58,165 bases of DNA, taken from Desulfobacterales bacterium (GTDB lineage: Bacteria > Desulfobacterota > UBA8473). Location of the stretch: contig JACQWO010000048.1 in assembly GCA_016209225.1 (NCBI GenBank), positions 66,027 to 124,191 on the forward strand, in the 5' to 3' direction. Position numbers and translations under genes: made by a program. Under the pieces are notes generated by a model that saw nothing but the letters and a program-made list of their open reading frames with translations, was not told the DNA's origin and ran no database searches. Shown here piece by piece: positions 1 through 58,165 of the stretch. Position 1 is the stretch's first letter; each line of letters begins with the position of its first letter.

Positions 1-1074
1 CTTGCTGCTGTCGAAAAAGAATTACATACAGGTGTGGCAGCATCCACTACAGTTGTAAACAATAGCGGGGTAGATAAAGTTTTTCAATATACCTACGCAG
101 GGACCCAACGAAGCATCACCGTGGCTGATGGTACTACACTTGAAGGACTCAGAGATGCAATCAATAGCGATGCAAGCAATCCAGGGGTTACCGCAACCAT
201 TCTTAATGATGGTACGAATTACAGACTTGTACTTACCGGAAATGACACAGGGAGCGCTAAAACTATCACGATCGATGCCGGGACTACACTCGATGGCACC
301 GGCAGCACCGTTGATTTCAGGGCTGCAACCTTTACAGAGAGCCAGGCTGCCCAGGATGCCAAATTCAGGGTTGATGGTGTGGATATAACAAGAAGCTCGA
401 ATTCAATCACAGATGTTATAACCGGGGTAACCTTTACCCTGAAAAAAGAGATTAGTTCAGGTTCGGTTACCCTCTCGGTAACGAATGATACGGATACCAT
501 TAAGGGAAAGGTTGATTCCTTTGTCAGTGCGTATAATAATCTTGTCTCCTATGTCTCCTCACAATCTACCTATAACACCACGACCCATACAGGTGGCCCT
601 CTGTTCGGAGACTCTACCTCAAAGGGCGTCATAAACAGGTTGAGAGGCATCGTCACAAGCATGGTGGATGGGCTTCCTGAGGATATGAGGGTGCTTGCGC
701 AGATCGGAATATCTACCAATAAAGACGGAACCCTCTCGGCAAACACCACCACATTAACTGACAAACTCTCTACGAGTCTGGATAAAGTAGCCAATCTCTT
801 TACAACCGCCACCTCCGGAGTAGCGAATCAAATCTATGATTATATTGACAATGTGACCGATTTTGTTGATGGCACTGTTACGGTTAAGACCGGCGGACTT
901 AGCAGTAGTGCTAAAGAAATTTCGGACAAAATCACCGCGCTTCAGGATAAACTTGTAATAACAGAGCGGAATCTCAGGACCCGGTTTGCCAATCTTGAAT
1001 CTTTCCTTAGGGGACTGACCTCCCAGGGAGCGTTTCTGACTAACCAGATAACTATTTGGGGAAAAAATAACTAA
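1..1074 (+). CDS. fliD: Flagellar hook-associated protein 2 (FliD cap), 3' part
   Basis: C-terminal part of the filament cap protein, which sits at the flagellar tip and promotes flagellin assembly. The frame is open from base 1, so the gene begins upstream of the window and about 357 residues are seen. The visible part has the Ser/Thr/Asn-rich, beta-rich D2/D3 surface region (Val-Thr-Leu patches around the stretch SGSVTLSVTNDTDTIKGKVD). It then has the C-terminal FliD helix region with AYNNLVSY, GGPLFGDST and the ending TERNLRTRFANLESFL, all typical of FliD_C. The product is exported by the flagellar type III system. fliS follows after 9 nt with an AAGGAGG ribosome site, the usual fliD-fliS-fliT order. 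Confidence 0.9.
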   Translation, partial: LAAVEKELHTGVAASTTVVNNSGVDKVFQYTYAGTQRSITVADGTTLEGLRDAINSDASNPGVTATILNDGTNYRLVLTGNDTGSAKTITIDAGTTLDGTGSTVDFRAATFTESQAAQDAKFRVDGVDITRSSNSITDVITGVTFTLKKEISSGSVTLSVTNDTDTIKGKVDSFVSAYNNLVSYVSSQSTYNTTTHTGGPLFGDSTSKGVINRLRGIVTSMVDGLPEDMRVLAQIGISTNKDGTLSANTTTLTDKLSTSLDKVANLFTTATSGVANQIYDYIDNVTDFVDGTVTVKTGGLSSSAKEISDKITALQDKLVITERNLRTRFANLESFLRGLTSQGAFLTNQITIWGKNN

Positions 1075-1083
1075 GGAGGTAAA

Positions 1084-1503
1084 ATGCAGCGCACTGCAGA
1101 GTACAGAAAGACAGAGATTAATACTTCAGATAATGTAAGGGTGGTTTCTTTATTATACGATGGTGTGGTTAACTTCATCAGGATTGCAAAAAAGAGGATG
1201 GAGCACGGGGATATAGCAGGCAAGGGACTATATATTGGAAAGGCAACAGCGATTGTGGGAGAATTGTCCAACTCTTTGAATATGGATGGAGGTGAGATAG
1301 CTAAAAACCTTGAAAGGCTGTATGATTATATCCTTGACAGACTCCTTTACGCCAACCTCAGAAATGATCCCAGGACATTTGATGATATGGAAAGGGTTCT
1401 TGAGGTTCTGAGAAGTGCATGGAAGGATATGGAAAGAGGGACAACTGTACCAGAAAATGTCCCGATGGCGGTGAATAGTGTTGGAATTGGGCTCAGGATA
1501 TGA
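1084..1503 (+). CDS. fliS: Flagellar export chaperone FliS
   Basis: Cytoplasmic chaperone that binds the flagellin C-terminus and prevents early polymerisation. At 139 residues it is the usual FliS length. It shows the family landmarks: an N-terminal AEYRKTEINTS segment, VSLLYDGVVNFIRIAKKRM near residues 20-40, and the helical LSNSLNMDGGEIAKNLERLY and RTFDDMERVLEVLRSAW segments. The start is fixed by TAAGGAGGTAAAATG, an ideal Shine-Dalgarno site 5-6 nt upstream. The stop overlaps the next ATG (ATGA at 1500-1503), so translational coupling with the FliT-like gene is likely. Confidence 0.93.
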   Translation: MQRTAEYRKTEINTSDNVRVVSLLYDGVVNFIRIAKKRMEHGDIAGKGLYIGKATAIVGELSNSLNMDGGEIAKNLERLYDYILDRLLYANLRNDPRTFDDMERVLEVLRSAWKDMERGTTVPENVPMAVNSVGIGLRI

Positions 1504-1901
1504 ACGGAAACGTCCAGCACCTTTATAATGAGCTGCTCGAACTGGCTAAGGTACAGAAAGATGCCCTTATACGGGGCGGATTTGAAGATACAATAAAGAT
1601 ACAGGAAATGCGTCAAGGCATTATAGATAAAATTCAAAATATTGACAGGTCAGAAATATTAAATCATATTTCTGACCTGCCAACTGGAAAAAATGGCCCT
1701 GAGAGGGAAGAATTTTCCAAGAGGATACGAATAGCTACTGAGAAAATCCTCTCACTCGACAACGAGATGCGGGCCATTATTCAAGCAGAACTCAGCTCCA
1801 TAGCGGATAGATTAAAAAGCATTCAGAAAATAAAAGCCTTCTGTCACAATGCCTCTCCTCATCGCTATGTAGGGAACAACCTGAACGTAAGCGTAAGTTA
1901 A
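1500..1901 (+). CDS. FliT-like flagellar chaperone
   Basis: Small, charged, helical protein of 133 residues with no signal peptide. Its start overlaps the fliS stop as ATGA. FliT proteins are short four-helix chaperones for FliD, usually encoded just after fliS, and the helix pattern here (VQHLYNELLELAKVQKDAL; IQEMRQGIIDKI; ILSLDNEMRAIIQAELSSI) fits. Sequence conservation in this family is weak, so the call rests mainly on size, helicity and position. The last 15 or so residues look unstructured. It is the last gene of the fliD-fliS-fliT group; about 215 nt without a gene follow. Confidence 0.6.
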   Translation: MNGNVQHLYNELLELAKVQKDALIRGGFEDTIKIQEMRQGIIDKIQNIDRSEILNHISDLPTGKNGPEREEFSKRIRIATEKILSLDNEMRAIIQAELSSIADRLKSIQKIKAFCHNASPHRYVGNNLNVSVS

Positions 1902-1996
1902 TCAATGCCAACCCCAAATACCCCGCCCCTCTTCTCATACATTTTACAAAAAAATCTTTACGTCGGAGAGTAGATTTCTAGAAGATCAGGTCTGGT

Positions 1997-2014
1997 TTGG
2001 AATAAACCTTGCTA
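1997..2014 (+). promoter_or_regulatory. Candidate sigma-54 (-24/-12) promoter
   Basis: TTGGAATAAACCTTGCTA has GG at 1999-2000 and GC at 2011-2012 with exactly 10 nt between them, and TTGC at the -12 element, as the sigma-54 consensus requires. It lies about 105 nt before the radical SAM gene and would head the glycosylation island. Flagellar genes in many bacteria use sigma-54. The -24 box (TTGGAA rather than TGGCAC) is imperfect. The rest of 1902-2116 holds nothing else I recognise. Confidence 0.45.
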
Positions 2015-2116
2015 TATTCTTTTGGCAAGATGTACATCTGGCCGATCCGTTTAATTCTAAAATGGCTACAACCTTATTTCCAATGGGCAAAGAATATGGA
2101 GAAAGCGAGAAGATAA

Positions 2117-3358
2117 ATGGGAACATTATTGGCTAAAATAAAACTTGCCGACGAACCTGACCTCGACCCTAAAAAAGGAAAGGGCATAGAATGGGATCCA
2201 AGTAAACGATGGAATCCATTCAATAGTTATAAATTGCTTGCGCATGTGGATAGATGGAAAAAAATCAAAAGAGGAAAGCCTATACCCCCACCAATTCTTA
2301 TTACTGTTGATCCCACAAATGTCTGCAATTTTAATTGCATTTGGTGTAATGCGGAGTTTATACGAAAAGAACGTAAAGGCTCGTTGTCCAAAAAAATGTT
2401 ATTAAATCTTGCAGATTTTCTCCCTCGATGGGGAGAGGGCAGCCCTGATTGGGCGCCGGGAGTCGGTGCAGTTTGTATAGCCGGTGGGGGTGAACCGCTT
2501 TTGAATCCTGCAACCCCTGTTTTTATTGATAAAGTTGCTGAAGCCGGTATAGAAGTGGGGATAGTTACCAATGGCAGCATGATAAACAGGTATATTGACT
2601 CTTTGTCTCATTGCACATGGGTTGGTGTCTCTGTTGATGCGGCAAGGTCAGAGACTTTTAATAAATTTAAAGGGGCACATCTGAATAATACATTTGACCA
2701 TATTATTGAAAATATAGCTACCCTGGCAGATTATGCTAAAAGACACAATAATAGATTGGGATTAAAGCACCCTGCTTATGGTGTAAGTTACAAGTATCTC
2801 TTATACAAGGACAATATTGGTGAAATATACCAGGCTGCGAAGCTTGCAAAAGAGATAGGATGCAAGAATATTCATCTCCGTCCGGCAGGAACAACATGGG
2901 ACAAATTAGGAACAGAACAAGAGATTATATTTTCCAGTGAAGATATTGCCTTATTCAACGAACAGATTGCAAAGGCATTAGAGTTGGATGGTGGAACTTT
3001 TGGGGTTTACGGGGTTACGCATAAGTTTAATTCGCAGTTTGACAAGGCTAACTACTTTGATAAGTGTTACGCAATATTTATGACAGCAGTAATAGGTCCT
3101 CCTGCACGCAACAATGCTTCCCAGGACTCTTTTGTTCTTGGTCTGTGTTGTGACAGGCGTGGAGATGAAAAGCTTGAATTAGCAAGCGATGTTGAAGACG
3201 TTGAAGAGATTCAAAAGTTCTGGGGGAATGGAATTCACTGGAAAATACATGACAGGATTACAGTGGAGAAAGAATGTCCGAGGTGTACCTACCAACCCCA
3301 TAATCAGATATACGAACAGGTTATTCTGAATGACAGCATGACATACAAGTTTATCTGA
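2117..3358 (+). CDS. Radical SAM protein, probable glycan or nucleotide-sugar modification
   Basis: 413 residues. The radical SAM cluster motif CxxxCxxC is at Cys70, Cys74 and Cys77 (VCNFNCIWCNAE), and a GGGEP SAM-binding motif follows (IAGGGEPLLNP). A partial TIM barrel follows that. The C-terminal third has further cysteines (GLCCDRR and KECPRCTYQP) that could bind an auxiliary Fe-S cluster, as in SPASM or twitch proteins. The substrate cannot be read from the sequence. Because it opens a run of sugar dehydrogenase, methyltransferase and glycosyltransferase genes next to flagellar genes, a role in building an unusual sugar for flagellin or surface glycan is a reasonable inference. The ATG is preceded only by a weak purine-rich site. 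Confidence 0.82.
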   Translation: MGTLLAKIKLADEPDLDPKKGKGIEWDPSKRWNPFNSYKLLAHVDRWKKIKRGKPIPPPILITVDPTNVCNFNCIWCNAEFIRKERKGSLSKKMLLNLADFLPRWGEGSPDWAPGVGAVCIAGGGEPLLNPATPVFIDKVAEAGIEVGIVTNGSMINRYIDSLSHCTWVGVSVDAARSETFNKFKGAHLNNTFDHIIENIATLADYAKRHNNRLGLKHPAYGVSYKYLLYKDNIGEIYQAAKLAKEIGCKNIHLRPAGTTWDKLGTEQEIIFSSEDIALFNEQIAKALELDGGTFGVYGVTHKFNSQFDKANYFDKCYAIFMTAVIGPPARNNASQDSFVLGLCCDRRGDEKLELASDVEDVEEIQKFWGNGIHWKIHDRITVEKECPRCTYQPHNQIYEQVILNDSMTYKFI

Positions 3359-3441
3359 TGAGTAAAAAATCAAACCTGAATTATGCGAATGACATATAGT
3401 CAAGTTTGTGTAATTAAAGGTTAACTTTGGAGAGAGTCTTT

Positions 3442-4785
3442 ATGACAAAACTTTCCGTTATCGGACTCGGTAAATTAGGAGCATGTTCGGCAGCATGTTT
3501 CGCATATAGAGGGTTTGAGGTTATAGGCGTAGACATAAATAAAGATTTAATAAATGCAATAAATAGTGGGGTGGCTCCTGTTTATGAACCAAGACTTCAG
3601 GAGTTAATAACATCTGCTAAGGATAAATTAAAGGCTACTCAGGATTATAAAGAGGCAATCAAGTCCTCAGATACAACATTTTTCATCGTTCCTACTCCGA
3701 GCAATGAAGACGGCAATTTTTCCAATAAATATCTGATTTCTGCTCTTCGGTCCCTTGCTGCCGCCCTGAAAGAAAGCAATAAGGCATATCATCTCTTCGT
3801 GATAACCTCTACCGTCTCTCCAGGGTCTATCGATGTGAGCCTGATCCCACTGATTGAGAAAACCTCCGGGAGAAAATTGAACGATGGCTTTGGAGTTTGT
3901 TATAACCCGGAATTCATTGCACTTGGGAGTGTGATAACCGATTTTTTAAATCCTGATATGGTTCTTATAGGTGAAAGCAATGAATTTGCCGGTGAACAAC
4001 TTACGAAAATTTATAAGACTGTATGTGAAAATAATCCTTATATTGCGAGAATGTCAATAATCAGTGCGGAGATTACCAAAATAAGCCTGAATTCCTATAT
4101 TACTATGAAGATAAGCTATGCAAATACACTTTCAAACATCTGCGAAAAAATACCCGGTGCTAATGTAGATGACATAACAAAAGCTCTGGGCGCTGACAAA
4201 AGAATTTCTCCATTCTATCTCAAAGGTGGCCTTGGTTACGGAGGTCCGTGTTTCCCAAGGGATAACAGGGCATTTGCCGTTTTTGCCGCAAAATACGGAG
4301 TTGATGCAAAGCTTGCAAAGGCGACCGATGAAGTCAACGGATTCCAGGTGAAGCATCTTGTTGATCTCGCACTGGATCATATATCAGCCACTAATAACGG
4401 CATGGTATCCGTGCTGGGCCTTGCCTATAAACCTAATACCCCTGTAATCGAAGAATCACCGGGCATTAAGCTTGTTGGAGAATTGCTTAAAAGAAATCTG
4501 AAGGTTTTGGTTTACGATGAATTAGCCTCTGATAATGCGAAAGTGATTTTCGGCGACCGCATAATTTATTCAACTTCGGCTAAGGAGTGTCTTTCAAAAT
4601 CATCCGTTTGCATAGTGACGACCATGACCGATGAATTTAAGGAAATAGACGGTAGTTACATAGCTAACGATCCGACAGTTGTCATTGACTGTTGGCGGAT
4701 ACTTGAACCTTCAAGGCTCGGCGCTAAAGTAAAATACATTGCCGTTGGGAGATTTGACTATGAGCCCTGTACAGCTTGTGCGTGA
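3442..4785 (+). CDS. UDP-glucose/GDP-mannose dehydrogenase family protein
   Basis: NAD-dependent four-electron oxidation of a nucleotide sugar to its uronic acid. The N-terminal Rossmann motif VIGLGKLG is near residues 6-13, followed by [18 protein letters not shown] and TSTVSPGS. The catalytic-cysteine loop GGPCFPRD places the nucleophile at Cys270. The C-terminal UDP-binding domain contains [16 protein letters not shown]. At 447 residues it has the normal family length. A TTG 15 nt upstream is in frame, but GGAGAG at 3429-3434 lies 7 nt before the ATG at 3442, so the ATG is preferred. The 3' end overlaps the methyltransferase by 26 nt. A decayed paralogue lies at 5562-6519. Confidence 0.9.
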
Positions 4786-5533
4786 TTACTGGAACAAACG
4801 GCCATGCAATATTAGACATTCGACACAGCCCGTAGGAACTCAAGCCTATTTTGATGAAGTTGAGAAAAGGAAATACTTTGTTGAACCTCACATTCCGAAA
4901 TTTGCAGAGTTTCATAAGTGGAAGGGCAAGAAGGTACTTGAGATCGGTTGCGGTATCGGCACTGATGCTGTCAATTTTGCCAGGGCCGGAGCTGATTATA
5001 CGGGATTAGAACTTTCCTCAGAGAGCCTGAAGATAGCGAAAAGCAGATTCGATGTCTTTGGATTAAAAGGACGATTCTATAAAGGAAACGCTGAAGAACT
5101 AGCATCTGTACTCCCAAAAGAAACATATGATTTGATATATTCGTTTGGAGTAATACACCACACCCCGAATCCAGAAAAAGTAGTGAAGGCTGTAACTGAG
5201 TTCATGGAGCCAGAATCTGAATTTCGATTGATGTTATATTCCAAATATTCTTGGAAGAGTCTAATGATAATGTTGGGGTTTGATCGACCTGAAGCGCAAT
5301 CCGGCTGCCCAATCGCTAACCTTTACTCCTTTGGAGACATTCGAAGGTTGTTAAAAGACTATTTTATTTGTGAGATAAGTAAAGACCATATCTTCCCTTA
5401 CAAAATCAGTAAATATATCTGCTATGAATACGACCGTGTCCCCTGGTTCAAATGGATGCCACCAGGGATATTTAGGTTTTTGGAGTGTCATTTGGGTTGG
5501 CATACGCTAATTTGTTGCAAGTTGAAAAGATAA
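4760..5533 (+). CDS. Class I SAM-dependent methyltransferase
   Basis: 257 residues with a Rossmann methyltransferase core. Motif I is [19 protein letters not shown] at about residues 59-77, with the acidic residue after beta-2 in YTGLELS. Motif II/post-II is [20 protein letters not shown], the UbiE/COQ5-like Methyltransf_11 pattern. The C-terminal 80 residues are aromatic-rich and may select the acceptor. The start at 4760 is supported by GGGAGA at 4747-4752; a TTG at 4739 is possible but has no site. The gene overlaps the upstream dehydrogenase, indicating co-transcription. It probably methylates a sugar or sugar precursor in this island, but the substrate is unknown. Confidence 0.84.
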
Positions 5534-5561
5534 TAATTTCGTGAGCATTGGTGAATACTAA

Positions 5562-6519
5562 ATGAAAATTTCAGTGATAGGATTGGGTAAATTGGGTCTT
5601 TGTACGGCTGTTTGTTTTGCAGCCAATGGTCATAAGGTAATAGGTCTGGATAAAAACAAATATATTGTGGACGAGTTGCAGGAAAAACGGTGCCCCATAG
5701 ATGAAACCGGTCTCGAAGACCTGTTAGGAAATGCATGGCAAAACCTAACTATAACTACCGACATAGAATATGCTGTTTTGAATTCAGAGGTAACACTTAT
5801 CATAGTTCCTACTCCCAGCCAGCCAGATGGAAAATTCAGCAATAAATATATTGAAGATGTGTTGCATGCTATAGCGCCGGCACTTAAGAAGAAAAATGAG
5901 TTTCACGTGGTAGATGTGGTCTCGACGGTGATGCCATGACCTTCTGATAAATGTTTTAAACCTCTGTTAGAAAACATGTCGGGTAAGATATGTGGAAGGG
6001 ATTTTGGTCTGGTTTACAATCCGGAATTTGTCGCCATAGGTTCTGTTATAAAAGACTTTTTAAATCCTGATCTGGTACTTATTGGAACCTCTGATGAGTA
6101 CTCCGGTACTCTGGTAAAAGAGCTTTATCTCACCACTTGTAATAATAATCCGTATATTGTCATCATGTTCCTTATAAATGCAGAAATCACAAAGCTCAGT
6201 CTCAATTGTTTCGTTACGATGAAAATCAGTTTTGCCAATGAATTGGCGTCTATTTGTGAGAAGGTTCCAGGAGCAGATATCGATGTTATTACCGATGCTC
6301 TCGGTTCAGATACCCGTATTGGCAAAAAATATTTGCGCAAAAGATGCAAGCGCCATTGTTATTTTGACAAATTGGGCAATGTACGAACAGCTTGATTGGG
6401 GTCGTATTAGTAACTTAGCAAAAGATGGCGCCCTTTTATTGGATAGTTGGAGGATTTTGAAGAAAGTTAAGATAGATAATCTGCGTGTCATTGGCTTAGG
6501 AATCGGGGCTAATCTCTAA
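5562..6519 (+). pseudogene. Decayed second UDP-sugar dehydrogenase
   Basis: Paralogue of the gene at 3442-4785, starting [19 protein letters not shown]. There are two separate lesions. Codon 126 (5937-5939) is TGA where the paralogue has Gly after STVSP, consistent with GGA to TGA, and the frame continues normally after it through YNPEFVAIGSVIKDFLNPD to DALGSDTRIGKKYL near 6330. There the text jumps frame into KDASAIVILTNW...LLDSWRIL...VIGLG, the C-terminal end of the family. About 120 residues are missing, including the GGPCFP catalytic cysteine. The product cannot be active. The paralogue probably arose by duplication within the island; the intact copy would cover the function. Confidence 0.9.
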
Positions 6520-6534
6520 GTGTCGAGGAGGTCA

Positions 6535-8049
6535 ATGCAAGATCAAACTCCCTTTGTATCGATTTTTACAATTTGTAAAAACAGCGCTTATACCATAAGG
6601 CGCTGTATAGAGAGTGTATTAGCACAGGACTATCCTAATATAGAATATATTGTCCAGGATGGCGCTTCAACGGATGGAACTATCGAAATTCTGAAGGAGT
6701 ACGGAGATCGCATCAAGCTTGTCTCAGAACCAGACTCAGGGGCCGCAGAGGGTTTCTTTCGTGCGCTGAAGCGCTGTACTGGTGATATTATAGGATCATG
6801 CCTATCTGATGAAGAGTTATTGCCTCACGCAGCTACATGGGCTTTTCAAAATCTATCGAAATATCCAGAGGTAGCTGCCATTTACGGTGATTGCTATAAG
6901 GTGGACATCGAAGGGAATATTCTTAGCGCTGATAAAGGTCCCGATCCATTTGATTTCGCACGCTACTTATGTCATGAGATCGTTCCACCTTTCTGTTCAA
7001 GTTTCTTCAGGCGATTCTGTCTTCAGGCAATTGGCTTAAAAGAAAAAGAATGGGCAACAGACTGTGGTGAGTTCGAGTTTTGGGTTAGATTAGGAATTAA
7101 ATTTCCAATTCGCCATGTTCCGGGACTAGTCTCAAAATTTGGTGTCCATCCAGGATCAAATACACAGAAGCCATCAACATACATAGGATTGACACAGGGT
7201 AGAATCAGGGTTATGGATAGTTTCTTCAATGATCCTGAAACACCTGAATCAATTCGTGCGTTAAAACCGAGAGCCATCGCAGGTATGTATCTTTGGGTTG
7301 CAGAGACTTTCATTGGACTCAACGCAATGCCAGAGGCAAAAGTTCAGGTTCAAAACGCCCTTCAGTATCAGCCTGATCCAAAACGACTCACAAATTTAAT
7401 ATCTATGCTATGTAACTATGGTGCAAAGTTGCTCAAAGATGGATCAGCAGAAGATGCTCTTGATTACTTTGATCTGGCTACGACTGCTAACCTGGTTATT
7501 CCAAACTTAAATCATGCCTGTGCTGTCGCGCTTGCTAAATTGGGTAGAATGGATGAAGCTATAAAGGCTGCAGAAATCGAGTTAGCATCACAACCTGAAC
7601 ACGCTGGAGCAAAACAAGTTTTGAATGAATTGTTGAAACGCACACAAGTAACTTCTACTAAACCAATAACGAGGATAATCAAAGACGGCAGATTAACAGA
7701 AAAGGCACCGGCGCTAAACGAGGAGGGTGAGGAGCTATGCAAGAAGGGTGATCTTGAAGGCGCATTAACAATCTTTAAAAAAGTCATTGAGATAGATCCA
7801 AACTTTGCGGTATCACACAATAATCTTGGAGTTTTATTTTGGCAAACAGGAGAAACACAAAAGGCATTAAAACACTTTACAAAGGCCCTGAAAATTGACC
7901 CCAATGATCGGGATACCATCCTGAATTGCGGTGAAGTGCTTAAGTCGTTAGAAAAGATGGAAGATGCTAAGAGGCTTTATTCATCATATTTGCAGAACAA
8001 TCCATCTGATGAAGAAATATCTCGCATGTTGCAGGAGAGCGGAGTTTAA
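6535..8049 (+). CDS. Family 2 glycosyltransferase with C-terminal TPRs
   Basis: About 504 residues. The N-terminal GT-A domain (residues 1-220) opens VSIFTICKNSAYTIRRCIES and carries VQDGASTDGT, the canonical GT2 nucleotide-binding strand. A SDEE segment stands where the DxD metal site is expected. The C-terminal half contains tetratricopeptide repeats, including AVALAKLGRMDEAIKAAEIE, GDLEGALTIFKKVIEIDPN and NLGVLFWQTGETQKALKHF. Such GT2-TPR proteins are common in flagellin and surface-protein glycosylation loci. The start is either GTG 6520 or ATG 6535; GAGGAGG at 6525-6531 favours 6535 although the spacing is short. It begins right after the dehydrogenase remnant. Confidence 0.85.
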   Translation: MQDQTPFVSIFTICKNSAYTIRRCIESVLAQDYPNIEYIVQDGASTDGTIEILKEYGDRIKLVSEPDSGAAEGFFRALKRCTGDIIGSCLSDEELLPHAATWAFQNLSKYPEVAAIYGDCYKVDIEGNILSADKGPDPFDFARYLCHEIVPPFCSSFFRRFCLQAIGLKEKEWATDCGEFEFWVRLGIKFPIRHVPGLVSKFGVHPGSNTQKPSTYIGLTQGRIRVMDSFFNDPETPESIRALKPRAIAGMYLWVAETFIGLNAMPEAKVQVQNALQYQPDPKRLTNLISMLCNYGAKLLKDGSAEDALDYFDLATTANLVIPNLNHACAVALAKLGRMDEAIKAAEIELASQPEHAGAKQVLNELLKRTQVTSTKPITRIIKDGRLTEKAPALNEEGEELCKKGDLEGALTIFKKVIEIDPNFAVSHNNLGVLFWQTGETQKALKHFTKALKIDPNDRDTILNCGEVLKSLEKMEDAKRLYSSYLQNNPSDEEISRMLQESGV

Positions 8050-8100
8050 GTAATTATGAAATACAGTCAGAAATCTTCAAGGTAAAGATGAAATGGTACC

Positions 8101-10026
8101 ATGACACAGCAACCTAAAATAAGCTTTGTTGTTACTTCCCGCAACGACGACCACGGTGGTGGTTTTCTCCGCAGAATGCAGATTTTTGTGGACGGGTTAT
8201 TGGCACAGTGTGAAAGGCATAAGCTAAAAGCAGAACTAATTGTTGTTGAGTGGAATCCACCAACTGACAGACCACCTCTCTTTGAGGCTTTGAAATGGCC
8301 TGAGAAAAACGAATTCTGCACGGTGAGATTCATAGAAATTCCGCCTGAAATCCACAACCGCTTTAAATATGCCCACAAACTGCCTTTGTATCAGATGATC
8401 GCTAAGAATGTTGGAATCAGAAGGGCAAGGGGTGAGTTTGTATTAGCTACTTGCGCCGATTTGTTGTTTTCTGATGAACTTTTTGAGTTTTTATCATCCG
8501 GAGACTTAAGGGAAAATTACTTGTACAGGATTGATAGAAGCGATGTGCCAGAAGATTTGCCATTGGAGGTAACACTTGATGAACAACTCAATTATTGTTC
8601 TGAAAATATAATCAGAGTAAATAGCAGGGAAGGCACTTACCATCTGCTAACAGGAAGGTATTATGCCAGTTATGGCAATCTGGATATTGCATTAACGAAC
8701 TTGCATTTTAATGCCTGTGGAGACTTTACTCTTATGTCTAAAAATGACTGGCATAAATTAAGAGGGTATCCCGAGTTTGATATGTACTCGCCCCATTTAG
8801 ATTCCCTCATGCTCCTCATGGCTTATCATGCTGGAACCAGGCAGGAGATACTTCGGAATCCTATGCGACTTTACCATATAGAGCACCATGGGGCATGGAT
8901 AGCGGAAAAGGCAAGCAAATTAGAAAAGGAAAAAAAATCTGAAGATATCCCTGTATTAAGTCTTTCTCAATTTCAAGAATGGGCATCTGAGATGAATAGA
9001 AATCGGCGGCCTATAATCTTCAATGATTCAGAATGGGGATTTGCGTCTGAAAGGTTGAAAGAAACAATCGTGATTTCTGCAAGCTGGGAAACTAAAACAA
9101 AATCAGAATATCCGGTCAATAAAACGACAAGGCATGTTGTGAAAGAATTTAGTCCTGCTACAGAAAAGTCCATTTTGATAATCGGTGAACACCTTCCGCT
9201 GTACGATATAAACCCTGAAGATAACAACTTTTATCAGATGATAAAAGTGTTAGCCAAACATCATCGAGTTATCTTTCTTGCAAGAAGAGGGGTTGAAAAA
9301 GGAAAATATATCGAGAAGTTAAGAAAACAAGGGGTAATTGTTTTTTATGATGTCAAAGGTTTGAAGAAACAAGCTTCAAGAGACCTAAAATCTATTTCTC
9401 GATATGCTTCTTCTGTGGTCGTGGAGACAGTTTTTACACATCACAAATTTGACGTAGTTTTGCTTGAATCACCGGAAATCGCCGGTTTTTATCTGAACAC
9501 TATCCGTGAGCTTTCTCCTCAAAGCGTAATAATGATAAGTGCATTTACAGTAGATAATAGCAATGAAGTGAGTAATCCCGGGAAGGTATATGCTTATGAA
9601 CAAGCTGATATGGCGCTTTCCGATAAAAAAAAGGCTGAGTTTCTTTTATCAATGTTGCCTGATTTAAAAAACATAAGAGTTTTACCGAAATCGCCTTCTG
9701 ATAATTTTTTTGAAAAGGGGTTGCTTAAGGCACTGAATAATCTTCCGGAACCGATAGATAAAAATCTGGAGATGTTCAGGCTTTATCCCGATTCAATCCC
9801 TGTTGAATCTTTAAACAAGACGGAAGTTACCGTTGTCTTTGTAGTCAAAGATATTCCTGAAATCGCAAAATTTTCCATGGGAACCCTCTTCAATAATACC
9901 GGTCAAAACCACGAGAATTTAAACATTATTTTATATATGAAAATGAACAAGAACTTACAGCTTTTATTTGTCGTGTTATTAAACACTGCCAGAGCAGATA
10001 TGTTGCAATTATGGATTCGACCGTAA
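8101..10026 (+). CDS. Large multi-domain glycosyltransferase, 5' part (split by frameshift)
   Basis: 641 residues as it stands. The N-terminus is a GT-A-like domain (ISFVVTSRNDDHGG; LIVVEWNPP; AKNVGIRRARGEFVLATCADLLF), followed by a middle region with a GT-B-like look (ILIIGEHLPLYDINPEDNN). Near residue 575 a second GT2-type strand begins (TEVTVVFVVKD) and the normal sequence then breaks. The last 28 residues are out-of-frame text. Reading the +2 alternative frame from 9939 gives YENEQELTAFICRVIKHC, which runs straight into the next gene at 10011. The two are therefore one gene of about 1,267 residues with an extra AT in TATATAT at 9932-9938. It lies in the glycosylation island. Confidence 0.8.
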   Translation: MTQQPKISFVVTSRNDDHGGGFLRRMQIFVDGLLAQCERHKLKAELIVVEWNPPTDRPPLFEALKWPEKNEFCTVRFIEIPPEIHNRFKYAHKLPLYQMIAKNVGIRRARGEFVLATCADLLFSDELFEFLSSGDLRENYLYRIDRSDVPEDLPLEVTLDEQLNYCSENIIRVNSREGTYHLLTGRYYASYGNLDIALTNLHFNACGDFTLMSKNDWHKLRGYPEFDMYSPHLDSLMLLMAYHAGTRQEILRNPMRLYHIEHHGAWIAEKASKLEKEKKSEDIPVLSLSQFQEWASEMNRNRRPIIFNDSEWGFASERLKETIVISASWETKTKSEYPVNKTTRHVVKEFSPATEKSILIIGEHLPLYDINPEDNNFYQMIKVLAKHHRVIFLARRGVEKGKYIEKLRKQGVIVFYDVKGLKKQASRDLKSISRYASSVVVETVFTHHKFDVVLLESPEIAGFYLNTIRELSPQSVIMISAFTVDNSNEVSNPGKVYAYEQADMALSDKKKAEFLLSMLPDLKNIRVLPKSPSDNFFEKGLLKALNNLPEPIDKNLEMFRLYPDSIPVESLNKTEVTVVFVVKDIPEIAKFSMGTLFNNTGQNHENLNIILYMKMNKNLQLLFVVLLNTARADMLQLWIRP

Positions 10027-11906
10027 TAGTGCCTCCTCTCTGGGACAAACACCTGATCGCTCATCTCAAACAGGATCCCCAAATCGGAATAACTACCCCC
10101 GCAACCGCAGAATCATCGTACAACTCTGCATATAAATTTGAAAGCGACGCATGGTCTATTTACAACAAAAATAAAGGCTTAAATGTGTTTTCTGACAAAA
10201 TAGATGTTCCCTGTATAATTATTGACTGCTCTGCCGTTGGAGAAGATAAGTATCACAATTTAACCGGACTTATCTCGGCAATTGTAAATAAAGGCTGCAA
10301 AATAGCGATCGCAAAAGATACCCTTGTCCGGCATTTAAATCCACGGCTGAAGAAGAAAATTAATAAGATCAGATTTAAAGATCCTGAAGCAAAGCTTCTG
10401 AGTGTGCTGATCCCCTCATATAATAACAAGGAGAAGCTGCTTAAATGTCTGGAATCTCTCTTTAATCAAAAAGATGTCGACTATAAAAAGCTTGAGATTA
10501 TCGTCGTGGATGACGGTTCTGAAGACGGGACGGTTGAAGCTCTCGGTAAAATAAAAGCTCCCTGTAAATTCAGGTATTATAGCCGGTCACATAAGGGATG
10601 GTCAGCAGCCATAAATCGGGGAATAGTAGAGGCGGTTGGCAGCTTTATTCTCCTGACATCTCCGTATGTGATTGCGGATGAAAACCTGATAAGTGAACAT
10701 TTAAAAACACACGAGAAGTATAGCGGAGAGGATATTGCGGTATTGGGTCACATATCAGCTTCTCCCCAAGAGGGAATAGGGGGAATCACCCCATTTATGA
10801 AATTTTTGTTAAAAAGTCCCAAAATTCAGTATAATTATGAGTTTGCATTTGATTACAATGACATTGAATACCCTGAGAATGTAGAATATAAATATTTTTA
10901 TACGCCCAATCTTTCATTGAAAAGAGATATCTTTCAGAATGTTGGGCTGTTTGAAGAAGGCTTTCAGCATGGTGTTCAAGATTTAGAATTTGGTTTCAGA
11001 GTTTCGTTAAATAAATATCGCATCGTCTATAACCGTGATGCAGTTGTTGATCTTTACCGCCGGATAGATTTAGAAGGATTCCTCGAAAGACAGATCTCGG
11101 TTGGAAGGCAGAAGGCTATTCTGTCTCAAATACATCCGGGCATATTTGATGTTAATCCCATTAAAATGAATTGTGTGCGCCATCTGTTAGGGAAGGAAAG
11201 ATTGGTTGAGCGTGCCGAGGAACTTGTCGATGAGCTTGAAAAGATGCATGAAGCTATACGGAACAATTATAAATTTGCCGGTTCTTCTCTTTTAGAAAGG
11301 TGCTACATCATTCTGTCAGATTATTACTACACCCGGGGAATAAATGAAGTGTTAAGCGAGCAAGAAGGAGATAATTGGCTGGATATCTATATTGATGGGA
11401 TAGATGTAGAGTTACAGCATTTAAATAGTGAAAACCGGGCATACGAGCTATTGATGGAGAGTTATTACAGAGCAGGCAAGGGTGATTTTCCGGCCTTTCT
11501 TGATGGTGTTGAGCAGGCAGCTCAACTTATCCCGATGCATGCCAGCCCCTATTATGCACTGGGGAGTTTCTATTTAAACCTTGAAAAGCATAAACCGGCA
11601 GAAGAGACGTTCGGAAAAGGACTGAACAAAAGGAAATTATATAATTCTCTCTCCATTCTTCCGGTAGAAGATGAAGTCCTTTACTATATGTGGCTCGCCA
11701 TGGCCTGCATACCTCAGGGGAAATATAAAAAGGCTGCTGAAGTTCTCGAGGAATTGATAGCGGAAAGATTGCCTGTCTCGGTAGAGCAGGGATCTTTTAT
11801 CTATAAGTGTTTAAGCTTATCTTATAAAGCATTGGGTGAAAAAAGAAAGGCCCTCTTTTGTAAAGAGGAATCTGAAAGGCTTAAGGAAGATCTAAAGATA
11901 GCTTAG
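10011..11906 (+). CDS. Large multi-domain glycosyltransferase, 3' part (GT2 plus helical repeats)
   Basis: Downstream piece of the gene split near 9935. The ATG at 10011 is an internal Met and has no ribosome site. Residues 1-120 finish the second GT-A-like domain (MDSTVIVPPLWDKHLIAHL). A complete GT2 domain starts near residue 128 (LLSVLIPSYNNKEKLLKCLE) with IIVVDDGSEDGTVEAL and GWSAAINRGI, and a late acidic QDLEFGFRVS motif typical of GT2 active sites. After about residue 370 it is helical with TPR-like text (HASPYYALGSFYLNLEKHKPA). The original protein probably had three GT modules and a repeat tail. Function: transfer of sugars to protein or glycan, acceptor unknown. Confidence 0.82.
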   Translation: MDSTVIVPPLWDKHLIAHLKQDPQIGITTPATAESSYNSAYKFESDAWSIYNKNKGLNVFSDKIDVPCIIIDCSAVGEDKYHNLTGLISAIVNKGCKIAIAKDTLVRHLNPRLKKKINKIRFKDPEAKLLSVLIPSYNNKEKLLKCLESLFNQKDVDYKKLEIIVVDDGSEDGTVEALGKIKAPCKFRYYSRSHKGWSAAINRGIVEAVGSFILLTSPYVIADENLISEHLKTHEKYSGEDIAVLGHISASPQEGIGGITPFMKFLLKSPKIQYNYEFAFDYNDIEYPENVEYKYFYTPNLSLKRDIFQNVGLFEEGFQHGVQDLEFGFRVSLNKYRIVYNRDAVVDLYRRIDLEGFLERQISVGRQKAILSQIHPGIFDVNPIKMNCVRHLLGKERLVERAEELVDELEKMHEAIRNNYKFAGSSLLERCYIILSDYYYTRGINEVLSEQEGDNWLDIYIDGIDVELQHLNSENRAYELLMESYYRAGKGDFPAFLDGVEQAAQLIPMHASPYYALGSFYLNLEKHKPAEETFGKGLNKRKLYNSLSILPVEDEVLYYMWLAMACIPQGKYKKAAEVLEELIAERLPVSVEQGSFIYKCLSLSYKALGEKRKALFCKEESERLKEDLKIA

Positions 11907-11913
11907 GGTCTTT

Positions 11914-13695
11914 ATGGTTATTACTTTTAATAAGAATTTCTACTTAATAGAAACTAAAAGCGGCAATCTCTCTTTAAGGGTTACATGTGATGACGGCTCC
12001 TTAAAGACCCTGCACAGTATCTACGATCCGGAAGGAGAGGCTAAGGCTATTGTTGATGCATTTCAGTTTGACGGCAGAGGGCTTTTGGTGGTTTTAGGAT
12101 TGGGCATTGGTTATCATGTGGCTGAGCTTGTAAAAAGGTTTCCTGATGCAGAGGTTGTGGTAGTTGAGGCAATACCTGAAATATACGAACTTGCAAAAAA
12201 GCATGGAAAGGTCTCCGAACTTGAGGATAAGATCAAATTCATCGTCGGGCTTTCTGCCGATGAGGCGATCAAGGAGATTACCAGGGAGCAGATGAAGGCC
12301 GGAATGGCACCCCTCACAGTCTTTCCTTTATCCCCCGCCATATCTGCCTTTCCCAGCCGGTACCTTCCCATCCTTGACGTGCTGAAGAAGACAATATCTG
12401 TGAGGCTCTGGGAGAGGTTAAAATATCCTAAATTCAAAGACGATGTCCTCAATGTTGCCCTTATTGACTTTGGCTATTTCCTGACTCATGAGGTGGAGAA
12501 GACGATTAAACGTCTTGGTCATAGGGTGCTTAAGGTGCCAATAAGAAAAGGAGAGGATGGTGAGGTTACCATTACAAGGTTGATGGAGAGGATCATCGAG
12601 TTTAAACCTGACTTCTTCCTCACCATAAACCACCTGGGTTTTGATGAGGCAGGGGAATTGGCCTCATTCTTTAAAACAATAGAGATGCCTGCTGCATCCT
12701 GGTATGTTGACAGTCCTAACATTATTGTTAAGGCATTTAACAAGAACGTCTCTCCCTATGTTTCTGTATTTTTATGGGATAAAGGCTATATAGAGGATAT
12801 GGAGGCAATGGGCTTTGCGGAGGTGGCATATTTACCTCTTGCTACAGACGAAGATATTTTCAGACCAATCAAATTAAGACCATCAGATATAAAAAGATAT
12901 GGCGCTGATGTTGGCTTTGTCGGCAACTCCATGGTGGACTCGGTTGTGGAGAAATTAAAAAAGGTTCCTGAAGAGCTTCATCCCTTCCTTGAAAGGATGG
13001 CAGAACTATTGAGTTCATCAAGGATGCCCTTTGATGAGTTGTTGAAGACTATAGATGAGGGGTACTTAGAAAAGATTAAATCTCTCATACCACGATTAAG
13101 GCTTTTTTTAGAGGCGGCTATCCTATGGAGGGCAACATTGCTTTATCGCCTTTCGTGTATCGAGACGCTTAAGGATTTTAATCCCTGTATCCATGGAGAT
13201 AAAGACTGGAAGAAACTATTAGGCAATGGGTATAGGCTTGGGCATTCGCTGAACTACTATAGGGAACTTCCTGTCTTTTATAATGCCTGTAAGGTAAACT
13301 TCAATGCAACAAGCCTTCAGATGGAACAGGCTGTTAATCAGAGGGTCTTTGACGTTCCGGCATGCGGCGGTTTTCTCCTGACTGACCATCAGGGAGCAAT
13401 TGAAGAACTCTTTGATGTAGGAAAAGAGGTGGTAACTTATAAAGATAAGGATGAGATACCTGAATTGGTGAGGTTTTACCTGGACAATCCCGATGCACGT
13501 AAGGCGATAGCGGTGAAAGGAAGGGATAGGGTGCTAAAAGAACATACCTATAAACACAGATTAAACGCCGTGATACAGGTTATGAAGGATAGATATGGTA
13601 AAAACAGGACTACGACAGGCCTACGTAAACACGTAGTTAATCCTTCTTTGTCAGTAACTATTCAGGTAGATAGGCTGAAGGCTGAAGGCTGTTAG
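11914..13695 (+). CDS. Two-domain glycosyltransferase (MptE/Maf-like N-domain, CgeB-like GT)
   Basis: 593 residues. Residues about 45-100 form a Rossmann-like unit (LLVVLGLGIGYHVAELVKRF, then VVVVEAIPE) resembling the N-terminal region of flagellar Maf/MptE-like proteins. From about residue 180 there is a DUF3880-like region (DFGYFLTHEVEKTIKRLGH; FFLTINHLGFDE; ASWYVDSPN), then a GT1-type C-terminal domain (VGFVGNSMVDS; VNFNATSLQMEQAVNQRVFD; GFLLTDHQGAIEELF) as in CgeB/spore-maturation glycosyltransferases. It probably glycosylates flagellin or a surface component; acceptor unknown. The gene starts 7 nt after the previous stop. Its last few codons lie inside a repeat element (13662-13829), so the natural C-terminus may have been replaced. 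Confidence 0.8.
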   Translation: MVITFNKNFYLIETKSGNLSLRVTCDDGSLKTLHSIYDPEGEAKAIVDAFQFDGRGLLVVLGLGIGYHVAELVKRFPDAEVVVVEAIPEIYELAKKHGKVSELEDKIKFIVGLSADEAIKEITREQMKAGMAPLTVFPLSPAISAFPSRYLPILDVLKKTISVRLWERLKYPKFKDDVLNVALIDFGYFLTHEVEKTIKRLGHRVLKVPIRKGEDGEVTITRLMERIIEFKPDFFLTINHLGFDEAGELASFFKTIEMPAASWYVDSPNIIVKAFNKNVSPYVSVFLWDKGYIEDMEAMGFAEVAYLPLATDEDIFRPIKLRPSDIKRYGADVGFVGNSMVDSVVEKLKKVPEELHPFLERMAELLSSSRMPFDELLKTIDEGYLEKIKSLIPRLRLFLEAAILWRATLLYRLSCIETLKDFNPCIHGDKDWKKLLGNGYRLGHSLNYYRELPVFYNACKVNFNATSLQMEQAVNQRVFDVPACGGFLLTDHQGAIEELFDVGKEVVTYKDKDEIPELVRFYLDNPDARKAIAVKGRDRVLKEHTYKHRLNAVIQVMKDRYGKNRTTTGLRKHVVNPSLSVTIQVDRLKAEGC

Positions 13696-13829
13696 TCACT
13701 GCGCATTGACCTAATTAGGTTTTTAGGCTGAAGGCTGTTAGGCTACAGTCTACAGGCTATCCGTTCAGGTCGCGCATGATTTCCTCCTACAGCCCCGTTG
13801 TACAACGGGGCTACAGCCTATCCACCTGA
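13662..13829. repeat. Inverted-repeat element between convergent genes
   Basis: TCAGGTAGATAGGCT (13662-13676) is matched in inverse by AGCCTATCCACCTGA (13815-13829), 14 of 15 positions. Inside are two copies of GGCTGAAGGCTGTTAG and a perfect 22-nt palindrome at about 13791-13812 with 11-bp arms beginning AGCCCCGTTG. The element supplies the last codons of both flanking genes, so it seems to have inserted at or near the two stops. The palindrome could also stop transcription in both directions, but no T-run follows. Confidence 0.6.
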
Positions 13830-14086
13830 GTAGGTACTGTCATTGAATATATAAAGGCAAGTATCTCTGCAACTGCTCTGTATAGCTCAGGAGGTATCTC
13901 CTGATAGAGGTCAAGGGTTGAAAGCACTTCGACAAGCTGTTGATCTTCCTTTAGGGGAATACTGTGCTCTCTGGCTATCTGCAATATCTTTTCCGCTATA
14001 GCGCCGCTTCCTTTTGCTACAATCTTCGGCGCAGCATCCTTGCCAGGTTTATACCTTAAAGCCGCTGCTTTTTTACGACTTTCCAT
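13811..14086 (-). CDS. FlhB C-terminal-domain homologue (FhlB-like)
   Basis: 91 residues matching the cytoplasmic FlhB/YscU export-switch domain: [20 protein letters not shown], then [22 protein letters not shown] and [18 protein letters not shown]. It lacks the FlhB membrane part and the NPTH autocleavage motif, as do the stand-alone FlhB-like proteins known beside fliK in many bacteria. It may modulate the substrate switch of flagellar export; the precise role is not established. It starts 7 nt after the FliK-like gene stops. The last residues (TQVDRL) come from the repeat element at 13662-13829. Confidence 0.85.
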
Positions 14087-14093
14087 TATGTCT

Positions 14094-14948
14094 TTATACC
14101 CTGATGTTTATTATCTGTTCGAAGGATTCAAGTTTTTCCAATTGTTCTAAAGAACTATCTTTGTCCAGAAAATTGACTGCTTTGAGATTTAAGCCGCTTT
14201 CGTTGAATCTATCCTCAAGTACGTTCCTATGCGAACGGAGAATTGATTGAAATTCATCGTTTTCAATTTTGAAAGACACAAAAAATTCTTTGTTAAGCAT
14301 TAAAACTATGATGGTAAGTTTGCCCAAGCCCTTTAGATCAAGATTGATTCTGCAGGAATATGGGGTGCGGCCTTCTGCATCTTTATCTCCCCTTTTAAAG
14401 GCTATTTCGCCATCTTCTAACTCCTTCCAGCCAAAGGGCGGAAATACTTGAAAAAAGCCTGTTGATTCAAGTTTCTCCTGGAACATACTCTGTATTTGAA
14501 CCTTCAAATCCTTTGGCAAAGAATCAATATCAATATCAAAAGGCAATGCTTTAAGAATCTTTTCAACAACCGTAGAAAGATCCTTCGCTCCTCTGCCTTC
14601 TTTTAAAAAAGTTGCGGACAACTCCTGTAAAATTTTGTTTACAGCATTATCTTTATGGTAATACCGCTGTTCGCTAAGGGATTCATCTGCGTATCCCTTA
14701 AACTGAAGCACGAGCTCTGTATTTGCATTGTCTTTGCTCAATACCCTGAAAAAAGCGACAGAACCTTTTTGCAACGGAATTTCTGTCTTTGCCGTGATGA
14801 AGCTCCCTTTTATCTTCAGGGTTATCCCGCCGGTTGCAAGAATATCTATTATTTCCGCCTTCACAATCTCACCCAATTTAAGAGGGATGGATTTGCCAAC
14901 AGGCGTTACAATGACAATTCTGCTATCAAGATTCGTAATCTTCATCAT
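14094..14948 (-). CDS. FliK-like flagellar hook-length control protein
   Basis: 284 residues, no signal peptide. The N-terminal third is a small beta-rich domain ([41 protein letters not shown]) found in short FliK-like proteins. The C-terminal part resembles the FliK hook-length domain: [50 protein letters not shown]. Pro/Gln-rich ruler sequence is absent, so this may be an accessory FliK-type protein. The start is ATGATG 2 nt after the upstream oxidase stop. It shares a transcript with the FlhB-C-like gene downstream and, unusually, with two metabolic genes upstream. Confidence 0.68.
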
Positions 14949-14950
14949 GG

Positions 14951-16336
14951 TTAAAAAAAGACCTTACCTGGATTCATTATCCCATTTGGATCAAGAAGGG
15001 TCTTGATTCGTTTCATTACCTCCAGACTCGGTCCATGTTCATGGGCCATGAATTTGCGCTTCCCTATTCCAACCCCATGTTCACCTGTGGTTGTACCTCC
15101 CAGATCAATGGCGCATCTGACTATGGCGTCATTGGCTTCCATCCCTCTTTCTGCCTGCTCTGCGTCTTGAGGGTCTTTAATCAGACCCATGTGGAGGTTG
15201 CCGCTTCCTGCATGGCCGAATATATAGCCCTTTATCCCTTTTGAAATTGCTTCATTCCGGGCAAAGTCAACCATCTTCGGGTATTTTGAGAGAGGGACCG
15301 CTGTATCTATGATGATTATTTCCATGCCTTTATTGGCGTTCTTCATAGACTCAAATGTGTCATATCTGGCTTCCCACAGTCGATCTCTCTCTTGTCTCCC
15401 GATCCCGGCTTCATAGAGGGAACATTTGTTAGAGATACATATCTCCTCTACAAGGGAAAGTTCCTCTTTAAGTCCTGCCTCGTTACTTCCGTGAAATTCC
15501 ATAAAGAGGGTGGGTTTCTCCTGAAGGTGGGTACTCTTGTACAAGTTAATTGCCTCTATAACATTTCCGTCAAGAAATTCAAGAGCAGCCGGGACGATTC
15601 CTGTGCACATTATCTGATATATAGATTGAGTTGCATCTTTAACAGAGTCGAAGTTTACCAGTACGGCAGTGAAATGCAAAGGCAGGGGGGCAAGACGCAA
15701 GGTTATCTGAGTGATTACCCCCAGCGTCCCTTCTGATCCTGTAAAAAGACGGCAGAGATCGTAGCCCGAAGAGCTTTTGACGGCATTGGATCCAACATTT
15801 ATTATCTCACCTGTGGGGAGGACAACCTCCAGTCTCATAACATAATCCTTTGTGGCCCCGTACTTAAGGGTCTGGATACCGCTGGCGTTATTGGCAACCA
15901 TCCCACCAATGGTAGCCGATGCTCCCGGATCAGGGGGGAAGAAGAGGCCCTTTTTTGAGAATTTTTTATTCAAATCCTTATACACTACCCCAGGTTCCAC
16001 TACTACCTGGAAGTCCCCCTCTCTTTCTTCCAATATCCTGTTCATCTCCTTCACATCCAAAACAATGCCGCCCATACTTGGCATGGGATTCCCCTCAAGA
16101 CTCGTCCCTGCCCCCCAGGGGGTGACCGGGATATTTCTCCCATTTGCCACTTTGAGGATATTGCTTATCTCCTCGCTGGATTTGGGGAAAATCACAACTT
16201 CGGGCTTGGATCGTTTATGAAAGGATTCATCCTTTGAATGTAACTGTATTACGGATTCTCCAGTAGAAACCCTTTCAGGATCAATGATAGATCTGAAAAT
16301 AGTTATTTCATCTTTCGTAACAGTTCCGTAGGTCAT
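14951..16336 (-). CDS. FAD-linked oxidase (glycolate/D-lactate dehydrogenase GlcD type)
   Basis: 461 residues of the PCMH-type FAD-binding family. Visible features are the FAD-binding stretch PVTPWGAGTSLEGNPMPSMG (about residues 72-91), LFFPPDPGASATIGGMVANN and SSSGYDLCRLFTGSEGTLGV. The C-terminal FAD-linked oxidase domain ends GTTTGEHGVGIGKRKFM and DPNGIMNPGKVFF. These enzymes oxidise 2-hydroxy acids such as D-lactate, glycolate or D-2-hydroxyglutarate, passing electrons to a partner; no Fe-S subunit gene is adjacent. It lies 19 nt after the CoA-binding gene and 2 nt before the FliK-like gene, so one operon is likely. Confidence 0.88.
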   Translation of the reverse strand: MTYGTVTKDEITIFRSIIDPERVSTGESVIQLHSKDESFHKRSKPEVVIFPKSSEEISNILKVANGRNIPVTPWGAGTSLEGNPMPSMGGIVLDVKEMNRILEEREGDFQVVVEPGVVYKDLNKKFSKKGLFFPPDPGASATIGGMVANNASGIQTLKYGATKDYVMRLEVVLPTGEIINVGSNAVKSSSGYDLCRLFTGSEGTLGVITQITLRLAPLPLHFTAVLVNFDSVKDATQSIYQIMCTGIVPAALEFLDGNVIEAINLYKSTHLQEKPTLFMEFHGSNEAGLKEELSLVEEICISNKCSLYEAGIGRQERDRLWEARYDTFESMKNANKGMEIIIIDTAVPLSKYPKMVDFARNEAISKGIKGYIFGHAGSGNLHMGLIKDPQDAEQAERGMEANDAIVRCAIDLGGTTTGEHGVGIGKRKFMAHEHGPSLEVMKRIKTLLDPNGIMNPGKVFF

Positions 16337-16355
16337 AGTGAAAACCTCTAAGGCC

Positions 16356-17762
16356 TCAGCACTCAGCGTGCTTTCTTAAAAATTCATAATATTCATTCAG
16401 TTTGGCAAGGGCATTTACCGCCTTCTCGCAACTGTTAAATACCAAGGTTTTCCCAGTTTTGTTAAGCTTTTCTGTCAGCACTCCTTTTGGGCCAAATACA
16501 GAAAATGCTATCGGTTTATTGGGGTATTTCTCAGCGGCTTCCTTAACTACAGTAGAGACATCCCACAACTCTGAATAGAATAATACAAGAAAATCAGGGA
16601 TAATCGCTACTACACCATCACTATTTTCATCAGCCAATAAGGCCTCTAGTATTATCTTAAATTCATCCCTGAAGTTTACCGGGTTGAATCCTTTTAGACC
16701 CATGCAGGCCCAAATATCTACCGGATTGCCAAGGGGGAGCCATGAGGGAGGAGATAGCTTTCTTATCATATTCAGTGTAGATTCCGAAAGGTCTATTACC
16801 TTCAGGCCATGTTTCTCGCAGGCATCTACGGTTATGACGCCTGTAGATCCTGCCCATGTCATAATACCAATCTTCTTCCCTTTCATAGGGGGGAAGGTTA
16901 AAAACGATTTGATCAAATCCTCCGCCTCTTCTTCATCGTTCGCTCTAATCACGCCGGTTCCTTTAAACACAGCATCATATATTTCGTCCTTTCCCACAAT
17001 AGAACCCGTATGGGACTGGGCAGCGACTCTGCCAATCTCACTTCTTCCTGATTTAAGAGCAATCAAGGGTTTCTTCTTCGACACACTCTTTGCCATCTCA
17101 AAGAACCTCTGTCCATCAGAGACACCTTCCATATGGAGCAGAACGACTTTAATATCATTATCATCCTCAAAATAGGCCAAGCTGTCGGCAAAATCGATAT
17201 CGCAGCAATCGCCTATATCGATTGCCTTTCCAAACCTTATCTCAGGAAGACCAACGAAGAAGAGGCCGCTTTGAGAGATGACCCCAACAGGAGTCTTCGC
17301 CATCTCAAAGCGGGGAAGTGCTGTGCTCAATCCCCTATAGGCATTTATCACCCCAAATGTGTTGGGACCCATAATCCTTGTTTTTCCTTTCCTGGCAATT
17401 TCTATCACCTTTTCCTGTAACATCTTCCCTTCATCGTCGGAGTCAGCAAATCCCTGGGCAATAATTACCAAAGCAGGCACTCCTTTTTCTGCACACTCTT
17501 TGACCCGCTCGGGAACAGTCTCTCGAGGTGTAATTACTACTGCCAGATCTACATCTTCCGGCACTTCCCTTATATCTGTATACGCTTTAAACCCTAAAAT
17601 CTCGTCTGTTTTAGGATTTATCGGATAAATCTTTCCCTGGAAGCCATAATGAATCAGATTCTTTAATACATTAAAGGAGTCACTGTCAGTATTTCTAGAC
17701 ACACCGATTAAAGCAATAGACTTTGGTTCCATGAAGCATCGCATCTCTTCTAATATATCCAT
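16356..17762 (-). CDS. CoA-binding protein, acyl-CoA synthetase (ADP-forming) alpha-type
   Basis: 468 residues from the preferred ATG. The N-terminal CoA-binding domain reads PKSIALIGVSRNTDSDSFNV and GFQGKIYPINPK. It is followed by succinyl-CoA-ligase-like domains with MGPNTFGVIN, GVISQSGLF and AAQSHTGSIVGKDEIYDAVF; the His in SHTGS is the phospho-histidine position of ADP-forming acetyl-CoA synthetase alpha subunits. No ATP-grasp (beta) domain is present here or next door, so ATP-forming activity would need a partner. AAGGAG at 17774-17779 supports ATG 17762; a start at 17804 is possible but has no site. It heads the operon with the FAD oxidase. Confidence 0.84.
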   Translation of the reverse strand: MDILEEMRCFMEPKSIALIGVSRNTDSDSFNVLKNLIHYGFQGKIYPINPKTDEILGFKAYTDIREVPEDVDLAVVITPRETVPERVKECAEKGVPALVIIAQGFADSDDEGKMLQEKVIEIARKGKTRIMGPNTFGVINAYRGLSTALPRFEMAKTPVGVISQSGLFFVGLPEIRFGKAIDIGDCCDIDFADSLAYFEDDNDIKVVLLHMEGVSDGQRFFEMAKSVSKKKPLIALKSGRSEIGRVAAQSHTGSIVGKDEIYDAVFKGTGVIRANDEEEAEDLIKSFLTFPPMKGKKIGIMTWAGSTGVITVDACEKHGLKVIDLSESTLNMIRKLSPPSWLPLGNPVDIWACMGLKGFNPVNFRDEFKIILEALLADENSDGVVAIIPDFLVLFYSELWDVSTVVKEAAEKYPNKPIAFSVFGPKGVLTEKLNKTGKTLVFNSCEKAVNALAKLNEYYEFLRKHAEC

Positions 17763-18057
17763 AATTAAAAATACTCCTTTTTTATCTGGAATCAGTTCCT
17801 GCATCCCTTAAAGGCACACCCAGATGTATGATATCCCAATGCCACTGTTGCTTATTCAATATATCACTGTTGCAGAAATTTTGGCAAGGAATTATTAATA
17901 TGCGACAGGGGCATTTTTTCACAAGTTACTCTTAAGTTTGAGACTGGCCGCCGGGTGTTGCGCTAGCAATGGACAACGGACAGCACCTAATCGTGAACCT
18001 GTACCAAATTCCGTGTTAGGAAGGATCTTTTCCCCTGCTCATCCTTCGGTGAATAGT
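17763..18057. other. Intergenic stretch, no gene seen
   Basis: About 300 nt between the divergent CoA-binding gene and the small RHH gene. It contains no convincing reading frame and no clear repeat. The promoter for the minus-strand operon should lie here, but I cannot pick one with confidence. Confidence 0.5.
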
Positions 18058-18084
18058 TTGACATTTCTGCATAAATAGTATAAT
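18058..18084 (+). promoter_or_regulatory. Candidate sigma-70 promoter for RHH gene
   Basis: TTGACA (18058-18063) and TATAAT (18079-18084), both perfect consensus hexamers, with a 15-nt spacer that is shorter than the ideal 17. The predicted transcript would begin about 45 nt before the ATG at 18138. Confidence 0.55.
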
Positions 18085-18137
18085 GTGACATCATTCTGGT
18101 GTTATAAACTGCCATCAATCGTGGAAGGGGTAATATT

Positions 18138-18395
18138 ATGAAAACTATAACGGTTCGGGGCATGGAGGCTTCGTTAGCAGAAAAGCTGAGGCAGGCTTCC
18201 AAAAAAGAAGGTAAGAGTGTAAATCAGATCGTCATTGATACCATGAAGAAACAATTAGGCATGGAGAAAGAAAAAAAATTTACCGTAGTGCACCACGATA
18301 TGGACCATCTCTTTGGGAGGTGGTCTGCAGAGGAATTTAATCGGATTCAGGGGAAAATAGATTCAGAAAGAAAGATAGACAAGGACAAATATTAA
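18138..18395 (+). CDS. Ribbon-helix-helix antitoxin-like protein (orphan)
   Basis: 85 residues. The N-terminus KTITVRGMEASLAEKLRQAS followed by KEGKSVNQIVIDTMKKQLG is the beta-alpha-alpha ribbon-helix-helix fold of FitA/VapB-type antitoxins. The C-terminal tail (DMDHLFGRWSAEEFNRIQGK) resembles the toxin-binding tail of antitoxins that pair with PIN-domain toxins. No PIN gene follows: the next gene is convergent and the two stop codons overlap in TTAA at 18392-18395. It may be an orphan antitoxin or a solitary regulator. A GGGG-rich site lies before the ATG. Confidence 0.75.
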   Translation: MKTITVRGMEASLAEKLRQASKKEGKSVNQIVIDTMKKQLGMEKEKKFTVVHHDMDHLFGRWSAEEFNRIQGKIDSERKIDKDKY

Positions 18396-18661
18396 CAACC
18401 TTCTTCGATAACCCGGATTTTATCTTTCACCCAGGAACGAACCAATTGGGCCCGGTCAATACCTGTCTTTTTTGATTCTTTGTCGATTATCCTGAGATCA
18501 GTTAAGTCGAGCCTCAACTGGATGAGTTTCTTAGGTGGACGCGTAAAGATAAGGTCAGATTCCTTCCAGCCCTCAAACTCTTCGGGCTCATGTTTCTCCC
18601 AAAAGCCCTCCAACTCCCTATCAGACATTTTAGTTAGATCAGGCAAATCGCTCTTTACCAC
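18392..18661 (-). CDS. BrnA/CopG-type antitoxin
   Basis: 89 residues from a GTG start. The N-terminal acidic part (LPDLTKMSDRELEGFWEKHE) and the C-terminal ribbon-helix-helix (KKLIQLRLDLTDLRIIDKES; GIDRAQLVRSWVKDKI) match BrnA/CopG-like antitoxins, which bind their toxin and repress the shared promoter. It is downstream of the toxin, as in brnTA modules. The ribosome site AGGAGGAGG (18666-18674) lies in the last Arg codons of the toxin gene, and the GTG is one base after the toxin stop, so the two are translationally coupled. Confidence 0.78.
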   Translation of the reverse strand: MVKSDLPDLTKMSDRELEGFWEKHEPEEFEGWKESDLIFTRPPKKLIQLRLDLTDLRIIDKESKKTGIDRAQLVRSWVKDKIRVIEEGC

Positions 18662-18662
18662 T

Positions 18663-18995
18663 TTACCTCCTCCTTAGCCTCTCGATGTACCTTCGTTTTT
18701 GTGTTTTGTTCATCTCTCTAGCTGTAATTACTCGTAACCAAGGAGACTCCTCAGGCAATCCTATCTTCGTCACCTCCTGCTCAGAAAGAAGTCTTACAAG
18801 TATGAGCAGGTATCGGCCAGCGAAGGTCCTGCCGTAAATAAAATAACAATCCTTGTGTTTCAAAGAGAAAGCATTCATGTCTTCATATACAATTTCTTTG
18901 ATCTCCCACATTTCAATCTGATGCTTTGTCAGTAATTTTTCCTTGACACCAGTAGAGATAGTAAGTTCACAGTAAAAAACTTTTCCTTTTGTCAT
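18663..18995 (-). CDS. BrnT-like toxin
   Basis: 110 residues. BrnT toxins are small RNase-fold proteins of the RelE superfamily that cleave RNA and halt translation. Matching features are KHQIEMWEIKEIVYED (helix pair with Glu), YFIYGRTFAGRYLLILVRL (central strands with a Gly-Arg-Thr turn) and the C-terminal VITAREMNKTQKRRYIERLR, equivalent to the ISAR...ERRRY ending of BrnT. The N-terminus is longer and more divergent than usual. Gene order toxin-antitoxin and the 1-nt spacing fit a brnTA module. The toxic activity is inferred from the family. Confidence 0.68.
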   Translation of the reverse strand: MTKGKVFYCELTISTGVKEKLLTKHQIEMWEIKEIVYEDMNAFSLKHKDCYFIYGRTFAGRYLLILVRLLSEQEVTKIGLPEESPWLRVITAREMNKTQKRRYIERLRRR

Positions 18996-19158
18996 AAGAG
19001 AAAAACACCCTTTATTTAAATATCTTAAAGTATCTATCTATATCTGTCAACATTAATTTCTCTATCTGTCCTTATTTCCCCCTTCTCCCAAACCATCAAA
19101 TACTACTACTTTGACTCCTGTGCCCTACTAAAGAGATATGCCTTGCAAGAATCTGCGA

Positions 19159-19272
19159 TCATTTTCCTTTTCCGGTTGTTTTTCCCTCGAAGATCCTTTT
19201 GGCAATATCCAGGATTAACTCCACCTCATCTGCCGATCTTTCCTTAATAAATCCGTCTAAGCTGGTTACCAT
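19159..19272 (-). CDS. Small hypothetical protein (37 aa) after XRE regulator
   Basis: Reads MVTSLDGFIKERSADEVELI..., ending KGK, acidic then basic, with no known domain. It starts 17 nt after the stop of the XRE gene and has an AGGGGAAA ribosome site directly upstream of the ATG, which supports real translation. It may be a small partner of the regulator; nothing in the sequence shows a function. Confidence 0.4.
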   Translation of the reverse strand: MVTSLDGFIKERSADEVELILDIAKRIFEGKTTGKGK

Positions 19273-19289
19273 TTTCCCCTAATTATCAG

Positions 19290-19628
19290 CTACTCCCTTA
19301 ATTGAGCTGCCGCCTGTGCTATAAGCAAGATAAATTTTTTAACCTTATCATCGCACTTATCAAGGAGGTCCTGAATTTTCTCCTCAGTAATTTCTTCCTC
19401 CGGCATAGCTCCCTTTAAGCTAAAGAGAAATAGCTGGCAGGCATCAATACCAAAACCCTTGGCTATTTTTTCGATGTTGTCGATGGTGAGATTCTTCTCT
19501 CCACGCTCAATGGCGCCGAGGTATTTATAATCCAATCCAGCAATGGCTCCAAACTCCTCCTGAGTCCAATCCCTAGCCTTTCTGATCTGTCTTATTCGTC
19601 TTCCGAATTCTTTACGTAATTTTCCCAT
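19290..19628 (-). CDS. XRE-family HTH transcriptional regulator
   Basis: 112 residues. The N-terminal lambda-repressor-like helix-turn-helix is clear: FGRRIRQIRKARDWTQEEFG, AIAGLDYKYLGAIERGEKN and LTIDNIEKIAKGFGI. The C-terminal 45 residues are acidic and helical (EEEITEEKIQDLLDKCDDK) and probably mediate dimerisation. It is divergent from the gene at 19902. A pair of inverted CCTATCAG/CTGATAGG octamers lies in the shared upstream region, one inside a consensus promoter, so self- and neighbour-repression is plausible. Confidence 0.88.
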   Translation of the reverse strand: MGKLRKEFGRRIRQIRKARDWTQEEFGAIAGLDYKYLGAIERGEKNLTIDNIEKIAKGFGIDACQLFLFSLKGAMPEEEITEEKIQDLLDKCDDKVKKFILLIAQAAAQLRE

Positions 19629-19651
19629 CTTGTATTTTCTCTAGAAAATAT

Positions 19652-19728
19652 CCTATCAGGGTAATTCTGTTAAATAAACTTCCTTTGAGTAGTTTTTTGT
19701 TTGACAGGTTATCTGATAGGTGTATAAT
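19652..19728. promoter_or_regulatory. Divergent control region: operator pair and consensus promoter
   Basis: CCTATCAG at 19652-19659 and its exact inverse CTGATAGG at 19713-19720. On the plus strand TTGACA (19701-19706) and TATAAT (19723-19728) are perfect hexamers 16 nt apart, and the second octamer sits in their spacer. The first octamer is about 25 nt before the XRE start, where that gene's own -10 region would be. The layout fits a regulator acting on both promoters. The plus-strand transcript would have a leader of about 165 nt before the gene at 19902. Confidence 0.6.
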
Positions 19729-19901
19729 CCAGAAAAAATCGACTGACAGTTGTTTTTTCCACGGAACGATGGATGCAATCAAGGGAGTAAGTCCCTCGGC
19801 CTAAATTTTACAATAATCATGCCGAACAGTATTGGAAGAGACCTGCTATCCTATAACCACCCTACTACAACTTTCAACTAACTTTAGCGGACACTCTAGA
19901 A

Positions 19902-21038
19902 ATGGTAAGAAAAATCAGAAAATTCTTTATTGTTTGGGCAAATCCGCAAACTCTATTGGCAGCGACATGGAGGTTTTTCGTAGCTTTGTTTGACTGGCGA
20001 ACTATGTTAAGAAGAGTTTTGGGTCGGCCAATAATTGACGCAGTTTTTGTGTCCAATATGCGCGATGAAATTGATCGGCGACGTTACCTTGGTTTATGGC
20101 ATCCCAAAAGTGGGCATTTCAATGGTCCTCGATATTGGGTTAATGGGACATCTGGTAGAACAAGGGTGCTGAATATTGTTACCGAAGATTTAGCCACCAG
20201 CGAGGGTCGGAAAAAAGCTAAGGAATATTTTATTAGGGCTGTTCAATGGGCTAAAAATAAAGGGACAAAGGTAATTTTGTTAGCAGCCAGCACAAAAAGA
20301 CTTTTTGGCGACAACGGCGCACAATTAAAAGAAATTTTCCCTGATTTAATTTTCACGATTGGTGATAACGGCACTTTCTTTTTATTAAGGGAAGAGACCA
20401 CTCACGCCTTAAGGAACGCCAATTTGAGACCAGGTTATTGTCGAATAGCGATTTTAGGGCCTTATGGTTTTCTCGGCGAGATGATGATTCAGGCTCTTGC
20501 GAAAGAAGGTTATTATATTATTGGAGCTGGCCCTAATATTTCTGCTTTGAAGAGAATCAGCGGGAAATACGGGATTGACACTTGCTGCAGTTTTTCTGAA
20601 ATAGGGAAAGTTGACGCGGTAGTTGCATGCACTCACAGTAAAAAGATTCGTTTGAGCGCTGAAAATATAGAAATGATTCGGCACCCGGAAAAAAAGTTGT
20701 TGGTTCTTGATGTGGCGGAACCTTCAAATTTAAGATACCAGGAATATCAGAACTGTAGGGGAACAGTTGTCCGACAAGATGCTGGGAATGCTTATTCGCC
20801 AAAGCTGAAATATGTGTTAGGCGCAATTTCTTACAAAATGTTCCGCCTATCCAGAGGAGTGACCTTTGGGTGTTTCGCGGAAACTCTTTCTCTTGCTGGG
20901 GCGCTTAAGCAAGACATGGAAGTGAAAGGAATAAACTGGTTTACTGTTAGTGTGAATAATATGGAAGTTATTGCTGAATTATTCAAAAAAGACGGCTTTA
21001 CGCTTCCGTCCCCACGTTGTTTTGGAGAGGAGTTATAG
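19902..21038 (+). CDS. NAD(P)-binding protein resembling long-chain acyl-ACP reductase
   Basis: 378 residues, cytoplasmic or peripheral. From about residue 185 there is a Rossmann unit (CRIAILGPYGFLGEMMIQALAK) followed by YYIIGAGPNISAL and KKLLVLDVAEPSNLR. The C-terminus (VTFGCFAETLSLAGALKQD, then INWFTVSVNNMEVIAELFKKDGF) aligns by eye with the C-terminal part of cyanobacterial acyl-ACP reductase (MFACFAEAMLLEFEG...), which makes fatty aldehydes. The N-terminal 100 residues are basic and different. The active-site cysteine of AAR cannot be assigned with certainty. The neighbouring XRE operator suggests regulated expression. No aldehyde decarbonylase gene is near. Confidence 0.55.
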   Translation: MVRKIRKFFIVWANPQTLLAATWRFFVALFDWRTMLRRVLGRPIIDAVFVSNMRDEIDRRRYLGLWHPKSGHFNGPRYWVNGTSGRTRVLNIVTEDLATSEGRKKAKEYFIRAVQWAKNKGTKVILLAASTKRLFGDNGAQLKEIFPDLIFTIGDNGTFFLLREETTHALRNANLRPGYCRIAILGPYGFLGEMMIQALAKEGYYIIGAGPNISALKRISGKYGIDTCCSFSEIGKVDAVVACTHSKKIRLSAENIEMIRHPEKKLLVLDVAEPSNLRYQEYQNCRGTVVRQDAGNAYSPKLKYVLGAISYKMFRLSRGVTFGCFAETLSLAGALKQDMEVKGINWFTVSVNNMEVIAELFKKDGFTLPSPRCFGEEL

Positions 21039-21107
21039 GGGTTAAATTAAGACGTGAGATGCCTGTTTTTACAAACATATCCAGGAGAGAGGTTCATTAA
21101 TCTTTCC

Positions 21108-22277
21108 CTAATACAAAAACATCGGCTTGCCGCCAACATGGCGGATCTTGGGCTTGTACTCCTCCACATCATAGAATTCTCTGATATCAACCCTTTTTTG
21201 GCCTTTCATTATGGTACTTAGGGGAATATCTGTGTATATCCCCCTGTTGAGTGCAACGAGGCGTCCAAAGACACCTTTTAGAAAAAGATCGATAACCATA
21301 TTGGCAAAATTAACTGCCACCATCAAATCCAGAGAGTCAGGAACACCACTTCTCATTAAATAGGAGAGCCTTTGATTGAGCACATCCTCTCCGGTAAGTT
21401 CCTTTAGTACAGCTCCTGTCTCTTCCCCAATTCCTCCCAATCTTTTATGACCATAGGCGTCTGACTTTCCTGAAACGATAATGTCACCCCCCACCATCTT
21501 TGACCCTTCAGAAATCGTGATCATGGCATAATTCTTGGGGTTAGCCCTCTTATCTTTCATGATCAGCTTTGCCAGTCTTTTAGGATCAAATGGAACCTCA
21601 GAGATAATGGCACGCTCCACACCTGCCAGATACGCCGATATCAGGGATGTTTCACCGGAGTATCTTCCAAACAGCTCAATGACAGCAATCCTTTCATGAG
21701 AACCGGTAGAGGTTCTGAGGGCATGTATAAAAGTGACGCTTCTGGTAACTGCCGTGGAAAAACCTATACAATAGTCTGTTCCAAAAACATCATTATCCAT
21801 TGTTTTGGGGATAGCAATTACAGGAAAGCCTTAACGGTGTAGCCTTTCTGCAAAACTGAGGGTATCGTCGCCCCCTATGGGAATGATAGCATCAATTTTC
21901 AGATGCTCCAGATTTTTTAAGACGTGGGATGTGAAATCCCTTCTTCCTTTTTTGAATTGTCCCTTCAAAAAGTCCGGGAGATCCTTTTCTCTGACAGCAC
22001 TGGGATTAGTTCGGGATGTGTGTAGATATGTTCCTCCTGAACGGTCGATAGTCCTGACCTCTGGCGGCTTTAATTCTTGGAAACATTTGTGGCTTGTAGT
22101 AGGATCATCCGGGTTGTACTCTAATATGCTGGCCCACCCTCTTCTGATTCCTATTACCTTAATCCCTTCCATATGTGACCTATAAACCACAGTCTTAATA
22201 CATGGATTAAGACCGGGCACATCTCCACCGCCTGTAAGTATGGCTATTATGGGTTTTTTCTTACTCTTCTTTTTCAT
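21108..22277 (-). pseudogene. 6-phosphofructokinase (PPi-type), interrupted by in-frame TAA
   Basis: Glycolytic phosphofructokinase of the PfkA superfamily. The upstream piece has [20 protein letters not shown] and [18 protein letters not shown], then TAA at 21833-21831 (codon 149). The same frame continues [20 protein letters not shown], then [17 protein letters not shown]. The expected residue at the stop is Glu (RLHREGFPV), consistent with GAA to TAA. GGDD (not GGDG) and PKTxDND (not PGTxDND) are the signatures of pyrophosphate-dependent enzymes. The ATG at 22277 with upstream GGGAAG is the sensible start; codons further upstream come from a hairpin repeat. Either a nonsense allele, a readthrough gene, or a base-call error. 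Confidence 0.88.
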
Positions 22278-22315
22278 CTTTGACTTCCCTATTAACGAAA
22301 TCGTATTGTCAAAAG

Positions 22316-22742
22316 AAACCACAGAGAACACAGAGTTTTTAAACTTAAAAATCTTTTTCTCTGTGTGCTCTGTGGTGAAATTCATTTTCTGTGGTTTCAT
22401 CCATTTTAACCAACTTTCTATTATTTGGAAAGAGATTAATATTAAATAGTATTTTGGGTCACTCATTAAGGGGTTTGTTCAAGAGAGCTGTTTAAGCTTG
22501 ACCCTCTCAACCTTTCGGTATATTATAATATAATCTAAACCCTGCGACTAACCACAGAGGACACAGAGGAGCATATTGACATTAAAAGAAAAAAACTTAA
22601 TTTGGCATTTTTCTCTGTGCACTCTTTGGATGAAAATCTTATGTTCTAAGTTTTGTATACTATAACTATGAGAACACAGAGAAGCATTTGAAAACATAGA
22701 GTTTTTTAAGAATTAAAATTATCTCTGTGAACTCTGTGGTTT
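22316..22742. repeat. Three hairpin repeats built on CCACAGAG...CTCTGTGG
   Basis: Copy 1: arms 22316-22335 and 22359-22376. Copy 2: 22549-22629. Copy 3: 22669-22742. Each has an arm like ACCACAGAGAACACAGAG and an inverted partner like CTCTGTGTGCTCTGTGGT around an AT-rich loop of about 25-50 nt. They resemble the dispersed hairpin repeats seen in many environmental genomes. Copy 1 lies just before phosphofructokinase and creates a spurious N-terminal extension of it. No transposase is attached. Confidence 0.75.
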
Positions 22743-22852
22743 TACGATTGCTGTTTTTGGGTATAATTAGTTCATCCTGAAAATTAAAAATTTGAACTAC
22801 CTAACTCTTGACCCTAGAGGGAGAACCCGAGAAGTTTCAGATTATAGGTAAC

Positions 22853-22936
22853 GTCACTGGTCATTAGTCATCGGTCATTGGTTAAGTGTGGAAAATTGAT
22901 CGCTCTTACCAGTGACAAATGACTATTGACAAATGA
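22853..22936. repeat. Inverted repeat of GTCACTGGTCATT units
   Basis: GTCACTGGT (22853-22861) has a perfect inverse ACCAGTGAC (22908-22916). Both arms continue with degenerate GTCATT and AATGAC units. It is about 85 nt and lies 50-130 nt before hflX, with no coding capacity. Confidence 0.55.
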
Positions 22937-23025
22937 CATTCACTATAGAAGGGGAAAATACTCTATAAAAAAGGTAGAATAAGACGAATAAACTCAAAGA
23001 AAAAGCCATCTTAGTTGGTATTAAG

Positions 23026-24240
23026 TTGCATGCAGAGGATAAAAAAAGACCTGAAGACTTTATGGCTGAACTGGCTAAACTTACTGAAACGGCTGGTGGG
23101 GTAACAACAGACAGGATTATACAGGAAGTCAAACAAATAAACCCTGCCTATCTTATCGGCAAAGGTAAGGTGGAAGAGATAAAAAATCTTGTATCTCAAA
23201 GGGACGCTGATCTAGTTATCTTTGATGATGATTTAACGCCTGCGCAACAACGAAATTTAGAAGAAGAATTTGGTGTTAAGGTCATAGATAGGACTGGCTT
23301 AATATTAGACATATTTGCACAGAGAGCAAAATCGAAAGAAGGGAAGCTCCAGGTTCAACTGGCACAGCTTAACTATCTATTACCCCGTCTTGTAGGTTGG
23401 GGAGGGGTCCTTTCCCGACTAGGTGGTGGAATAGGGACAAGGGGTCCAGGAGAAACCAAATTAGAGGTTGATCGAAGAACAATCAGGGATAGAATTGTAA
23501 GGGCTAAAAAGGACATTGAAAAGGTAAGAAAGGTTAGAACCTTACATCGAAAAAGAAGAAGCCATATCTCTTGTTCTACGGTTTCCTTTATTGGATACAC
23601 CAATGCAGGAAAATCAACCCTTTTGAATTATCTTTCCAATGCCGGGGTCTTGGTAGGAGATAAATTATTTGCAACCCTGGATCCCACTATCAGAAAGATA
23701 AGACTGCCAGACAACAGAGAGATATTGATATCTGACACAGTGGGTTTCATCAATAAGCTCCCTCATCAGCTTATTGCTGCATTCAAGGCTACACTCGAAG
23801 AAATCAATGAGTCGGATATCCTTCTCCATGTAGTCGATATCAGCCATCCTCGAGTTGATGACCACATAACCTCAGTCAATACCGTTTTGAGAGAGATAGG
23901 GACATCTCAAAAACCCATTATCCATGCTTTGAACAAGATTGACAAACTTGATAACGTCAATAGCATTGTTAGATACTGGCAAAGGGAACTTGACAACTGT
24001 GTCGCTGTATCCGCGTTAACAGGACAGGGCATCAACGATCTCTTCAACAAGATTGAAGATTTGATACAAACCAGATTAAAGAAAGTGAAGCTTAAACTTC
24101 CCGTTGATGCAGGGGACATAATCTCTAAGATACACAGGAGCGGCAGGATAATCAGAGAAGAGTATACAGGGGAGGAAGTGATTATTGAAGCTGAGGTAGA
24201 CAACAAATTAGCCCATTCTCTGGAGGCTTTTAATTTTTGA
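23026..24240 (+). CDS. hflX: GTPase HflX
   Basis: Ribosome-associated GTPase that splits stalled or heat-damaged 70S ribosomes. The N-terminal HflX domain has [15 protein letters not shown] and [17 protein letters not shown]; the linker has [20 protein letters not shown]. The G domain has [12 protein letters not shown] (G1), [13 protein letters not shown] (G3), HALNKIDK (G4) and AVSALTGQG (G5). The first conventional start in frame is TTG 23026, but the family's first strand (KAILVGIKL) is encoded just upstream from 22984. ACG at 22984 lies 9 nt after AAGG (22971-22974), where [12 protein letters not shown] would begin if it were ATG. The real protein is therefore probably 14 residues longer, from a near-cognate or mutated start. 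Confidence 0.93.
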
Positions 24241-24256
24241 TGGCACTGGTTTTTGC

Positions 24257-24284
24257 TTGACAAACATTGAATCTATTATAGAAT
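24257..24284 (+). promoter_or_regulatory. Candidate sigma-70 promoter upstream of envelope cluster
   Basis: TTGACA (24257-24262), 16-nt spacer, TAGAAT (24279-24284). It could drive the cluster that begins at 24564, with a leader of about 270 nt that contains the hairpin element at 24363-24513. Confidence 0.5.
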
Positions 24285-24362
24285 ACAAACCCTCGTAGAA
24301 TTCTCATAGAGCTTACTGTATTCCGTACTAAGGCTTCTTAACCAAGAGAGACCTGGTTTATC

Positions 24363-24513
24363 TTGAAAAGTATCCCTGATAGCGAACTCATGAGAGTAGA
24401 GTAGTAGAGAGGTGGTTACTACACTTCTACTTTTCTACTCTTCCAATTTTCAATGAAGCGATCTTAGATTGGTCAAAAAATGGATTCTGAAACGAAAAGG
24501 GATACTTTTTCAA
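24363..24513. repeat. Inverted-repeat element in leader of envelope cluster
   Basis: TTGAAAAGTATCCCT (24363-24377) is mirrored by AGGGATACTTTTTCAA (24498-24513). Between them, a second pair of arms (AGAGTAGAGTAGTAGAG versus CTACTTTTCTACTCTT) can fold. MITE-like or structured leader; no coding capacity. Confidence 0.6.
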
Positions 24514-24563
24514 AGCTCTCCAAGAGGCTCATGATATAAACCACATATTGTAAGGAGGTTAAA

Positions 24564-25391
24564 ATGAAAATAAAGGCAATCATCATGGTTAGCGTATCAT
24601 TATCTTTGCTACTCATCTTCTTTACTGCTGGAGGGTTGCTTGCGAGTAGTACAGATCAAGTTATTGAAACCATAGGTCAAGGTGAGGTTAACTGGACTAA
24701 GAATGTAATAAGGGCCACCGGAAGTGGAGCTCCGAATCCGTCTGCGCCCAATATAGCAGTTGCAAGGTTAGGGGCAGAAAGGGCTGCCAAGGTAGATGCC
24801 TTAAGAAACCTTCTTGAGACTGTTAAGGGTGTAAGGATTGATTCAGAAACCACGGTTGTAAATGCCATGACTCAAAGTGACGTAATACAAAGTAAGGTTG
24901 AAGGCTTTGTCCGGGGAGCCAGGGTAGTTGACAAAAAGTATCTTTCTGACGGTGGCGTGGAGGTTGTTATAGAAGTCCCCATTACCGGTTCCTTTGCTGA
25001 AGCTCTATTGCCTCCTGTGGGGGGGCAACCGGTGCCCTCTACCGGCAGTCCGGTATATACCGGACTGATTATTGATACAAAAGGTTTAGAACTTCGTCCT
25101 GCTATGTCCCCAAAGGTCGTTGATGAAGATGGAAGAGAGGTTTACGGTTCTGCCTATGTAACGAAGGAATTCGCTATCGAGCAGGGAATAGTGGGCTATG
25201 TGAAAGACACGGGAACAGCCAGACAAAATGACAGGGTAACAAATAACCCTATTATAATCAAAGGTATAAAAACTGAAGGACGGGGAAACAGTAACGTTGT
25301 TATCAAAAATTCTGATGCAAATATCCTGAGGGATACCTCTAAAAACCTCAGCTTTTTATCTCAATGTCGAGTGTTGTTTGTTGTCGATTGA
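24564..25391 (+). CDS. LPP20/FlgP-like exported protein
   Basis: 275 residues with a Sec signal peptide (residues 1 to about 27, ending LLASS) and no lipobox Cys. Residues 40-145 resemble the LPP20 domain: IRATGSGAPNP, AERAAKVDALRNLLETVKGV, SKVEGFVRGARVVDKKYLSDG and VEVVIEVPITG. LPP20 includes the Vibrio outer-membrane flagellar protein FlgP. The C-terminal part (TGLIIDTKGLELRPAMSPKV) is the conserved extension often found in such periplasmic proteins. The ribosome site AAGGAGG is excellent. First gene of the envelope cluster; presumably periplasmic or on the outer membrane's inner face. Confidence 0.75.
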   Translation: MKIKAIIMVSVSLSLLLIFFTAGGLLASSTDQVIETIGQGEVNWTKNVIRATGSGAPNPSAPNIAVARLGAERAAKVDALRNLLETVKGVRIDSETTVVNAMTQSDVIQSKVEGFVRGARVVDKKYLSDGGVEVVIEVPITGSFAEALLPPVGGQPVPSTGSPVYTGLIIDTKGLELRPAMSPKVVDEDGREVYGSAYVTKEFAIEQGIVGYVKDTGTARQNDRVTNNPIIIKGIKTEGRGNSNVVIKNSDANILRDTSKNLSFLSQCRVLFVVD

Positions 25392-25403
25392 ACACCAAAC
25401 CTA

Positions 25404-25449
25404 CAAGTTAAGTGCCTAAAGTGAGCTAAAGTTTAAAGTGCCTAAAGTT
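25404..25449 (+). repeat. 46-nt dispersed repeat, copy 1
   Basis: Contains two AAGTGCCTAAAGT units around GAGCTAAAGTTT. A second copy at 57342-57387 matches 45 of 46 positions, 32 kb away. Here it abuts another repeat at 25450. It has no coding capacity. Confidence 0.85.
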
Positions 25450-25612
25450 GATGGACTCGTAAAAAGTCAAAATTGGGATGGCAAAGTAAAAAGCTCCAGA
25501 TGCAAGGCGCGCAAATCCTGAGGAGTGAGGCGTACTTAGGGGTACGCCGCAACGACGAAGGATGCAGTGCAACGCCGCAGATGGACTTTTTACGACTTTT
25601 TACGAAGCCATC
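25450..25612. repeat. 163-nt palindromic element with GACTTTTTACGA ends
   Basis: The ends are near-inverse: GATGGACTCGTAAAAAGTC (25450-25468) and GACTTTTTACGAAGCCATC (25594-25612). The interior is GC-richer (GCAAGGCGCGCAAATCC; AACGCCGCAGATGG) than the flanks. It looks like a non-autonomous palindromic element of a type I associate with deltaproteobacterial genomes. It precedes the TPR-SLH gene and gives it a false N-terminal extension. Confidence 0.7.
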
Positions 25613-25676
25613 AAAGTTATTTAAAAAGGAAATTCCTATACTATTTTTAAATTTAATAACCAGTCGGAGGGGAAAG

Positions 25677-26852
25677 ATGAAGATAAAAAGGATACAGCCT
25701 ATAAATTGGATTTTTCCGTCTATTTTAATATTCTCCCTGCTTTTTCTTGGTGCATGTGCCCCCACGGCCAGGAAAGCGGCAAGTGCCCTGGATACCCCAG
25801 AGCATCATGTATTTAGTGGGATGAAGCTTCTGGAGAAAGAAAATTATGATGACGCTATACGTGAATTTAACCTGGCTATCCAGTTAGACCCAAAATTCTC
25901 TTCTGCTTATACAGGCATTGGCTTAGTAAACGGTTATAAAGGAAACTTTAAAGAGGCATTTGATAATGCCAAGAAGGGCCGGGAACTGGCCAAAACGAAT
26001 GATGATAAGGTCAACGCCCGGGTTGGCCTGATGAGAATTTACTCCATGGAAAGAAAAGGTGATTGGATTGATGAAGCGGAGAGCGCCTTTAAAGGTGCGA
26101 TTGCTATCGACCCTAAATCGTCGGCTGCTCATTACTATATGGGCGAAGCATATAAACTCTTCTATGATTTCGACAAAGCAGGAGAGATGTTTAAAAAAGT
26201 CCTGGATATAAATGATAAATATCTAATTGAAGCAAACAACCAGTGGAAGCTGGTTCAAAAGATTCAGAGGGCCGCACCTGGTAGTATTATAGGTAAAAAA
26301 ATAGCCTTGATAGACAAGATAAGCAGGGCAGATATTGCTGCATTGTTCGTTCAGGAACTACAATTAGAAAAGCTCTATGAAAAACGATCTCCTAAAAAAT
26401 TCGACACCGGTTTTAAAGCCCCGTCAACAGCCTTTGCAGCCGATCGTATTGAAAAGACCGAAGCTGCTACAGACATCTCTAACCATGTATTAAGGACAGA
26501 CATTCAAACCGTTTTGAATATTGGGGTAAAAGGATTGGAACCTTATCCCGACCATACCTATCGTCCCGATGATGTCATAACCAGGGCATCTTATGCTATA
26601 ATGGTTGAAGACATTCTAACAAAGGTTACTGGAGACGATAAACTTTCCACAAAATACATTGGCAACAAATCTCCCTTCCCCGATTTGAGGGGTGATCTTC
26701 CCTATTTTAATGCGGTAATGGTTGTAACCACCAGGGGGATCATGGAGGCCGTGGGTTTGACTACTGGTGAATTTGCCCCAATGAAGCCGGTTTCTGGGGC
26801 TGATGCTCTATTGATTATAAGAAAACTCAAGGATGAATTGAGGTTTTTCTAA
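25677..26852 (+). CDS. TPR and SLH-domain lipoprotein
   Basis: 391 residues. Lipoprotein signal with lipobox LGAC (Cys27). Residues about 40-200 contain TPRs (HHVFSGMKLLEKENYDDAIR, then FNLAIQLDPKFSSAYTGIGL; SAAHYYMGEAYKLFYDFDKA). The C-terminal 170 residues carry surface-layer-homology repeats (LRTDIQTVLNIGVKGLEPYP, DHTYRPDDVITRASYAIMVE, and SPFPDLRGDLPYFNAVMVV). SLH domains bind peptidoglycan-linked polymers, so an outer-membrane lipoprotein with SLH could tie the outer membrane to the wall. GGAGG at 25666-25670 fixes the ATG at 25677. Confidence 0.85.
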   Translation: MKIKRIQPINWIFPSILIFSLLFLGACAPTARKAASALDTPEHHVFSGMKLLEKENYDDAIREFNLAIQLDPKFSSAYTGIGLVNGYKGNFKEAFDNAKKGRELAKTNDDKVNARVGLMRIYSMERKGDWIDEAESAFKGAIAIDPKSSAAHYYMGEAYKLFYDFDKAGEMFKKVLDINDKYLIEANNQWKLVQKIQRAAPGSIIGKKIALIDKISRADIAALFVQELQLEKLYEKRSPKKFDTGFKAPSTAFAADRIEKTEAATDISNHVLRTDIQTVLNIGVKGLEPYPDHTYRPDDVITRASYAIMVEDILTKVTGDDKLSTKYIGNKSPFPDLRGDLPYFNAVMVVTTRGIMEAVGLTTGEFAPMKPVSGADALLIIRKLKDELRFF

Positions 26853-26889
26853 AAAGATATGTTCCCATATTATACGAGGAGAAAGTATC

Positions 26890-28086
26890 TTGGAGAGATT
26901 AACTAGGGTATTACTCTGTTTTGTAATTATCTTTGTGGTAGCCAAGTCTGTCCATGGAGAGCAACAACTTCAATCACAGGTTGTCAAGGCTGAGGGTGTT
27001 GGAGCCATTGTAAATAATGACAAAGCCATAGCCAGAGATAACGCCATTGAGGATGCCCTTAGAAAAGCGGTAGAACAAGCAGTGGGAACCCTTGTCTCCT
27101 CTGAAACCATGGTAGAGAACTTTCAGCTTCTAAGTGACCGTATTTATACTAAAACGGAAGGGTATATACAGAAATACAAAGTTATATCAGAATCTCCGGC
27201 AGAAAACATATACAAGGTTAACATAGAGGCAACGGTAGCTCTGGGCAATTTGAAGAATGACCTGGCTGCCGTAGGCCTTTTGATGGCAAGAAAGCACAAA
27301 CCAAGGATTATGATCATGATTGCTGAACAGAATATCGGTCAACAATACCTTAGCTTCTGGTGGGGACATCAGGCATCTGAAACAAACCTGTCGATTACCG
27401 AGAGCGTCTTGATTGAAAAATTGAGGGAGAAGGATTTCAATGTTGTTGACCATGAAGCTAAGGCAAGGAATATAAAGATAGGCAAGCCATACCAGGCAGC
27501 AAATCTGGACGATAATACCGCTGTCTCCCTTGGGAATCAGTACGATGCCGAGGTAGTAATAGTTGGCAAAGCATTGGCAAAACTTGTAGGAAGTGTCATG
27601 GGCACCTCTATGAAATCAGTCCAGGCAAATATGTCGGCACGGGCTATCCGTACTGATAACGGAGCAATTATTGCATCTGCAAATACTCATGGGGCGGCAG
27701 TTCACATAGATGAGGTTACCGGGGGCTCCGAGGCACTCAAAAAGGCATCCTCTGATTTGGCTTCTAAACTTATGGATCAGATCATAAACACATGGGGCAA
27801 GGAGGTTAGTGGAACTACAATGGTTCAGCTGAGCATAAACGGAATCTCCAGTTATCAGGATTTTCTGAAATTCAAAAACGTATTGCAAGAACAGGTTCGT
27901 GGCGTTAAAGGGGTTTACCAGCGGAGCATAAGCGCAGGAGTGGCCAAGATTGATCTAGATATAAATGGTGATTCCCAGTCTCTTGCTGATGAATTGACAA
28001 CTAAGAACTTCCCAGATTTTTCAATTAATATAAACTCTATGTCTCAGAATTCTCTTGAACTTACTATTTTACCTAAAAATCGATAG
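26890..28086 (+). CDS. FlgT N-domain-like exported protein (paralogue 1)
   Basis: 398 residues from a TTG with GAGGAG upstream. A signal peptide ends near KSVHGE. The N-terminal domain (VKAEGVGAIVNNDKAIARDN, AIEDALRKAVEQAVGTLVSS, RIYTKTEGYIQKYKVISE) matches the FlgT N-terminal/LPP20-like fold. A middle alpha/beta domain follows (RIMIMIAEQN; IEKLREKDFNVVDHEA; YDAEVVIVGKALA), typical of FlgT middle and CsgG/TolB-N-like folds. In Vibrio, FlgT builds the H-ring round the flagellar basal body. A paralogue is at 32178-33293. Whether these serve flagella or another envelope machine is open. Confidence 0.72.
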   Translation: MERLTRVLLCFVIIFVVAKSVHGEQQLQSQVVKAEGVGAIVNNDKAIARDNAIEDALRKAVEQAVGTLVSSETMVENFQLLSDRIYTKTEGYIQKYKVISESPAENIYKVNIEATVALGNLKNDLAAVGLLMARKHKPRIMIMIAEQNIGQQYLSFWWGHQASETNLSITESVLIEKLREKDFNVVDHEAKARNIKIGKPYQAANLDDNTAVSLGNQYDAEVVIVGKALAKLVGSVMGTSMKSVQANMSARAIRTDNGAIIASANTHGAAVHIDEVTGGSEALKKASSDLASKLMDQIINTWGKEVSGTTMVQLSINGISSYQDFLKFKNVLQEQVRGVKGVYQRSISAGVAKIDLDINGDSQSLADELTTKNFPDFSININSMSQNSLELTILPKNR

Positions 28087-28108
28087 TCTCTGTTTAAAGG
28101 AAATATAC

Positions 28109-28705
28109 TTGAAACATTTAAAACTTATCCTTATTGGGGTTACACTCATCTTTATCTCCAGTGCTTGTGTGCCTGGAATCCGTCATACCTTAGTTCCCGA
28201 CTATCAATCCAAGATTCCTACATCAGTTGCAGTATTACCTGTCCAAAATGAAACCGTAGACATGGATGCACCCCAGCTATTCAGGACAAAGCTCTTTAAT
28301 AGTATTTACTATAAAGGTTACGTATCCCCTCCCATTACTGAAATTGATTCAAAACTTGCTGAAAAGGATATAAGGGAGGCTGGTCAGCTTAATTCCATGA
28401 CCCCCCAGGAAATAGGAAAGCTCCTCAACGTTGATGCAGTGCTATATACTACAGTAACAGAGTGGAGTACTACTTACTTGGTGGCCTATGCTTCCGTAAA
28501 AGTAGGAGCCAAATTCAAGCTCGTAGATACCAAAACAGGGGAACAACTCTGGGAATCGGAACATGCGGTTGCCGAAAGGAGAGTTGGCCTTGATAGAGAC
28601 GAGCTAATAAAGAATGTAGCTTTTGCTGCTTTAAAGAGATATGATCCTTACGTCCAGAACGTCGTTAACACGGCATTTTCTACATTACCCAATGGACCCA
28701 AGTGA
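28109..28705 (+). CDS. GNA1162/DUF799-family lipoprotein
   Basis: 198 residues from TTG 28109, supported by AAAGGA at 28096-28101; an ATG at 28055 lies inside the previous gene and would disrupt the signal peptide. Lipobox SSAC (Cys20). The mature part has SVAVLPVQNETVDMDAPQLF, RTKLFNSIYYKGY, LNSMTPQEIGKLLNVDAVLY and AKFKLVDTKTGEQLWESEH, which fit the GNA1162 fold. Members are encoded with CsgG and DUF4810 lipoproteins in Neisseria and other Proteobacteria. The next gene is a CsgG lipoprotein, as in that set. Confidence 0.8.
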   Translation: MKHLKLILIGVTLIFISSACVPGIRHTLVPDYQSKIPTSVAVLPVQNETVDMDAPQLFRTKLFNSIYYKGYVSPPITEIDSKLAEKDIREAGQLNSMTPQEIGKLLNVDAVLYTTVTEWSTTYLVAYASVKVGAKFKLVDTKTGEQLWESEHAVAERRVGLDRDELIKNVAFAALKRYDPYVQNVVNTAFSTLPNGPK

Positions 28706-28757
28706 GTTCCGACTCTAAAGGGTGGGTGTTTCACCAAATTAAAATGAGGATTGACTA

Positions 28758-29702
28758 ATGTTAAATAAGAAAATGAGAACAGGTCTAATTACTACATTAT
28801 TTTTGTTCACTCTCGGCTGTGCCGGTATGCCCACGATGACAAGAGTTCCTCCTCCGGAAAAGCCAGTCGAAAAAAAAGCGCCTAAGATTGTCTCCAAAGG
28901 CCCCAAGAAGAGGGTAGGAATAGTGGATTTTGAGAACAAGACAACCTATGGGAAAGGAAGATTGGGATTCTCAGCATCAGACATCCTGACTACTGAACTC
29001 TTTAAAACAGGGGCATTTATCGTGGTTGAACGTGCTCAATTACAGAAAATCCTGGGAGAACAGGCTTTGGGTCAATCAGGTGTGATTAATCCTGCTACGG
29101 CTGCTGAGGCAGGTAAGATACTGGGGCTTAACGCTATCGTAACAGGCTCTATATCTCAATTTGGCGTCAAGACAGAGGGAAAGGATTACGGGGTATACAA
29201 ACAGAAGGTACAGAAGGCAGAGTGTACTGTGGATGTCAGGGTAGTGGATACCACAACTGGGCAAATACTATTTGCCGATTCTGGTTCTGGCGTCTTCGAA
29301 AAGAAGATCTCTGAGGTATTGGGGCTTGGACAGCGAGGCGGCTACGATGAAACGATGGGACAAAATGCATTAAGGGCTGCCATTACTAAATTTATGGATA
29401 ATCTTATCCAGCAGTTACAGTCAACAGAGTGGAGTGGAAGGATTGCTAAGGTGAGCGGTTCAACCGCATATATAAATGCAGGCAAGGATGTAGGATTAGA
29501 GATTGGGAATACTCTGAAGGTTTATTCACTTGGTGAAGAGATATTTGACCCCCAGACCCATGTCTTATTGGGCAGGGAAGAAGGCCCATTAAAGGCTGAA
29601 TTGCTTGTTACAGGCTATATTGATGCCAATCTAACCAAGGCTACTATCAAATCCGGCACAGGATTAACTGTCAATGATGTAGTTAAACTTAAATCACAAT
29701 AA
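28758..29702 (+). CDS. CsgG-family outer-membrane lipoprotein
   Basis: 314 residues. Lipobox TLGC (Cys21). The CsgG core reads RVGIVDFENKTTYG, SASDILTTELFKTGAFIVVE, RAQLQKILGEQALGQSG, AAEAGKILGLNAIVTGSISQ and VDVRVVDTTTGQILFADSG. CsgG in curli systems is a nonameric outer-membrane pore; related proteins (FlgO) decorate the flagellar outer-membrane region. From about residue 235 an additional beta domain follows (WSGRIAKVSGSTAYINAGKD; LEIGNTLKVYSLGEEI) like the FlgT C-terminal domain, absent from curli CsgG. Curli subunit genes (csgA/B) are not in the window. Confidence 0.85.
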   Translation: MLNKKMRTGLITTLFLFTLGCAGMPTMTRVPPPEKPVEKKAPKIVSKGPKKRVGIVDFENKTTYGKGRLGFSASDILTTELFKTGAFIVVERAQLQKILGEQALGQSGVINPATAAEAGKILGLNAIVTGSISQFGVKTEGKDYGVYKQKVQKAECTVDVRVVDTTTGQILFADSGSGVFEKKISEVLGLGQRGGYDETMGQNALRAAITKFMDNLIQQLQSTEWSGRIAKVSGSTAYINAGKDVGLEIGNTLKVYSLGEEIFDPQTHVLLGREEGPLKAELLVTGYIDANLTKATIKSGTGLTVNDVVKLKSQ

Positions 29703-29764
29703 TGGAAATAGGGTTTTGATATTTGGTATCGTTTAGTGTTTGTAATTCAACGTATAAGGAGTTT

Positions 29765-30088
29765 ATGATGAAGAACACTATACTGCTTTCTCTGCTTCTC
29801 ATTCTTGTCCTGACGGGGTGTGGTACCCCGAAGGAAGCCACTATAGGTGTAGGCAATGAAGGAGCGATAAAGATTGTCTGTAATCCTGGCGATGCAGAGG
29901 TTTTTATAGACGGGGCTTCAATGGGAGAGGCAAACAGGTATGATGGCAACCCTGGCTATATAAAGCTAAGCAGCGGGACCCACAAAGTAGAGATAAAGAA
30001 AGAGGGTTATGCTCCCTATAGCCGAGAAGTCTATTCTAGTAAGTCGCTTCAAACAATCGAGGTGACACTGAGAAAGTTGAATAGATAA
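29765..30088 (+). CDS. PEGA-domain lipoprotein
   Basis: 107 residues. Lipobox LTGC (Cys19). The mature part is one PEGA domain (IKIVCNPGDAEVFIDGASMG, then GYIKLSSGTHKVEIKKEGYA), a small surface-glycan or envelope-associated beta fold. ATGATG at 29765-29770 follows an AAGGAG-like site; the frame extends further upstream but without a signal peptide. In the middle of the lipoprotein cluster, spaced about 60 nt from the CsgG gene. Confidence 0.85.
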   Translation: MMKNTILLSLLLILVLTGCGTPKEATIGVGNEGAIKIVCNPGDAEVFIDGASMGEANRYDGNPGYIKLSSGTHKVEIKKEGYAPYSREVYSSKSLQTIEVTLRKLNR

Positions 30089-30121
30089 ATATAAACGAAA
30101 CTACTGTAAGAGAGATTATCT

Positions 30122-30877
30122 ATGAAAATATGTAAATCAACAATCTGTTTAATAGTACTGATTTTTTTACTTGCCTCCGTTTCCTTCTCCAAAGAAGTAA
30201 GCTCTCCCAAAGGCCAGGCTGTCGTTACCTTCCTCCAGGGGAAGGTCTGTGTTTTGCCAAAAGGGGAAGCAAAAGGGACACCCTTGAAGGTGCATGATAT
30301 CCTCCATAAAGAGGATAGAATAAATACAGGTGAAAAAGCCTTAATAGAGATAAAACTACCGGATGGAAGCTTTGTTCGATTCGCAGATAATACAAGCTTT
30401 ACGGTTAGTGACCTGAGCTATAACAGGGAAAGCGGGGATAAAAATTTTGGGGTTAAACTGTTTCTGGGAAAAACCTGGGCCAATGCCAAAGGATTCTTGG
30501 GAAGGGGGAAAAAATTTGAGATTTCCAGTGAAAATGCTGTAGCAGGGATTAAGGGTACTATCTATCGGATGGATGTCAGCAAAGACAAATCAGTGTTGCT
30601 TAGAGTCTATAGCGGGAACGTATATGTAACAAGTCCTCCAAAAGAGATTCCTAAGCCTGTCTTTGAAATTGGTGGGCCCAAGGAAGTTACGGGGCCCAAA
30701 GAGGTTCCTGGACCTCATGAAGTTACCTTGAAGGAGTGGGAACACATCGTAAAAGAAATGCAGCAGATTGTAATTACTCCTGACGGTAAGGCATTGAAAC
30801 CTGTTTCCTTCTCACCAAAAGAAGATATAAGTGATTGGGTTATGTGGAATAAGAAGAGAGATGAACTGATAAAATAA
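30122..30877 (+). CDS. FecR-domain exported protein
   Basis: 251 residues with a signal peptide (1 to about 23). The FecR domain is clear: VVTFLQGKVCVLPKGEAKGT, LKVHDILHKEDRINTGEKAL, IEIKLPDGSFVRFADNTSF and NAVAGIKGTIYRMDVS. Here it is a soluble periplasmic protein with no anti-sigma N-terminus or transmembrane helix before the domain, so a structural or ligand-binding role is likelier than sigma-factor control. A proline-rich linker with repeats (GPKEVTGPKEVPGPHEV) precedes the C-terminal tail. Confidence 0.85.
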   Translation: MKICKSTICLIVLIFLLASVSFSKEVSSPKGQAVVTFLQGKVCVLPKGEAKGTPLKVHDILHKEDRINTGEKALIEIKLPDGSFVRFADNTSFTVSDLSYNRESGDKNFGVKLFLGKTWANAKGFLGRGKKFEISSENAVAGIKGTIYRMDVSKDKSVLLRVYSGNVYVTSPPKEIPKPVFEIGGPKEVTGPKEVPGPHEVTLKEWEHIVKEMQQIVITPDGKALKPVSFSPKEDISDWVMWNKKRDELIK

Positions 30878-30878
30878 A

Positions 30879-31010
30879 AGGTTCATCTCCCAATTAGTTC
30901 TTTTGCCAAACCTTTAATTCTTTGTAATTTTTAAGCATTTCGCTCGAACCCTCGAACCCTTGACCCCTTGAATCCTTTTGTCATCTACCAACTCTTTGGG
31001 AGATGAACCT
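30879..31010. repeat. 15-bp perfect inverted repeat flanking a 102-nt spacer
   Basis: AGGTTCATCTCCCAA (30879-30893) and TTGGGAGATGAACCT (30996-31010). The spacer contains tandem CCCTTGA-like units. The right arm contains the first possible ATG (31003) of the next gene, so the arm rather than a true start may explain that codon. Confidence 0.7.
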
Positions 31011-31038
31011 CATTTATCTCTTGCCTTATGGTGATAAA

Positions 31039-32043
31039 ATGGTTAGTGCCATATTACTGGCCGGATACAACAACAAGCGGACAGTAAAAAAGTACAGCAG
31101 AATAGTTGCGGAACATTACGGCGAAAAGTTCATAGAAACAGAATACAAACCTTTAAGGGAATTTAAGATTGTTAAGGATGGACATGTAATAAACAAACCT
31201 GTGATTCAGTTTATACTTGAAAAGCTTTTTGACAGCGACTTGATTGATGAGATAGTCATTGTAGGTCACAAGATGCTTCTTGAACAACGTCTTAGTAAAT
31301 TTCTTAGGAAATTCGACAAGCCGTTCCGAATTGAAAACCAGAATTCTAAAATCCCTCATCACGCAATTGAGCGTTTTGGGGTAATACCTAAAAAGGTCAA
31401 ACATAATTCTTTCGCAGGGAACGTGATCAAAGGATACGCTGCTAGTGCTGCTTACAATGATAGGAAACATGCATTATTTGTTGCCTCGGATTCACCGCTG
31501 ACTACAAAGGAATTTATCGAAGACTTTCTTCATATCGCTCAAGATTACCAGCATGATTCCGCTGCAATCTTTCCTGCCGTACTTATTGAAGGAGATCAGG
31601 ACAAGCTGGGCAGAAGACCTCTCAAGCTTATTAATGACACAACTTATCAGGGCTCCAATATAAAAGATGAATCTGGCAGGCAGGGGTTCAGATTCTCACC
31701 CCTAGTATTTGCAAACCCAAATCTTATAAATGTGAATAACATAAACACCGCTTATAATCTTCGCAAATCGCTTAATCCAAAAGTTCAGATGGAATTATTC
31801 AGGATCACTCATAACCTGGGATATCCAAATGTATATACCAAATACTTCATTAGAAAGGATTTAAGTATAAAAGAATTTGAAAACATCATTTCACAGTTTT
31901 TCCATGGCAAATTTGCAATTATACCGACTATAGGAGAAGATTCAACCTATGATTATGACGGCACCGATGCAGAATATCGAGAGATAACAGCTATGCTGAA
32001 TAATACTCAGGCGGTGCCCCCTCATCCGTCAACAGACTCCTGA
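31039..32043 (+). CDS. MobA-like nucleotidyltransferase-fold protein
   Basis: 334 residues from ATG 31039 (an upstream ATG at 31003 lies in an inverted repeat). The N-terminus SAILLAGYNNKRTVKKY is the first strand and loop of an NTP-transferase GT-A fold, but the usual GGxGxR is changed to GYNNKR. Later strands read IDEIVIVGHKMLLEQRL, and a DSP motif occurs in HALFVASDSPLTTKEFIEDF, the metal-binding aspartate position. No signal peptide. Such proteins transfer nucleotidyl groups to sugars or cofactors; the substrate is unknown. It sits oddly between exported-protein genes on the same strand. Confidence 0.65.
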   Translation: MVSAILLAGYNNKRTVKKYSRIVAEHYGEKFIETEYKPLREFKIVKDGHVINKPVIQFILEKLFDSDLIDEIVIVGHKMLLEQRLSKFLRKFDKPFRIENQNSKIPHHAIERFGVIPKKVKHNSFAGNVIKGYAASAAYNDRKHALFVASDSPLTTKEFIEDFLHIAQDYQHDSAAIFPAVLIEGDQDKLGRRPLKLINDTTYQGSNIKDESGRQGFRFSPLVFANPNLINVNNINTAYNLRKSLNPKVQMELFRITHNLGYPNVYTKYFIRKDLSIKEFENIISQFFHGKFAIIPTIGEDSTYDYDGTDAEYREITAMLNNTQAVPPHPSTDS

Positions 32044-32070
32044 GTGTTTCCTTTAAAATAGGAAATTTGT

Positions 32071-32100
32071 TTGACTTTATACCATACATAATCATAGAAT
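32071..32100 (+). promoter_or_regulatory. Candidate sigma-70 promoter
   Basis: TTGACT (32071-32076), 18-nt spacer, TAGAAT (32095-32100). It lies about 70 nt before the second FlgT-N-like gene and may start a second transcript in the envelope cluster. Confidence 0.4.
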
Positions 32101-32177
32101 ATCCTAAATAATGCATATTGAGGTTGAGGTCACCAGAATCCTTCTAGAATGGGGGGGAAACCCCTATGGAGACAGTA

Positions 32178-33293
32178 ATGAAGAGAACGGTTTTTTTTAT
32201 TATTTTAATTGGTTTGGGGTTTATGTGCGGCACTGCCCCTGCTCAGGATAAGATTCTGGCAGAAGGTATGGCAGCCATTCATAGTAATTTAGTGGATATC
32301 GCCAGAGATAAGGCCATTGACAATGCCCAGCGCAATGCAGTAGAAAAAGTTGTGGGCGTTATGATTACGAGTAGTACAGAAGTCGAAAATTTTCAATTAA
32401 AACTCGATCGTATTCTTTCTGAATCCAGAGGTTTTATCAATACTTACAGGGTTATCTCGGAAAAGAGAGAGGGCGATATGTACAGGGTGACTATTGAAGC
32501 CGACGTTGGAAAGGGAAAGCTGAAGAAGCGCATGGAGGCTATCAATCTTATTATGATGAGAAAGTCCAAACCACGCCTGATGATTATTTTCGGTGGGCAA
32601 GCCCAAAAGGATGCAATTGCTGAGGCGGCCATGGCCAGATATTTTATGTCTAACGGATTTAAACTCGTTGATGCTGAAGTTGTCAGAAAAAACAGGAAGG
32701 ACGAACACCTCCAAACCCTTACCGGGGACCAGAAGATGTTGGCTAAGATGAGCCATCACTTCGGTGCAGAGGTCGTGATTATCGGCAGTGTTGATGCCGC
32801 AGTTAATTCCTTTACAGTGGCTGGTGTTGAAGTGAGTTCAAACAAGGTTACTGTTTCTGTTAAGGTGATGAATGGTGATACGGAAGAGATAATCTCGACG
32901 GACAGTGAAAGCAAGTCGGCACCGGGTATGAAGGGGGACTTTAAACTGATAACGGAAGAAGTAGTTGTAAAACTGGCCAAGAAAATGCTGGAGGAGACCC
33001 TGGATCGCTGGTCTTCTGAGTTAACAAATACAGTTACAGTCAAACTATTAGTGTCAGGTCTTGATTCCTACGAGGATTTAATGCGGTTCAAGAATCTTCT
33101 ATCCATGGCGGTAAAAGGGTTCAAAGAGATGTACCAGCGTTCTTATGTTCGGGGAAGGGTTGAGTTGGATCTGGAGATTAAGGGAAATACTCAGGGCTTA
33201 GCCGATGATATGGCGGCAATTACCGTGAATGGTGGGAAAGTTAAGATAGTAAAGATAACCCAAAACCAGATTGAAGCGATGTTCTTACACTGA
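32178..33293 (+). CDS. FlgT N-domain-like exported protein (paralogue 2)
   Basis: 371 residues from ATG 32178 (GGAG at 32168-32171; another ATG at 32166 is in frame). Signal peptide to about APAQ. The N-domain LAEGMAAIHSNLVDIARDKA, IDNAQRNAVEKVVGVMITSS and RILSESRGFINTYRVISEKR aligns residue for residue with paralogue 1, as do the middle segment KSKPRLMIIFGGQ and the C-terminal YEDLMRFKNLLSMAVKGFKE / YQRSYVRGRVELDLEIKGNT. Both proteins probably occupy related positions in one complex. Two such genes 4 kb apart suggest duplication inside the cluster. Confidence 0.74.
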   Translation: MKRTVFFIILIGLGFMCGTAPAQDKILAEGMAAIHSNLVDIARDKAIDNAQRNAVEKVVGVMITSSTEVENFQLKLDRILSESRGFINTYRVISEKREGDMYRVTIEADVGKGKLKKRMEAINLIMMRKSKPRLMIIFGGQAQKDAIAEAAMARYFMSNGFKLVDAEVVRKNRKDEHLQTLTGDQKMLAKMSHHFGAEVVIIGSVDAAVNSFTVAGVEVSSNKVTVSVKVMNGDTEEIISTDSESKSAPGMKGDFKLITEEVVVKLAKKMLEETLDRWSSELTNTVTVKLLVSGLDSYEDLMRFKNLLSMAVKGFKEMYQRSYVRGRVELDLEIKGNTQGLADDMAAITVNGGKVKIVKITQNQIEAMFLH

Positions 33294-33385
33294 GGGCAAT
33301 GTACCTATAAGCATTCGATAGATACAACCTATACTTAAGGCTGATCGCTTTGTCAAAAATTTTAAAATATTAAGGGAGGTATATA

Positions 33386-35374
33386 ATGATTAAGCCAAGA
33401 AATTATCCGATGATTCTAATCGCTTTATTTATCCTGATTCTTGTTTCTGCCTGTGTAGTAAGTGAGAGTTACAAGACTGGACAAGGATTGATTCAGGCAA
33501 ACCGATGGGAAGAAGCTATAGGTTTTTTTGAGCAGGCAGTGAAGGAAGACCCTAACAAGCAGGAGTACAGGGATGAACTGAACCGGGCAAAGCGGGAGGC
33601 AGCTAAGGTCCGTTATGAGAAGGCAAGACAGGTACTTGCTTCTGCTCCTGAGGCGAACCTCCATGTGCTCGAGCAGGTGGCGAAGGAAGCTGGCCTTGCC
33701 TATAACCTGGATCCTGAGAACAGTGCCATTAAGGCTTTCGACAGTGATATCAGAGGAAAGGTCAACGCCCTTACGAACAATCTTAAGTCGTTGTCCAGCC
33801 AGGCAGAAGTGGACATGCAAAAGGAGGATTGGATGACTGCCGTGGCAAAATTAAGACAGATCGTCAAGGTTTCTCCCACCTATGAGAATGCGGCCAATAG
33901 ACTCCTCAAAGCGGAGCAAGAAGGGACAAGAATGTTATATCAGCAGGGTCTTGCCTTCGGTAAACAGGAAGAATGGGGACTGGCAGTCCAGGCATTTAAG
34001 TCTGCTATGGATATCAATCCTAATTACCTGGATGTAGCCAAACTGTATAGGGATGCTATGTCAAGGGATAATGCTGATTATTACGTTAGTGAAGCTGAAA
34101 AGGCAAGGCAGGGACAGGACTGGGAGAGGGCTATCCGGCTGCTCGAAAAGGCCGGTAAATACCAGCCTGACAATCGTGATCTTGTGAAAAAGCTGGAGGA
34201 CATGAGAATACACGTCGGGCAGATATATTTCGAGGAAGCTGTCAGATTGGTCAATCAGGGCAAGTTCTATAAGGCGTTCAAAAGGTTAGAACTTGTCACT
34301 GCATCTTCACCTTCTCTATTAGATGGTCCTATTTACAGAGAATTTGTTAACAACTTTTGTGCAAAGCTGGTGGATAGGGCGGGGAAATTTTCTGGACGAG
34401 AGATGTGGGGTAATAGCTTGATCTGGTTGCAGAGAGCTGAGGCATTGAATCGTGATTACCAGGGGCTGTTTCAAAGGATTCTAGAGGTTAAAGACCAGAT
34501 TAACAAGCGTATTAAAAAGTCCATCGCGGTTTTTGATTTTAGCAGTCCCAGTAACGATAGAGACGCAGGTAAAATAGCGGCCAACAAACTGATTGCTTAC
34601 CTACATAGGAACGCCAGTGGTGATCTGCGTATCATCGAGCGTGAAAATCTGCAGTCTATTTTAAGGGAAATGCAGCTTGGACAAACCGGTCTTGTTGACA
34701 TCAAGGCGGTACAAACTGCAAAGATGAGAGGGATTGATACATTTATCATGGGTGACGTTCTTCACTTCGCGGCCACGAAAACAGATACCCCGAGTATCAG
34801 CCAGGTTAAAGCCCTCGTTGACGAAACAGATGAACCTAATCCTCAATTCTTATTGTGGAGTATGGCGAATCAAAGACCAACTCCAGAGCAGCTTAATTCC
34901 GCACCCCCTACTACGATTAAAAAGAAGATTTATCAATTCATTTCCTACAGGCAGGGAACGACAAAAATCAGCTCCATAATAGAGGTCTCCTATAAGCTTG
35001 TGGATACCCTTACAGGAGAGAATATTTTTACCAATACAATCGCGGGAAAGATGTTTAAGGAAGACAAGTACCAGGATGCCGTACCGGCTGCCGGTATCCC
35101 CTATGATCCGCTAGAGCTTCCGACAGAGGTAGAGGTAATGGATGAATTAACCAACGAGAAGGTGTCGGTGATGGGGCAGACTATCCTCAAGAATTTTCAG
35201 AGCCTTGAGGTTGAGTACTTTAACCAGGGTCAGCAATACCAGAAACGACGGAATCCGGAACTTTCCATTGAAAGATTTACAGATGCCATTTTTGATGAAA
35301 AATTAAAGGGCATATCCACTCCGATTTCCCAGAAGTCCATGGATATAATTGCTGAACTGGTTCAATATGAGTGA
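33386..35374 (+). CDS. TPR lipoprotein with CsgG-like C-terminal domain
   Basis: 662 residues. Lipobox VSAC (Cys23). Residues about 30-370 are TPR-like helical repeats (GQGLIQANRWEEAIGFFEQA; QGLAFGKQEEWGLAVQAFKS; GQDWERAIRLLEKAGKYQPD). From about residue 383 a CsgG/TolB-N-like domain follows: KKSIAVFDFSSPSNDRDAGK, LRIIERENLQSILREMQLGQ, RGIDTFIMGDVLHF and SYKLVDTLTGENIFTNTIAG. The fusion puts a pore-protein-like fold on a repeat scaffold anchored in the outer membrane. AAGGGAGG precedes the ATG at good spacing. Confidence 0.82.
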   Translation: MIKPRNYPMILIALFILILVSACVVSESYKTGQGLIQANRWEEAIGFFEQAVKEDPNKQEYRDELNRAKREAAKVRYEKARQVLASAPEANLHVLEQVAKEAGLAYNLDPENSAIKAFDSDIRGKVNALTNNLKSLSSQAEVDMQKEDWMTAVAKLRQIVKVSPTYENAANRLLKAEQEGTRMLYQQGLAFGKQEEWGLAVQAFKSAMDINPNYLDVAKLYRDAMSRDNADYYVSEAEKARQGQDWERAIRLLEKAGKYQPDNRDLVKKLEDMRIHVGQIYFEEAVRLVNQGKFYKAFKRLELVTASSPSLLDGPIYREFVNNFCAKLVDRAGKFSGREMWGNSLIWLQRAEALNRDYQGLFQRILEVKDQINKRIKKSIAVFDFSSPSNDRDAGKIAANKLIAYLHRNASGDLRIIERENLQSILREMQLGQTGLVDIKAVQTAKMRGIDTFIMGDVLHFAATKTDTPSISQVKALVDETDEPNPQFLLWSMANQRPTPEQLNSAPPTTIKKKIYQFISYRQGTTKISSIIEVSYKLVDTLTGENIFTNTIAGKMFKEDKYQDAVPAAGIPYDPLELPTEVEVMDELTNEKVSVMGQTILKNFQSLEVEYFNQGQQYQKRRNPELSIERFTDAIFDEKLKGISTPISQKSMDIIAELVQYE

Positions 35375-35408
35375 ACTGTAACCAAGATATTTGATTATGG
35401 AGGAGAGA

Positions 35409-37694
35409 ATGGGGAAAAGGTGTTGCTTGATTTTTGTGACGATAATGCTATGTTATCCAATCATTGTCTTAGCCAATACTCCCCTGCAAGCCAAGATTGC
35501 TGTTTTTAACTTCAGAACTGTAAATCTGGAGGCTTCAGGTTATGGTACATCGGTTGCCAATATGCTTATAGATTCTCTTAAAGAGAAAAGTGAACTGATC
35601 ATGATTGGCCGCAGGGATCTTGAGGCTTTTTTGAACCTCCATGATCTCCAGCAGGACGATAATCCGGCAAATGCGGTTAATATCGGTACACAACTGGGGG
35701 TTGACGTAATTGTTGTCGGCAACGTTGAAAAAAAAGGGGCTACAATTGTGGTCAACTGTAAGGTTATCCATGTCAAACAGAAGACGTCTATTTTTGATAC
35801 CCAGTTGGTATCCTTCGGTGATACGGCCATGGGGGGTGAAATTAAAAGGCTGAGTACCTTGATCAGCACAGCAATAGCAAATGCCGCTACCAAAAAAGTG
35901 AGTGAAGAAAAACCGACCTGGGGATGCCCCGTTAATATAAAGAAACGATCGAGTAGCAGTAGTATCTATTTGAACTGGGAAAATGCACCCGGCAACACTG
36001 CCGTCAGTTATGAGGTGTTTCGCAGTAATTCCGAATCCGGTCCTTTTACATGGATTTCCCAGGTTGTGCAACCTGAGTATCTTGATCGGAACTTAGAGAA
36101 GAATACCACTTATTATTATCAGGTCAGGGCATCTGCCGGTAGTGGTATTCGTAGTAATTTTTCCCCAGTTATTCTTGCCGAAACAGTTCCTGTTCCTAAT
36201 CCCCCTGTTATTTTGAAGGCAATAGGTCACATAAAGAGTGTTGAGTTGACATGGTCCCCCAGTCCAGCAAAGAGTGATGATCCCCTGGAATTGAAGGGAT
36301 ATAAACTCTATCGGGCCAAGGTAGAACAGGGTCCCTATAAAGAGGTGGCCAATATCCTCGGTCGGGATCTGGGCATTGGTGTGAATGTCACAACCACCCT
36401 CGACAAATTGCTTAAGGTGACCTATGTAGAACGGGGACTCACCGATGGGGAATACTATTGCTATAAATTGACGGCTTACAATGAAAAGAGTTTGGAAAGT
36501 GATTTTTCCGGCTCTGTTAAAGCCACAACCACATCCGTTGTCAGTGGTCTCTCCGCCCAGGGAATGATAAGGGAAGTTAATCTGACATGGGCTCCTGTTG
36601 ATTCTCCTTTCATCAAGGGATACTACATCTATCGAAGTGATGGAGAAAGCGGAAATTTTACTAAGATTAAGAAGATTGACGTTTCTGGCATTTCAGGTAC
36701 CGGTACAAGGGAGAAGGTGGAGTACACTGACAAGGAAGGACTTGGTGATAAACTCTCCTATTACTATCGAATTACTGCTTTTGAGGATGAAGAAAGAGAA
36801 ACGTCACCATCGGTAGCGGTATCAGCCGCAACAAAGGGTAAACCACCTGCTCCGGAGGCGGTAAAAGCTGTAAGTGGCATGGTAAAAAAGGTGGAACTTA
36901 CGTGGACGGCGGGTTCCCATGAAGACATAGAGGGTTACAAGATCTACTGGTCCAGAGAAAAGGTAGGTAAATATCTGTTGCTCTCAAAATTAAAGGAACG
37001 GACGACCAATAGGTTTACCCACGAGGGGGGAGGGGAAGAAAAGCTCGATGATAACACCACATATTATTACATAATCAGATCCTTCAACAGGGTGGATGTG
37101 GAGAGTGATTTTTCTGAGATAGCCTTTGCTACGACAAAGGCCAGGCCCACGAAACCCTCGGGACTTAAAGGAGAAGAAGGGAAGGTCAAGGCGGTGCCTC
37201 TTATCTGGCTACCAAATCCAGAAAACGATATCACCGCTTATCATATCTGGCGGGCTGGTCCTGAGAAGGAGGATTTTACCCGCATTGCAGATACTCGTGG
37301 TGAGACCGTGTACATTGATAAGGGTCTCAAGGATGGTTCTACCTATCGTTACCGTATCCAGACCGAAGACAGGGATGCGCTGCTAAGTGATTTTTCGGAA
37401 ACCATCGGTATCCAGACCAAGCCGAAACCGAAGCGCCTTGAGGGGTTTAACGGAGACCTACATAAGGGAAGGGTTGTACTCAACTGGAAACCGGGAAGCG
37501 AACCTGATATTTCGCATTATGATGTTTACGAGAAAGGATTTTTTGGTATAAAGAAAATTGCTACCGTTAAAACACCAGGGTTTACCGGGGAAAGTCTTCC
37601 GAAGGGGAAACAAAAAACATATGTCGTTATCTCTGTTGATAAGGGTGGTCTTGAGAGTGAGCCCAGTGAAGAAATAACCATCGTGAGGAAATAG
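35409..37694 (+). CDS. Exported FlgO/CsgG-like protein with about six fibronectin III repeats
   Basis: 761 residues from ATG 35409 (GGAGGAGAG at 35399-35407). Signal peptide to about VLA. Residues 25-165: a CsgG/FlgO-like domain (AKIAVFNFRTVNLEASGYGT; LIMIGRRDLEAFLNLHDL; LGVDVIVVGNVEKKG). Then about six fibronectin type III modules of 85-100 residues, each with a (V)xLxW start and a (T)YYYxxxA end: SIYLNWENAP, SVELTWSPSP, EVNLTWAPVD, KVELTWTAGS, AVPLIWLPNP, RVVLNWKPGS. FN3 arrays usually bind glycans or proteins, so this could be the outward-facing partner of the complex. Confidence 0.85.
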   Translation: MGKRCCLIFVTIMLCYPIIVLANTPLQAKIAVFNFRTVNLEASGYGTSVANMLIDSLKEKSELIMIGRRDLEAFLNLHDLQQDDNPANAVNIGTQLGVDVIVVGNVEKKGATIVVNCKVIHVKQKTSIFDTQLVSFGDTAMGGEIKRLSTLISTAIANAATKKVSEEKPTWGCPVNIKKRSSSSSIYLNWENAPGNTAVSYEVFRSNSESGPFTWISQVVQPEYLDRNLEKNTTYYYQVRASAGSGIRSNFSPVILAETVPVPNPPVILKAIGHIKSVELTWSPSPAKSDDPLELKGYKLYRAKVEQGPYKEVANILGRDLGIGVNVTTTLDKLLKVTYVERGLTDGEYYCYKLTAYNEKSLESDFSGSVKATTTSVVSGLSAQGMIREVNLTWAPVDSPFIKGYYIYRSDGESGNFTKIKKIDVSGISGTGTREKVEYTDKEGLGDKLSYYYRITAFEDEERETSPSVAVSAATKGKPPAPEAVKAVSGMVKKVELTWTAGSHEDIEGYKIYWSREKVGKYLLLSKLKERTTNRFTHEGGGEEKLDDNTTYYYIIRSFNRVDVESDFSEIAFATTKARPTKPSGLKGEEGKVKAVPLIWLPNPENDITAYHIWRAGPEKEDFTRIADTRGETVYIDKGLKDGSTYRYRIQTEDRDALLSDFSETIGIQTKPKPKRLEGFNGDLHKGRVVLNWKPGSEPDISHYDVYEKGFFGIKKIATVKTPGFTGESLPKGKQKTYVVISVDKGGLESEPSEEITIVRK

Positions 37695-37724
37695 AGGGAT
37701 GTCGTTTCCCACATGCGAACTTTA

Positions 37725-37855
37725 TTTTTAGTAACTACTCAGGCACAAAGTGGCAAAGGCACATAGGCACAAAGCAGAGCAAGGTCGTTTCGTTGTTTTT
37801 TCCTACTTTGTGCCGTTGGTGCTCTGTGCCTACCTGAATAGTTACTATTTTTAAA
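37725..37855. repeat. Inverted-repeat element with TAGTAACTA ends
   Basis: The left arm includes TTTTTAGTAACTACTCAGGC and the right arm GCCTACCTGAATAGTTACTA near 37828-37848. The interior has GGCACAAAG and inverse CTTTGTGCC units. Intergenic hairpin or MITE-like element between two genes of the envelope cluster. Confidence 0.65.
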
Positions 37856-37873
37856 ACTAAGGAGGTTTTCGTG

Positions 37874-38242
37874 ATGAGATATAGAGGGGTGCATATTCTA
37901 TTGATATCTCTTATGGTGGTTTTTCTCTGTACTGTATCCTTTGCCGCTGAAATTGGAACATATCAGATTGTTCCTGGCAAAGACGACAATGCCTACCTTG
38001 TTAATACAACGACGGGGGCCGTCTGGGTTCTTACCTATCGTACCCTTCCCACAGGACGGGAACCTGTTGCCATACCCTATAAATTTATAAAATTTTCGCC
38101 TCAGAATTATAAAAGCTTTCTTATTGAGGATATTCCAGGTGCTTTTATAAAATTATCACCCCATAATTATAAAGAATTTCTTAGTGATGATGCCCCTCCT
38201 ACTCCAGGGAAGGTCAAAGAACGTGTTGATGATGGAAAGTGA
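37874..38242 (+). CDS. Small exported protein with internal tandem repeat
   Basis: 122 residues; signal peptide ends SFAAE. AAGGAGG (37859-37865) serves the ATG at 37874 (a GTG lies one codon earlier). The mature protein has TTGAVWVLTYRTLPTGREPV and two consecutive 20-residue units, FIKFSPQNYKSFLIEDIPGA and FIKLSPHNYKEFLSDDAPP. I recognise no family. As the last gene of the lipoprotein run it may belong to the same machine, but this is only positional. Confidence 0.7.
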   Translation: MRYRGVHILLISLMVVFLCTVSFAAEIGTYQIVPGKDDNAYLVNTTTGAVWVLTYRTLPTGREPVAIPYKFIKFSPQNYKSFLIEDIPGAFIKLSPHNYKEFLSDDAPPTPGKVKERVDDGK

Positions 38243-38338
38243 ATTTGTATAGTCAGTACTGTCTAAAATGAGGGGAACAGGGAATATTCTATCTCCGTTA
38301 CAACCATTTCAGTTTACCTAACTCTAAATAGCTCACAC

Positions 38339-38514
38339 TGAAAAATTCCCTTTTCCGCTCTCTGGTTCAGGTTTTTTGACCCATCTATAACTCGCTTCAG
38401 GCATTTTCAGAACTCGCCCTTCGGGCTCAAACACCTGAAAATGCTTATCTTCCGCTTCGTAAAGATGGGTACCCCAAAAATCCTGTTCATGTTCGCTCCA
38501 AAGGAAATTTTTCA
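38339..38514. repeat. Long imperfect palindromic element
   Basis: The ends TGAAAAATTCC and GGAAATTTTTCA are inverse. Internal arms include CAGGCATTTTCAG against CTGAAAATGC and the tight hairpin CGCCCTTCGGGC. It fills most of the gap between the envelope cluster and the acyl-CoA dehydrogenase gene. A 60-codon frame across it is a by-product of the palindrome. 38243-38338 shows nothing else. Confidence 0.7.
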
Positions 38515-38571
38515 TTTTTCAGGACGAACTAAGTTAATTAAACGTAGAATTCCAGGAGAGGTGTTTATCAA

Positions 38572-39699
38572 ATGGATTACAATTTAACTGAGGAAGAACT
38601 GAATATTAGAAACACAATAAGACAATTTGCCAGGAAGGAGATTGCACCCTTTATCGACCAGATAGAGAAAGAAAAGAAGATACCCGAAGACCTTATACAG
38701 AAGATAATGGACATGAAGATAACCGGCTTGCCATTTCCGGAAAAATGGGGTGGATCCGGAGCTTCCTTTACAAGCCTTCTTTTAGCTATCGAGGAGATGT
38801 CTTATGTATATCTCCCATGCATGTTTTACGCGGTTGTGTCTGCCATGACAGCGTATGGATTTCTGAATTACGCCAGTGATTACCTGAAGGAGAAATATCT
38901 TAAAGGGCTGTTGACAGGTTCATTAAAGGGCGCCTGGGCATTTACTGAACCAGAGACCGGATCTGACCCAAAACAGCTGAAGGCAAAGGCAGTCAAAGAT
39001 GGAGATGGTTGGATTCTTAACGGAACGAAGAGATTTATAACCAATTCGAGCATTGCCGACATAGCAGTTATGTTTGCCTTGACGGAAAAAGGAGTAACCG
39101 CCTTTGTTGTAGAAACACAAAACCCAGGATATATAGTAGGGAAGAGAGAAGAGTTTCTCGCTTTTGGTGGCACAGACAACGGTGATATTATTTTGGAAGA
39201 TGCCAGAGTAGAAGGTGAAAACATCCTGGGGGAGGAAGGCCAAGGCTTCAATATATTACTGGGGGTGGAAGTCTTCGCCAAGGTGGTATCCTGTGCGGGG
39301 AATGTGGGGCTGGCCCAAGCAGCATTGGATTATGCAGTGAAGTACGCAAAAGAAAAGACCCACAGGGGTGTTCCAATTGGTTTAAAGTTTCAAATGACCC
39401 AGTGGAATCTGGCTACTATGGCATCAAAAGTTGTTGCCAGTCGTGCTTTTCTTTATTCTGTGGGTGCAAAGATGGACAAAGGGGAAAATGTCTTTGCTGA
39501 ATCGGCGCTCCTTAAAATATTCACCGGTGCTGCTGCAAGGGAAGTGGCCTCTGATGCGGTTCAGGTTCACGGCGCCTATGGTCTATCTAAAGAATACGCA
39601 ATTGAAAGGATATACAGAGAGTCTAAGTTTAACGAGGTAGTACTGGGAACCAGTGAGCTTCAAAGAGTCATAGCAGCAAATGCATTAATGAAAAGCTAA
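38572..39699 (+). CDS. Acyl-CoA dehydrogenase family flavoprotein, atypical active site
   Basis: 375 residues with the three ACAD domains: helical N-domain (LTEEELNIRNTIRQFARKEI), FAD/substrate middle domain (AWAFTEPETGSDPKQLKAKA; DGWILNGTKRFITNSSIADI) and helical C-domain (GNVGLAQAALDYAVKYAKEK, VQVHGAYGLSKEYAIERIYR). The end is VVLGTSELQRVIAANALM, where most ACADs have EGTSxxQR. Leu358 stands where the catalytic Glu should be, and no Glu occupies the alternative isovaleryl-CoA-dehydrogenase position. The reaction may differ from ordinary alpha,beta-oxidation. AGGAGAGG precedes the ATG. Monocistronic as far as can be seen. Confidence 0.9.
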   Translation: MDYNLTEEELNIRNTIRQFARKEIAPFIDQIEKEKKIPEDLIQKIMDMKITGLPFPEKWGGSGASFTSLLLAIEEMSYVYLPCMFYAVVSAMTAYGFLNYASDYLKEKYLKGLLTGSLKGAWAFTEPETGSDPKQLKAKAVKDGDGWILNGTKRFITNSSIADIAVMFALTEKGVTAFVVETQNPGYIVGKREEFLAFGGTDNGDIILEDARVEGENILGEEGQGFNILLGVEVFAKVVSCAGNVGLAQAALDYAVKYAKEKTHRGVPIGLKFQMTQWNLATMASKVVASRAFLYSVGAKMDKGENVFAESALLKIFTGAAAREVASDAVQVHGAYGLSKEYAIERIYRESKFNEVVLGTSELQRVIAANALMKS

Positions 39700-39724
39700 C
39701 CTTATTTAATCTGCTTATAAGATA

Positions 39725-39750
39725 GAGGCCAGGGAATGACCCCTGACCTC
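39725..39750. terminator. Hairpin between convergent genes
   Basis: GAGG-CAGGG and CCCTG-CCTC arms around a short loop, between the stops of the acyl-CoA dehydrogenase (plus) and the PepSY gene (minus). It could act in both directions, but no U-run follows, so it is only a possible terminator. Confidence 0.35.
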
Positions 39751-39763
39751 CAACCTCTAACTC

Positions 39764-40120
39764 CTAGTTGAGATGCCGAACCCATCCGGTTGCCTTGTCA
39801 ATGGCGAGTCTTGCTACCAGAGAATCCTCTTTTGTGCGGATCTCTGCCTCAAAGTAGGTGTCCTTATCTGTGATCTTTCCCACCTTGAGGTTGGGGTTTG
39901 TACCGACATAATTACCGAGAATAGACTTTGCTTCTTTCTCAGTTATGGCTTTAGTCTCTCCATGGGTACCAGGAGCGTTCCGGCAATAGCTACCGTAACC
40001 CTGGCCCATCATATTGCCCCCGTAGCCACCATGACCCCAGTTGTGGGCAAGTGCAACACCTCCCAGCCCTATTCCTAATACCACAGCCAATACTACCAAT
40101 ACAGCCAATCCCTTCTTCAT
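39764..40120 (-). CDS. Periplasmic His/Gly/Met-rich PepSY-domain protein (ZraP-like role)
   Basis: 118 residues. Signal peptide to about ALA, then a metal-ligand-rich stretch (HNWGHGGYGGNMMGQGYGSY, then C and H), then a PepSY-like domain (AITEKEAKSILGNYV...NLKVGKITDKDTYFEAEIRT...ARLAIDKATGWV). The His/Met-rich part suggests binding of Cu or Zn in the periplasm. It is preceded by a near-perfect sigma-54 promoter (40170-40187) and an AAAGGAGGGG ribosome site, and neighbours a ZraSR-like pair. By analogy with zraP-zraSR it is probably the regulated metal-binding partner, though the fold is PepSY rather than ZraP. Confidence 0.78.
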   Translation of the reverse strand: MKKGLAVLVVLAVVLGIGLGGVALAHNWGHGGYGGNMMGQGYGSYCRNAPGTHGETKAITEKEAKSILGNYVGTNPNLKVGKITDKDTYFEAEIRTKEDSLVARLAIDKATGWVRHLN

Positions 40121-40169
40121 ATCTAACCCCTCCTTTCTTCATATTTTTTGTAATACTTGCAATAAGGTA

Positions 40170-40187
40170 ATTGCAATGGCTGTGCCA
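40170..40187 (-). promoter_or_regulatory. Sigma-54 promoter of the PepSY gene
   Basis: On the minus strand: TGGCACAGCCATTGCAAT, with GG and GC 10 nt apart and both TGGCAC and TTGCA matching the consensus. The predicted start is near 40161, giving a leader of about 40 nt. A dyad TGC...GCA at about 40292-40310 (TTGCATAATTATTTCGCA on the plus strand), about 110 nt upstream, could be an activator site. The neighbouring sigma-54 regulator is the obvious activator. Confidence 0.8.
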
Positions 40188-40358
40188 TAGGAAGGGAAAA
40201 ACATGGATAATTACATAAGCTAATGAATTTAAAGTATATTTAGAAGATAAAAATGATGACGAATCATATACTGAAGACATCTATTGCATAATTATTTCGC
40301 ATGAAGGAATTGAAAGGCGGGAAATATTGAGTATTTTTTATGCAGACACAGAATACAG

Positions 40359-41714
40359 TTATATATCTATCCTGTATTCTTTTATCTTGTTCTGAAGGGT
40401 TTTTCTTGTTATTCCAAGAATAATGGCCGCTCTTGTTCTGTTTCCACCGGTCTGTCGAAGTGTCCTCCGTATGACTTCCCTTTCTGTATCCCGAAGGGTA
40501 GTGCCCATGATAATTTCTGATTGTTCTTCTTCCTGCTGATATCCACCGATAGCGGAGGGAAGATCATTCATGGAGATTATGTCCCCTCTACACATGATCA
40601 CCATCCTTTCGACGATGTTCTCAAGCTCTCTCACATTTCCATGCCATGTGTAACGAATTAATGCATCTATTACTCTCGGTTCAAACCCTCTGATACTTCC
40701 CTTGTTCCTCTCATTGTATATACTGAGAAAATGCTCCGCAAGGAGGGGAATATCCTCATTTCTTTCTCTAAGGGGCGGGATAGTAATGGGTACAACATTG
40801 AGCCTGTAGTACAGATCTTCTCTGAACCTTCCCTTTTTAACCTCTTCCTCGAGATCCTTGTTTGTGGCTGTAATGATCCTGACATTCACCTGAATCGTCC
40901 TGGTACCCCCTACAGCCTCGAATTCCCTCTCCTGAAGGACCCTGAGTATTTTAGTCTGGGTTAAAAGAGACATCTCTCCTATCTCATCCAGAAATATTGT
41001 TCCACTGTCGGCAAGTTCGAATCTTCCCCTTTTTTTGTATATAGCGCCGGTAAATGCACCCTTTTCATGACCGAAGAGTTCACTCTCAAGAAGTGTTTCT
41101 GGGAGTGCTGCGCAGTTGACCTTGATATATGGATTCTCTCTTCTCGGGCTGTTCTGATGAATAGCGTTGGCCACAATCTCTTTGCCCGTACCACTCTCTC
41201 CAAGAAGAAGTACAGTAGCATTTGTCGGTGTGACCATAGAGAGGGTTTCGAAAAGCTCTTTCATCTTTGGGCTATTACCTATAATGCTGGAGAAATCAAA
41301 CCTTGTTCCAAGCCGTTCTCTATTCAATAGGTTTTCCTCCTCCAATTGCCTGTAACGAAGGGCTTTATTCACCTTGATAATGAGTTCATCCATATCCAGG
41401 GGTTTGGTAAGATAGTCTTCAGCGCCTGATTTGAGTGCCTGCACCGCGGAATTGATGGACCCGTATGCTGTCATTATGACAACCGGAATGGTGGGGTTTA
41501 TCTGTCTTATCTGTTTGAGAGCCTCCATCCCATCCATCTTTGGCATTCGGATATCCATAAGGACAAGGTCAAAAAACCTATCACTGACCCTATCTACAGC
41601 TTCCTGGCCATCCGACGCCTCCACTAGCTCAAAGCCCTCCTCTTCCAGGTGGGCCCTAAGCATCATCCTATGGCTTTCTTCATCGTCAACAACAAGGATA
41701 GACTTTCTGACCAT
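40359..41714 (-). CDS. Sigma-54-dependent response regulator (ZraR/HydG-like)
   Basis: 451 residues: receiver domain with phospho-acceptor Asp54 (LVLMDIRMPKMDG), AAA+ domain with Walker A GESGTGKE (172-179) and the sigma-54-contacting GAFTGA (219-224), Walker B GTIFLDEIGEM, and a C-terminal Fis-type helix-turn-helix (LRQTGGNRTRAAIILGITRK). It activates RNA polymerase-sigma-54 when phosphorylated. It lies 10 nt downstream of the cognate kinase gene. The sigma-54 promoter at 40170-40187 just beyond its 3' end is the likely target. Confidence 0.92.
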   Translation of the reverse strand: MVRKSILVVDDEESHRMMLRAHLEEEGFELVEASDGQEAVDRVSDRFFDLVLMDIRMPKMDGMEALKQIRQINPTIPVVIMTAYGSINSAVQALKSGAEDYLTKPLDMDELIIKVNKALRYRQLEEENLLNRERLGTRFDFSSIIGNSPKMKELFETLSMVTPTNATVLLLGESGTGKEIVANAIHQNSPRRENPYIKVNCAALPETLLESELFGHEKGAFTGAIYKKRGRFELADSGTIFLDEIGEMSLLTQTKILRVLQEREFEAVGGTRTIQVNVRIITATNKDLEEEVKKGRFREDLYYRLNVVPITIPPLRERNEDIPLLAEHFLSIYNERNKGSIRGFEPRVIDALIRYTWHGNVRELENIVERMVIMCRGDIISMNDLPSAIGGYQQEEEQSEIIMGTTLRDTEREVIRRTLRQTGGNRTRAAIILGITRKTLQNKIKEYRIDI

Positions 41715-41724
41715 GCTTCCTCCT

Positions 41725-43464
41725 TTATGAGATGGGTAACTCGATCCGAAATACCGTTCCCGAGCCTTTTTTGCTTCTTACTGATAAGGTTCCACTGTGA
41801 TTTTCCACAATTCTATGGGCGATGGCAAGCCCCAGTCCTGTACCTCTCTTCTTTGTGGTATAGAAAGGGTCAAATATCTTTGACAGCTCATCTTCAGGGA
41901 TGCCGTGTCCTGTATCCTCGATTTCTACAATGACAACATTAGCATCTTCTCCTCTGAAACAACGAATCCATAGTTTTCCTCCCTCTTGCATAGCATTCAG
42001 ACCATTCAGTTCTATGTTCAGCAGTACCTGGGTGATCTGATCCCTGTCTAGTTCTAGATCAGGAATGTCTTCTTTTATCTCCAGCATCACCTGGATGTCC
42101 TTAGATTTAGCATCGTCATGGATCAGTCCGACACCATGATTAATGAGATCTGTAATGGAGGTCTTTTCCATTAAGGGCTCTTTCGGCCTGGCAAAGTCCA
42201 ATAGATTTGAGATTACTCTATTGAGCCTATCTACCTCCTTGATCATGACCCCACTGTATTTGTGATCTTCGGTTCCGGGAATGGTCTTCTTAAGGAAAAA
42301 CTGGGCAAACCCTTTGATAGAACTCAGTGGATTTCTGATCTCATGTGCCATCCCTGCAGCCAGACTCCCCATGCTTGCAAGCCTTTCGCTTCTCTTAATC
42401 CTATCTTCGAGCTCCTTTATCTCCCTCATGTCCCTCAATATGAATACTGCCCCAAGATCCTCTCCATCTTCAGAGATGAGTCTGGCACCACTTACCGAAA
42501 GGGGGATGGGTTTCCCATCATCATGGAGGCATTCAATTTCCCTTTCAAGAACCCTTTTTTTATGTTTTAGTGACTCGAGAAGTGGGGCTACAAATGTGAG
42601 AAACCTCTTTTTTAGCTCTATACGCTCATCTGGCACTCCCACTAAGCCAAAAATTTCCCTCGCTCTGTTGTTCACTGTGACGATCTCTCCCCTATCGTCA
42701 ATGGAAATAACCCCGTCAGGCATGTTTCCCACTACATTGGTCGTATAGGTAGTCATAGAATTGAGGGTTCTGTTGACAATGTAATAATTTTGGATAAGAA
42801 AGACGAAATATAAGCTTGCTGACCCCAAAACAAGCAGGATCAACCCCATCATTATGGCATGGCGTACATCGCTCCTTCGTGCCTCATCGAATATGCGGGT
42901 ATCTAAACCCACTATAGCATATGCCTTTCCAGATAGGATAGACCCGAAGACTCCTCCCCTGGAAACCATCATAGAGTGCATCATCGAATGTATGGAACCA
43001 TGCACGTCACCCCTCATTCCCCTGGATGTAACTACAGGCTGAAATCTCTTGGCGACAAGGAATTGCCCATCTGTATCGAACCAGCTCTTGGGTTCATTCT
43101 GCCCTTTCAGTTCCCTTAGTTTCTCTATTTGGGGATAGGAAGCGCCTGCCAATTCACCAGCACTATGGGCGATTATGAGACCGCTTTCCTCTACGATACT
43201 TATAAAGCGAATGTCTGTCAGGGTTGAAATTTCGGACATAAGCCACTGAAGATTCCCTACCCTTCCCATCCCCCCTGTTATACCAGAGCGGAAGGATGCC
43301 TCCATACTCCTGAGAACAATGGTACCATCCCTTAAAAGTGATTCCTCCATCCTAACTCTTTCCCGATGGAGGTTCCTGAAGGTTGAGATGCTCAGTAAAA
43401 CAATAAGGGTAAGGACTGTTGCCAGTATTGTGATAGCAGGAAGGTAAAGCCTTTTCTTCCGCAT
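41725..43464 (-). CDS. Membrane sensor histidine kinase (ZraS-like) with Met/His-rich sensor loop
   Basis: 579 residues. TM1 about 8-28, periplasmic sensor to about 200, TM2 about 203-223, PAS domain about 243-350, HisKA with phospho-His374 (GMAHEIRNPLSSIKGFAQFF), and HATPase with N box (VLLNIELNGLNAMQ), DTGHGIP, DPFYTTK and GTGLGLAI. The N box reads NIELNGLNAM, slightly altered. The periplasmic domain holds HGSIHSMMHSMM at residues 155-166, a likely metal-ligand cluster. A copA-type ATPase gene lies upstream. AGAGGT precedes the ATG. Confidence 0.92.
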   Translation of the reverse strand: MRKKRLYLPAITILATVLTLIVLLSISTFRNLHRERVRMEESLLRDGTIVLRSMEASFRSGITGGMGRVGNLQWLMSEISTLTDIRFISIVEESGLIIAHSAGELAGASYPQIEKLRELKGQNEPKSWFDTDGQFLVAKRFQPVVTSRGMRGDVHGSIHSMMHSMMVSRGGVFGSILSGKAYAIVGLDTRIFDEARRSDVRHAIMMGLILLVLGSASLYFVFLIQNYYIVNRTLNSMTTYTTNVVGNMPDGVISIDDRGEIVTVNNRAREIFGLVGVPDERIELKKRFLTFVAPLLESLKHKKRVLEREIECLHDDGKPIPLSVSGARLISEDGEDLGAVFILRDMREIKELEDRIKRSERLASMGSLAAGMAHEIRNPLSSIKGFAQFFLKKTIPGTEDHKYSGVMIKEVDRLNRVISNLLDFARPKEPLMEKTSITDLINHGVGLIHDDAKSKDIQVMLEIKEDIPDLELDRDQITQVLLNIELNGLNAMQEGGKLWIRCFRGEDANVVIVEIEDTGHGIPEDELSKIFDPFYTTKKRGTGLGLAIAHRIVENHSGTLSVRSKKGSGTVFRIELPIS

Positions 43465-43500
43465 TAGTTACCTCTGAAGGCTCAAGTTTGTTGCAAAACA

Positions 43501-43552
43501 ACTAACTCGTTGTAGTAACAGGTGACTTAAATCTCCGTAGTCTCGGAGCGTT
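43501..43552 (-). pseudogene. Fragment of a copper-ATPase 3' end
   Basis: About 50 nt that match the last codons of the CopA gene (44801-44853) at roughly 85% by eye. Read on the minus strand both give [12 protein letters not shown]. The rest of the ATPase is absent. It forms one side of a direct repeat that brackets the Phd/RelE module. The remaining sequence to 43760 holds a hairpin (GTCAAGGG at 43702 with CCCTTGAC to 43731) and nothing else recognisable. Confidence 0.7.
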
Positions 43553-43759
43553 ACGGAGCATAAATTTATCAGACCTTGGGACAGCAAATGGATGTCTGGT
43601 CGCGTAATCTCCAATAACACGCGGACCAAAAAAAGAGAAGAAAAAGGTCGGATTAAGGCAGGTTGCAGTAAAAAGCCACCGGGAGTCCGTCAATCCGGAA
43701 GGTCAAGGGAAATCTCCGTTTTCCCCTTGACAAAACTTATCATGGATGTCCCCAGAATT

Positions 43760-43811
43760 GCTGAATGTTTACAATCAGACGACGCTATAAGCGGTCGGCT
43801 TGTTATGTCTT
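43760..43811 (-). other. attC-like site after the RelE gene
   Basis: On the gene strand: CATAACAAGCCGACCGCT, loop TATA, then AGCGTCGTCTGATTGT. The R''-like CATAACAAG contains the toxin stop codon, as in integron cassettes. The stem CGACCGCT/AGCGTCG pairs with a bulge. The R' box is degenerate. Confidence 0.4.
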
Positions 43812-44099
43812 TATTTCATTTATTGGCAATCTTTGTCTGCCATGTCGAATTGTGAGGATGGATATTTGTTTGGTTTCGATACGATAAATAATGCGGTAAT
43901 TGCCGTAAATTAGTTCTCTAAATTGGCTATCATTAATTTCGGGTACAATCCGGCCGATTTTGGGAGACGATTTTAGCTGCTCAACTTTAGAAAATACTGT
44001 ATCAATCCATTTTTCTGCCGCTGATGGTTTGTCTTGGGCAATATAATCGGCTATTTCCGATGCTCTATCGACAGCAAGAGGAGACCAGATTATTCTCAT
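43803..44099 (-). CDS. RelE/ParE-family toxin
   Basis: 98 residues. It matches ParE/RelE plasmid-stabilisation toxins: IIWSPLAVDRASEIADYIAQ, DKPSAAEKWIDTVFSKVEQL, LKSSPKIGRIVPEINDSQFR, ELIYGNYRIIYRIE and ISILTIRHGRQRL. Such toxins act on ribosome-bound mRNA (RelE) or gyrase (ParE); which applies here cannot be decided. The start overlaps the antitoxin stop by 4 nt, so expression is coupled. It is bounded by attC-like sequences. Confidence 0.9.
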   Translation of the reverse strand: MRIIWSPLAVDRASEIADYIAQDKPSAAEKWIDTVFSKVEQLKSSPKIGRIVPEINDSQFRELIYGNYRIIYRIETKQISILTIRHGRQRLPINEIKT

Positions 44100-44377
44100 T
44101 TTGGAACTCGCTTTAATAGTTTCTCTTTTGCATTTTTATGGCTGATTCCTGCTCCTTTTTGCAATTGATTGAGAGAGGTTTGAATATCTGATAGAAGCTC
44201 TATTTTCTCTTGCATGGCTTCAAATTCATTTGCACCTAAAAGGACCGCGACGCCTTTCCCATGCTGTGTAATTATCACCGGTCTTTTAGTATCATGAACT
44301 TGCTTTATGAAATTTGCCATGCCATTCCTTACTTCTGACAGTGACCTGATATCTTCATCAATTTTTAGTTTTTGCAT
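44096..44377 (-). CDS. Phd/YefM-family antitoxin
   Basis: 93 residues from ATG 44377, supported by GAGGT 5 nt upstream; the frame runs further upstream through the promoter region. Phd/YefM features are DEDIRSLSEVRNGMANFIKQ, VHDTKRPVIITQHGKGVAVL and LGANEFEAMQEKIELLSDI. The C-terminal basic tail would bind the toxin. It represses its own operon by binding the upstream operator; TGTAC half-sites occur twice in the leader. Confidence 0.9.
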   Translation of the reverse strand: MQKLKIDEDIRSLSEVRNGMANFIKQVHDTKRPVIITQHGKGVAVLLGANEFEAMQEKIELLSDIQTSLNQLQKGAGISHKNAKEKLLKRVPK

Positions 44378-44407
44378 ATTGTACCTCATTAAGTATGTAT
44401 TTTGTAC

Positions 44408-44437
44408 ATTATATCGCACATGTTATGGTGCATGCAA
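44408..44437 (-). promoter_or_regulatory. Promoter of the Phd/RelE module
   Basis: On the minus strand TTGCAT (44437-44432), 18-nt spacer, TATAAT (44413-44408). Just downstream are ATAATGTAC and GTACAATAT, a near-inverted pair that overlaps the start region and could be the Phd operator. Confidence 0.6.
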
Positions 44438-44463
44438 GTGTTATTTTCGGAAGGGCACAATGC

Positions 44464-44520
44464 GGGGCAGAACCTTTCAAAAACCGCTATGCCGTTGGCG
44501 GTCAAGTGACTGGTTAGTCG
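44464..44520 (-). other. attC-like site upstream of the Phd gene
   Basis: On the gene strand CTAACCAGTCACTTGACCGC, a loop of about 11 nt, then GCGGTTTTTGAAAGGTTCTG. R''-like CTAACC and L''-like ACTTGACCGC pair with GCGGT. The R' box (GTTCTGC) departs from the consensus. Confidence 0.4.
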
Positions 44521-44801
44521 AACTTGTTAATATTATTAAACACTTACAAGTAAGAGACCACAAACTATTTTGAAGAATTAAGTTATTATGTCCCCCGATT
44601 CCCCGATTACACCTCCCGATACTGTTTTGACTTTTTTCTGGTTGTCTTGCGGGCAGAAATAATTCTAACTCTGCAAGAGTCGGCATCCGACTACCTGTCA
44701 AGTAATTTATTGATTAGAAACAACGTCCCCAAGTACCTCCCTGACTGTCAGGGAAGTGCTTGACTTTTACATATAATTAACCCTCCTTTTTATACATCTT
44801 A
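44521..44801. other. Intergenic stretch with small hairpin
   Basis: About 280 nt between the Phd leader and the CopA stop. It contains CCCTGACTGTCAGGG (44740-44754), which could stop copA transcription although no T-run follows. No gene seen. Confidence 0.4.
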
Positions 44802-47078
44802 CTAAATTGTTGTAGTAACAGGCGACTTAAATCTCCTTAATCTCAGAGCATTGGACACTACGGTAACAGAGGAGAGTCCCATAGCAGCCGCTGCAAAGAT
44901 GGGATTGAGGAGGATTCCGAAAAAGGGAAAGAGAACACCGGCAGCAACTGGAATCAGAATGGTATTGTAAGCAAACGCCCAGAAAAGGTTCTGCTTGACG
45001 TTCCTTATGGTGGCTTTACTCAAAGCAATTGCCGTAATCACACCTTGCAAATCTCCACTGATAAGGGTGATATCAGCTGCTTCCATGGCAACATCCGTTC
45101 CTGTGCCAATAGCAATACCCACATCTGCCTGCGCCAGCGCAGGAGCATCATTAATTCCGTCCCCAACCATCGCCACTTTTTTCCCTTCTGCCTGCAATTT
45201 CTTGACTTCACCGGCTTTAACTTCCGGAAGTACTTCCGCAAGCACCCTCTTTATCCCTATCTGTTTGGCTATGGCGCTGGCGGTTCGGTGGTTGTCTCCT
45301 GTGATCATGATTACTTCAAGCCCTAGCTTATACAATGTATCCACAGCCTCCTTTGAATTATCCTTCAGGGTGTCTGCTACTGCAATAATTCCTCCAGGAC
45401 TTCCATCAACAGCTACATACATAGGGGTCTTTCCCTGATTGGAGAGGTCCTCTGCCTTTTTCTCAAGGTCCCCGATTTCGATTTTCCTGTCTCGCATGAG
45501 CTTTATATTGCCCAGCAAGACCTTTTTGCCGTTTATGGTAGCCTCAATACCATAGCCTGGAATGGCATTGAAATCCGATGGTGTCTCCAGGGTTAGCCCT
45601 TGTTCCTTGGCTTTAGTAACAATTGCCTCGCCAAGAGGATGCTCTGATCCCCTTTCTGCTGAGGCTGAGAGCATGAGGATTGTTTCGGGTTTAAAGCTGT
45701 TGCTGGTCAATATATCGGTCACGGATGGTTCCCCTTTGGTCAGGGTGCCTGTTTTGTCAAGGATGATCGCGTTCAACTTATGGGCAGTTTCCAGGGCTTC
45801 TCCACCCCTGATAAGTACACCATTCTCCGCCCCTTTACCCGTTCCTACCATGATGGATGTGGGGGTTGCCAGACCGAGAGCGCATGGGCAGGCAATGATG
45901 AGAACTGCCACAAAGTTAAGCATGGCATAGGTTAATGCGGGGACTGGGCCAAATAAATACCAAATGGTGAAGGTTAGTATAGCGATCCCAATGACAGCAG
46001 GCACAAAGTAGCTGGCAATGATATCTGCCATGCGAGCGATTGGTGGTTTTGAACCCTGAGCCTCTTCAACCATATTTATGATCTGAGAAAGCATCGTATC
46101 TTTTCCTACCTTTTTGGCCTCGAATTGAAATGTCCCGGTTTTATTGACAGTAGACCCTATTACTTTATCTCCAACCTTTTTCTCCACGGGAATGGACTCT
46201 CCGGTGATCATGGATTCGTCTAAAGAGGAGTGACCTTGTTTGATAACACCATCTACAGGGACCTTCTCTCCAGGCCTGACAACCACAATGTCACCCACTT
46301 CAACCTCTTCAATAGGAATATCAATCTCTTTTCCATCCTGTAACACTCGGGCAGTTTTTGCCTGGAGTCCCATGAGTTTCTTTATAGCTTCGGAGGTCTG
46401 TCCCTTAGCTCGAGCCTCCAGTAAGCGGCCGAGGAGAATCAGCACAATGATGGCACCAGCCGTATCAAAGTAGACCGTGGCTATAAGTCCCTTTGCACGA
46501 AACAATTCCGGCAAAAAAATGGCTATTACGCTATATGTATATGCTGACGAGGTCCCCACAGCGATCAGGGTATTCATATCTGTGGTTCTATGTTTTGCGG
46601 TTTTCCACGCACCTACATAAAACTGCCAACCCACCCAGAACTGTATGGGGGTTTGAAAGAGAAGCTGGAGTATAAAGTTGGTCTGTCGGTCCCATCCCCA
46701 CAATTTTCCCAGGCCAAGGGTTTCCCAGTGTCCCAGGAGGAAAATCGGAATAACCAGAATCACGCCAATGAGGAGCTTGTTTCTCAGCTTTTTGAATTCG
46801 TCTTCCCGGTCAGCCTTCTCCTTTTCGACGAGATCCTTCTCTTCCACCTCCAGTACCTTGTAACCCGAATCCGTAACAGTCCTTTTGAGTTCTCTTACGG
46901 ATACTATTCCTGGGGAATATTCAATGGTGGCTTTCTCTGTGGCCAGATTTACAGTTGCTTTGACAACCCCCTTCTCGCTGTTCAATGCCTTTTCCACCCT
47001 GGCTACACACGATGCACAGGTCATTCCCTGAATGGGAAGGGTGATTCTTTCCACACCGCGTACCGAATCTTCTGCCAT
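44802..47078 (-). CDS. copA: Copper-translocating P1B-type ATPase
   Basis: 758 residues. One N-terminal heavy-metal-associated domain with GMTCASC (Cys21, Cys24). Transport motif [11 protein letters not shown] in TM6, phosphorylation site [13 protein letters not shown] motif SEHPLGEAI, and the hinge [20 protein letters not shown]. The C-terminal YN and MGLSSVTVV motifs of Cu(I) ATPases are present ([34 protein letters not shown]). It pumps Cu(I), perhaps Ag(I), out of the cytoplasm using ATP. It begins 36 nt after ccmD, so it may be transcribed with the ccm genes, linking copper handling and cytochrome assembly. Confidence 0.95.
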
Positions 47079-47114
47079 ATTTTCTTACCCCCCCTTTTTT
47101 TTAAAAAGGACAGC

Positions 47115-47258
47115 TTACGAATGGTCTCCCAATGCCCTACTTATTTTCTCGATCTCCCTTTCCAGTGTTTTCTGCCTTCTGGAGATGCTGAAGATGTAAA
47201 TAAATATAATGAACCATGTGATACTAAAGGCAGCAAAGAGATAAAGGGTGCCAGCCAT
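47115..47258 (-). CDS. ccmD: CcmD-like small haem-exporter subunit
   Basis: 47 residues: MAGTLYLFAAFSITWFIIFI, then YIFSISRRQKTLEREIEKIS. One transmembrane helix followed by a basic, then amphipathic, cytoplasmic helix: the CcmD pattern. It begins 4 nt after the ccmC stop. CcmD helps release holo-CcmE from the CcmABC complex. Confidence 0.8.
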   Translation of the reverse strand: MAGTLYLFAAFSITWFIIFIYIFSISRRQKTLEREIEKISRALGDHS

Positions 47259-47262
47259 TGAA

Positions 47263-47973
47263 TCATCCTCCCTGTTTTTCGTGTTCAAGATGAATCTTGT
47301 CTTCTATAAAGCCCCTGATCTCCTCGACCTTGAATCTCATCTTCTCCAACCCAATCCTGTTTATGAGAAGCCAGAAGAAAAGTAGACAAAAAGCGACAAA
47401 TGCAATTATTAATGTATGAATCATCGGCGTAGAAATATTAATGCCCTTCCCTGTGATAACTAAGGGATGTATAGTTCTCCATAGCCTGATGGTCAAAAAA
47501 GTAATAGGAACATTAACGAATCCTAGAATTCCAAAGACGGCAGAAAAGTTTGATCGCTGATTTTCTCCTGCTACACTTCGAAGCATGAGATAGACAACAT
47601 AAATAAACCAGAGAATCAGGGTTGTCGTTAATCTTGGATCCCACGTCCACCATACGTTCCAGATGGGTTTTGCCCATATGGGGCCGGTTATCAAAACAAT
47701 GGTGCAGAATATGACCCCTATCTCTGCAGAACAAAAGGCTATTACGTCCCATCGATGATCCCTTCTGTACAGGTAAAGAATACTGGCTATAAAGGTTATG
47801 AAAAAGGCAAAAAAAGCTAAAAAAGCAGAAGGTACATGTAAGTAGAAAATCTTCTGCACAATGCCCATGCTTTTTTCAACAGGGGCATAAACAAATATGG
47901 CATAAAGAGCCAGAAGCATCATAAAAAAGGTAACGAATTGGAATATTTTGAGAAAGGCTCGATTGTGTGTCAA
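47263..47973 (-). CDS. ccmC: Haem exporter protein CcmC
   Basis: 236 residues, six transmembrane helices. The tryptophan-rich haem-handling motif reads WNVWWTWDPRLTTTLILWFI. The two flanking periplasmic histidines are in FYLHVPSAF and TIHPLVITG. CcmC loads haem onto CcmE. The C-terminal tail is charged. It lies 2 nt downstream of ccmB. Confidence 0.93.
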   Translation of the reverse strand: MTHNRAFLKIFQFVTFFMMLLALYAIFVYAPVEKSMGIVQKIFYLHVPSAFLAFFAFFITFIASILYLYRRDHRWDVIAFCSAEIGVIFCTIVLITGPIWAKPIWNVWWTWDPRLTTTLILWFIYVVYLMLRSVAGENQRSNFSAVFGILGFVNVPITFLTIRLWRTIHPLVITGKGINISTPMIHTLIIAFVAFCLLFFWLLINRIGLEKMRFKVEEIRGFIEDKIHLEHEKQGG

Positions 47974-47975
47974 TA

Positions 47976-48653
47976 TTATTCCTCTATGATAAAACCGAAT
48001 GTTAAATAAGCAAGTAGAAGAAAAACCAGATCAAATGCAATCAAAATCTTTAGCCATGAATATGTTTCTTGTATCGCCCCTCCCCAGAGAATTATCCCGG
48101 TTGCTTTAACCAAAGCAATAATCATGGGAGCGGAGATAGGAAATACGAGAATCGACAGCATCACATCCCTTGCTTTTGTAGTCGCAGACATGGCGGAAAA
48201 GACTGTGCCTATAGTAGCAAAACCCAATGTCCCCAAAAAAATAATCAACCCCAGGGGCAAGAGAAACGGTATGACATTTATGTTATACAGAACGGTAAAT
48301 ATGGACAAAGTGAATATCTCCATGATGGTCATAAAGATGAAAGTCCCGATCATTTTTCCCAGATAGATTCCCCACGGGCTTATCGGGCAGAGGAGTAAAC
48401 CATAGAGGGTCCCCTTGTCTCGTTCCACACCAAAGGACCTGCCTAATCCCATTAGACCTGAAAATATAAATGCTACCCAGAGGATCCCTGAGATGTTTTC
48501 CCTTAAATTTTTTAATCCTGTATCGAAGGCAAAGTTAAAAACAATCAAGACCAGGAAGGAAAAGAGGCACATTGAGAGGAGCATCTCTTTGGTGCGGAGT
48601 TCAGATGTGATGTCTTTCCACACGATGGCCCACACTTTTTGAATAAAAGTCAT
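47976..48653 (-). CDS. ccmB: Haem exporter permease CcmB
   Basis: 225 residues, six predicted transmembrane helices. Family features are WKDITSELRTKEMLLSMCLF, the GxxxGLGRSFGVERDKGT-type cytoplasmic loop (SGLMGLGRSFGVERDKGTLY) and LLCPISPWGIYLGKMIG. With CcmA it forms the ABC module that powers release of haem-CcmE. 8 nt after ccmA. Confidence 0.92.
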   Translation of the reverse strand: MTFIQKVWAIVWKDITSELRTKEMLLSMCLFSFLVLIVFNFAFDTGLKNLRENISGILWVAFIFSGLMGLGRSFGVERDKGTLYGLLLCPISPWGIYLGKMIGTFIFMTIMEIFTLSIFTVLYNINVIPFLLPLGLIIFLGTLGFATIGTVFSAMSATTKARDVMLSILVFPISAPMIIALVKATGIILWGGAIQETYSWLKILIAFDLVFLLLAYLTFGFIIEE

Positions 48654-48661
48654 AGAGACAC

Positions 48662-49405
48662 CTATACAGGCAATGTTTGTTCCCCTGTAAGTTTAAAATA
48701 TATCTCTTTAAAATCATCTTGAGTTATCTTCGATACATCTTCCTTGTAAACAAGATTCCCTGATTTTAAGATCGCTGCCTGAGTGCACAGTTCCAACCCT
48801 CTGTCTAAATCATGAGATGTCATCACGATGGTTTTCCCCTGATCTCGAAATTTTTTCAGGATTTGTTTGAAATCCTCAACACCGTGTTGGTCCAGACCGG
48901 TAAAAGGTTCATCCAGAAAGAATATCAATGGGTCGTGGATTATCGCTCGGGCCACAGAAAGGCGCTGCTGCATCCCACGAGAAAAGGTTTGAACATGATC
49001 GTTCATGTATCCTCTCAATCCTACCAGTCCCATAACTTCTTCAATCCTCTCTCTTAGATTCATTACCCTATACATTATCCCATAGAATTTTAGGTTTTCA
49101 TAGGCGGATAGATTATTGTACAGAAATGTATTGTGTGAAACAACCCCGATGACTTTATGGAGAGCTTCCCTGTCGTATTCAGCATCAAACCCTGCGATCC
49201 AAACATTGCCTGAGGTTGGCCGCATCAGGGAACATAGGATTTGAATTAATGTTGTTTTCCCTGCTCCATTGGGGCCAAAGAGCGCCAGAAAATCGCCCTT
49301 TTTTAAAGAGAGGTCAATCTTGCGCAGGACTGTTTTAAACCCGAATTTCTTTACCAGCCCACTAGCTTTAATGATGTAGTTGTCTTCTTCTTGCATTTGA
49401 GCCAT
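48662..49405 (-). CDS. ccmA: Haem exporter ATPase CcmA
   Basis: 247-residue ABC ATPase. Walker A GPNGAGKTTL, Q-loop VSHNTFLYNNLSAYE, signature FSRGMQQRLSVARAI (SRGMQ, as in CcmA), Walker B LIFFLDEPFTGLDQHG and the switch MTSHDLDRG. ATP hydrolysis releases holo-CcmE from CcmC. It is the first gene after the 130-nt gap with a hairpin repeat that separates it from ccmE. Confidence 0.9.
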   Translation of the reverse strand: MAQMQEEDNYIIKASGLVKKFGFKTVLRKIDLSLKKGDFLALFGPNGAGKTTLIQILCSLMRPTSGNVWIAGFDAEYDREALHKVIGVVSHNTFLYNNLSAYENLKFYGIMYRVMNLRERIEEVMGLVGLRGYMNDHVQTFSRGMQQRLSVARAIIHDPLIFFLDEPFTGLDQHGVEDFKQILKKFRDQGKTIVMTSHDLDRGLELCTQAAILKSGNLVYKEDVSKITQDDFKEIYFKLTGEQTLPV

Positions 49406-49414
49406 TTGTTGTAT

Positions 49415-49520
49415 CCGTTCACAGTTTACGGTTTGCAGTTAACAGTTGGCAAAAATGCTTCAAGCTTTATATAACAGCGGGCTTAAGCCTGCTGTTGTAA
49501 TTACCGTAAACGGTGAACGG
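49415..49520. repeat. Palindromic element between ccmE and ccmA
   Basis: CCGTTCACAGTTTACGG (49415-49431) mirrors CCGTAAACGGTGAACGG (49504-49520), 16 of 17. An inner hairpin AACAGCGGGCTTAAGCC with GCTGTT follows. It may attenuate transcription inside the ccm operon. Confidence 0.65.
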
Positions 49521-49533
49521 TGAACGGTTACAC

Positions 49534-49935
49534 TTACTCATACTTTGACGCGCACTTGGGCATTATTGTCGTTGCCATGAACTGTCCATTGCTCTTATAT
49601 GCCCCCTCTACGACGACCTCACTTCCAGGCTTAAAAGAATCAGGGACAACCCCCCTGTAATCAATGTTAAGGCTGGATTTATTATCCTCTATTTTAAAAA
49701 GCAGCCTTAAATCCTTAGGGTCCCATTGTACAGAATCCGGGGATACGTTACCTCCCACACGTATTGTTTGATTCTGAATTTCTGATGATTTGGCCAATAC
49801 CTCGCTTACCGTCAGATAGTAAGTCATGGTATCCCTCAACCCGGTATAGATGAGGTATCCGATTACGGATACGATGATAATCGAAATTAGAATAGGTTTA
49901 AGCCTTCTTCTCTTTTCCATCTTTTTACCACTCAT
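49534..49935 (-). CDS. ccmE: Haem chaperone CcmE, CxxxY variant
   Basis: 133 residues. N-terminal anchor (LKPILISIIIVSVIGYLIY), then the periplasmic OB-fold: IRVGGNVSPDSVQWDPKDLR, LLFKIEDNKSSLNIDYRGVV, PDSFKPGSEVVVEGAY and ATTIMPKCASKYE. The covalent haem site is usually HxxxY; here it is Cys128-Ala-Ser-Lys-Tyr132. The CxxxY form is known from archaea and sulfate-reducing bacteria with a variant System I that lacks CcmH. No ccmH or ccmG is in the window. The ccm operon is broken just upstream of this gene by the transposase remnant and HicAB cassette. Confidence 0.92.
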   Translation of the reverse strand: MSGKKMEKRRRLKPILISIIIVSVIGYLIYTGLRDTMTYYLTVSEVLAKSSEIQNQTIRVGGNVSPDSVQWDPKDLRLLFKIEDNKSSLNIDYRGVVPDSFKPGSEVVVEGAYKSNGQFMATTIMPKCASKYE

Positions 49936-49957
49936 CTGTTTCGGTTCTCTTTGTCTG

Positions 49958-50092
49958 TTCCGCCATGTTCAGCCGGCTACCGTGCTTTGGCGTCTAATGG
50001 ATATCAAGTCGTTCCGCCAAACGTCTGGCTTCCTTGGGTTCGAATGTTTCGTAGAGTGAGGCGATATTATGGGTATTCAGATTGTCCATAAC
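49958..50092 (-). pseudogene. IS630-type transposase remnant
   Basis: Read on the minus strand: VMDNLNTHNIASLYETFEPK, then EARRLAERLDIH, stop, TPKHGSRLNMAE. This is the DDE catalytic-domain segment of IS630-like transposases (MDNLNTH with the second Asp, then IHYTPKHGSWLNMAE). The stop (49996-49994) replaces Tyr and Arg replaces Trp. Only about 45 codons survive, cut off at 50092 where the HicAB attC-like site begins. Confidence 0.85.
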
Positions 50093-50170
50093 GCTTGAAC
50101 TGAGGCGCCTGTGAACGCAGAGCGAAGAACGAGCGTCACTTTTACAGGTCACTCTCAAGTGAATTGTCAG
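50087..50170 (-). other. attC-like site after the HicB gene
   Basis: On the gene strand it begins CTGACAATTCACTTGAG (R''/L''-like, inside the last hicB codons) and ends GGCGCCTCAGTTCAAGCGTTATGG (split here as GGCGCCTCAGTT and CAAGCGTTATGG), an L'/R' ending with a GTTATGG core. The overlap with the 3' end of the gene and abrupt junction with the transposase remnant fit an integrated cassette. Confidence 0.5.
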
Positions 50171-50522
50171 CCCTCAAAGCATCAGGCTGTGAAATTATTT
50201 TTTTTAATACTTTATTGCAAAAGTTATTTAAACTTTCATCTGCTTGCATTGCCCTAATGGCAAGTGCTTTGTGCAAGTCACTATCAATTCGTAATTGAAA
50301 TTTACCTGAATATTTTTTTGTAGAAATATTTGAAGGTAGTGGTCTATTATCTTCTTCATAAATTTCAACCCACTCTTCGAGAATTTGGCATAATTCATGG
50401 TAAACTTTTTCTTCGTTATCCCCATGGCAACACTTTCCAATCCAACCAGGAATTGACCCAACATAGCACTGGTCTTCTTCCGACCATTCAACAATTTTTA
50501 AAAAACGATGTTTATCTTTCAT
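50142..50522 (-). CDS. hicB: HicB antitoxin
   Basis: 126 residues: degraded RNase H-like HicB fold (FLKIVEWSEEDQCYVGSIPG, then NEEKVYHELCQILEEWVEIY) followed by a ribbon-helix-helix DNA-binding part (KFQLRIDSDLHKALAIRAMQ, ADESLNNFCNKVLKK). It neutralises HicA and represses the operon. The start overlaps the hicA stop by 4 nt. Confidence 0.92.
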   Translation of the reverse strand: MKDKHRFLKIVEWSEEDQCYVGSIPGWIGKCCHGDNEEKVYHELCQILEEWVEIYEEDNRPLPSNISTKKYSGKFQLRIDSDLHKALAIRAMQADESLNNFCNKVLKKIISQPDALRADNSLESDL

Positions 50523-50713
50523 TTTTGAGACTCCTTAATTTTCACTTCAACTTCTTTTTCTTGATAATGCTTCGCATCATCTCCAAGTTTACCTGAAATT
50601 GTGATGGCAATGCCTTTGGGATGAATGTAATTTCTGTGGCTTCCTTTTCCACCCCGGTTAATAAATCCAGCCTTCTCAATGTCTTTAATAAGTTGCCTGA
50701 TTTTCCGTGCCAT
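50519..50713 (-). CDS. hicA: HicA mRNA interferase toxin
   Basis: 64 residues with the double-stranded-RNA-binding-like HicA fold. The catalytic His is in GKGSHRNYIHP, preceded by LIKDIEKAGFINRGG. It cleaves mRNA independently of ribosomes. First gene of the pair, as usual. The module interrupts the ccm genes and is bounded by attC-like sites. Confidence 0.92.
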   Translation of the reverse strand: MARKIRQLIKDIEKAGFINRGGKGSHRNYIHPKGIAITISGKLGDDAKHYQEKEVEVKIKESQK

Positions 50714-50764
50714 AGAGTTATAGTATCAATGTGGTATCAATATGTCAATTGGTTTTGTTGTAAG

Positions 50765-50830
50765 GGCAGGGCTAACGAAGAATTGAGCCGTATGCTTTTC
50801 AGCATCCGCTCGAATGATTGGTTATTGGAA
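50765..50830 (-). other. attC-like site upstream of the HicA gene
   Basis: On the gene strand: CAATAACCAATCATTCGAGC, GGATGCTGAAAAGCATACG, then GCTCAATTCTTCGTTAGCCC. R'' TAACC and R' GTTAGCC are near consensus; L'' ATTCGAGC pairs with GCTCAAT leaving an extra unpaired G, the kind of extrahelical base seen in true attC sites; the loop carries its own ATGCT/AGCAT hairpin. Confidence 0.5.
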
Positions 50831-50865
50831 TTCCGGGGGAATTCCGGGGACAGTACACGTAATTC
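50828..50865. repeat. Remnant like REP/Y1-transposase element ends
   Basis: GGAATTCCGGGGGAATTCC followed by GGGGACAGTACACGTAATTC. The motif ATTCCGGGGACAGTA is one I associate with elements moved by REP-type Y1 transposases in related genomes; only one end is present. Confidence 0.4.
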
Positions 50866-50929
50866 AACTTTTCCTGCCTAAATTGTGTATACTGTTGCCC
50901 AAATCCCTTTTCGTTTGAGCAACAGTCCG

Positions 50930-52111
50930 TTAAGAACTGAACTTCAATTGTTTTGTTATTTCGGTTGCCTTTTTTAGCAGTTCAGCCCGCTTCATCTGAT
51001 ACTCTTCAGAATTGACTCCACCTGATTCTGATAGATCATCCAATTCAGCTATAGCCTGCAACACTGCCTGCTTTTGTTCATACAGGTTTATTATGTCTGG
51101 CCCGGAAGTCTGTCCATCCCCTTTATCCTGATATTGCCTCCTCTTTATAAAGGGAATAGCAAACCCCGCTCCGATCAACAGTATTACCAGTCCTGCAATA
51201 ACCCACTTAAAAAGGTTTTTCATCCAGGGGAGACCATGAAATCCTATAACAATCTGAGACCCCTTAGGAAAGTTTTCCCCTGAGAGATGAGAAAAACGCC
51301 TTACTGAATCCCCCACCGTTCCCTTGAATTCCAGATGATCACTCTTAACCTTAATCCCTTTATCCGGAAAGAAGAAATCAATATTGTCCGTCTTAAGGGG
51401 GATACCTTTTTTGAATTGATAACTTGAACCCTTGTAATTAACTGTGTAAGAAAATAGGATTTTCTTTGCTCCTGGCTTGACCTCCATGGTGTCAGAGAAC
51501 CCCTCTTCTGTCTTAACAACACAACAGGACATTAAACCGTCTATATACTTAATATTGGCTGCCTCTTTTGGCAAAGAGATTCGAAGTGTTTCCTTCTTTC
51601 CTGGTTCCAGTTCTTTATGCCCCACATATACCATATCACCCCGGTTTTCTACTATCATGAGTTCCTTTATCGAAAGCGAGTCCCCTTTAATTTCTAAAAA
51701 TATGTGATGCATTTTGGCATATATGTCCGTGTCCTGGCCTTTCGTTTCGTAGACAATTAGATTAAGGGTAAGCGCTTTTTTATCTTCAAAGCCAATGGGT
51801 TGGCTGAAATATTCTACTTCCTTGTACTTAGTTATAATGTAGTATACTATTTTTTTGTCAACACTTATGCCCTGAAATGAAAAGGAACCGGCAGGATCAG
51901 TTCTTGTGCGACTAACCTCCATCTCTTTTCCGTCGACAAACTCGTAAAGGATGATTTCAAGACCTTTCATACCTTTTCTATCCAATGTATTATTGATGAC
52001 CCGTCCTTTGATAATACCTGATGACGAATCTCCGGCCATCGTAATAATAGGGAACGCAAGGAACAAAAGCATAAGGATTGCTGTACATATTGAGTTCCGA
52101 ATTAGCCTCAT
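50930..52111 (-). CDS. Exported membrane protein in ccm operon, carboxypeptidase-regulatory-like
   Basis: 393 residues. Signal peptide ending ITMAG; a carboxypeptidase-regulatory/CnaB-like beta domain (GIIKGRVINNTLDRKGMKGL; TRTDPAGSFSFQGISVD) at about 33-110; a long beta-rich periplasmic region; a transmembrane helix (WVIAGLVILLIGAGFAIPFI) near residue 305; and a short cytoplasmic helix pair (KQAVLQAIAELDDLSESGGV...YQMKRAELLKK) like that in CcmI-type proteins. No LRCxxC motif, so it is not CcmH. It lies 27 nt after ccmF and may be an accessory cytochrome-assembly factor. Confidence 0.72.
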   Translation of the reverse strand: MRLIRNSICTAILMLLFLAFPIITMAGDSSSGIIKGRVINNTLDRKGMKGLEIILYEFVDGKEMEVSRTRTDPAGSFSFQGISVDKKIVYYIITKYKEVEYFSQPIGFEDKKALTLNLIVYETKGQDTDIYAKMHHIFLEIKGDSLSIKELMIVENRGDMVYVGHKELEPGKKETLRISLPKEAANIKYIDGLMSCCVVKTEEGFSDTMEVKPGAKKILFSYTVNYKGSSYQFKKGIPLKTDNIDFFFPDKGIKVKSDHLEFKGTVGDSVRRFSHLSGENFPKGSQIVIGFHGLPWMKNLFKWVIAGLVILLIGAGFAIPFIKRRQYQDKGDGQTSGPDIINLYEQKQAVLQAIAELDDLSESGGVNSEEYQMKRAELLKKATEITKQLKFSS

Positions 52112-52138
52112 TAGGGTACTGTCTCCTATCTGTTCCTC

Positions 52139-54184
52139 TTATCTATTCCTCTTGTCTATTCCCATTTGGGGGGGGCGGCTCATCCGTATCGCAGAAATTT
52201 CCCTTTCAATCTCTTTTTCAATATCTGCTTCGGTCAGAGCCATTTCTCTTCTTTTTCTGCGATCCGGTAACATTGCAATAGCGGCACCAAAAGCCATGAC
52301 TCCTCCACCGATCCAGAGCCAGACCACAAGAGGGTTAAGTAATACCTTGAAGGTGGCGCTATCATTGTCATGCCCAGCTAAAATTACATACAGATCTTCC
52401 TTTAAGGTTGTATGAATTGCCACATCTGTGGTTAGTTGATTTTGCCCCCTATATAAGCTCTTTTCTGGAGCTAAGACCCCCACTTTATGACCCCCATTAA
52501 AAAGTGTCAGTATCGCAGCAACTGTGAGCTTATTGGCAGTAGGATAGTTGGAGAGGGCATCGTATCTCAATGTGTATCCCTTAAGGTCAAAAGACTCTCC
52601 CTTCTTTAATGTTATCTGTTTTTCTATATTAAAGGCACCACCACTAATTGCCACGAATATTAAAACAACTCCCAGGTGAATAATATAGCCGCCGTATCGT
52701 CTTTTATTTCTCGCCACTAGATTCCATAATGCCTTGGGGTATCCTTCCCCTGAAAATACGTGTCGTGTTCTCGTCCCGTTAAGAAACTCAAGAAAGAGGG
52801 TAACCAGAACAAAGATGCATAAGGTAAATGATGTGAGGACATAAAAAGAAGAGCGAATTCCCAAAAGATAGAGAACAATTGCCCCTATGATTGAGAAGAT
52901 AGAGGGGAAAAGCAACTTCTTTAGAAAATTCTTAAGGGAAGATTTTTCCCAAGCAATGAAGGGACATACGCCTGTCAGCAATAGCAATGCTAAGGCAATG
53001 GGTGTGACAACAGCATTAAAAAAGGGAGCTCCTACTGTAATCTTTAAACCACGAATGGCCTCAGATATGACAGGAAAGAGCGTTCCCAAAAGTATTGCAA
53101 AGGCCATCCCAACAAGGAGCAGATTGTTGTATAGGAAGCCGCTTTCCCTGGAGAGCAAGGATTCCAGTTGGTTTTTGCTTCTTAGTTCAGGTAGTCGATA
53201 GATGAGAAGATTAAAAGACATCACGAGTACAATGCCCAGAAATAACAGAAAAATCCAACCCAGTGATGATTGTCCAAAGGAATGGACCGAGGAAAGGACC
53301 CCGCTTCTAGTGATGAAGGTACCAAAAATGGTCAGGAGAAATGTGAAGATGATCAACAGGATATTCCAGACCTTTAGCATATCCCGTTTTTCTTGAATCA
53401 TCACCGAGTGCAGGTACGCTGTTGCAATGAGCCAGGGCATGAACGATGCGTTTTCTACCGGGTCCCATGCCCAGTAGCCGCCCCATCCCAGCTCTACATA
53501 AGCCCACTGAGCTCCCAACAGGTTGCCCACTGTCAGGAATAACCATGAAAAGATTGTCCATTTTCTGGTGGTTCTTATCCAAACGTCTCCCAGGTGCCCG
53601 GCAATGAGAGCTGCTATTGCAAATGCGAAAGGTACGGAAAATCCGACATAGCCTATGAATAGAGTAGGGGGATGAAATATCATGCCTGGGTTTTGGAGCA
53701 TAGGGTTTAAGCCTTGGCCGTCAAATGGCACAGGGCTTAGGGTCTTAAATGGACTGGTTACGAAGACCATCAGGAGTATGAAAAAAAAGGTGATTGTCAT
53801 CAGCACTGAAAGAACATAGGGTAAAAGCTCCAGGTTCTTCTTTCTATTCTGGAAAATCACTATTGCGGCAAATATAGAAAGAAGCCATGCCCAGAAGAGG
53901 AGGGAGCCTTCCTGTCCTGCATAAAAGGCAGTTAAGGTATAAATCATTGGGAGGCTACGATTTGTGTATCTTGCTACGTATTCGACTTGAAAATCTCGTG
54001 TCACCAAAGCATATATCATAGCCATAGAGGCTAAAGTTAGCAATCCAAATACGGCGATGGCAGCATTTTTAGAACTGGCAAATGTCTTTTCTTTTAGACA
54101 TCTAACCCCCAAAATAGAGGTTAATGCCGAATAACCGGCGAGTAAGAATGCAATTAACAGAGAATAAAATCCTATTTCAGTCAT
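52139..54184 (-). CDS. ccmF: Cytochrome c haem lyase subunit CcmF
   Basis: 681 residues, about 14-15 transmembrane helices. The WWD-type haem motif reads GWGGYWAWDPVENASFMPWL, and preceding periplasmic and membrane His positions are present (GMIFHPPTLFIGYVG; ATAYLHSVMIQEKR). The large periplasmic loop before the last helix is GESFDLKGYTLRYDALSNYP. CcmF takes haem from CcmE and attaches it to apocytochrome c. It is the first ccm gene, 36 nt after the sensor kinase gene; the accessory gene follows after 27 nt. Confidence 0.94.
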   Translation of the reverse strand: MTEIGFYSLLIAFLLAGYSALTSILGVRCLKEKTFASSKNAAIAVFGLLTLASMAMIYALVTRDFQVEYVARYTNRSLPMIYTLTAFYAGQEGSLLFWAWLLSIFAAIVIFQNRKKNLELLPYVLSVLMTITFFFILLMVFVTSPFKTLSPVPFDGQGLNPMLQNPGMIFHPPTLFIGYVGFSVPFAFAIAALIAGHLGDVWIRTTRKWTIFSWLFLTVGNLLGAQWAYVELGWGGYWAWDPVENASFMPWLIATAYLHSVMIQEKRDMLKVWNILLIIFTFLLTIFGTFITRSGVLSSVHSFGQSSLGWIFLLFLGIVLVMSFNLLIYRLPELRSKNQLESLLSRESGFLYNNLLLVGMAFAILLGTLFPVISEAIRGLKITVGAPFFNAVVTPIALALLLLTGVCPFIAWEKSSLKNFLKKLLFPSIFSIIGAIVLYLLGIRSSFYVLTSFTLCIFVLVTLFLEFLNGTRTRHVFSGEGYPKALWNLVARNKRRYGGYIIHLGVVLIFVAISGGAFNIEKQITLKKGESFDLKGYTLRYDALSNYPTANKLTVAAILTLFNGGHKVGVLAPEKSLYRGQNQLTTDVAIHTTLKEDLYVILAGHDNDSATFKVLLNPLVVWLWIGGGVMAFGAAIAMLPDRRKRREMALTEADIEKEIEREISAIRMSRPPQMGIDKRNR

Positions 54185-54220
54185 ATTTTTCTTCTTCGGT
54201 TTTCTTTATCTGGATGGAGG

Positions 54221-55942
54221 TCAACTAGAAGCAAGCGGCAGATAAATGATAAAACTCGTTCCTTGTCCTACCCTACTCTTAACTACTGTTTTTCCCTTAT
54301 AGCTCTCTATTATCCTGTATGCAATAGCCAAGCCCATTCCTGCACCTTTTTCCTTGGTAGTAAAGAAGGGATCGAATATCTTGTCCATGTTCTCTTTGGG
54401 TATTCCACAGCCAGTATCAGTTATGAGAATCTCCAAGAAATTATTTTCTGCCTGTTGTCTGCTATTCATATATTTGAGACTTCTGACTTCTGACTTCTGA
54501 CTTCTGACTTCTATCTTTAACTTTCCGCCTTCCGGCATTGCCTGGACGGCATTGATAAATAGGTTCCAGAATACCTGCTTTAACTGTCTGGGGTTCGCTT
54601 CTACCTTGCTGTCTTTAGACAGGTTCTTATACACCTCGATGTCCTTATTCCACTCAGGGCTGCTAGCAAATTCCCCAAGCGTATCATTAATAACCTTTGC
54701 AATATCGACCATCTCTTTTCCTTCCAGACCTGGTTTAGCAAACAGCAAGAAATCGGTGATCAGAGCATTCAGCCTCTCTGTCTCCCTTATAGCAATGTCC
54801 ATTAAGCGTTCATTTCCGTCATCCAATTGCAATTCGCCCTTCAAAACCTGAATGGAGCCACTCACAGAGGCTAAGGGGTTTCTCATCTCATGGGCTATCC
54901 CCGCTGCCAAACGGCCTACAGCCGCCAGTCTATCAACCATTCTAATATGTTCTTCCATGGCCTTAAGCTTAGTTAAATCCTGGAATATCAGGATATCTCC
55001 CAATTCTTCTCCTCTGGAATCCCTTAAAGGAGAGGTTGAAAAACCCAGGTACAGGGTATCTCCATCCTCTCTTTTAAATTCGCTTTCGAATCGAAAGGGA
55101 GGATGATCAGAATTTAAAGGTTTTTTTAAGAAAGGAAACATCTTTTCAGCTTTTGAATTGTATACCTGAGAAAAACTATAGCCTGTAATCTCCTCAGCCG
55201 CCTTATTGAAAAAGGTAACCTTACCCTCCAGATCGGTGGTTAATAAGCCACTGTTAATACTCTGGACTATGTTTCTGTTCAGTGCCTCCAGTTGATCAAA
55301 ATCAACCTGTTTCTTTTGTAACTCCCTTCTCGATCTTCGTGCCTGCTCCGAAAGCAAGCTGCTTAAAAATGCAACCAGGTAAAAGGCAGTAATATTCATC
55401 AAGATAGAGTAAAATAGGTCAGTACCCTGATAATCTCTGGGTTCAAAGACCTTACCCGAAACAGGGTGGATTATCCCATAGAACTCTAGATCTAAAAGTC
55501 CTCCGTATAGTATGCTGCATACAGAAGCAACAAGAACCCCTCCCTTTCTATATACAAGAATACTGGCTGTAATGATGGAAATGGTATACATGAAAGTGAA
55601 GATACTTTCCTTTCCCCCGGTGGAATAGATCAGGAATGTAATAAGAAATATATCCAGTATAATCTGTAGGTAGGCAAAAAATGGAAGGTTCTTAATCCTG
55701 TTTATTATAAAGGCATAAATAAAGGTCAAAAAGTAGATGATTACGATAACTATATATAGATATATTAAAAAGGGGGTGAGATACGATGGGGTTTGTTTAA
55801 GTTGGATCAGTATAGTGATGCCAAGGAGAAAGGTGATAACCACTACCCTCAGGAGCATCAACCAATGAAGCTTCTTCAGGAATTCTTTTTGGACATCTTC
55901 TGCTTGGGGGTTCCTGGTGTCTAAACCCTTCCTAATAGTCAT
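54221..55942 (-). CDS. PAS sensor histidine kinase (PilS-like)
   Basis: 573 residues from ATG 55942 (another ATG at 55963 is in frame). Six transmembrane helices in the first 200 residues without a large periplasmic loop, as in PilS; PAS at about 220-330; HisKA with phospho-His351 (AAGIAHEMRNPLASVSGSIQ); HATPase with NLFINAVQAMPEG, DTGCGIP, DPFFTTK and GAGMGLAIAYRI. A low-complexity insert (RSQKSEVRSQKSEVRS) in the ATPase domain is encoded by a heptanucleotide repeat. The start overlaps the regulator stop by 11 nt. Likely partner of the sigma-54 regulator upstream; pilin control is inferred from architecture only. Confidence 0.9.
   Translation of the reverse strand: MTIRKGLDTRNPQAEDVQKEFLKKLHWLMLLRVVVITFLLGITILIQLKQTPSYLTPFLIYLYIVIVIIYFLTFIYAFIINRIKNLPFFAYLQIILDIFLITFLIYSTGGKESIFTFMYTISIITASILVYRKGGVLVASVCSILYGGLLDLEFYGIIHPVSGKVFEPRDYQGTDLFYSILMNITAFYLVAFLSSLLSEQARRSRRELQKKQVDFDQLEALNRNIVQSINSGLLTTDLEGKVTFFNKAAEEITGYSFSQVYNSKAEKMFPFLKKPLNSDHPPFRFESEFKREDGDTLYLGFSTSPLRDSRGEELGDILIFQDLTKLKAMEEHIRMVDRLAAVGRLAAGIAHEMRNPLASVSGSIQVLKGELQLDDGNERLMDIAIRETERLNALITDFLLFAKPGLEGKEMVDIAKVINDTLGEFASSPEWNKDIEVYKNLSKDSKVEANPRQLKQVFWNLFINAVQAMPEGGKLKIEVRSQKSEVRSLKYMNSRQQAENNFLEILITDTGCGIPKENMDKIFDPFFTTKEKGAGMGLAIAYRIIESYKGKTVVKSRVGQGTSFIIYLPLASS
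54478..54512. repeat. Five tandem 7-nt units (GACTTCT) inside kinase gene
   Basis: Five perfect copies of GACTTCT in the HATPase region of the kinase. Seven is not a multiple of three, so gain or loss of one unit shifts the frame upstream of the DTGCGIP box. The present copy number keeps the gene in frame. Similar CTGACTTCTGAC text occurs at 57401-57424. Confidence 0.9.
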
Positions 55943-57329
55943 CTTCGGTATCCCTGATCCCATGTTTTTCCAATTTATAACGGAGGGACCTCAAATTGAT
56001 ATTGAGCAATTCCGCTGCCTTCTTCTTGGCTCCATGGGTCTTCTTAAGGGTGTCCAGCAGTACGTTCTTCTCCAGATTTCCTAAAACTGCTTCCATATCC
56101 AGCCCTTCAGGAGGGATTTCTATCTTTATTTCTTTTCCCGATTTTTCGTAACCGTTTTTGAATTCAGCAAGGGCCAAACTCTCAGGCAAGACAATGCTCG
56201 GGGTCTCTAAAGCAACACTTCTTTCTATGATTGTCTCCAGTTCTCTTACATTTCCGGGGAAATTGTAGTTTAAAAGGGATTCCATTGCATAAGAGGATAT
56301 CTTTCTTATATCTTTGCCCAGTTCGTTTGAGTATCTTTCTAAAAAATAATGGGTCAAGATCGGGATGTCCTCTTTTCTATCTCTTAAAGGTGGTATTCTG
56401 ATCTGGATTACATTTAAACGATAAAACAGATCCTCCCTAAACTTACCTTGAATAACCCTGTTCTCCAAATCCTTGTTTGTTGCTGAGATTATCCTGACAT
56501 CTACAGAACTCTCCTCAGTTTCTCCAATTGGCTTAAAGCTTTTATCCTGGACTACCCTCAGCAGCTTAATCTGTATTGGTAAAGGAAGATCACCCACCTC
56601 ATCAAGGAAAATTGTCCCTCCATCAGCTGCCTCGAACAATCCGGCTTTATTGTATAACGCCCCGGTAAAAGAGCCTTTTTTGTGACCAAATAGTTCACTT
56701 TCAAGTAAACTCTCAGGAACACCACCGCAGTTAATAGTTAAAAGGGGGTAGTTTTTTCGAGAACCGTTATAATGAATAGCTTTTGCTACTAATTCTTTAC
56801 CTGTCCCACTCTCTCCACAGATCAACACATTTGACTTGGTCTGAGAGACCTTTTGGATAAGGTTGTAAACCTTCACCATTTCTTTGCTTTTACCAACCAA
56901 GTTAATACTGCCAAATTTGTAACTATTATCAAATTCACCCGGAAGTAAAATATTTTCCCTATACTGCTTTTTGCTTTCTAACGCATTTTTAATAATTGAT
57001 TTTATCTCATCAACCTTGAACGGCTTGGTGATGTAGTCATAGGCGCCCTCCTTCATAGCCTCAATAGCGGTTTCCATGGCAGCATAGGCAGTGATTAAAA
57101 TGATAACAGTTTCAGGGGCTATCTCCTTGATCCGATGCAGAACATCCAGGCCTGTAACCTGCGGCATCTTTATATCCGTTATCACCATGTCATATGAGAG
57201 TTCTTTGCAAAACTCTATTGCCTCTTTGCCACTAGTGGTACAGTCAACACCATACCCTTCTTTTTTCAGCATAATCTTTAAAAATTCAAGCATACTTGGT
57301 TCATCATCAACTACCAGTATCTTCGCCAT
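55932..57329 (-). CDS. Sigma-54-dependent response regulator (PilR-like)
   Basis: 465 residues from ATG 57329, chosen because AAGGAA lies 7 nt before it (a TTG at 57344 lies in a repeat). Receiver domain with Asp52 (MVITDIKMPQVTG), AAA+ domain with GESGTGKE, GHKKGSFTGA (GSFTGA instead of GAFTGA, as in PilR proteins), GTIFLDEVGDLP, and the R-finger region YRLNVIQIRIPPLRDR. C-terminal Fis-type HTH (LKKTHGAKKKAAELLNINLR). It overlaps the kinase gene and is its likely partner. Confidence 0.92.
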   Translation of the reverse strand: MAKILVVDDEPSMLEFLKIMLKKEGYGVDCTTSGKEAIEFCKELSYDMVITDIKMPQVTGLDVLHRIKEIAPETVIILITAYAAMETAIEAMKEGAYDYITKPFKVDEIKSIIKNALESKKQYRENILLPGEFDNSYKFGSINLVGKSKEMVKVYNLIQKVSQTKSNVLICGESGTGKELVAKAIHYNGSRKNYPLLTINCGGVPESLLESELFGHKKGSFTGALYNKAGLFEAADGGTIFLDEVGDLPLPIQIKLLRVVQDKSFKPIGETEESSVDVRIISATNKDLENRVIQGKFREDLFYRLNVIQIRIPPLRDRKEDIPILTHYFLERYSNELGKDIRKISSYAMESLLNYNFPGNVRELETIIERSVALETPSIVLPESLALAEFKNGYEKSGKEIKIEIPPEGLDMEAVLGNLEKNVLLDTLKKTHGAKKKAAELLNINLRSLRYKLEKHGIRDTEDDY

Positions 57330-57341
57330 TATGGGTTCCTT

Positions 57342-57387
57342 CAAGTTAAGTACCTAAAGTGAGCTAAAGTTTAAAGTGCCTAAAGTT
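57342..57387 (+). repeat. 46-nt dispersed repeat, copy 2
   Basis: Matches 25404-25449 at 45 of 46 positions. Here it lies between murA and the sigma-54 regulator, immediately upstream of the regulator's start. Confidence 0.85.
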
Positions 57388-57426
57388 ATTTATTTCAATT
57401 CTGACTCCTGACTTCTGACTCCTGTG

Positions 57427-58165
57427 CTAATCCTTTACCCTCTTTATATCTGCCCCTAAATTCGAAAGTTTTTCAACTATACGTTCATATCCCCTGTCTA
57501 TATGATATATCCTCGATATCTCTGTTTTCCCTTCTGACGCAAGACCAGCTAAAATGAGGGAGGCGCTTGCCCTCAGATCGGTTGCCATAACAGGGGCTCC
57601 ATTTAAACCAGAAACGCCCTTTACAATAGCGCTGCGTCCCTCAATCCTAACATCTGCCCCCATCCTTCTAAGTTCACTAACATGCATGAATCTGTTTTCA
57701 AAGACTGTCTCAGAAATTACACTTGTTCCATTTGCAAAACACATCAATACCATCATCTGAGCCTGCATATCCGTTGGAAACCCGGGATAGGGCAATGTCT
57801 TTATATCAACACTTCGTATTGGTTTGGTTCCAATCACCCTGACTCCGTCATTCTCACAGGTCAACTTAAGTCCTGCTTCTGTAAGTTTGCTGAATATGGC
57901 ATCCATGTGCGCTATATTGCAGTTACGAACTTTAATATTACCGGCAGTTATTCCAGCAGCTACCATAAAGGTACCTGCTTCTATTCGATCTGGAATAATT
58001 GTATGGTTGGTGGATTTTAATTCCTTTACACCCTCAATGGTTATAACCTCTGTCCCCTCTCCCCTTATATTTGCCCCCATCTTCTTCAGGACATTAGCCA
58101 GCTCAACCACTTCAGGCTCACAGGCGGCATTCTCCAGGGTCGTTACCCCGTCAGCTAAGGTTGCC
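57427..58165 (-). CDS. murA: UDP-N-acetylglucosamine 1-carboxyvinyltransferase MurA, 3' part
   Basis: First committed step of peptidoglycan synthesis, transfer of enolpyruvate from PEP to UDP-GlcNAc. The frame is open to the window edge, so the 5' part, including the catalytic Cys loop, is outside; about 245 residues are seen. Features: [20 protein letters not shown] at the edge, [73 protein letters not shown] and the C-terminal [20 protein letters not shown]. These match MurA rather than AroA. It is upstream of the sigma-54 regulator on the same strand, about 80 nt away with repeats between. Confidence 0.94.

Follow-up and report, generated by a model that had tools for sequence, protein, structure and literature searches.

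The genes described here lie on the plus strand of the window (the whole stretch of 58,165 nucleotides of Desulfobacterales DNA that was analysed), at positions 24564-38242, with hflX (23026-24240) on one side and an acyl-CoA dehydrogenase gene (38572-39699) on the other. The run is made up of twelve open reading frames (ORFs), which encode 11 exported proteins and one cytoplasmic nucleotidyltransferase-like protein:

p1, 24564-25391 (+): LPP20 protein (FlgP-like SHS2 domain) with a second domain as in Treponema Tp0624 and a signal peptide; Pfam LPP20 3.3e-7
p2, 25671-26852 (+): TPR lipoprotein with a C-terminal SLH domain, start codon set by the lipobox position; Pfam TPR_2 7e-12, SLH 1.7e-7 (a single SLH repeat above threshold)
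p3, 26890-28086 (+): FlgT_N protein with a CsgG/TolB-like middle region, distantly related to LipL46; Pfam FlgT_N 1.7e-10, NCBIfam LipL46 1.9e-21 (below the equivalog cut-off)
p4, 28055-28705 (+): GNA1162-like lipoprotein, start uncertain; Pfam GNA1162-like 6.2e-22
p5, 28758-29702 (+): CsgG-fold lipoprotein with a C-terminal FlgT_C-like domain; Pfam CsgG 8e-34
p6, 29765-30088 (+): small PEGA lipoprotein, lipobox LTGC; Pfam PEGA 1.6e-9
p7, 30122-30877 (+): exported FecR-domain protein; Pfam FecR 7.2e-12
p8, 31003-32043 (+): cytoplasmic nucleotidyltransferase-like protein, between the two modules described below; Pfam NTP_transf_3 0.0028 (below cut-off)
p9, 32166-33293 (+): second FlgT_N protein, opening the second module; Pfam FlgT_N 2e-9
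p10, 33386-35374 (+): TPR lipoprotein with a CsgG domain; Pfam TPR and CsgG 1.8e-7
p11, 35397-37694 (+): exported CsgG domain followed by an FN3 array; Pfam fn3 5.2e-21
p12, 37874-38242 (+): small exported protein, matching no family in Pfam or NCBIfam

Profile searches bore out most of the families named in the first-pass annotation. Above the curated Pfam cut-offs are LPP20 in p1, TPR and SLH in p2, GNA1162 in p4, CsgG in p5 and, together with TPR, in p10, PEGA in p6, FecR in p7 and FN3 in p11. FlgT_N is found in both p3 and p9, which fall into separate supported clades. The nucleotidyltransferase match in p8 is present, at a score below the Pfam cut-off (18.3 versus 27). Three CsgG-fold proteins had been claimed and three are there: p5 and p10 by Pfam, and p10 and p11 by hhalign to the p5 family (5.3e-17 and 6.8e-12, respectively), the CsgG domain of p11 scoring under the Pfam cut-off (17.1 versus 20.8 bits). 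The count of ten exported proteins and one cytoplasmic one was right for the latter (p8) and one short for the former. Likewise, to call the run one of lipoprotein genes is correct for five of the products only: with N-termini read by eye, a lipobox is seen in p2, p4, p5, p6, and p10, and ordinary signal peptides without one in p1, p3, p7, p9, p11, and p12. The listed ORF starts are too early or uncertain for p2, p4, p6, p11, and p12. A promoter and terminator scan of the run gave counts close to those of shuffled sequence. Two features elsewhere in the window are worth recording. On the minus strand, two adjacent ORFs (21108-21800 and 21831-22466) match the phosphofructokinase profile of 277 positions, the former over 126-276 and the latter over 2-111, which looks like a single gene split by a frameshift or stop. 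On the plus strand, 5562-5939 and 5976-6395 are successive pieces of a UDP-glucose/GDP-mannose dehydrogenase, an intact copy of which adjoins at 3427-4785; the pieces are a probable broken duplicate.

Two conserved modules within the run emerged from homology searches and from clustering of gene neighbourhoods. Module A contains the LPP20, TPR-SLH, FlgT_N, GNA1162, and CsgG genes, to which PEGA and FecR are often added. Module B contains the FlgT_N, TPR-CsgG, and CsgG-FN3 genes, sometimes with p12, an orthologue of which occupies the equivalent place in three loci (L040, L077, and L078); it also recurs apart from module A, and sometimes adjoins it. The two are joined in the window and its counterparts L040 and L077, in L118, and in L127. 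Among the relatives' loci examined, p8 was matched solely in L040 and L077, that is, within the genus, and it probably stands outside the complex discussed below. In the 90 loci collected, FlgT_N is present in 83, LPP20 in 61, CsgG in 52, GNA1162 in 51, and TPR-SLH in 46; as these loci were mostly fetched via the FlgT_N protein, the first count is biased and the others are not. The five core families are found together on one strand in 32 of the 90, in several gene orders, and many of the other loci are cut by contig ends. Module A extends over Desulfobacterota, Nitrospinota, Nitrospirota, and KSB1, with smaller sets in records named Zixibacteria, Methylomirabilota, and Neomarinimicrobiota. 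The order LPP20-SLH-FlgT_N-GNA-CsgG characterizes the window's family and Syntrophaceae-like genomes, FlgT_N-GNA-CsgG-SLH-LPP20 a large deltaproteobacterial clade, and FlgT_N-GNA-CsgG-LPP20-SLH the Nitrospinota. Because the same families lie side by side in such divergent relatives, their clustering is more than chance; the run first noticed in a single genome is both real and well conserved. Some relatives are reduced to FlgT_N, GNA1162, and CsgG, or to even less, so the complex may have fewer members than the run has genes. A search of the open-access literature (subscription journals not covered) found no description of the gene set. The same families are arranged differently in five Nitrospirota loci (L131-L134 and L136), where three consecutive LPP20 genes are followed by a FlgT_N gene.

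The relationships to LPP20/FlgP, FlgT, and CsgG that had been proposed are genuine, as judged by profile and structure comparisons. The p1 family profile matches FlgP in entry 9hmf (2.4e-16), which we take to be the Campylobacter protein although the entry title is merely "Lipoprotein, putative," as well as FlgP of the LPHT ring (8z5n_2, 4.5e-13). It also matches Treponema pallidum Tp0624 (5jir, 2.7e-15) over profile positions 35-272, spanning both domains; the two-domain N-terminal part is identical in kind, and p1 differs in having no C-terminal OmpA-like domain. The p3 profile reaches FlgP at 6.5e-6, and the N-domains of p1 and p3 match each other (hhalign 2.4e-10). Ring formation in the FlgP family is reported to be linked to an insert that follows the SHS2 helix and precedes the second strand, and that FlgT has as well (PMC12222027). 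With the insert defined in this way, the p1 profile and FlgP can be aligned over 90 residues, insert included, with hardly a gap, and the p3 N-domain aligns near-gaplessly to Campylobacter jejuni FlgP through the same segment. Like the FlgP basal disk and the FapH ring of Campylobacter and Helicobacter, p1 carries an SHS2 domain with the segment reported to form rings; contrary to these proteins, it has a second domain, is not a lipoprotein, and has no obligate flagellar link.

Structural models extend this likeness to FlgT. The AlphaFold2 model of p3 (pLDDT 78.8, pTM 0.50) has FlgT chains as its best PDB matches (8z5n_0 at 3.6e-11 and another at 1.1e-10); whole-chain TM scores are low, so the similarity holds domain by domain. 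Its ring-forming segment is modelled as helices, with modest confidence, instead of a hairpin, which together with the pTM counts against a ring. The p5 model (pLDDT 76.3, pTM 0.67) also finds FlgT 8z5n_0 as its best match (5.1e-19, TMq 0.65, 288 columns), with CsgG far behind (2e-8). This fits the extra FlgT-C-like domain that had been assigned to p5, for which Pfam gives a weak hint (E 0.053). No homology between the middle region of p3 and p5 was detected by hhalign, their likeness coming from structure alone. The N, middle, and C domains of FlgT are thus not in one chain here: the first is in p3, and domains of the middle and C types are in p5. Compared with the Vibrio H-ring and LPHT ring (FlgT 3w1e and 8z5n, FlgP, and FlgO), the run encodes the same kinds of exported domains, with FlgP in p1, FlgT N in p3, and FlgT middle and C in p5, the last by structure. 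It differs in that the FlgT domains are split over two proteins, in the additional GNA1162, TPR-SLH, PEGA, FecR, and FN3 proteins, and in its occurrence in bacteria without a flagellum. Two other relatives are found among lipoproteins. Both p3 and p9 match the profile of Leptospira LipL46 over most of its length, although far below the equivalog cut-off (76 versus 400 bits) and, for p3, without a lipobox. On the other side, p4 belongs to the GNA1162 family, and the structure of p5 comes near those of GNA1162 and PelC, these relatives being here part of a larger conserved set, with no PelB-type porin recognised alongside.

The best explanation of these data, to which we give a probability of about one half, is that the products of the run make up a ring or scaffold at the outer membrane that is not flagellar but is built from the domain types of the flagellar H-ring and basal disk. 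The domain content, the conserved clustering, and the persistence of the genes in genomes without flagella are shown by the data, whereas ring formation, and with it the multi-ring complex proposed in the first-pass annotation, is inferred, as are the contacts between the proteins, wall binding, and the function. In such an assembly a single ring or several would be made by the FlgP-like p1, by p3 with its domains of the FlgT N and middle types, by p5 with those of the middle and C types, and by p4. Lipid anchors on p4 and p5 would keep the rings in place beneath the outer membrane. In the genus of the window, where modules A and B are joined, p9, p10, and p11 of module B would add another layer, in which TPR and FN3 parts serve as connectors. 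The connection from the module A rings to the cell wall would be made by p2, the TPR-SLH lipoprotein. An SLH wall tether had already been read from the sequence, and the SLH domain of p2 does stand; its region is moderately conserved among 46 homologues, and the signal is modest, a six-frame SLH scan of the genome giving no match at E 0.001, p2 included. The usual SLH ligand is a pyruvylated wall polymer, whose pathway includes a pyruvyltransferase of family PF04230. No match to this family was found in the genome, and anchoring of the canonical kind was therefore rejected. A tethering role for p2 is plausible.

Could the ring instead be an accessory to an export pore, such as a secretin, a type IV pilus, or a polysaccharide exporter, whose cargo genes lie elsewhere? 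Models for such an arrangement exist in PelC, which sits under PelB, and in TsaP, which surrounds the pilus secretin. The p3 and p5 models do match PelC dodecamers, that of p3 also PelBC, and the p5 C-terminus matches LysM-domain chains, one of them named TsaP. Against this, the families that recur next to the modules include no recognised secretin, PelB-like porin, or polysaccharide synthase, and the one resembling an outer-membrane barrel (family F6, see below) is short, with about 250 residues. We regard this reading as rather unlikely.

A place around the flagellum had also been considered, the run then encoding an accessory of the H-ring or basal-disk kind, like FlgO, FlgP, and FlgT in Vibrio or FlgP in Campylobacter. 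Besides the domain homology to FlgP and FlgT, the setting speaks for it: the window comes from a flagellated genome (hits to Flg_bb_rod, flagellin, FlhA, and FliF), it contains FliD, FliS, FliT, and FliK itself, and about 30 kb separate the run from the cluster of flagellar genes. That cluster (L060-L062), however, contains no FlgP-, FlgT-, or CsgG-like gene at E 1e-4, and the recurrent neighbour families of the modules are not flagellar. What decides the matter is the distribution of the modules. Seven near-complete genomes that carry them, or adjacent module hits, have no flagellin, FlhA, or FliF (G039, G019, G090, G152, G220, G135, and G182). The first of these belongs to the same genus as the window's genome, is about 100% complete, and has all twelve genes (locus L040). 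The structure is thus not obligately flagellar, and a necessary function around the flagellum was rejected. Across 297 genomes of the phylum there is no positive association either: flagellin is missing in 31 of the 62 with a p3 match of at least about 100 bits, versus 80 of the 235 others (Fisher odds ratio 0.52, p 0.027, uncorrected for kinship), and FlhA shows nearly the same split. A flagellar accessory is accordingly improbable as the general explanation; in flagellated hosts a secondary flagellar role may exist. A few kb past the FliD, FliS, and FliT genes, TPR-glycosyltransferase genes (6520-13695, plus strand) possibly serve flagellin glycosylation.

A CsgG-type secretion channel, in which p5, p10, or p11 would form its own outer-membrane pore, is hardly more credible. 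The CsgG fold is shared by all three proteins with the curli transporter, and the p5 model retains long strands where the transmembrane hairpins would lie. However, p11 has lost the first hairpin and p10 has a long insertion there (both by hhalign to the p5 family). In p5 this hairpin falls short of its CsgG counterpart by about 6 residues, and across its family it is 17-43% charged, most members having charges on both faces and no clearly hydrophobic one, and a few relatives looking more CsgG-like. The export pore suggested in the first-pass annotation is not supported for p11, and for p5 the hairpins point both ways. The absence of curli components, noted at the same time, was confirmed for the accessory genes: neither CsgE nor CsgF was detected in the genome by a search that was positive for its E. 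coli control, and a curli system was rejected. Finally, several independent envelope proteins held together by operon inheritance, with no single complex, would account for the common partial sets and the differing gene orders, but this is very unlikely given that across phyla these families come together in one order or another and that modules A and B adjoin in more than one lineage.

For the non-flagellar ring or scaffold, the most likely job would be to stabilise the outer membrane or to maintain its lipids or LPS, as an assembly of its own and not as a flagellar bushing. Several observations point this way. In one large clade LPP20 is followed by F6, often then by MlaE, an ABC ATPase, and MlaD; F6 proteins end in a C-terminal Phe and in some members give a weak outer-membrane barrel match. 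This neighbourhood is mainly confined to that one clade, plus L068, and is absent around the window's own run. Elsewhere in the window's genome, leuS and lptE flank two genes (L159:4581-9046, G000:C8), one for a GNA1162/beta-helix protein and one for an LPP20 protein; the order leuS-GNA1162-LPP20 is found also in G039 (L161). A third LPP20 gene of the window's genome has heptosyltransferase-like and LPG-synthase-like genes as neighbours. In Tp0624 the two-domain part seen in p1 is fused to an OmpA-like domain, and envelope stabilisation has been proposed by its authors (PMC5104382). The FapH ring of Helicobacter, whose gene is a neighbour of flgP, reportedly has a protective effect on the outer-membrane barrier (PMC11756786). 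Each item is weak alone; taken together they favour a supporting role at the outer membrane.

The modules could represent an undescribed nanomachine of the outer membrane, present in several phyla, and rings of the FlgP, FlgT, and CsgG types would be non-flagellar relatives, perhaps even the source, of the H-ring and basal disk; we advance this broader view only tentatively, as a possibility. The origin of the extra rings in high-torque flagellar motors is an open question, and a set that holds all FlgP and FlgT domain types and is conserved in bacteria without a flagellum offers a candidate related or ancestral assembly, which makes that origin testable. For GNA1162, LPP20, and LipL46-type proteins the set would also offer a first setting in which to place their function; several of them have, to our knowledge, been studied as surface antigens without a known role. 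The GNA1162 domain recurs near the modules in yet another form: a large exported family combining it with beta-helix and TPR parts (F23) lies beside them in seven loci (e.g., L102:331-2820).
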